A DNA stretch of 25,199 nucleotides from a virus. The position numbers and the translations under genes were made by a program. Shown here in pieces: positions 1 to 25,199 of the stretch. A model generated the notes under the pieces. That model made no database searches, was not told the DNA's origin, and was given only the letters and a program-made list of their open reading frames with translations. The stretch spans positions 1 through 25,199 of IMG/VR virus record IMGVR_UViG_3300037558_002079; one strand, given 5' to 3'. Each line of letters opens with the position of its first letter. Positions within the stretch are counted from its first letter, which is position 1.

Positions 1-20
1 GCATACAGTATATATCAAAT

Positions 21-103
21 GCGGCTGGCCGGAATTGAACCGGCAAAGCAGCTATGCCGCTGGATTTTAAGTCCAGTGTGTTTACCAATTTCACCACAGC
101 CGC
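21..103 (-). tRNA. tRNA-Leu (anticodon UAA)
   Basis: The reverse strand folds into a complete class II cloverleaf: a 7-bp acceptor stem (GCGGCTG with CAGCCGC), a D arm with GG in its loop, a 5-bp anticodon stem CTGGA/TCCAG around the loop CTTAAAA, a long variable arm as expected for leucine, and a T arm GCCGG-TTCAATT-CCGGC. The anticodon UAA lies at 69-67 and reads UUA (and UUG by wobble). The 3' CCA is not encoded, so the host enzyme must add it. It lies only 7 bp beyond the peroxiredoxin stop codon on the same strand, so it is probably cut from the grx-prx transcript. Phage tRNAs commonly supply codons used more by the phage than by the host; TTA is frequent in the AT-rich genes here. Confidence 0.95.
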
Positions 104-110
104 ATTTAAT

Positions 111-605
111 CTATTCTACCTTCAAAAACTCCAGCACCTTATCAGGAGTGCTTTCTACGTAGGGATCATCGTCAAGTCCTAGATTGTTGAATCCTTCTTC
201 AACGAACATCTTTTCTACTTTTTTGTTGTTCACTACCATTGCATAACGCCAGCTGCGCATGCCAAACCCTTGGAATGGTTTATCTACCAGCATGTTCATG
301 CCACGTGTAAAAACACCATCACCATCTGGAATCATTTCTACTTTTTCAATACCAAGATTTGTAGCCCAAGCGTTCATTACGAAACTATCGTTGACACTCA
401 TACAATAGACTGCATTGATGCCAAGTGATACCATTTCATCGTAAGCTGCTTCATAAGCAGGTAACTGTTTACTGCTGCATACCGGAGTGAATGCTCCTGG
501 CAGTGATACTACGACAACTCGCTTGTCTTTGAAGTATTCATCTGTAGTTGCATCATGCCAGTCTGGACCCATCCTTACTCGAAAATTCTTTTGTGGTACA
601 ATCAT
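111..605 (-). CDS. Prx5-type (type II) peroxiredoxin
   Basis: A 164-residue thiol peroxidase of the Prx5/type II group, near the usual family length. The peroxidatic site PGAFTPVCSS lies at 36-45 with Cys43, Pro36 and Thr40 in place; the SVNDSFV motif is at 70-76, and Arg120 in the WRYAMVV stretch fits the conserved catalytic arginine. It would reduce H2O2 or alkyl hydroperoxides in the cytoplasm. The only other cysteine is Cys68, so the C-terminal resolving cysteine of vertebrate Prx5 is missing and the enzyme should need an outside thiol. The glutaredoxin gene just upstream (19 bp gap) is the obvious reductant; in some bacteria these two domains are fused in one protein. The ATG is preceded by AGGAG at good spacing. 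The family call is secure; the pairing with the neighbour is inference. Confidence 0.93.
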   Translation of the reverse strand: MIVPQKNFRVRMGPDWHDATTDEYFKDKRVVVVSLPGAFTPVCSSKQLPAYEAAYDEMVSLGINAVYCMSVNDSFVMNAWATNLGIEKVEMIPDGDGVFTRGMNMLVDKPFQGFGMRSWRYAMVVNNKKVEKMFVEEGFNNLGLDDDPYVESTPDKVLEFLKVE

Positions 606-624
606 TTGTTCTCCTATGTGTGTG

Positions 625-870
625 TTAAAGTGTTTCTAGATGTGCTTTCAGTTCGGGTAAACCACCTATAAATTCACCCTTGACAAAAAATTGTGGCACA
701 TCTTGCGACTTTGTGCCAGACATCAGTGCTCCAAAGAGGTGCTTATCGCAGTTTACGGTAGCAAATTTGATACCTCGCTCTTGCATAAGTTTGGCTCCTT
801 CTTCGCATTTTTCGCAATCTGGATAGGCTACATGGCGGAACACCACTGAACCTTTAATTTCTAATTGCAT
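625..870 (-). CDS. glutaredoxin
   Basis: An 81-residue glutaredoxin of normal length for the family. It has a dithiol active site C19-E-K-C22, an unusual variant of CPYC, the cis-proline stretch DVPQFFV around Pro59, and the GG pair at 69-70 that follows it in glutaredoxins. Cys41 is an extra cysteine. Expected role: thiol transfer from glutathione in the cytoplasm, probably recycling the peroxiredoxin encoded 19 bp downstream, and possibly ribonucleotide reductase, the usual partner of phage glutaredoxins. It is the first gene after a sigma70-type promoter (1019-991) and its leader contains a strongly paired RNA element (960-894). The ribosome site is a modest AGGA, 5 bases before the ATG. 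Confidence 0.92.
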   Translation of the reverse strand: MQLEIKGSVVFRHVAYPDCEKCEEGAKLMQERGIKFATVNCDKHLFGALMSGTKSQDVPQFFVKGEFIGGLPELKAHLETL

Positions 871-882
871 GTTTTCCTATTT

Positions 883-960
883 GGGGATTGTTTGTAGAAC
901 CTGAGCAATCCTTTGCTGGCCCTACATGTCTACAACTTGCTTTGCGGGCGCAGGTCCTAC
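883..960 (-). ncRNA. structured 5' leader RNA before glutaredoxin, class not recognised
   Basis: Between the promoter at 1019-991 and the glutaredoxin ATG lies a leader of about 114 nt. On the minus strand GTAGGACCTG (960-951) pairs over 10 bp with CAGGTTCTAC (903-894), including one G-U pair. On the plus strand that position would be an A-C mismatch, which points to a leftward RNA. Inside, GCCC (949-946) can pair with GGGC (922-919), and AGCAA (941-937) with TTGCT (908-904), crossing it as a pseudoknot. GGATTG (911-906) can pair with CAATCC (890-885), whose loop holds the 3' half of the long stem, so a rival fold exists. The layout resembles a riboswitch or cis-acting control element, but I could not match it to a class I know. 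A stand-alone small RNA or a processing signal is possible. Confidence 0.5.
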
Positions 961-990
961 TGAGTATTTACATTTCTAAACTAAAATTAT

Positions 991-1019
991 ATTGTAAATG
1001 ATAATAAAACCAATGTCAA
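991..1019 (-). promoter_or_regulatory. sigma70-type promoter for grx-prx-tRNA
   Basis: On the minus strand an exact -35 box TTGACA (1019-1014) is followed by a 17-bp spacer and the -10 box TACAAT (996-991; five of six match TATAAT). Transcription should start near 984 and read the structured leader, glutaredoxin, peroxiredoxin and the tRNA. It starts just past the guaA stop codon (1029-1027), so it gives this trio its own expression by host RNA polymerase. The box and spacer layout matches the promoter at 3919-3891. Confidence 0.78.
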
Positions 1020-1026
1020 CCATTTT

Positions 1027-2763
1027 TTATTCCCAACCAAATGTTCCTGGCGGTTTGTGTGTAATATCATAAAACACACTGTCTATTTCCTCAATATTGT
1101 ACAATTGGTTGACAATCTCATCTACAATAGGCCAATCTATCTTAGCAAATTTTGCTGTCATCACATCTCTTGAACATACTGGACGGATAACAACGCTATC
1201 CTTATCACCATTTATGCTGACAGGTAATAAAATAGTTAGGTGTTGGAATATCTTTTTCATCCATTTGTGTTTTTCTAAGAGTTGTGTGATTACATGATCT
1301 GCTTCTCGTAATAGGTCTAATCGTTCTTGAGTGCAGTGTGCAGTACGAGATTGCCAAGTAGGAAAGGCATGATGATCCTGTGGAGGCAGATATGTGACTA
1401 CTCTGTTGGCATCAGCTAACTGGTTTGTAATTTCAATTGATTTAGTTTCAAGACTTTGCCAATCCTTTTCTAGTTCAATAACAACTGGCTGAGTGTAAGT
1501 TCGCATATCACCTTGTACACCTACAGAGTCAACAGGCAATCTTGTTTTATATTTCTTTTGTATCCTTTGATCTGTGCACAAAACATTAATAGATAATCCT
1601 GGACCAGGAAAAGGATGCCGATATACTATTTCTTTTGGCAACCCTAATTTATCGCCAAGGATCCTTGCTTCATCTTTATATAATTCTTTCAACGGTTCAA
1701 CAACCAATCCCTTACGGATAAATTCTTGTACACCGGCCACCCTATTATGATGTGATTTGATTACCTTACTGTTTCGTGTGCCGCCTGATTCAATAATATC
1801 TGGATACAGAGTACCCTGTCCTAACATCCATTCATCAGGATCCAATTCTAATTCACTGATAAATTTTTCTCTCACTTTGAGAAATGTTTCACCAACTGAT
1901 TTACGTTTCTGTTCTGGATCTATTAAACCTTGGATAGCTGATAAGAAATCTGCACTGTAATCTCTGTATTTTATATTTGTATAACCAAGGCTGTCATATG
2001 TAGCACGGATTTGGTCGCCTTCGCCTTTACGCATAAATCCATTATCTACGAAAAGGCCAAGCACACGATCCTGGCCGATACTTGCGTTTAACAATTCAAA
2101 GGCAACTGTGCTATCTATACCTCCACTTACAAACAACAATACCTTTCTTGTACCTACCTGTGTTTTAATTTTTTCAATGGTGTCAAGAGAAAAATTATCC
2201 ATACTCCAATTTCGTCTTGCCTTACAAATTTTTGCAAAGTTTAACAATATATGATAACCGTCCTGTGTATCCGAAACTTCAGGATGAAACTGTAAAGTAT
2301 AGATAGACTTTTTTGTGTGCTGTAATGCAGCAACTACACCGTTGTTGGTTTGGCCAATAATATCAAAATCTGGTGGAATATTTGTTACAGTGTCAAAATG
2401 ACTCATCCAGATTTGACTGCCTTGTCTTACTCCTTCCCATAGAGGACTATCTTTTACTTGAGACAAATTAGACTTACCGAATTCAGTGTTGGCCTTTTTT
2501 TCAACTGCGCCTCCATAATGAGCAGAAATCAGTTGATGGCCAAGGCATATTCCTAATATTGGTAGTTGGGTAGCAAATATTTTATCAGTCAATCCTGATA
2601 AATTGGTGCCAGGACCTCCGCTTATAATAAGGCCTTTGGGATTCTTAAGAGATGATGCAGTAAAATCTTGATCGATTATTTCAGATCTATAGCCTAACAT
2701 ACGTAATCGTTTGCTGATTAAATGTGTGTATTGACTACCCAAGTCGATAATATAAATGCACAT
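1027..2763 (-). CDS. guaA: GMP synthase (glutamine-hydrolysing), long form
   Basis: A 578-residue enzyme that aminates XMP to GMP with glutamine and ATP in the cytoplasm. The N-terminal class I glutamine amidotransferase domain has the nucleophile Cys73 in GICLGHQ and the partner pair His160 and Glu162 in FHPEV. The ATP pyrophosphatase P-loop SGGIDST is at 213-219. Further conserved motifs are GQGTLYPDIIESG, RHPFPGPGL, SVGVQGDMRTY and the C-terminal DITHKPPGT. Most bacterial GuaA proteins have about 525 residues; the extra length lies in the C-terminal dimerisation part and is reminiscent of the longer eukaryotic-like form. No strong ribosome site stands before the ATG: AGGAGG lies 20 bases away inside a hairpin, and a TATAAATA box ends only 4 bases before the start. 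All catalytic residues I can check are present. It would raise the guanine nucleotide supply during infection. Confidence 0.95.
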   Translation of the reverse strand: MCIYIIDLGSQYTHLISKRLRMLGYRSEIIDQDFTASSLKNPKGLIISGGPGTNLSGLTDKIFATQLPILGICLGHQLISAHYGGAVEKKANTEFGKSNLSQVKDSPLWEGVRQGSQIWMSHFDTVTNIPPDFDIIGQTNNGVVAALQHTKKSIYTLQFHPEVSDTQDGYHILLNFAKICKARRNWSMDNFSLDTIEKIKTQVGTRKVLLFVSGGIDSTVAFELLNASIGQDRVLGLFVDNGFMRKGEGDQIRATYDSLGYTNIKYRDYSADFLSAIQGLIDPEQKRKSVGETFLKVREKFISELELDPDEWMLGQGTLYPDIIESGGTRNSKVIKSHHNRVAGVQEFIRKGLVVEPLKELYKDEARILGDKLGLPKEIVYRHPFPGPGLSINVLCTDQRIQKKYKTRLPVDSVGVQGDMRTYTQPVVIELEKDWQSLETKSIEITNQLADANRVVTYLPPQDHHAFPTWQSRTAHCTQERLDLLREADHVITQLLEKHKWMKKIFQHLTILLPVSINGDKDSVVIRPVCSRDVMTAKFAKIDWPIVDEIVNQLYNIEEIDSVFYDITHKPPGTFGWE

Positions 2764-2878
2764 ATCATATTTATAATAGGAGGCCTCCTAGCGTGAACTA
2801 GGAGGTTAGGAGTGGTTTTTGGCGGCCTAGAACAATCAGCCTTTAACCGGAAGGAAAAATTGGACCAAAAACCGGGGT
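2764..2878. other. structured intergenic region before guaA
   Basis: About 115 bp without a gene and richer in G+C than its surroundings. It holds a perfect 8-bp hairpin, CCTCCTAG (2784-2791), a 6-base loop and CTAGGAGG (2798-2805), next to the palindrome AGGAGGCCTCCT (2778-2789), so the same bases can pair two ways. Beyond it GGTTTTTGG (2814-2822) and CCAAAAACC (2865-2873) form a perfect 9-bp stem around an inner CCTT/AAGG hairpin (2840-2854). There is no clear T-run after the first hairpin, so it is not a classic terminator. On the minus strand it would be the leader of guaA and could hide or expose the only AGGAGG. Its function is unknown. Confidence 0.45.
2768..2775 (-). promoter_or_regulatory. 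TATAAATA late-promoter-like box at guaA
   Basis: A perfect match to the T4-type late promoter box TATAAATA, ending 4 bases before the guaA ATG. If used, transcription would begin at about the start codon and give a leaderless mRNA. A chance match in AT-rich DNA is possible. Confidence 0.35.
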
Positions 2879-3154
2879 TTATGCAAATTCATTTACCCAT
2901 TCAATTTCATCAATATCCCAGATATCATGAAAAGGTACAACGAATTGTAATCGACTTGATTCATCGATCAAACGCACAAGACTATTAGCTACATCGCGCT
3001 TGACAATAATTCCAAGTGATTCATATTTTTTATTGTGTATGTGTTTGTTACCAGATAAGTTAGGAGTAGGATTACCATCACCATCACATGCCGTGGTAAC
3101 AGTAAATTTACAGGCATAACTTTTACCTTCAATTACTTCCTTGATGTTCAACAT
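2879..3154 (-). CDS. small hypothetical phage protein (91 aa)
   Basis: No recognised family. The 91 residues look like a compact soluble domain: an N-terminal stretch beginning MLNIKEVIEGKSYACKF, a Gly/Asn-rich loop near 24-40, then a beta-rich part with KYESLGIIVKRD and a conserved-looking acidic tail ending DIDEIEWVNEFA. There is no signal peptide or membrane segment. The start ATG lies inside the end of the upstream 57-residue gene (26-bp overlap in another frame), and the two are probably translated from one leftward mRNA started at 3919-3891. Proteins of this size and style are common in the early regions of T4-like marine phages. I can give no function. Confidence 0.75.
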   Translation of the reverse strand: MLNIKEVIEGKSYACKFTVTTACDGDGNPTPNLSGNKHIHNKKYESLGIIVKRDVANSLVRLIDESSRLQFVVPFHDIWDIDEIEWVNEFA

Positions 3155-3302
3155 TAGATTTTAATTCTTCTTGGATTTTTTGCAATAATTGTAATGTCAT
3201 CCTGTTAGCTTCAGCTAACATTTGCTCTCTTGCAGGGTAAGGCATAATGAAATTATAAGTGACAAAGCACCCTATAATAAAACCTATGGTTAGTTTTAAC
3301 AT
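3129..3302 (-). CDS. small membrane-anchored protein (57 aa)
   Basis: A short gene easily missed by length filters. It starts at the ATG at 3302-3300 and stops with TGA at 3131-3129. The first 20 residues (MLKLTIGFIIGCFVTYNFIM) form one hydrophobic membrane segment. The rest, with REQMLAEANRMTLQLLQKIQ near 25-44, is charged and likely a helix or coiled coil. Its end overlaps the next gene by 26 bp, and its start lies 15 bp from the stop of the gene upstream, as expected in a packed phage operon. It has the same layout (N-terminal anchor, charged tail) as the 64-residue neighbour. Its function is unknown; such proteins may act at the host inner membrane. Confidence 0.7.
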   Translation of the reverse strand: MLKLTIGFIIGCFVTYNFIMPYPAREQMLAEANRMTLQLLQKIQEELKSNVEHQGSN

Positions 3303-3316
3303 TTTGACTTGTAGTT

Positions 3317-3511
3317 TTATTTATCAGTTGAAGTGGAATTTTCATTCCATTTTAAAATTTCAGTGTTTCCAGCACTGTCTATCCTAGTCTTTAAAAATTG
3401 TTGATCAATTAGAGCTTCTATCACAGTATCAACTACATTTGATCTATAGGACCTTGTTAACCAAAGTCCAACAATAGTACCAACGACATAACTAGCAAAT
3501 ATTTCCAACAT
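3317..3511 (-). CDS. small membrane-anchored protein (64 aa)
   Basis: A 64-residue protein with an N-terminal membrane segment (about residues 3-19, FASYVVGTIVGLWL), a positive RSYRS stretch just after it (which would keep the tail in the cytoplasm) and a mostly helical charged tail. I recognise no family, but short anchored proteins of this kind are frequent in T4-like marine phages. It sits 3 bp after the stop of the 51-residue CxxC gene. No ribosome site is visible; CTAAATA ends 4 bases before the ATG and overlaps the upstream stop codon, so translation may depend on coupling with that gene. Confidence 0.72.
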   Translation of the reverse strand: MLEIFASYVVGTIVGLWLTRSYRSNVVDTVIEALIDQQFLKTRIDSAGNTEILKWNENSTSTDK

Positions 3512-3514
3512 AAA

Positions 3515-3670
3515 TTATTTAGTGACTTCATTAATGTTTGGATACCATTCCCAATCCTCACCACACTCATAGCAAGGATCACTTTGGGTATATCTAGAAT
3601 TAGGAGAGCTAGAAGGATCTAAGCTAAGGAGATAATAGGTAGAGGCATAAACAATTAGTATTGCTAACAT
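3515..3670 (-). CDS. 51-aa protein with membrane segment and CxxC motif
   Basis: A short gene from the ATG at 3670-3668 to TAA at 3517-3515. Residues 2-17 (LAILIVYASTYYLLSL) form a hydrophobic segment, either an anchor or an uncleaved signal. After a Ser/Pro-rich linker comes DPCYECGEDWEWYP (31-44), where Cys33 and Cys36 could bind a metal or form a disulphide. It lies 1 bp from the stop of the 66-residue gene upstream and 3 bp before the next start, which strongly supports it as a real member of the operon. Its function is unknown. Confidence 0.68.
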   Translation of the reverse strand: MLAILIVYASTYYLLSLDPSSSPNSRYTQSDPCYECGEDWEWYPNINEVTK

Positions 3671-3671
3671 G

Positions 3672-3872
3672 TTATCCTTTTAAATTAAAGTTAATTAATT
3701 GTATAAAGTCTATAGGCGCCATAGCCAGGTATTCATTGTCAGATAAAGAATTCAACTTGTTACACAATTGAGACGCAAGGTCAAATGACGGAGCTTGTGT
3801 AATAAAGACACTGTGATATTCATCAAGGATCGTGTACACTCCATTGTCGCACTGGTAAAAATCAAAACGCAT
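3672..3872 (-). CDS. small hypothetical phage protein (66 aa)
   Basis: The first gene of the leftward early operon: 66 residues, soluble, no recognised family. The N-terminal half (MRFDFYQCDNGVYTILDEYH) looks like two beta strands, and the C-terminal half a helix with LASQLCNKLNSLSDNEYLAM. The start is well defined: GGAG lies 6 bases before the ATG, and a strong sigma70-type promoter is placed directly upstream. Being first behind an early promoter suggests a host-takeover or early regulatory role, but nothing in the sequence shows this. Confidence 0.72.
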   Translation of the reverse strand: MRFDFYQCDNGVYTILDEYHSVFITQAPSFDLASQLCNKLNSLSDNEYLAMAPIDFIQLINFNLKG

Positions 3873-3890
3873 GTTTCTCCTTATTTAGCT

Positions 3891-3919
3891 AGTATATAAT
3901 CATTTAGAATTAATGTCAA
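3891..3919 (-). promoter_or_regulatory. sigma70-type promoter for the leftward early operon
   Basis: On the minus strand TTGACA (3919-3914) is followed by a 17-bp spacer and TATACT (3896-3891; five of six match TATAAT). The start should fall near 3884, just before the GGAG ribosome site of the 66-residue gene. It lies back to back with the rightward TATAAATA box at 3946-3953, so this roughly 100-bp gap splits a host-polymerase early unit from a phage late unit. The leftward mRNA could run through the small genes into guaA. Confidence 0.8.
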
Positions 3920-3945
3920 GCGGAAACTTATAATTTTTTTTTCTA

Positions 3946-3953
3946 TATAAATA
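3946..3953 (+). promoter_or_regulatory. T4-type late promoter box TATAAATA
   Basis: A perfect TATAAATA 17 bases before the GTG start at 3971, with a GGAG ribosome site between them. A run of T lies upstream. No -35 box is present, as expected for late promoters read with a phage sigma factor (gp55 type). Confidence 0.65.
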
Positions 3954-3970
3954 TTATAGCGGAGAAAAAT

Positions 3971-4210
3971 GTGCTTATAATAGAAATAGATGAAGACTTG
4001 ATAGATGAATGGAAGGCTAGTGCCAAATTATGTAAAAGTAACACACCCATTTCTAAATTAGGTGCAAGTGCAGCGGCAAGCTGTAAAAGTCAAGGGTACC
4101 GAGCGAGATCAGGAAAGAAAAGTCATAAGGTTGGTAAGTCGAGACTTACAGTTGATGGGCGGAAAATAAAAGGAGCGGCATATGGTGGACCATTGCCGGA
4201 TTATAGCTAA
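3971..4210 (+). CDS. small basic hypothetical protein (79 aa), GTG start
   Basis: The reading starts at GTG (3971): GGAG lies 6 bases upstream, while the overlapping ATG at 3969 gives only three codons. The N-terminal 20 residues are acidic (IEIDEDLIDEW); the rest is strongly basic and rich in Lys, Gly and Ser, with KSQGYRARSGKKSHKVGKSR near 38-57 and a final GGPLPDYS. Such a tail suggests nucleic-acid binding or a virion-associated peptide, but I recognise no family. It is coupled to the YqgE/AlgH gene by a TAATG overlap. The gene is well supported by promoter, ribosome site and coupling; its role is unknown. Confidence 0.72.
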   Translation: MLIIEIDEDLIDEWKASAKLCKSNTPISKLGASAAASCKSQGYRARSGKKSHKVGKSRLTVDGRKIKGAAYGGPLPDYS

Positions 4211-4773
4211 TGTTTGAAATGTTGGAAAACAAAATTTTGATATCTCATCCTAGTTGTAACAAGGACTCCTTATTTTATAACACCGTGATTTTCTTATATC
4301 AGGATCGACCAAACCAAGGGTCACTAGGCTTTATATTAAATAAACCAAGTAAGTATACAGTTGAAGACATTTGCAAAGATAAAAAGATAGAGTTTAATTG
4401 TTCATACCGTCCACCAGTTTATCATGGTGGTCCTGTAAATCAACAATCATTATTGATGTTACATTCAGATGATTGGGCTAGCCAGAATACCGTCCGAATA
4501 AGCGATAAATTATGTATCACTAGCGATAATTTCATGTTAGAAAAAATAGGAATAAATGATCAGCCTGCCTACTGGAAGATAGTTGGAGGATTATGTGGGT
4601 GGGCACCAGGACAATTACAAGCAGAGTTGACTGGTAAACCTCCATATCAACCAAATCAAAGTTGGCTGATAGCTAATGCAACCGATGATGTCCTATTTAA
4701 TAGCACTGGAAAGACAGCATGGAAAAACGCATTTGATATTTGCAGTTCACAGTTATTTGATCGCTATTTATAA
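4210..4773 (+). CDS. YqgE/AlgH-family protein (DUF179)
   Basis: A 187-residue protein with the full pattern of the YqgE/AlgH (UPF0301) family: GFILNKPS at 40-47, YHGGPV at 71-76, the signature GGLCGWAPGQLQAEL at 126-140 and SWLIA at 151-155. The length is as expected and no part is missing. In bacteria the family is widely conserved but its biochemistry is unclear; the AlgH name comes from an alginate-regulation phenotype in Pseudomonas. The ATG overlaps the upstream stop codon (TAATG), so it shares the late promoter at 3946. The family call is secure; why a phage carries it is not known. It is probably an acquired host gene. Confidence 0.92.
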   Translation: MFEMLENKILISHPSCNKDSLFYNTVIFLYQDRPNQGSLGFILNKPSKYTVEDICKDKKIEFNCSYRPPVYHGGPVNQQSLLMLHSDDWASQNTVRISDKLCITSDNFMLEKIGINDQPAYWKIVGGLCGWAPGQLQAELTGKPPYQPNQSWLIANATDDVLFNSTGKTAWKNAFDICSSQLFDRYL

Positions 4774-4775
4774 TC

Positions 4776-4783
4776 AATAAATA
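4776..4783 (+). promoter_or_regulatory. late-promoter-like box AATAAATA
   Basis: AATAAATA lies 27 bases before the ATG at 4811 in an AT-rich gap, with AAGGA near 4800-4804 as ribosome site. It is a one-base variant of the TATAAATA box and is wider-spaced than the other boxes in the window. Confidence 0.4.
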
Positions 4784-4810
4784 TAAAAAAAATATTTTTA
4801 AGGATATTAC

Positions 4811-5194
4811 ATGAGAAAGTTACTTCTTACGTGGCTTTTCGTCTGGTTTTTAATACCTACAGTATCATCACAAGCCGAAGAGCAAATTACAAGACTACCA
4901 CAGCTAATGGACTGTGGTTCTGTAGCAACCATTGGCAAAAGACTTTCGGCAATAGGGCAAATGCCATTTTTGCAATCTGATGCATCAATGCAAATACCTG
5001 CAAAAAATCAAGTGCCAAGAATTATTTTTGGAGAGGTTATGATTTTTATGAATCAAGATACAAATGCATATAGTATGGTATTCAAATTGCCAGATGATTT
5101 AAGGGCTAAGGGAGGTCCCGACTTGTGTATATTTGGTGTAGGTCATAAACTTCGTCCAGCAATGTCTCAGCCTGCTATAGAGACTGCTTACTAG
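4811..5194 (+). CDS. secreted small protein with signal peptide (127 aa)
   Basis: The first 22-24 residues are a clear Sec signal peptide: [18 protein letters not shown], then a small-residue stretch SSQA that suits signal peptidase I cleavage. The mature part of about 104 residues has two cysteines (in MDCGS and DLCIFG) that could form a disulphide in the periplasm. I recognise no domain. It has its own late-type box and ribosome site. Its last 4 bases overlap the end of the convergent hemA gene, leaving no room for a terminator between them. A phage protein exported to the periplasm could act in lysis, exclusion or the envelope; which of these is not visible. Confidence 0.78.
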
Positions 5195-6372
5195 AAAACT
5201 TTCTGTAGGGCTTTGATTAATTCATTGATAAGGCTGTCATCGTGTAATGGAGTTGGAGTAAACCGTAATCTTTCTGTGCCGACTGGCACCGTGGGTGCAT
5301 TTATAGGTTGCACATAGATATTATGATCATTTAACAGATCATCACTTATTTTCTTACAGTGTGTAGGATTGCCTACCATCAAAGGAATAATATGGGTTGT
5401 AGCTGCAGGAAATATATCAAAATTTAAATCCTGTAAATGATTTTTAAGAGTCTTTGCTTGAAGTTGTTGGCACTTACGTAATTCATTATGATCCATAACA
5501 TATTTTATGCTTGCAAGAGCTCCTGCACAGATCACAGGACTTAGGCTGGTTGTGAAAATAAATCCACTTGATAAACTCCTTATGCAATCTAACACAATAG
5601 AATCACCTGCGATATATCCTCCCTGCATGCCGAACGCTTTCCCTAAGGTGCCATTAATAATGTCTACATTATCATAGAGTGAATATTCTTCTAACTTGCC
5701 TCCTCCTGTTTCTCCGTAAAGACCAACTGCATGTACTTCGTCTATATAGGTAACAGCATTATATTTTTTTGCTAAGTCGCAAATGTCAGCCATTGGAGAA
5801 ACATCCCCATCCATGCTATACACAGATTCAAACACAATGCAAGATGTGCCTGATGTTTCTTTTAAAGCCGATTCTAAATCACCCATATCGTTGTGCTGCC
5901 AAACACGTTTGGGAGCCCCACTGTGCCTTATCCCTTGAATAAGAGATGCATGATTCTTGCTATCACTGAGGTATGTTAGGTTGGGAATGATCTTGGGTAA
6001 GGTGATTAGCGTCCATTCATTTGCAACAAATGCGGACGTAAACAAAAGCCCTGCTGGTTTTTTGTGCAACAAGGCAATCTGTTTTTCTAGTGCAACATGA
6101 TAATGGCTAGTACCTCCAATATTCCTTGTACCTCCACTGCCAGTGCCTGTTTGATCTAGTGCAGTGTGCATAGCATCTATAACAGTTTTATTCTGTCCCA
6201 TGCCAAGATAATCATTACTACACCAATTTACTACAGATTTAATAGCGTATGGACCATACCATATTGCTTCAGGAAATTTATCTTTTTGCCTAACAATATC
6301 ATTGAATATCCTATAACGTCCTGAGGATTGTAAATTATGTATCGTGTTATGAAAGTGTTCTAGATCAATCAT
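5191..6372 (-). CDS. hemA: 5-aminolevulinate synthase (ALAS)
   Basis: A 393-residue PLP enzyme of the alpha-oxoamine synthase family that condenses glycine with succinyl-CoA to 5-aminolevulinate, the first step of the C4 (Shemin) route to haem and other tetrapyrroles. ALAS rather than BioF or KBL is shown by GRYRIF with Arg21, CSNDYLGMG (51-59), the threonine in [12 protein letters not shown] (Thr82), [12 protein letters not shown] (His141), DEVHAVG (Asp211), the PLP lysine Lys245 in GTLGKAFG, and [14 protein letters not shown] near the end with the carboxylate-binding arginine. The length equals that of alphaproteobacterial ALAS (about 400) and no catalytic residue is missing. It lies alone on the minus strand between rightward genes. 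No ribosome site is visible; a TAAATA box ends 4 bases before the ATG. Shemin-pathway genes have been reported in aquatic phage sequences. Confidence 0.95.
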
Positions 6373-6376
6373 AACG

Positions 6377-6382
6377 TATTTA
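6377..6382 (-). promoter_or_regulatory. TAAATA box at hemA
   Basis: On the minus strand TAAATA ends 4 bases before the hemA ATG, the same spacing as at guaA. It lies back to back with the rightward CTAAATA at 6384-6390, so the two may form a divergent late promoter pair. This rests on the motif alone. Confidence 0.35.
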
Positions 6383-6383
6383 A

Positions 6384-6390
6384 CTAAATA
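6384..6390 (+). promoter_or_regulatory. late-promoter-like box CTAAATA
   Basis: CTAAATA lies 19 bases before the GTG start at 6410, with AAGGAA between as ribosome site. The same layout recurs at 3946 and 6958. Confidence 0.5.
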
Positions 6391-6409
6391 TTGACATCAA
6401 GGAAACAGT

Positions 6410-6937
6410 GTGAAGCAAGTACTATTTGAAGAATTTAAAGAATTAATACCCCAAGGACGGTATAATTTGATAGGAGAAATTGGCGTTCACAAGTGTTCAA
6501 CCGCAAAACAACTTATATCACATTTTTACAATGATAGTAAATTAACATATTATGGATATGACATATTTGAAGGACGAGTTGACAAAGCATTTCATAAATC
6601 AGAACGAAACGGAAAAGGTCCTTGCTATCTACAGGTTGCAACAAACACATTAGATAAAGTAGTAGAATGGTATCCAAACCTAAGATATAAACTTTTTCAA
6701 GGTTATACGCAGGATACACTTAGAGTAACAGTGTTTGATTTTGTTTATATTGATGGAGGTCATAGCTACGAAACAGTAATGCATGATTATGCGAAAGTAA
6801 AAGATAGCAAAGTGATAATTTTTGATGATGTTCAAATGCCTGCAGTTGCTAAGGCTGTTCATGAAATCCAAGATACTAGGCCTATAACCTTCAAAAAAAG
6901 TGTAAGCAAACATCTATGGGCTGCGATATACAATTAA
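6410..6937 (+). CDS. class I SAM-dependent methyltransferase
   Basis: A 175-residue Rossmann-fold methyltransferase of the small Methyltransf_24-like type. Motif I is GEIGVHKCS (22-30), the acidic end of strand 2 is YGYDIFEG (48-55), the metal/substrate motif is FDFVYIDGGHSY (109-120) and strand 5 ends in VIIFDD (135-140). The YIDGGHSY pattern is typical of sugar- or small-molecule-modifying members, but the substrate cannot be read from the sequence. It begins with GTG behind a CTAAATA box and ribosome site. It stands just before the virion genes, so modification of virion glycans, the host surface or DNA bases are all open. Confidence 0.82.
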   Translation: MKQVLFEEFKELIPQGRYNLIGEIGVHKCSTAKQLISHFYNDSKLTYYGYDIFEGRVDKAFHKSERNGKGPCYLQVATNTLDKVVEWYPNLRYKLFQGYTQDTLRVTVFDFVYIDGGHSYETVMHDYAKVKDSKVIIFDDVQMPAVAKAVHEIQDTRPITFKKSVSKHLWAAIYN

Positions 6938-6957
6938 TCCACGTAAAACAAACACGG

Positions 6958-6964
6958 CTAAATA
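6958..6964 (+). promoter_or_regulatory. late-promoter-like box CTAAATA ahead of the virion operon
   Basis: CTAAATA lies 17 bases before the ATG at 6982, with AAGGA between. It is the last clear box of this kind with a ribosome site before the long run of structural genes, so it may start the main late transcript. Confidence 0.5.
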
Positions 6965-6981
6965 TAGTATAAGGATATGAT

Positions 6982-7218
6982 ATGCGAGCAAAAGAATTTA
7001 CTATTAATGTACCTATAAACATTAAGATTAATGGCGATGGTGACCCGGAAATAGATGTTGCGGGTCAAACACAGGAAGATCCAGAACCAGAAGATGCTGA
7101 TCCAATATTTGTTGGACCACAGCAACAACAAATAGAACTAGACAAAGTATCAAACGGCAAAAAATCTATCGTAGGCGCACAATTAACAGATGATGCAGAA
7201 GAAGACGAAGTTAATTAA
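6982..7218 (+). CDS. acidic small protein at the head of the virion operon (78 aa)
   Basis: A 78-residue, very acidic protein. Strands around FTINVPINIKINGDGD and a C-terminal TDDAEEDEVN flank a Pro/Asp/Glu-rich middle and a QQQQ run. No family is recognised and no signal peptide is present. It starts 17 bp after the CTAAATA box and ends 9 bp before the first fibre-like gene, so it is most likely a minor virion protein or an assembly factor. This is context only. Confidence 0.65.
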   Translation: MRAKEFTINVPINIKINGDGDPEIDVAGQTQEDPEPEDADPIFVGPQQQQIELDKVSNGKKSIVGAQLTDDAEEDEVN

Positions 7219-7227
7219 GGATAAATT

Positions 7228-7776
7228 ATGTCACTATACAAGGTATGGGCATCTTATAAACCTACTGCTGTAGCTGCGAATTTTGTAGGTGATAAAGGCG
7301 ATATTTTCTATGCTGAGGATGGAAAACTTAAATTAAGTGATGGTGTGACTCAAGGTGGTGTTAGTATTATGACTGATAGCACTGTGAATATGGATAATCT
7401 CGAACAGAATATTCAACCAGCAACTGACGATACATATGATTTAGGATCACCTGATGCTGCTTGGCAGGCTTTATATGTCAGTGACGATGGTGGGTTATAT
7501 GTTGGTGATCAACAAATTAAAGTTAATGCCAATAATCAATTAGAGTTGCCTGCTGGAACACAGGTCAAGCAGGCAGACGGTACTCTTAAACCTGTTGGAA
7601 ATACTATTGATCCATCACAGATTGGCCTACAGGTGTATGTTGAAACTCTGGTAAATACACAAACATCAAATGCCCAGGAGGGCGCTCTGCTGCAATTACA
7701 AAGTGGTAATTGGACTGGCACGAATACAATCGATACACAGGCTGGTGAACTGGTTATCACCGGTGGAGTATATTAA
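7228..7776 (+). CDS. virion structural / tail-fibre-like protein (182 aa)
   Basis: The N-terminal part carries the short module found at the start of many phage fibre proteins: GDIFYAEDGKLKLSDGVTQG (about 24-43), related to the GEL-x-VNT-x-DGKLFxK module of the genes downstream. Residues 65-90 carry DDTYDLGSPDAAWQALYVS, the repeat seen in fibre shafts of T4-like marine phages. The C-terminal half is rich in Gln, Thr and Gly and should form beta structure. It lacks a globular tip, so it is probably an adaptor or shaft piece. The ribosome site is AAGGA, and the gap to the acidic gene upstream is 9 bp. Confidence 0.75.
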   Translation: MSLYKVWASYKPTAVAANFVGDKGDIFYAEDGKLKLSDGVTQGGVSIMTDSTVNMDNLEQNIQPATDDTYDLGSPDAAWQALYVSDDGGLYVGDQQIKVNANNQLELPAGTQVKQADGTLKPVGNTIDPSQIGLQVYVETLVNTQTSNAQEGALLQLQSGNWTGTNTIDTQAGELVITGGVY

Positions 7777-7785
7777 GGAGTAATA

Positions 7786-10362
7786 ATGGCAACCAAAATT
7801 CAAATTAAACGTACTAATACAGGTGCTATCCCATCTAGTGTAAATTCAGGTGAATTAGTCTATGTGTATAACGGGACTGGTACTGAGACTTCTCACAAAG
7901 AAAAATTATTTATTGGTGATTTTACCGGACAAAACTTTCAAGCAGTAGGTGGTAAATTTTTTACAGACATGTTAGATGTTACTGCTGGTGCAGTGACTGC
8001 TGGAAAAGCTGTTGTTTTGGATAGTAGTAAAAAAATAGATGAATTCTCCGTTGATAATATTAAAATAGATGGAAATTCTATCACTACTACCGATACCAGT
8101 GGAGATCTTAGTCTTTTGCCAGACAACGCTGGATTTACGATTATTAAAAATCCAAAAATTAGTATAGGAGGCGTGATAACAGAATTGACTGAATTTGTGC
8201 AAGACAATTCAGGTGGAACACTTACACAAGATGCAGGTCAAGCAATTGACATAACCTATAATGATAACCTCGGCACTACTACGCTTGGCATAGCTGCTGG
8301 TAAAGTGGGTACCACAGAATTAGCAAATGGTAGTGTTAATGCTGCAAAATTAGATGCAGATGCCGTAACAACTGCCAAAATTCTTGATGCAAATGTTACA
8401 GGAGTTAAATTAGCAGATGGTGCAGTAACCAGCGCAAAAATTGGTACTGATCAAGTTGACAATACGCATCTTGCCGCTAACAGTGTTGATGCAGAACAAA
8501 TCAAAACCAATGCAGTGACAGGTGATAAAATCGCTGCAGGTGCAGTGGTTGGCACAAAAATTGGTGCAGATGCAATTGATGATACAAAAATAGCTGATAA
8601 TGCAGTCAAAAACGAGCATCTTGCAAATGATGCTGTAGGCACATCTGAAATTGCAAACCTAGCAGTTACAGGAGCAAAGATTGCTGCAACAACTATTCAA
8701 GGCACTAACATTCAAAACGGAGCAATTGACTCCACACAACTTGCTACTGGCTCAGTAAGAGGTACAGATAGTGTTAATGGTGCACAAGAAATTGCAGCAT
8801 CAACAATTACTGCGGCAGAATTAGCAAATAATGCAGTAGAAACAAATAAAATTAAAGATGGAGCTGTATCAGCTGCTAAACTTGCTGATGCAATCATTAC
8901 CTCAACACATATTGTAAACGGCACTATTGAAACTGCTGATATAAAAAACAATGCCATAACTTCTGCAAAAATTGCTGATGATGCAGTTGATACCACAGAA
9001 ATAAAAAATGATGCTGTCACAGAAGCTAAAATACTCGCAGGCGCTGTTACCCATGTAAAATTAGCTACTAATGCGGTCGAATCTGATAATATAAAAGATG
9101 GTAATGTTACACATGCAAAATTAGATGCTGCTGCTGTGGAAGTTGATAACATTAAAGATGCTACAATAACAGGTACAAAAATTGCAGCAAATACAATTAC
9201 CGCAACCAATATTGCAGGCAATGAAATAACCGCAGCAGAGATTGCAGCCGGTACAATTACAAATACAGAAATATCAAATGCCACAATTGAAAATGCAAAA
9301 CTTGTAAATAGTTCTATCAAAATAGGTAGTACCACTATTGCTTTAGGCACCACAGGTGCAACAGATATAGCAGGCATTACTAGTCTTGTTGTAGATAATA
9401 TTTCTGTGAACGGCAACACTATTGTAACCAATGATAACACAGCGGCATTAGTACTAGAAACACTTAACAGTCAAAATATTAGCTTGGCGCCAAATGGTGA
9501 CGGCACAATAGCAGTTCCTTCAAATTATAATACAAGAACAGGATTTGGTGATGATAGCCTTACAAATAAAAAATATGTTGATGCTGTTGCAGCTGGTCTA
9601 GCTATTAAAAATGCAGTAAAAGTTGCAACAACAGTAGAATTAGCTGGAGTGACTTACACCCATAATGCAGGTACAATTGCTAGCGATACCAATGCTACTC
9701 TTGTGATTGATGGTCATACTGTGTTGCAAGGTGAAAGAGTCTTGGTTAAAGATCAAACAGCAGACGGTGGAGGTACAACTAATGCTGTGCAAAATGGTAT
9801 ATACACTCTTACCACAGTGGGCAACACAAGTCCAGGAGTTGCATGGGTTTTAACTAGAGCGGATGATGCTAATACCGATGCAGAACTACCAGGAGGTGCA
9901 TTTTTCTTCGTAGAAGTTGGTAGTATAAATGGAGATGCAGGTTTTGTTACAACACATAATGGTACCCCTACATTAGGTACCACCGCCATTGCCTTTACTC
10001 AGTTTTCCGGAGCTGGAACCATTATTGCTGGTGATGCAATGGGCAAAACAGGTAACACACTTAACGTAAAATTTGATGGTGTTACCATAGAGCAAAATGC
10101 AGACGCATTACGTGTGAAAGATGGTGCAATTGACAATGATAAGGTAAAAGCAGCTACTATCTCTGGCAGCTTTGGATCCAGTGGTTATACTACATCTGGT
10201 ATCTTGCAATCCAAATTAGCAATGAATGCAGCCGTGGCTACGAAATCCTCAGCAACTGGAATTACAGAAAGTGATTTAGGAATAGCACACTTTGATGCTA
10301 ACCAATTTAGCGTGATATCAGGTTTTGCAACTGTAAACGCACTTGACGGAGGCAGTTACTAA
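7786..10362 (+). CDS. long tail-fibre protein with tandem decapeptide repeats (858 aa)
   Basis: The largest protein in the window. Residues 1-50 hold an attachment module (IQIKRTNTGAIPSS, then GELVYVYNGTG). About residues 181-507 are 32 tandem 10-residue repeats of the form xxAVxxxKIA, with one 7-residue insertion after the fifteenth. The strict period suggests a regular beta-helical or triple-stranded shaft. A linker leads to a roughly 150-residue domain (595-745) with KKYVDAVAAGL, HTVLQGERVLVKDQT and QNGIYTL, closely related to residues 358-500 of the 690-residue protein downstream. The C-terminal 110 residues are Ala/Ser-rich with no known fold. AAGGAG precedes the ATG. A shaft of a long tail fibre is the likely role; no enzymatic motif is seen. 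Confidence 0.85.
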   Translation: MATKIQIKRTNTGAIPSSVNSGELVYVYNGTGTETSHKEKLFIGDFTGQNFQAVGGKFFTDMLDVTAGAVTAGKAVVLDSSKKIDEFSVDNIKIDGNSITTTDTSGDLSLLPDNAGFTIIKNPKISIGGVITELTEFVQDNSGGTLTQDAGQAIDITYNDNLGTTTLGIAAGKVGTTELANGSVNAAKLDADAVTTAKILDANVTGVKLADGAVTSAKIGTDQVDNTHLAANSVDAEQIKTNAVTGDKIAAGAVVGTKIGADAIDDTKIADNAVKNEHLANDAVGTSEIANLAVTGAKIAATTIQGTNIQNGAIDSTQLATGSVRGTDSVNGAQEIAASTITAAELANNAVETNKIKDGAVSAAKLADAIITSTHIVNGTIETADIKNNAITSAKIADDAVDTTEIKNDAVTEAKILAGAVTHVKLATNAVESDNIKDGNVTHAKLDAAAVEVDNIKDATITGTKIAANTITATNIAGNEITAAEIAAGTITNTEISNATIENAKLVNSSIKIGSTTIALGTTGATDIAGITSLVVDNISVNGNTIVTNDNTAALVLETLNSQNISLAPNGDGTIAVPSNYNTRTGFGDDSLTNKKYVDAVAAGLAIKNAVKVATTVELAGVTYTHNAGTIASDTNATLVIDGHTVLQGERVLVKDQTADGGGTTNAVQNGIYTLTTVGNTSPGVAWVLTRADDANTDAELPGGAFFFVEVGSINGDAGFVTTHNGTPTLGTTAIAFTQFSGAGTIIAGDAMGKTGNTLNVKFDGVTIEQNADALRVKDGAIDNDKVKAATISGSFGSSGYTTSGILQSKLAMNAAVATKSSATGITESDLGIAHFDANQFSVISGFATVNALDGGSY
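8326..9306 (+). repeat. 32 tandem 30-bp (decapeptide) units within the long fibre gene
   Basis: The protein period is exactly 10 residues: for example DGAVTSAKIG, TNAVTGDKIA, ADAIDDTKIA, DDAVDTTEIK. A small residue plus Val/Ile stands at positions 3-4 and Lys/Glu/His plus Ile/Leu at 8-9. At DNA level the units are diverged (different codons), so the array is old and held by protein structure and is not a fresh expansion. Confidence 0.9.
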
Positions 10363-10373
10363 CAGGATAATAG

Positions 10374-11276
10374 ATGACAACACAAATACAATTAAAAAGG
10401 TCATCTACTGTTGGCAGTGTTCCTACTGCATCAGATCTAGAATATGGTGAACTTGCAGTCAATACTAGAGACGGAAAGTTATTTTTCAAACATTTAGACT
10501 CTAATGGTGCGGAACAGATCATAAGCATTGTGGAGGATAAAGAAGATAACTTTTCTATTGATAGCAGTGGATTAACATATAGTTCTAGTAATACTTTAAA
10601 GACTGTGCTAGATGATCTTGATGCAACTATAATTACAAAAGCAGATTTCAGTGCCACTACTAATACTGCAAGTGGCACTGGTGATTTATCATATAATAAT
10701 GCTACAGGTGTATTTTCTTTAACACCACCTGTAGTGCCTACATCAATTACAAATTTAGGTATAAGTGACGGACAATCTGGACAATTTTTACAAACAGATG
10801 GTGCAGGTAGTTTTTCCTTCGCATCAGTTGCTAATCCTTTAACAGTAAAAAAAATAAATTCTAATAATACAGCATTAACAACTGTAAACAATGTAACTGA
10901 TATTCGTTTTGATACTGATAGCGGATTTGATGTAACAGATCTAGGATCAGGTGCAGTAAAAATACAGATGAACTCTACTTTCAAGACTTGGAAAGTAAGC
11001 GGTGAAACAGATTTAGTTGCAACAGGTTTAGATATAATAGAAATTGTTGCAGGATCTGGTATTGAAATCCTTACAAATCCAACAGGAAGCACCTATAAGC
11101 AATTGACAATTAACAATACACGGTTTGGTACTGGATCAGGTGGAGGTGCAATTGGAGTAATTATAGATATTTCTATTGCAGATGATGGAGATATGTTGTT
11201 ACATCATGTTGATACTTTTAACAGCGATAATGCCAAAATAAACAGCAACGGAGAATTTATCTTAACAGATGAATAA
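10374..11276 (+). CDS. virion structural / tail-fibre protein (300 aa)
   Basis: It begins with the fibre attachment module: IQLKRSSTVGSVPTASDL, then YGELAVNTRDGKLFFK at 23-38. A middle part has DLSYNNATGVFSLTPP (near 104-119) and the linker DGQSGQFLQTDGAGSFSF, both standard pieces of T4-like fibre proteins. The C-terminal 150 residues are beta-rich with no known tip fold and an acidic end. The next gene, 11 bp downstream, is also a fibre protein. It is probably a trimeric baseplate- or fibre-associated protein. The family assignment rests on modules and context. Confidence 0.78.
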   Translation: MTTQIQLKRSSTVGSVPTASDLEYGELAVNTRDGKLFFKHLDSNGAEQIISIVEDKEDNFSIDSSGLTYSSSNTLKTVLDDLDATIITKADFSATTNTASGTGDLSYNNATGVFSLTPPVVPTSITNLGISDGQSGQFLQTDGAGSFSFASVANPLTVKKINSNNTALTTVNNVTDIRFDTDSGFDVTDLGSGAVKIQMNSTFKTWKVSGETDLVATGLDIIEIVAGSGIEILTNPTGSTYKQLTINNTRFGTGSGGGAIGVIIDISIADDGDMLLHHVDTFNSDNAKINSNGEFILTDE

Positions 11277-11287
11277 AAGGACATAGT

Positions 11288-13360
11288 ATGGCAACTTTAA
11301 ATTTAGGCAGGGTAAGATTAAATTTCAAAGGAGAGTACAGTACTCTTAATGGAACCGATCTAGAATTTTTTGATGCTGTTACCCATAGTGGATCATTATA
11401 TGTGGTCACTGCTACGGGGATAACCACAGTGGTTGACACTGACAGTGGCAATCGACCTCCTAGCACAACAGGCCAATCTAGTTTCAAAAAGATCACAGAA
11501 GGTTTTCAATTCCACACTACCTGGAATGACAATAAAATATATTATAAAAATGACATAGTATTCTATGCAAATACCAGTTACATTGCTGTGGCAGAAGTCC
11601 CTACTAGCACGAGTAATCCTGCTACAGAGGTTGCTAATGCCACAGGATATTGGGCTCCATTAGCGCAAGGTTTTGGTAATTACATTTCAACTTACAATGG
11701 TACTACTGTACTTGCAGAAGGAGATATGGTAAGATGGCAAGGCTCTTTATATCGAGCTAAGACTGCTACCACAAATAGTCAAACTCCTAGCAACACTGCA
11801 GCAAGTTTTGATGTTGTAATTCCAGGATTTGATCCGCAAGGCACATGGAGTGCAGGCACATATGTTTATCGGCAAGTAGTAGAATTCCATGGCAAATCTT
11901 ATGTAGTAGTAGCAGAAGCTGGTACCACCCAGCAGCCATTAAATGCCACCACAGGCCTAGTACAAAGTGATTGGAAACTTTTAATAAACGGATTTAAGTT
12001 CGTTGGTGATTATGATGCAAGCAGTAGTGACGGATATTATGCTGGAGACATGATAGATTTCAATAATGTGTTGTATGCAGTCACTGGTAGACTACCGAGT
12101 GGTACCACTCCAATCCAAGCACCTAATGAAGTCAATCTAATTCTCCAAGCACCTACACTTGATCTACAAGATTTAGGAAATGTATCTACAACAAATGTAT
12201 CAACAGGAAGTTTGTTGAGATACAACGCAGATAACAAATGGCATGCAAGTGATGTAAACCAAGATCTAGATATATCTCCGTTTGGTAGCACAGGCACTAT
12301 TACAGTTGGTTCTGATTATCACACACGAGGAGCATTTAGTTCTCACAGTCTAGCACCAAAAGCCTATGTTGATTCTTTGTCTAATGGGCTTGATGTTAAA
12401 GCATCATGTAAAGTAGCAACAACACAAAATTTACCATCAAACTATAGTTTTGTAACCTTTTCTCTAACCAGCACCGCAAATGCTGCATTGATTATTGACA
12501 CTATCACTCTGCAGGCAAATGATAGGATCTTAGTCAAGGACCAGACTGATCAAACCCAGAACGGTTTTTATTATGTCACTGACACAGGTAGTGGATCAAC
12601 TCCTTGGGTAATAAAACGCACAGAAGATGCAGATAGTTCTGTGGATGTCACAGGAGGCTCTTTTACTTTTGTAGAGCAAGGGTCGGTAAATGCAAACAAT
12701 GGTTTTGTAGCAACCCATAATGGAAGCCCAACATTTGGCACTACGGATATTACTTTTGAGCAGTTTTCAGGTGCAGGACAGATAGATGCTGGTGCTGGTC
12801 TTATAAAGGCTGGTAACACACTGACTGTGCAAACAGATAACAGCACACTTGAAATCAATAATGATATTGTGAGAATTAAAGATCAAGGTGTTGTGAATGC
12901 AAAAATTGCAAATACCACAATTGATCTCTCAGCCAAGGTTACAAATCAATTACCTGTGGCTAATGGTGGTACAGGGTTAGCCACTGTAACTTCTAATGCA
13001 ATACTCTATGGTAATGGGACTGGTAATTTACAGGTAACTACTGCTGGCACTGGTGGTTACATACTCTATTCAAACAGTGGTACACCTGATTGGACAAATG
13101 TTATCAACGGCGGTATATACGGAACCGGCACTGGTACAACGACTGGATTTTTAGCAAAAATTAAACCTAGGCGCAGTGAAGTATCATTTGAGATACCAAG
13201 TGCAGCTGATATTGAAGAGGGTGAACTTGCGGTAAATACAGTAGATAAAAAAATATATGTTAGAGATAGCAACAATGCTATTATCGAAATAGGTAACACA
13301 GAAGGAGGCGGAGGTGCTGCTTCTGATGATGGATTTATTAATGCACTTATATTTGGATAA
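11288..13360 (+). CDS. tail-fibre protein with carbohydrate-binding-like repeats (690 aa)
   Basis: About residues 70-285 hold four diverged repeats of the pattern W/Y...Y..GDxVxxxxxxYxA...P, for example FHTTWNDNKIYYKNDIVFY and TWSAGTYVYRQVVEFHGKSY. This is the look of small chitin/cellulose-binding modules (CBM5/12 type), so glycan binding is a reasonable guess. Then come the linker LQDLGNVSTT...LLRYN, the domain at 358-500 (KAYVDSLSNGL, ANDRILVKDQT, QNGFYYV) shared with the 858-residue fibre, a repeat-like INNDIVRIKDQG stretch, and a C-terminal copy of the module usually found at the start of such proteins (EEGELAVNTVDKKIYVRD). That unusual C-terminal position suggests fusion or mosaic assembly. 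The Gly-rich end carries no tip domain. Confidence 0.82.
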   Translation: MATLNLGRVRLNFKGEYSTLNGTDLEFFDAVTHSGSLYVVTATGITTVVDTDSGNRPPSTTGQSSFKKITEGFQFHTTWNDNKIYYKNDIVFYANTSYIAVAEVPTSTSNPATEVANATGYWAPLAQGFGNYISTYNGTTVLAEGDMVRWQGSLYRAKTATTNSQTPSNTAASFDVVIPGFDPQGTWSAGTYVYRQVVEFHGKSYVVVAEAGTTQQPLNATTGLVQSDWKLLINGFKFVGDYDASSSDGYYAGDMIDFNNVLYAVTGRLPSGTTPIQAPNEVNLILQAPTLDLQDLGNVSTTNVSTGSLLRYNADNKWHASDVNQDLDISPFGSTGTITVGSDYHTRGAFSSHSLAPKAYVDSLSNGLDVKASCKVATTQNLPSNYSFVTFSLTSTANAALIIDTITLQANDRILVKDQTDQTQNGFYYVTDTGSGSTPWVIKRTEDADSSVDVTGGSFTFVEQGSVNANNGFVATHNGSPTFGTTDITFEQFSGAGQIDAGAGLIKAGNTLTVQTDNSTLEINNDIVRIKDQGVVNAKIANTTIDLSAKVTNQLPVANGGTGLATVTSNAILYGNGTGNLQVTTAGTGGYILYSNSGTPDWTNVINGGIYGTGTGTTTGFLAKIKPRRSEVSFEIPSAADIEEGELAVNTVDKKIYVRDSNNAIIEIGNTEGGGGAASDDGFINALIFG

Positions 13361-13363
13361 CAA

Positions 13364-14812
13364 ATGACAACTGTGGTAGGAAATAAAATTTTAAAAAATT
13401 TAGGCACAACCCAAACTACCCTTTTAGAAACCACAGCTAATAATCGTTTCACTGTGATTGGTCTAAGTTTCACTAATGTGAGTGATAGTATTGTTTACGT
13501 AGATGCCACCTTGGATGATGGCTACTACATGAAAGATGTGATGCTGCCAGTTGGTAGCAGTCTCAGAGCCATCAATTCTGGCGAAAAACTTACAATGGGG
13601 TTCAACAGTAATTTCAAAGTAAGTGCATCGGCAAATAATTCTATTGACGTTATTGCTAGTTTTGCTAGTATCGTAGAACAAGGTCTTGACACTGAAGTAC
13701 AACTGCTTGAAGGTGAAGGCATACGAATAGTAAGGAATGGTAATAAAATAAGGGTAGGTGTTGTACCGCAAGATTTACATATTGGTGTGGCAGCAGATGA
13801 TAGTTCAGTCAAAGATATCAAGATTGGAGAAACACTAGAATTACGTGGCACCCAAAATATATCAACTGCAAGTGATGCAGAAGGCCGTATAACTTTTACT
13901 GGTCCAGATCTTACATCTTATGTACAAAGCACAGATGTAGCTTGGCAGATTAGTGCGGATAATGATACATACCGAAATATAATTGTAGGAAACAGGATAA
14001 AAGTCAGCGGTACACAAAATGTTTCAACAACTAGCGATGCAGTAGGAAACATAGTAATTGCTGGACCTGATCTTTCTAATTATGTGCAAAACACTGCCAC
14101 TGCTTTCAGTATTACCACAGATGACACTACCACAGATCCTGTTTTAATAAATGAAACGATACAAATAAAAGGCGGTAATAATATCACAACCAGTAACGAT
14201 GGCAGTGGTGGCATTGTTATTTCTGGACCCGCTAATCTGTTGAACATAGGAGCTGATGATTTACAATATAAACAATTAAGTATTGGCGCAAACTTTGCTA
14301 TAAAAGGAGGCACCAATGTTACAACAACAAGTGATGCAAATGGCAATATAACAATAAATGGTGCAGATCTTACAAGTTATGTGCAAAACACAGATGTCGC
14401 GTGGCGAAAGGGTGATCAAGCAGGTACATATCAGGATGTAACTGTAAACAACACGGTGCAGTTCAGAGGCTATAACGGTATTACCGTTTCTCACATTACA
14501 AATGGTATTGGTATCACCGGTCCGAGTGTGCTTTGGAGGATCGCAGCAGATGATGATCAATACAAAACAGTAGGTGTAAATCAGAACATTAAGCTAATTG
14601 GAGGTTCAGGTATTACCACTACAAGTGATTCAAGTGGAAATATTACAATCACCGCTGGTGGGGGTGCAATCACTCTAGGTTCACTAGCAAATGTAACCAC
14701 AACTAATCCACAGAATAATGATATATTGGTTTACAATAATAACCAATGGGTAAACACTCCAAACACTGCAGGCGATTTAGATCCAATCGTTGCTGCAATA
14801 GCATTAGGATAA
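13364..14812 (+). CDS. virion protein with six beta repeats (482 aa)
   Basis: Residues 1-107 form a domain (FTVIGLSFTNVSDSIVYVDA, LPVGSSLRAINSGEKLTMGF) that resembles the whole of the 116-residue protein encoded next. From about 138 to 431 there are six repeats spaced 43-54 residues apart, with the core ADDxxxKxIxIGxxIxxxGGxNITTTSDxxGNIxIxGP; several are separated by DLTSYVQ-type linkers. The pattern predicts a repetitive beta shaft. The C-terminus has ITLGSLANVTTTNPQ and QWVNT, a standard fibre motif. It starts 3 bp after the upstream stop. It is probably a baseplate-proximal fibre or connector; the exact T4 equivalent is unclear. Confidence 0.78.
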   Translation: MTTVVGNKILKNLGTTQTTLLETTANNRFTVIGLSFTNVSDSIVYVDATLDDGYYMKDVMLPVGSSLRAINSGEKLTMGFNSNFKVSASANNSIDVIASFASIVEQGLDTEVQLLEGEGIRIVRNGNKIRVGVVPQDLHIGVAADDSSVKDIKIGETLELRGTQNISTASDAEGRITFTGPDLTSYVQSTDVAWQISADNDTYRNIIVGNRIKVSGTQNVSTTSDAVGNIVIAGPDLSNYVQNTATAFSITTDDTTTDPVLINETIQIKGGNNITTSNDGSGGIVISGPANLLNIGADDLQYKQLSIGANFAIKGGTNVTTTSDANGNITINGADLTSYVQNTDVAWRKGDQAGTYQDVTVNNTVQFRGYNGITVSHITNGIGITGPSVLWRIAADDDQYKTVGVNQNIKLIGGSGITTTSDSSGNITITAGGGAITLGSLANVTTTNPQNNDILVYNNNQWVNTPNTAGDLDPIVAAIALG

Positions 14813-14815
14813 ATA

Positions 14816-15166
14816 ATGGCGAGCGTATTTAAAGTTAAAACAAAAGCAGATACAAGTGCAAGCACAGCAGATACAGTCTATACAGTGCCTGCCAGTAAGA
14901 CATCAGTGGTGCTAGGACTTGTGCTGGCTAACAAGGCCGCAGCAAATATTACAGTAACTGTCACGCTGGTATCTGATACAGCAGACACAGAAACGAATGC
15001 AGATGTTCTATTATTAAGTGGAGTTAGTGTGCCACAGAACAGCACACTAGAAATGTTTGCAGGACAAAAATTGGTATTACAGCAGACAGATGCCATAAAA
15101 GTTTTAAGTAGCACTGCGAGTGCATTAGATGTTACACTCAGTATTTTAGAAATGGATAATGCATGA
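14816..15166 (+). CDS. small beta-domain virion protein (116 aa)
   Basis: A single compact domain with alternating strands: VYTVPASKTSVVLGLVLAN, ITVTVTLVSDTAD, then SGVSVPQNSTLEMFAGQKLV and a final VTLSILEMDNA. It matches in order and spacing the N-terminal 107 residues of the 482-residue protein just upstream (GLSFTN...LPVGSSLRAINSGEKL), so the two probably share a fold, and one may be a stand-alone duplicate. It could cap or bridge fibres, or form a small decoration protein. Its end overlaps the next start (ATGA). Confidence 0.7.
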   Translation: MASVFKVKTKADTSASTADTVYTVPASKTSVVLGLVLANKAAANITVTVTLVSDTADTETNADVLLLSGVSVPQNSTLEMFAGQKLVLQQTDAIKVLSSTASALDVTLSILEMDNA

Positions 15167-15402
15167 GTAAAGTTTTGGATATTGCTAATAATCAATTTGC
15201 GTTGTTGTCAGGTGTGTCTGTACCGCAAGTAATTAACACAGCATATACGGCAATCGCAGGTAAAAACAGTTTATTTTATGGCACAGTTGAATTTAGCAAT
15301 ACTGTAACGGTGCCTAACACAGCAAATCTTATGTTTATAGGTACAGATGTAGATTTTAAACAAGATATCAATGTGCAAGGCACATTAGATTGGAGAACAT
15401 AA
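15163..15402 (+). CDS. short beta-structured fibre stub (79 aa), cassette A
   Basis: A 79-residue piece with the pattern GKNSLFYGTVEFSNTVTVP...INVQGTLDW. The same pattern (x-L-x-G-x-V/I-x-V-P/x...NVxGT) recurs in the 72- and 74-residue proteins of later cassettes and at the C-termini of the two MPYxG proteins, so it is a shared docking or shaft unit. The ATG overlaps the upstream stop (ATGA), and the next ATG follows its stop directly. It looks like the N-terminal part of a fibre split off as a separate chain. It has no enzymatic features. Confidence 0.72.
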   Translation: MSKVLDIANNQFALLSGVSVPQVINTAYTAIAGKNSLFYGTVEFSNTVTVPNTANLMFIGTDVDFKQDINVQGTLDWRT

Positions 15403-15906
15403 ATGGCAGATTTTAAATTAAATGGCGTAACATTTGCTACAGAGAGTAATAATAAAATAAATTTCAGTAGCGATGTTTTATTCAATGGACATGTATTGCA
15501 GGTTGTGCAGCAACAACACACTAGTGGGGCAGCAATTGGTACAGGTTATACTACACCGGTTGCAACAAACTTTATAGCAACATTGCCCTCTTTAAAGTCA
15601 AACACTAATAAAATTTTTATATCTCTCAATGGTGGAGAAGCTGATTGTGATGGTGCAGGTATTAGAACTTTATATTTTTATCAATCAATAGCCGGTGCAT
15701 CATACACGGCGATACCTAATGCAGAATTTGCCCAATCTGTAAATCATACATCTTATTCTAGATTTCCTACTGCAAATCAATGGTTGTATACACCAGCCAC
15801 GACACTGCAGGTTAGTATACAAGTTTATTTGTCAGCTAGTGCAAACAATCATTGGCTTACAAATGGTAAAGTGGTGACTCTAACGCTTATGGAGATAGGA
15901 CAATGA
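15403..15906 (+). CDS. receptor-binding tip protein (167 aa), cassette A
   Basis: Residues 1-30 hold an N-terminal motif (ADFKLNGVTFATES) like those of other tips here. The NGHVLQVVQQQH stretch at 28-39 marks the entry to a globular beta domain common in phage fibre tips (compare FAGHILQVQYTQ and FPAGHVIQTRS in cassettes B and E). Strands such as KIFISLNGGEADC, RTLYFYQSIAG and TLQVSIQVYLSAS suggest a jelly-roll head of about 130 residues. The TDW-type chaperone gene follows with an ATGA overlap, the usual order for a fibre and its helper. The ligand is unknown. Confidence 0.75.
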   Translation: MADFKLNGVTFATESNNKINFSSDVLFNGHVLQVVQQQHTSGAAIGTGYTTPVATNFIATLPSLKSNTNKIFISLNGGEADCDGAGIRTLYFYQSIAGASYTAIPNAEFAQSVNHTSYSRFPTANQWLYTPATTLQVSIQVYLSASANNHWLTNGKVVTLTLMEIGQ

Positions 15907-16238
15907 ATTATAGAAATGAAGCATTAAAAATCATAATGAAGGGAAGGATTTGGACCAATACAGCAAATAATGAAATTATTATTCATGATAACGGACACAA
16001 ACCTACTGAAACAGAAATACAAGAAAAAATAGAAGAAGTTATTGCTGCTGAACCTATGATGATGTTGAGAGATGAGAGAGATAAACTTCTTGCCGAAACA
16101 GATTGGCGAGCAACAATTGATTATCAAGGTGCAAAACAGAGTGAATGGTTGACTTATAGGCAAGCACTGAGAGACTTGCCAGCCAACACAGCAGATGCCA
16201 ATAATCCAACATGGCCAACACCCCCGGAGAGTGATTAA
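15903..16238 (+). CDS. tail-fibre assembly chaperone (Phage_tail_APC-like, 111 aa), cassette A
   Basis: The C-terminal half has the tail assembly chaperone signature RDKLLAETDW (59-68) followed by SEWLTYRQALRDLP (80-93), then a Pro-rich end. The N-terminal 50 residues are helical with an acidic stretch (TETEIQEKIEEVIAAE). Two paralogues occur at 17609 and 21845, each placed directly after a tip gene. The expected role is folding or trimerisation of the tip it follows. The start overlaps the tip stop (ATGA). CCGGAG near its end probably serves as the ribosome site of the next gene, which overlaps its stop (TAATG). Confidence 0.85.
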   Translation: MNYRNEALKIIMKGRIWTNTANNEIIIHDNGHKPTETEIQEKIEEVIAAEPMMMLRDERDKLLAETDWRATIDYQGAKQSEWLTYRQALRDLPANTADANNPTWPTPPESD

Positions 16239-16717
16239 TGCCATACCTAGGATCAGCACCAAGGACCACAAACGCAGCTAATTTGATAGATCATAAGGAA
16301 TATCTTGGTGCTAATGCTGACACGGCAACCAACAGTGGATACTATACTTTTGTTGCAAGTTATACACCAAATCATGTGAGTGTGATTGTGAGAGGTATTA
16401 ATCTCGCAACCAGTGATTATGTAGCTACAAATGGTGTAGATATACGCATACCAACCAGCAGTATTACACTGCAAGCGGAAGACGTAATAGAAATACTAGG
16501 ACATACCACAACCACTAATCAAGTGATAGAACGCAGTGATATACACCTAACAGGCGGACAGGCTGTAAACATGCAGAAAGTAGAAGCAAGATATTTTATG
16601 AATCCCAATACTTATACTGCTGATCTACATATTCCTGCTGCAAACAATGCATTCTTTGCTGGACCTGTCAATTTTACAGGTACACTGAATGTTGAGGGTG
16701 TGCTAAACGTAATTTAG
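16238..16717 (+). CDS. fibre adaptor protein of the MPYxG type (159 aa), cassette B
   Basis: It begins MPYLGSAPRTT, an N-terminus typical of fibre adaptors in T4- and T7-like marine phages. A beta domain follows (YYTFVASYTPNHVSVIVRGI, then SITLQAEDVIEILG), similar to one copy of the two-copy domain in the cassette C protein. The C-terminal 35 residues (ADLHIPAANNAFFAGPVNFT) match the short stub proteins. It is probably the part that docks the next chains to the tail. It is coupled to the chaperone upstream by TAATG. Confidence 0.75.
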   Translation: MPYLGSAPRTTNAANLIDHKEYLGANADTATNSGYYTFVASYTPNHVSVIVRGINLATSDYVATNGVDIRIPTSSITLQAEDVIEILGHTTTTNQVIERSDIHLTGGQAVNMQKVEARYFMNPNTYTADLHIPAANNAFFAGPVNFTGTLNVEGVLNVI

Positions 16718-16725
16718 GAAAAACT

Positions 16726-16944
16726 ATGCCAAGTATTACTAAACAGAAAAGTGTACTAGTTGGAATAAACACAAAAACGTTTACGAATGATGTTGTGGTA
16801 GATAATAACTACAGCGCCATACTAAGTGGTCCTATCACAGTTCCAAATATCACAGTGAATGGCACACTGAATGTTGTAAACAATCTCAATGTTACAGGTA
16901 ACATTGTGATTGGCAGCACAGGAAACTTAAATTTAACTGGATGA
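16726..16944 (+). CDS. short beta-structured fibre stub (72 aa), cassette B
   Basis: A 72-residue protein: a basic N-terminus (PSITKQKSVLVG), then NNYSAILSGPITVPNITVNG and a series of NV/NL steps ending in GNLNLTG. It is close to the 74-residue stub at 20995 (DNYSAILVGPITVSGSITVP), which shows duplication of the unit. The following tip gene starts 3 bp after its stop. It is likely a shaft segment made as a separate chain. Confidence 0.72.
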   Translation: MPSITKQKSVLVGINTKTFTNDVVVDNNYSAILSGPITVPNITVNGTLNVVNNLNVTGNIVIGSTGNLNLTG

Positions 16945-16947
16945 TCA

Positions 16948-17589
16948 ATGCCTGATGCAAGTTTGACCATAGATGGCACAGAAGTAATACGTAAAGCAAG
17001 CGGAGTTGTAACTGCAAATCATTTTGCTGGACATATTTTACAAGTACAGTATACTCAGTTTAAGGGTACTGCTAGGATGACAGGTATGGTAAAACGTACT
17101 CATTATCCAATTTGTGATGGAGTAGCTGGAAGTGGCACTGAAATTTTAAATGTAAGCATAACTCCTAGATTTACTAATTCAGTTATTTGGTTACAGGTTG
17201 GTTGGTGTGGAGAATTTGAAGATTATAATGTTGTTCATGATTCTATGTTTGGAATTATAAGAGATTCTACAGCAATTGGAATTCCAGATATTGGTGGTGG
17301 TTTAGGTTCTGTAAACGTTATGGCTCATGGAGTAACACCTCCTGCTTTAAGTTTTTATGGTGATGACGCTACAGATACTTTGGAAAGTGCGAAATATCAA
17401 TATTTTGATCAGCCAAACACACTTTCTGCTGTTACCTATAAAGTTTCTATACACTATTCAAGAAATATCAGTGCTACTGGATTATATACAAATAGAAATG
17501 TTGCAGGTAATGCAGCTACAGGTTCATATGATTTAGAAAATAAAGAACGTGGAATATCATCTATTGTTGCTATGGAAATAAAACAATAA
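16948..17589 (+). CDS. receptor-binding tip protein (213 aa), cassette B
   Basis: The N-terminal module is SLTIDGTEVIRKASGVVTAN, then FAGHILQVQYTQ at 26-37, the border motif shared with the tips of cassettes A and E. The globular part of about 170 residues has strands such as SVIWLQVGWCGEFED and TYKVSIHYSRNIS and ends SSIVAMEIKQ, the usual end of this fold (compare LTLMEIGQ in cassette A and FIVQEVQQ in cassette E). The three tips share entry and exit motifs but little in between, as expected of receptor-binding heads under diversifying selection. A TDW-type chaperone gene follows after 19 bp. Confidence 0.78.
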   Translation: MPDASLTIDGTEVIRKASGVVTANHFAGHILQVQYTQFKGTARMTGMVKRTHYPICDGVAGSGTEILNVSITPRFTNSVIWLQVGWCGEFEDYNVVHDSMFGIIRDSTAIGIPDIGGGLGSVNVMAHGVTPPALSFYGDDATDTLESAKYQYFDQPNTLSAVTYKVSIHYSRNISATGLYTNRNVAGNAATGSYDLENKERGISSIVAMEIKQ

Positions 17590-17608
17590 TAAAGTAAAAG
17601 GTAATTAA

Positions 17609-17884
17609 ATGAGTAATGCTAGAGATATTGCAGAGGTTGAACAGCAAGAAAAGACTTGGCAAGATCAAGCTTATGACCGTGCATTAAGGAGACTGCGAGA
17701 AAAACGCAATCAACTCTTAACAGAAACAGATTGGATTATCACAAAAGGATTAGAGCAGGGCACAGAACTTACTGAATGGAAAACATATAGACAGTCACTA
17801 AGAGATTTTCCCACAACAGCTGAACCACAACTAGATGACGATGGTAATTTAACAAACATAATTTGGCCGGAGGTACCTGCGTAA
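17609..17884 (+). CDS. tail-fibre assembly chaperone (Phage_tail_APC-like, 91 aa), cassette B
   Basis: It carries RNQLLTETDW (33-42) and TEWKTYRQSLRDFP (55-68), then a C-terminal block LDDDGNLTNIIWPEVP (75-90) that is nearly the same in the cassette E chaperone. The N-terminal helix is shorter than in its paralogues. The codons for its last residues include CCGGAGG, well placed as ribosome site for the next gene, whose ATG overlaps the stop (TAATG). It probably serves the 213-residue tip. Confidence 0.83.
   Translation: MSNARDIAEVEQQEKTWQDQAYDRALRRLREKRNQLLTETDWIITKGLEQGTELTEWKTYRQSLRDFPTTAEPQLDDDGNLTNIIWPEVPA
17863..17879 (+). repeat. 17-bp perfect repeat, copy 1 (with 22186-22202)
   Basis: TTGGCCGGAGGTACCTG occurs here and at 22186-22202, at the 3' ends of two chaperone genes. 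It encodes WPEVP and also contains the GGAGG ribosome site for the next gene. It is a shared joint between cassettes. Confidence 0.85.
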
Positions 17885-18531
17885 TGCCTTACATAGGGAA
17901 CCAACCAACCACTGAAACGGTACAGGACAGTAGATCATACACAGGCGATGGCACTCGCACAGTTTTTGGTGTAAAATATAACAGTAATTTTGTCTCAGTA
18001 TTCCAAAACGGAATAAAACTAAATGAAGGTACTGATTACAATATCCATGCTGAAGGCACAATGATTACCTTTGTTGCCGCACCAGAGTCAGGAGATATTG
18101 TTAATGTAGTTGGCACTAATGAACTTACAGACATAGCTCGCAGCAGTTACATGCGAGAAACATTTACCAGCACTGCCGGACAAACAGAGTTTTCAGTCAC
18201 GCAAAATTTTGGTGCGAGTGATAAAATTAACGTGTATCTAAATGGCTTGCGATTGAGCGAAATAGACTACACGATAAATTACACCACCAGGAAAATAATT
18301 TTTGCAGCAGGTAGGTTGGTAGATGATGTTGTGGCAGTTGAAATAATTACTCCTGGATTCCGCAGTGATCAACATTTTACCCGGGGAGAAAGTGCACATC
18401 ATCTCAGTTTGGCTAATCCCAGCACTATGTATGCAGATGTAACAGTAGCTGCAGATGAAAATGCATTGATAGTTGGTCCTTTAACAGTAAATAGTATTAT
18501 AACAGTAAATGGAAGTTTAACGATAATATAA
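17884..18531 (+). CDS. fibre adaptor protein of the MPYxG type with duplicated domain (215 aa), cassette C
   Basis: The start is placed at the ATG at 17884 (TAATG overlap, GGAGG upstream, MPYIG N-terminus like MPYLG at 16238); an in-frame ATG 21 bp earlier lies inside the chaperone gene. There are two copies of a roughly 65-residue beta domain: GDGTRTVFGVKYNSNFVSVF...NGIKLNEGTDY (about 20-80), and AGQTEFSVTQNFGASDKINV...NGLRLSEIDY (about 95-158). This domain is common in T7- and T4-like fibre proteins. The C-terminal 35 residues (ADVTVAADENALIVGPLTVN) are the stub pattern. It is probably the docking base for the collar-type tip that follows. Confidence 0.78.
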   Translation: MPYIGNQPTTETVQDSRSYTGDGTRTVFGVKYNSNFVSVFQNGIKLNEGTDYNIHAEGTMITFVAAPESGDIVNVVGTNELTDIARSSYMRETFTSTAGQTEFSVTQNFGASDKINVYLNGLRLSEIDYTINYTTRKIIFAAGRLVDDVVAVEIITPGFRSDQHFTRGESAHHLSLANPSTMYADVTVAADENALIVGPLTVNSIITVNGSLTII

Positions 18532-18532
18532 C

Positions 18533-19219
18533 ATGGCAAGTTCACTACACATAGATAATCTAAAAGAAAGAACCCTTGCAAATTCTATTGTCCTACATAA
18601 TAATATCCGTAACTCTAGTGGTTTAGTGTTAGTAAATGTTAATGGTGACGACACTGCTACATTCAATGCCAGCTTTATTGGTTCAATCGCAGCGTTTGGC
18701 ACCGACGTAGTGCCTGCAGGATGGTTAGAGTGTGACGGATCTGCTGTAAACCAATCGACTTACAGTAGCCTGTATGGTGTGATTGGTACGAAGTGGGTAA
18801 CTGCATGGGCATCAGGACAGAGCATTACCGCAAACCAATATAGGAAAAACGCTGCAGGTGCAGTATATCAAGCAGTAGGTTCAGGCACTACTAGTGGTTC
18901 AGACCTTGAATCAGATAGCGGGGTCAGTTGGAACCCAGTCTCAGTTTTCGAAGTACCTGATCTACGTGGAGAATTCCTGCGTGGTTGGGACAACACTAGA
19001 GGCGTAGATTCTAGCAGGACATTTGCTAGTGCTCAAGGCGATCTGTTCAAAAGCCATAATCATAACACAGGCGGTATAGGTTTTGGCGGAGGTAGTGCTA
19101 CCTCCAGTCATTTTTATGCTGTTGGTAGTGGTGGCGGTGGACCAGTCACTGTAACCAGCGCAGGTGGGTCAGAAACAAGACCTAGGAATATCTCTGTTAT
19201 GTATTGTATAAAACACTAG
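18533..19219 (+). CDS. phage tail collar domain fibre tip (228 aa), cassette C
   Basis: It has the tail collar family pattern found in T4 gp12 and many fibre tips: IGSIAAFG, then PAGWLECDGSAVNQSTYSSL (61-80), VPDLRGEFLRGWDN (141-154), the histidine cluster SHNHN (174-178), a Gly-rich loop and the C-terminal ETRPRNISVMYCIK (214-227). In gp12 the histidines bind metal along the trimer axis; that is likely here too. Residues 1-45 are a short shaft. It is a host-receptor binding protein by family. The Tfa-like chaperone gene that follows matches this tip class and differs from the TDW type used in cassettes A, B and E. Confidence 0.88.
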   Translation: MASSLHIDNLKERTLANSIVLHNNIRNSSGLVLVNVNGDDTATFNASFIGSIAAFGTDVVPAGWLECDGSAVNQSTYSSLYGVIGTKWVTAWASGQSITANQYRKNAAGAVYQAVGSGTTSGSDLESDSGVSWNPVSVFEVPDLRGEFLRGWDNTRGVDSSRTFASAQGDLFKSHNHNTGGIGFGGGSATSSHFYAVGSGGGGPVTVTSAGGSETRPRNISVMYCIKH

Positions 19220-19225
19220 GAAAAC

Positions 19226-19558
19226 ATGTACGCTTATAATATTTACACAGGACAACCAGTACGTAGACAAAGAAGTCCCCTAGAAGAAAATGTATATCTG
19301 TTACCCAAGGACAGTACAGAAGTCGCACCGCCGGAGTTTGATACTGACAAAGAAACTTGTGTGTTTAATGGTGTTGAATGGATAATAGCGAAAATAACAA
19401 CACCTGAACCAATAGCAGAACCTGAACCCACTTATCAAGAAAAAAGATTGACTGCATATGGTTCTCCACATGAACAATTAGAATTTATAACTGAGAAAGG
19501 TTTAACTGCATGGAAGAGTCGTGTGGCAGAAATTAAGAAACAATATCCGAAAGAATAA
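19226..19558 (+). CDS. Tfa-like tail-fibre assembly protein (110 aa), cassette C
   Basis: The N-terminal half follows the Tfa/gp38-like pattern: YAYNIYTGQPV, SPLEENVYLLPKDSTEVAPP and ETCVFNGVEWIIAK. After a Pro/Glu-rich linker the C-terminal part reads YGSPHEQLEFITEKGLTAWK...IKKQYPKE, a helical segment common behind marine phage fibre genes. It lies 6 bp after the collar tip stop, so it should help that tip fold. The start ATG follows AGGAAA. It belongs to a family unrelated to the TDW-type chaperones of the neighbouring cassettes. Confidence 0.82.
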   Translation: MYAYNIYTGQPVRRQRSPLEENVYLLPKDSTEVAPPEFDTDKETCVFNGVEWIIAKITTPEPIAEPEPTYQEKRLTAYGSPHEQLEFITEKGLTAWKSRVAEIKKQYPKE

Positions 19559-19560
19559 CT

Positions 19561-20826
19561 ATGCCAGGTATAATCAAAGTAGATGAAATAGAACAAGGAC
19601 CAGGAGGCGCTGGTGTAAAGCTGAAACATGCTCTCAAAGACAGCAGTGGCCAGGACATAATCAGTGAAACCGCAAACACTGTCACAGTTGCTACTGATAA
19701 ATTAAATATTGGCACAACTGAGGTAATAGACAGCTCAAGACAGATAAAGAATACCACACTGGCAGATAGTGTGGTACCTGCACACAGCTACATGTTTCGA
19801 AACAAGATTATAAATGGCAGTATGTCAGTAGCACAGTATTCAACCACACCAGTCACAGGTGTCACCGCATCGGGAAAACCCGTGGTTTGTGATAGATGGC
19901 ATACGTTTGGTAGCGGATTTGGTGAATATACTCTAGCACAAAGCACTGATGCACCTGCAGGCTTTGCAACAAGTTTGTTGATAGACAACACAGCAACCAG
20001 TGGTGCTGGTGGTTCAGATCATTTTGGCATACAATACAAGTTTGAAGGTCAGGAACTACAATCATTCGTAAAAGGCAACAGTGCTGCACAGCCAATGACC
20101 GTGAGTTGGTATAGCAAGACCACCAAGCCCGGGGTGTACACTGTAGAGCTAGACGATCGAGATAACACTCGCAGTATATCAGCACAATTTACAGCAACCA
20201 CTGCTTGGACAAGGCACAGTGTTACATTTCCAGGTGATACTACAGGGGCGCTTGATAATGATAATCTTGCTTCTTTGCATTTAAGCTGGTGGTTAATGGC
20301 AGGCACAGGCTTTACCAGTGGTACACTACAAACAGCATGGGATGCTAGGACTAATGCAAACAGGGTAAGCTCAACAAATATTAATCTAAGTGATAATATT
20401 GCAAACAGTTTTTACATTACCGGAGTACAATTAGAAATGGGCAACACAGCCACACCATTTGAGCATCGTCAAATAGGAATGGAATTAAGTTTGTGTCAAA
20501 GGTATTTCTTTAATTTTACATCACTTAGTGGGTTGATAATACATCCCTACACAAGCACATTATCACAAACAAATATATATTTTCCTGTTTCAATGAGAAG
20601 TACCCCAACAATAGCCACAATCACTTCTGATAGAGTCGCTTTAGGAGGTGTATCTAATATATCAACTACATTAACTTCTGGAACCACTTCTTATAGGAGC
20701 AATTCTGGTGGATCTCAACAGGTAACAATACGATTCACTTCCTCAACATCACTTACTACTGGGACAAGTTATATGATATTTCCTGATTCAGTTAACAGTG
20801 GTGCTACATTTTCATCAGAGTTATAA
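19561..20826 (+). CDS. tail-fibre receptor-binding protein (421 aa), cassette D
   Basis: Residues 1-75 are an N-terminal shaft (MPGIIKVDEIEQG, NIGTTEVIDSSRQI). From FRNKIINGSMSVAQ (79-92) starts a jelly-roll domain of about 230 residues that ends with VQLEMGNTATPFEHRQIG and LCQRYF (289-315). It is the widespread fibre domain with the ending VQLE-G...TPFE-R..G.EL.LCQRY. A separate C-terminal tip (317-421) has Ser/Thr-rich strands and ends SSEL. Proteins at 22737 and 23984 share the first parts but differ after CQRY. The small 53-residue gene follows with a TAATG overlap. Its role should be host recognition. Confidence 0.83.
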   Translation: MPGIIKVDEIEQGPGGAGVKLKHALKDSSGQDIISETANTVTVATDKLNIGTTEVIDSSRQIKNTTLADSVVPAHSYMFRNKIINGSMSVAQYSTTPVTGVTASGKPVVCDRWHTFGSGFGEYTLAQSTDAPAGFATSLLIDNTATSGAGGSDHFGIQYKFEGQELQSFVKGNSAAQPMTVSWYSKTTKPGVYTVELDDRDNTRSISAQFTATTAWTRHSVTFPGDTTGALDNDNLASLHLSWWLMAGTGFTSGTLQTAWDARTNANRVSSTNINLSDNIANSFYITGVQLEMGNTATPFEHRQIGMELSLCQRYFFNFTSLSGLIIHPYTSTLSQTNIYFPVSMRSTPTIATITSDRVALGGVSNISTTLTSGTTSYRSNSGGSQQVTIRFTSSTSLTTGTSYMIFPDSVNSGATFSSEL

Positions 20827-20987
20827 TGTATAAATTAATAAAAGAAAATAACAATATTGTAAATATCTTAAATCTAAAACAGCAATTATGGATTCCATTA
20901 GACCCAGCCAACTCAGACTATCAAGAATACTTAACGTGGCTTGCAGAAGGTAATGAACCAGAACCAGCAGATGAACCGGGAGAATAA
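20826..20987 (+). CDS. small acidic fibre-partner protein (53 aa), cassette D
   Basis: A gene too short for many gene finders. It runs from an ATG that overlaps the fibre stop (TAATG) to TAA at 20985-20987. The N-terminal MYKLIKENNN and the C-terminal half IPLDPANSDYQEYLTWLAEG, then NEPEPADEPGE, are closely matched by the 55-residue protein at 23798. The motif IP-D--N-DYQEYL-WLA-GNEPEPAD is known to me as a conserved small protein next to fibre genes in phages. Strict placement after RNKIING-type fibres suggests a dedicated chaperone or a small subunit. The gene is real by conservation; its function is inference. Confidence 0.8.
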   Translation: MYKLIKENNNIVNILNLKQQLWIPLDPANSDYQEYLTWLAEGNEPEPADEPGE

Positions 20988-20994
20988 ATAACAT

Positions 20995-21219
20995 ATGTCA
21001 GGAACACTATACGCAGATAACTTCCATGGTAAGTTGATGATGCATGATACAACATACAGTGACACAGTAACCATAACTGATAATTATTCAGCCATTCTGG
21101 TTGGACCTATCACGGTCAGTGGTAGCATAACCGTGCCAGAAACCAGCAATCTTACTGTGTTTAACAACATCTCAGTCACAGGCACTGTTGACGTAACAGG
21201 TACAATGGATATAAGATGA
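20995..21219 (+). CDS. short beta-structured fibre stub (74 aa), cassette E
   Basis: A 74-residue paralogue of the cassette B stub: SGTLYADNFHGKL, then DNYSAILVGPITVSGSITVP and repeated NV/VTG steps ending in VTGTMDIR. No ribosome site stands close to the ATG; TAAATA, formed by the upstream stop codon plus ATA, ends 4 bases before it, and GGGAG is 12 bases away. Its end overlaps the tip gene by ATGA. It is likely a shaft segment made as a separate chain. Confidence 0.72.
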   Translation: MSGTLYADNFHGKLMMHDTTYSDTVTITDNYSAILVGPITVSGSITVPETSNLTVFNNISVTGTVDVTGTMDIR

Positions 21220-21848
21220 GTGGATCAATCACAGTAGGCGGTAAGACACTAGCAAGTCACGATAATGGGACTGGAAATCTCAGTTTAAATAACAATGTTC
21301 AATTCCCTGCTGGACATGTGATCCAAACAAGAAGTGTAACCACATATGTAGCTCAATCTTCACAGGTAGATGTAACATATGCCACTACACCAGCTTCAAG
21401 TGGAACACTCAGTGCTACATTAGATTCAAATGGCATTTATAGGTTGAAGGATTCGGAAGGGTCATATTTGACTATCCCTAATTTTAGTGCAAAGCAAGGT
21501 AATTTATTAATTGGTACTATTTCTTATGGTGGACCTAACATAGAGTCTTTATCTTGGTACTCAATGGGTGTGCAATGGGGTAGTGAAAATAGAAGAACCT
21601 ATAAAAAAATGGGTTATGATGGTGGAGGTAATTATCATGCAGCAGAATCTACAGTAATTCTTTATACTTGTTTGGAGGATTTAAATAATGTGGATGTACA
21701 TGCGATCCTTAGAATTGAAGAATCTGGTAAAACAATGGAATTTGCAACGCATGATGATACTACGGCTAATGTTACCAATTGGGGCCGACTTGGAGGTTCT
21801 TATTCAGATGTAGCTTTTTATTTCATAGTGCAGGAAGTCCAACAATGA
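21216..21848 (+). CDS. receptor-binding tip protein (210 aa), cassette E
   Basis: Residues 1-25 (ITVGGKTLASHDNG) match the starts of the two following fibre proteins (TIGGKTVFTQSG, KVGGNTIATHTG). FPAGHVIQTRSVTT at 30-43 is the border motif of the tip family in cassettes A and B. The globular part has strands such as NLLIGTISYGG and WYSMGVQWGSENR, a Gly-rich loop, and an end FYFIVQEVQQ. Its N-terminus thus resembles cassette F while its head resembles cassettes A and B, a mosaic. The TDW-type chaperone gene overlaps its stop (ATGA). Confidence 0.77.
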   Translation: MSGSITVGGKTLASHDNGTGNLSLNNNVQFPAGHVIQTRSVTTYVAQSSQVDVTYATTPASSGTLSATLDSNGIYRLKDSEGSYLTIPNFSAKQGNLLIGTISYGGPNIESLSWYSMGVQWGSENRRTYKKMGYDGGGNYHAAESTVILYTCLEDLNNVDVHAILRIEESGKTMEFATHDDTTANVTNWGRLGGSYSDVAFYFIVQEVQQ

Positions 21849-22207
21849 GTAACTATTTATACCAAGCAGGAATTGCACTTGCCGGTGAAAATTCCGTAAG
21901 AACAACACATAGAAATTACATTGAATTTTTTGATCATATTGATCCAGTACCTTCATGGGAACAAATTCAAGAAAAAATAACAGAATTAAAAGCACTAGAA
22001 CCAATGCGCTTGCTACGCATAGAACGCAATCGTAGATTAGCAGAAACAGATTGGGTAACAATAAAAGCATACAGTCAAAGTTTAGTAGTTTCTGAAGAAT
22101 GGAAAACATATTTACAATCACTTAGGGATCTACCAGAAACACAAGAACCAAAATTAGATGATCAAGGTAATTTGACAAATGTTGATTGGCCGGAGGTACC
22201 TGAATAA
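21845..22207 (+). CDS. tail-fibre assembly chaperone (Phage_tail_APC-like, 120 aa), cassette E
   Basis: The start is placed at the ATG at 21845, which overlaps the tip stop (ATGA); an upstream in-frame ATG would add 22 residues lying wholly inside the tip gene. Signature: RNRRLAETDW (61-70) and SEEWKTYLQSLRDLP (83-97), then LDDQGNLTNVDWPEVP (104-119), nearly identical to the cassette B chaperone. The middle (WEQIQEKITELKALEPM) matches the cassette A chaperone (EIQEKIEEVIAAEPM). It thus joins features of both. The GGAGG encoded near its end serves the next gene (TAATG overlap). Confidence 0.85.
   Translation: MSNYLYQAGIALAGENSVRTTHRNYIEFFDHIDPVPSWEQIQEKITELKALEPMRLLRIERNRRLAETDWVTIKAYSQSLVVSEEWKTYLQSLRDLPETQEPKLDDQGNLTNVDWPEVPE
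22186..22202 (+). repeat. 17-bp perfect repeat, copy 2 (with 17863-17879)
   Basis: Identical to the copy at 17863-17879, at the same place in the paralogous chaperone gene and the same distance ahead of the next ATG. Confidence 0.85.
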
Positions 22208-22737
22208 TGGCAACTCTTACAATTGGTGGAAAAACCGTATTTACTCAATCAGGTACAGACGAACCTATCCTTAAAAATAATGTATTGATTGAAAAAGGTA
22301 TTATTGACGGTGACGCAGCTTATGGATATGCGCAACTGAAATTAATTAATCATTTAAACACACAAGGCAATATAACCTGGGAAACAATCGTAGGGGATAC
22401 CACTAATATTACCAAACCTTCAAGTAATCACGTAGTGAGATTAGCCATAGCAGGAATTTATCTAATACAGATAAATTTTGTAGGATATCTATCTGATAAT
22501 GAAAGTGGAGTAGCTGTGAGATTATACAGCGGTGATGGTGTTGTCTTACAAGAAAGTAGAGACAGTATTGAACAAGCAGATAGCACTGATACAAACTGTT
22601 GCGCAGCATTAACCTATGTAGCAAATTTTTCTGCAGGAGCTACGTTTTACGTAGATTTCATGTCTGATATCCACCAGACTGCGAAATGTCATAAAGTAAC
22701 CCATGGTTCAGTTGTTTTACTAAGGAGAACAGCGTAA
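22207..22737 (+). CDS. C1q/TNF-like tip protein (176 aa), cassette F
   Basis: The N-terminus has the short module TLTIGGKTVFTQSGTDEPIL shared with its neighbours. The remainder looks like a C1q/TNF-type jelly roll: ITWETIVGDTTNIT, SNHVVRLAIAGIYLIQINFV (the strand plus IAGIYLIQ core typical of the fold), then GVAVRLYSGDGVVLQES and a final HGSVVLLRRT. Such domains form trimers and are found as phage receptor-binding heads. A double cysteine lies in DTNCCAAL. It has TAATG overlaps at both ends and no TDW-type chaperone of its own. Confidence 0.72.
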   Translation: MATLTIGGKTVFTQSGTDEPILKNNVLIEKGIIDGDAAYGYAQLKLINHLNTQGNITWETIVGDTTNITKPSSNHVVRLAIAGIYLIQINFVGYLSDNESGVAVRLYSGDGVVLQESRDSIEQADSTDTNCCAALTYVANFSAGATFYVDFMSDIHQTAKCHKVTHGSVVLLRRTA

Positions 22738-23795
22738 TGGCAGGAACACTCAAAGTTGGCGGAAATACAATAGCAACACACACTGGCGTAGAGGGCACAG
22801 GGCAAGTGTCACTGACTAATGTTAGCCTAGGTGGTGGAGCTTTCATGTTCCGCAACAAGATTATCAACGGTGGCTTTGATATTTGGCAAAGAGGAACATC
22901 ATTTACTATATCTAACTCGACTAATACATATTCTACCGACAGATGGAGATTTTTAGGTAGTGCCTTCACAGGTACGCTAACAAGAGAAAATTTTAGTCCT
23001 GGACAAACTGAAGTACCGAATAACCCAGACTATTTTGCAAAATGGACGGTTACAACTAATCCAGCAGGTAATATGGCGTTTGGACAGTACATTGAAAACG
23101 TAAGGACGCTTGCTGGAAAAACTGCAACTTTATCACTATATTTAAAATCAAGCTCAACAATCTCAGCAGATAACCTACAGATACGTTATAGGCAAGTTAC
23201 TGGTGGCACAGGTGGTACTAACAACGCAATTAATATTGGAGAGATCACAACAGCCTGGAAGAAATTCACATTCCAACTTAATATTCCTTCATTGACAGGT
23301 GCTGGTTTAGGTACTCCAAATGTCAGTTATTTGGCTTTAGAAATACTTTCTCCTTCTGCCCATACATCTGCTTTTGATTTGTCAATAGCACAAGTCCAAC
23401 TAGAAGAAGGCACAGCAGCCACACCGTTTGAGCACAGGCCCATTGGAGTGGAGTTAAGTTTGTGCCAGAGGTATTTCGAAAAAAGTTATGATCTAGCTGA
23501 TGGAATAGGTGGCAACAGTGCAAAGGGTATGATTAGAGCTAATGCAAGAGATTCCGGTTCCTTTCACAGAGGCGACATAAGATTTAAAGTTAGTAAGCGA
23601 AGTTTACCTGAAATAAAAATTTATGCTTATTATAGCGGCACACTAGGACACTATAGGGATACAAGCAATGGTGTAGATAGAGCTGCATTATCACAATATA
23701 TAGGTGAAAATAGTTTTGAAGCCTATGCAAGTGGTGGAGTAATGTCAACTGGTGCTTTGCATGGTTTCCACTATACAGCAAACAGTGAGTTATAA
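22737..23795 (+). CDS. tail-fibre receptor-binding protein (352 aa), cassette F
   Basis: A short N-terminus (TLKVGGNTIATHTG) is followed by FRNKIINGGFDIWQRGTSF from residue 38, a jelly-roll domain, and the ending VQLEEGTAATPFEHRPIG and LCQRYF at 220-247. The tip (248-352) is distinct from those of the paralogues at 19561 and 23984 and ends in NSEL. The shaft is much shorter than in the 421-residue protein, so this fibre may be a side branch. The DNA around FRNKIING is identical over 29 bp to the gene at 23984. The small acidic partner gene follows after 2 bp. Confidence 0.83.
   Translation: MAGTLKVGGNTIATHTGVEGTGQVSLTNVSLGGGAFMFRNKIINGGFDIWQRGTSFTISNSTNTYSTDRWRFLGSAFTGTLTRENFSPGQTEVPNNPDYFAKWTVTTNPAGNMAFGQYIENVRTLAGKTATLSLYLKSSSTISADNLQIRYRQVTGGTGGTNNAINIGEITTAWKKFTFQLNIPSLTGAGLGTPNVSYLALEILSPSAHTSAFDLSIAQVQLEEGTAATPFEHRPIGVELSLCQRYFEKSYDLADGIGGNSAKGMIRANARDSGSFHRGDIRFKVSKRSLPEIKIYAYYSGTLGHYRDTSNGVDRAALSQYIGENSFEAYASGGVMSTGALHGFHYTANSEL
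22842..22870 (+). repeat. 29-bp perfect repeat at the fibre domain border, copy 1
   Basis: This 29-bp stretch, encoding FMFRNKIING, is identical to 24134-24162. Flanking DNA differs on the 5' side and is diverged on the 3' side. The third paralogue (about 19790-19816) has the same protein motif with different codons. A shared entry point for domain exchange is the simplest reading. Confidence 0.88.
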
Positions 23796-23797
23796 GA

Positions 23798-23965
23798 ATG
23801 TACAAACTTTTATTAACATATGATTTAGAACCCTCCGATTGTATATTAAGAATAGAAGATAGAGCTTGTATTCCTATGGATGAATCTAATGTTTCATATC
23901 AAGAATACCTAGCATGGTTAGCACAAGGCAATGAACCAGAACCAGCAGATGAATCACAAGAATAA
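23798..23965 (+). CDS. small acidic fibre-partner protein (55 aa), cassette F
   Basis: A gene too short for many gene finders: ATG at 23798 to TAA at 23963-23965. It is the paralogue of the 53-residue protein at 20826. The N-terminal half differs (MYKLLLTYDLEPSDCILRIE), while the C-terminal IPMDESNVSYQEYLAWLAQG, then NEPEPADESQE, is nearly the same. It again follows an RNKIING-type fibre, here after 2 bp. The variable N-half and constant C-half suggest that the N-half contacts the fibre tip and the C-half a common partner; this is inference. Confidence 0.8.
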   Translation: MYKLLLTYDLEPSDCILRIEDRACIPMDESNVSYQEYLAWLAQGNEPEPADESQE

Positions 23966-23983
23966 ATACTGTAAAGGTATCCT

Positions 23984-25186
23984 ATGAGCGAAATAAAATT
24001 AAGTGGCACTACGGTAATAGACAACACCGGTGGTACTGTTACAGTAGACGCTAACCAGTTGCAGATTGGCAGCACTACGGTTATAGATAACAACAAAAAA
24101 TTATCTAACGTTGATATTGTGCCAAATTCCAGCTTCATGTTCCGCAACAAGATTATCAACGGCGGAATGCACATAGCTCAAAGAGGAACCTCATTTTCTT
24201 TTGCACATGATGGTACTACTTCTGGACATACTTTAGATAGGTTTCAATTTGTTACTGGCAATACAGATGAGTATGATTGCACAGTTTCTCAGTATTCAAT
24301 GTCTACATCAGATTTAAATACAACAGGACATAGTAATGCGTTAAAACTTTTGACAGGTACTGCTGAGTTAGCAATTGTAAATAATGAACAAGTTCATATT
24401 TCTTATAAAATTGAAGCTCAAGATTTGCAGGATTTACAGTATGGAACTACTTCAGCAAAAACAGTGACATTAAGTTTTTGGGTTAAGTCATCAGTAACTG
24501 GAACATATGCAGTTGCTGGTTATAAAGATGACTCTACCACCAGAATAATAAACAGAACTTACACAATAAACTCTGCTGACACTTGGGAGAAAAAAACTAT
24601 TAGTATAGTTGGTGATACAGACAGCACCGGATCTATTGTTAATGACAGTGGGGAAGGACTAAGAATTGTATGGGCTCTTGCTTCTGGATCAGATTTTAAT
24701 AGTTCAAGTTCAACAACTTGGACTAATTATTCTAATGCTCATTTTTTAGGGGGTCATGTACAAAATGGAGTTGTTACAACAGCAAATGCGGATTGGTATC
24801 TAACTGGAGTCCAGCTTGAAGAAGGCACGGTCGCAACACCGTTCGAGCACAGGCCAATAGGAATGGAACTTAGTTTATGCCAAAGATACACAACAACAAT
24901 AGGTAATGGTTATTTTGCAGGTAATGGGGCTGGTGGTTCTGCTATAGTTTTTGGTGTACCTCTTTGTGTGCCTTTAAGGGGCGCACCATCCATAGAAAAA
25001 ATAGGTGGGGCAAACATTAGTATACACAGATCCGGTAACAACACTAATGCTAATGCCACAGTAACAGTTAGTGCCTGGAAAGAAAATGCAACAGTACTAA
25101 AGCTTAGAACTTCACATAGTAGTAGTGATGAAAGTGTCTATTCTTTAAATGTAAATAATAGTTTCCTAGTGGTATCAGAATTATGA
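23984..25186 (+). CDS. tail-fibre receptor-binding protein (400 aa), cassette G
   Basis: The N-terminal 50 residues contain IGSTTVIDNNKKLSNV, like the IGTTEVIDSSRQIKNT part of the 421-residue protein at 19561. FRNKIINGGMHIAQRGTSF starts at 53, the jelly-roll domain follows, and VQLEEGTVATPFEHRPIG with LCQRYT lies at 276-303. The tip (304-400) is different again and ends VSEL. So its start resembles cassette D and its domain border cassette F. TATCCT before the ATG is a poor ribosome site, with AAGG slightly further. A further ATG overlaps its stop. Confidence 0.84.
   Translation: MSEIKLSGTTVIDNTGGTVTVDANQLQIGSTTVIDNNKKLSNVDIVPNSSFMFRNKIINGGMHIAQRGTSFSFAHDGTTSGHTLDRFQFVTGNTDEYDCTVSQYSMSTSDLNTTGHSNALKLLTGTAELAIVNNEQVHISYKIEAQDLQDLQYGTTSAKTVTLSFWVKSSVTGTYAVAGYKDDSTTRIINRTYTINSADTWEKKTISIVGDTDSTGSIVNDSGEGLRIVWALASGSDFNSSSSTTWTNYSNAHFLGGHVQNGVVTTANADWYLTGVQLEEGTVATPFEHRPIGMELSLCQRYTTTIGNGYFAGNGAGGSAIVFGVPLCVPLRGAPSIEKIGGANISIHRSGNNTNANATVTVSAWKENATVLKLRTSHSSSDESVYSLNVNNSFLVVSEL
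24134..24162 (+). repeat. 29-bp perfect repeat at the fibre domain border, copy 2
   Basis: Identical to 22842-22870 and at the same point of the domain plan, about 1.3 kb downstream in the paralogous gene. Confidence 0.88.
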
Positions 25187-25199
25187 TTCAATATAAAAT
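25183..25199 (+). CDS. start of a further gene, cut by the window end
   Basis: An ATG overlaps the fibre stop (ATGA at 25183-25186) and opens a frame, MIQYK, that runs to the window end. In the same place the other two RNKIING-type fibres have the small 53-55 residue partner gene, beginning MYKL. This may be a third copy, but five codons cannot show it. Confidence 0.45.

Follow-up and report, generated by a model that had tools for sequence, protein, structure and literature searches.

A tail-fibre array of at least nine tip cassettes in a marine phage, probably T4-like, and the probable exchange of tips together with their partner genes

The locus described here lies in a stretch of 25,199 bases, the whole of one IMG/VR virus record (the window), in which genes for tail-fibre tips and their partners follow one another back to back on one strand from position 15163 to the window end. 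We judge with a probability of roughly 75% that these genes are the tail-fibre section of a host recognition cluster (HRC), that the phage is a marine T4-like relative of Melnitz and Mosig, and that the array, with at least nine tip cassettes, exchanges tip and partner as a block. In general a cassette opens with a stub or short adaptor and goes on with a receptor-binding tip, or two of them, and a class-matched partner gene. The HRC is a known kind of locus; the pairing of tip and partner classes and the joints of block replacement are what is added here.

Results

Tip cassettes form a co-directional run that extends past the window

From 6982 on, 30 genes stand in a row on the + strand (a count that includes the continuation in another contig, L002), separated by -7 to +19 bp and with frequent start/stop overlaps of the ATGA and TAATG kinds. 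Overlaps and gaps of this size over 30 genes fit a single polycistron. The features are as follows.

6982-15166, +: upstream fibre block of seven genes (6982, 7228, 7786, 10374, 11288, 13364, 14816), long fibre proteins with gaps of 3-11 bp
15163-15402, +: cassette A, stub (stub family HMM)
15403-15906, +: cassette A, GHxxQ head (GHxxQ family)
15903-16238, +: cassette A, PF16778 tail assembly chaperone (E 5.3e-15)
16238-16717, +: cassette B, adaptor with stub motif at its end
16726-16944, +: cassette B, stub
16948-17589, +: cassette B, GHxxQ head, modelled TNF/C1q-like lectin fold
17609-17884, +: cassette B, PF16778 chaperone (E 1e-12; 89.6% DNA identity to contig L208)
17884-18531, +: cassette C, adaptor with stub motif at its end
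18533-19219, +: cassette C, Collar-domain tip (E 1.1e-14; PDB 9cuy short tail fiber, E 1.2e-5)
19226-19558, +: cassette C, partner of the pC family, phrog_9114, 110 aa
19561-20826, +: cassette D, RNKIING/CQRY tip (phrog_4492, E 1.8e-42)
20826-20987, +: cassette D, small partner, 53 aa, absent from the preliminary description
20995-21219, +: cassette E, stub
21216-21848, +: cassette E, FPAGHxxQ head
21845-22207, +: cassette E, PF16778 chaperone (E 1.2e-15)
22207-22737, +: cassette F, first head (98.4% identity over 63 bp round the start codon with L208, where the head gene is a different one)
22737-23795, +: cassette F, RNKIING/CQRY tip (phrog_4492, E 9e-58)
23798-23965, +: cassette F, small partner, 55 aa, absent from the preliminary description
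23984-25186, +: cassette G, RNKIING/CQRY tip (phrog_4492), modelled CBM4-like module
25183-25199, +: cassette G, small partner, start only (rest in L002, 8164-8355; cassettes H and I next)

The run of seven cassettes proposed in a preliminary description of this DNA is real, with open reading frames at 15163, 16238, 17884, 19561, 20995, 22207 and 23984. The cassette starts given there are right, but the inventory overlooked the small partner genes in the D-E gap (20826-20987) and the F-G gap (23798-23965); a third such gene, beginning at 25183, is cut by the window end. The array itself also goes further than had been described. Contig L002 (IMGVR 3300020438_000944) is 100% identical over window 17020-25199 and continues with cassette G's small partner, then a cassette with a headH gene, and a poly-glycine tip (Pfam Gly_rich_2) with a fourth partner family. 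Since L002 extends identical sequence with at least two more cassettes, the array holds at least nine. A second contig is 99.99% identical over window 383-22549 and has the same gene order; in the three overlapping records the order agrees wherever they overlap, and no array variation was seen between the two near-identical contigs and the window.

The genes of window 1-6937, upstream of the fibre run, are host-like and encode a redoxin, a glutaredoxin-like protein, a GMP synthase (GuaA, 578 aa), an AlgH-like DUF179 protein, a methyltransferase and an aminotransferase that resembles 5-aminolevulinate synthase (55-56% to Parvibaculum/Rhodobiaceae). Naming a host from the aminotransferase was rejected, the matches to Parvibaculum/Rhodobiaceae metagenome-assembled genomes being too low at that identity. 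Further upstream of window 383, contig L039 (IMGVR 3300037672_001248) carries genes for a PurN-like formyltransferase and a cupredoxin/plastocyanin-like protein as well as HNH-like and ParB-like genes, and no core T4-like structural gene was recognised there by eye.

Tips model as lectin-like and CBM4-like folds

The partner genes at 15903, 17609 and 21845 match PF16778 (Phage_tail_APC chaperone) with 48-58 bits against a gathering cut-off of 26.6, and the tip at 18533-19219 matches the Collar domain (PF07484) with 54.5 bits against a cut-off of 24. The RNKIING/CQRY tips of cassettes D, F and G are three paralogues, matching the tail-fibre family phrog_4492 with E values of 2e-42 to 9e-58; cassettes A and B have GHxxQ heads of a single family, which is represented in many contigs. 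The earlier count of at least four tip classes is borne out, and the three partner families counted then are also present in the window: PF16778, a small protein with the YQEYLxWLAEGN motif and the product of the gene at 19226, 110 aa long. The 'C1q-like' label once given to 22207-22737 has no support from sequence: that head had no convincing match in Pfam, PHROGs or PDB. Models of a TNF/C1q-like kind come instead from the GHxxQ heads.

Searched against the PDB, the GHxxQ head profile matched the C-terminus of the solved chain 9efk ('orf22', 18 chains) with an E value of 1.8e-31. A model of head B, of moderate confidence (pLDDT 69), resembles the PLTL lectin, a TNF-like jelly roll (Z 9.3, rmsd 2.7, 126 aligned), and the GHxxQ heads accordingly model as a TNF/C1q-like lectin fold. 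The model of an RNKIING tip (pLDDT 77) contains a module like CBM4 (Z 13.4) and matches many predicted phage tail fibres. The tips may therefore bind cell-surface glycans through TNF/C1q-like or CBM4-like domains, folds that are in themselves no proof of sugar binding.

The partner probably helps the trimeric tip to fold, a role that has been shown for the chaperone of a cyanophage. The analogy is with cyanophage Pam3, in which gp24 and gp25 form a 3:3 complex (PMC9608196), and with the fibre-plus-chaperone modules of phages V22 and A5. A PDB search found no sequence relation of Pam3 gp25 to chaperones of the window type, and only 2kz6 matched. The small partner (53-63 aa) had no PDB or Pfam match, and its role as a chaperone, the least certain among the partners, is guessed from where the gene lies. 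The 72-bp segments repeated at 20919 and 23897, considered as recombination or regulatory sites, turned out to be the 3' ends of the small partner genes.

Partner class is predicted by tip class

We collected adjacent tip-partner pairs from all fetched loci and dereplicated them at 60% identity, which left 95 pairs. RNKIING tips are followed by a small partner in 55 of 59 pairs and glycine-rich tips by a pI partner in nine of nine, while GHxxQ heads go with PF16778 (14) or pC (11). The mutual information between tip and partner is 1.09 bits versus 0.07 after shuffling, a value reached in none of 5000 shuffles, in a set whose families were seeded from the window and whose loci were picked by tip searches, and in which common descent may inflate the signal despite dereplication. 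Among these sequences, the class of the partner is predicted by that of the tip.

Other layouts were also seen. Three contigs (L080, L111 and L064) have seven to nine consecutive RNKIING tip genes but few partner genes, which departs from the paired layout of the window. In two others (L160 and L136) the repeated unit is one stub with three tandem headH genes, which could hint at hetero-trimeric tips.

Tips and partners are replaced as blocks in relatives

Melnitz-1 (Bermuda) and Melnitz-3 (English Channel) differ by three replaced segments consisting of tips, with or without partners. The flanks and a large block between the replaced segments are 98.6-99.6% identical; in a third shared stretch, 180 bp long, the identity is 89.6%. 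At base level, two of the replaced segments end on the right at the stop codon of a partner gene and one at that of a tip gene; on the left, all three begin within head genes, at about codon 95, among the first 20 codons and at about codon 50. In one segment a glycine-rich tip with its pI partner and an RNKIING tip with its small partner are swapped for other heads with a PF16778 partner. Because this segment trades tips plus partners, the partner class changes with the tip class. The paper on these phages describes nine genes of altered length at this place and not block replacement (PMC9004378).

The related metagenome contig L208, in an order differing from that of the window, carries homologues of chaperone B (89.6%), tip F (74%), chaperone E (72%), headH (77%) and the stub/head of B (77%). 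Over 63 bp round the start codon of the cassette F head it is 98.4% identical to the window, and it then diverges into a different head. After a head gene of L208, a 51-aa reading frame (11112-11267) that ends in NITWPKVPE resembles the C-terminal remnant of a PF16778 chaperone and is possibly the scar of a past recombination. Divergence varies strongly between parts (dS 0.3 to 3), as would be expected of a mosaic. The clean block replacement in Melnitz and the reordered parts in L208 lend substance to the earlier suggestion of a reservoir of tips for exchange; the support comes from relatives and not from the window phage, and recombination is read from the joints.

If the array served for storage only, one cassette would be used and the others would be silent donors, exchanged into the expression position. 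The short, near-identical ends of adaptors and partners could indeed act as recombination tracts, but there is no pattern of promoter-less donors, since every cassette lies in the same co-directional run, and pN/pS is below 1 in all shared parts. With values of 0.16-0.68 for nine such parts, these are maintained and not decaying, and are under purifying selection as judged from substitutions. No reverse transcriptase, serine recombinase, resolvase or invertase, or tyrosine integrase was found in four contigs, which are fragmentary for the window phage, or in the Melnitz genome, and we regard storage alone as improbable. The same searches bear on phase variation by a shufflon or invertible fibre genes and on a diversity-generating retroelement. 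Similar segments are repeated within the array, as such mechanisms would have it; against them, the inverted repeats are weak (only 28-29 nt at 72-75%), all genes are on one strand and, within these fragmentary records, neither the recombinase nor the reverse transcriptase that they call for was found. Both were rejected as highly improbable; an integrase-based mechanism was rejected too. The late-promoter motif TATAAATA has 4 matches in the window, as many as chance expects, and sigma-70-like sites are no more numerous than in shuffles; because the counts are at chance level, these scans speak neither for nor against cassette promoters.

How many tips a particle carries is a separate matter. 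Each virion might display most or all of the tips simultaneously, attached to the baseplate or to separate fibres, and would then have many lectin specificities for a broad host range or for avidity. Such combined display is compatible with exchange and differs from it only in the number of tips per particle. All cassettes have intact reading frames and translationally coupled spacing, which together with the purifying selection on shared parts argues for display, as do the six or more RNKIING tips in a row in cultured Synechococcus phage MA01 and in other contigs. A T4-like baseplate, however, is expected to offer only a few attachment points. Moreover, on a panel of three strains the four Melnitz variants did not differ in host range, although their arrays do differ (PMC9004378). 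We hold combined display to be possible, if somewhat less than probable.

Discussion

Exchange of tips together with their partners, in the tail-fibre part of an HRC, is our preferred reading. About 30 co-directional genes would form one run, long fibre proteins first and then at least nine tip cassettes. Each partner would help its trimeric tip to fold, and the tips, going by their modelled folds, would bind cell-surface glycans. Recombination would start within the conserved 5' region of a tip gene and end at the stop codon of the partner or the tip, moving both as a block, and the phage population could in this way keep changing its tip set with adaptors and the next cassette left intact. 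A wider generalisation is that long arrays of lectin tips are maintained in marine T4-like phages, that the unit runs from the 5' adaptor joint to the partner stop and includes tip and class-matched partner, that several tips are displayed per particle and that host range changes in evolution as cassettes are added and swapped. Taken together, these statements are speculative and rather unlikely to hold.

Placement among phages relies on the fibre genes. A nucleotide search of the window against phage records gave no match. The nearest relatives of fibre protein 7786 are in the Methylophilales phages Melnitz and in Pelagibacter phage Mosig, which are filed as Kyanoviridae, that is, T4-like; genes 7786, 10374 and 11288 match adjacent fibre genes in both, and 14816 matches the gene immediately ahead of the Melnitz array. 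The homologous fibre region of Melnitz and Mosig precedes the neck genes. Synteny is loose, the matching long-fibre genes being downstream of the array in Melnitz and upstream in the window. Neither the window nor the inspected extension showed a recognisable core T4-like gene, so the assignment to a T4-like type rests on this fibre-gene homology. The locus is most likely the tail-fibre part of the HRC of T4-like marine phages (Kyanoviridae).

Receptor change in phages of abundant ocean bacteria is poorly known. An exchange unit that can be read, a tip with its matched partner between fixed joints, makes the question testable from sequence alone, and the class pairing tells annotators which small 'hypothetical' gene goes with which tip. 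The Melnitz isolates offer a ready cultured system.

The locus had been put forward as a candidate for an undescribed system. It fits instead the HRC known from pelagimyophages and cyanomyophages, as far as the cited passages of PMC7029224 describe it, and cultured relatives have comparable arrays. Arrays of several to nine tips occur in other contigs as well, and two RNKIING tips, both paired with a small partner, are present in Prochlorococcus phage P-TIM68; within a partial coverage of the literature, no paper with this layout of tail-fibre cassettes was found. Those passages portray the HRC as a large, hypervariable island of the structural region, where several tail fibres stand together with unrelated metabolic genes. 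The window locus likewise clusters its tail-fibre genes in a hypervariable island, with genes unrelated to the tail just upstream (peroxiredoxin, GMP synthase GuaA, ALA-synthase-like aminotransferase, AlgH-like protein and methyltransferase), and Mosig has comparable genes. The HRC lies between VrlC and the neck gene gp14, whereas the window contains neither and, like its sister contigs, is a fragment, so that the cluster borders are outside these records; tip/partner cassettes, class pairing and joints are resolved in the present analysis and not in the cited passages. Melnitz and Melnitz-1 to -3 (PMC9004378) likewise have a tip array with PF16778 or other partners near fibre genes homologous to 14816, 7786, 10374 and 11288, but with another tip set and with the long fibres after the array. 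Cyanophage Pam3 (gp24/gp25) has a single fibre. In Alteromonas phages V22 and A5 (PMC7289586, PMC10579305) a tip and its cognate chaperone also move together between phages; one fibre-chaperone module is described per phage there, whereas the window phage carries an array of nine or more.
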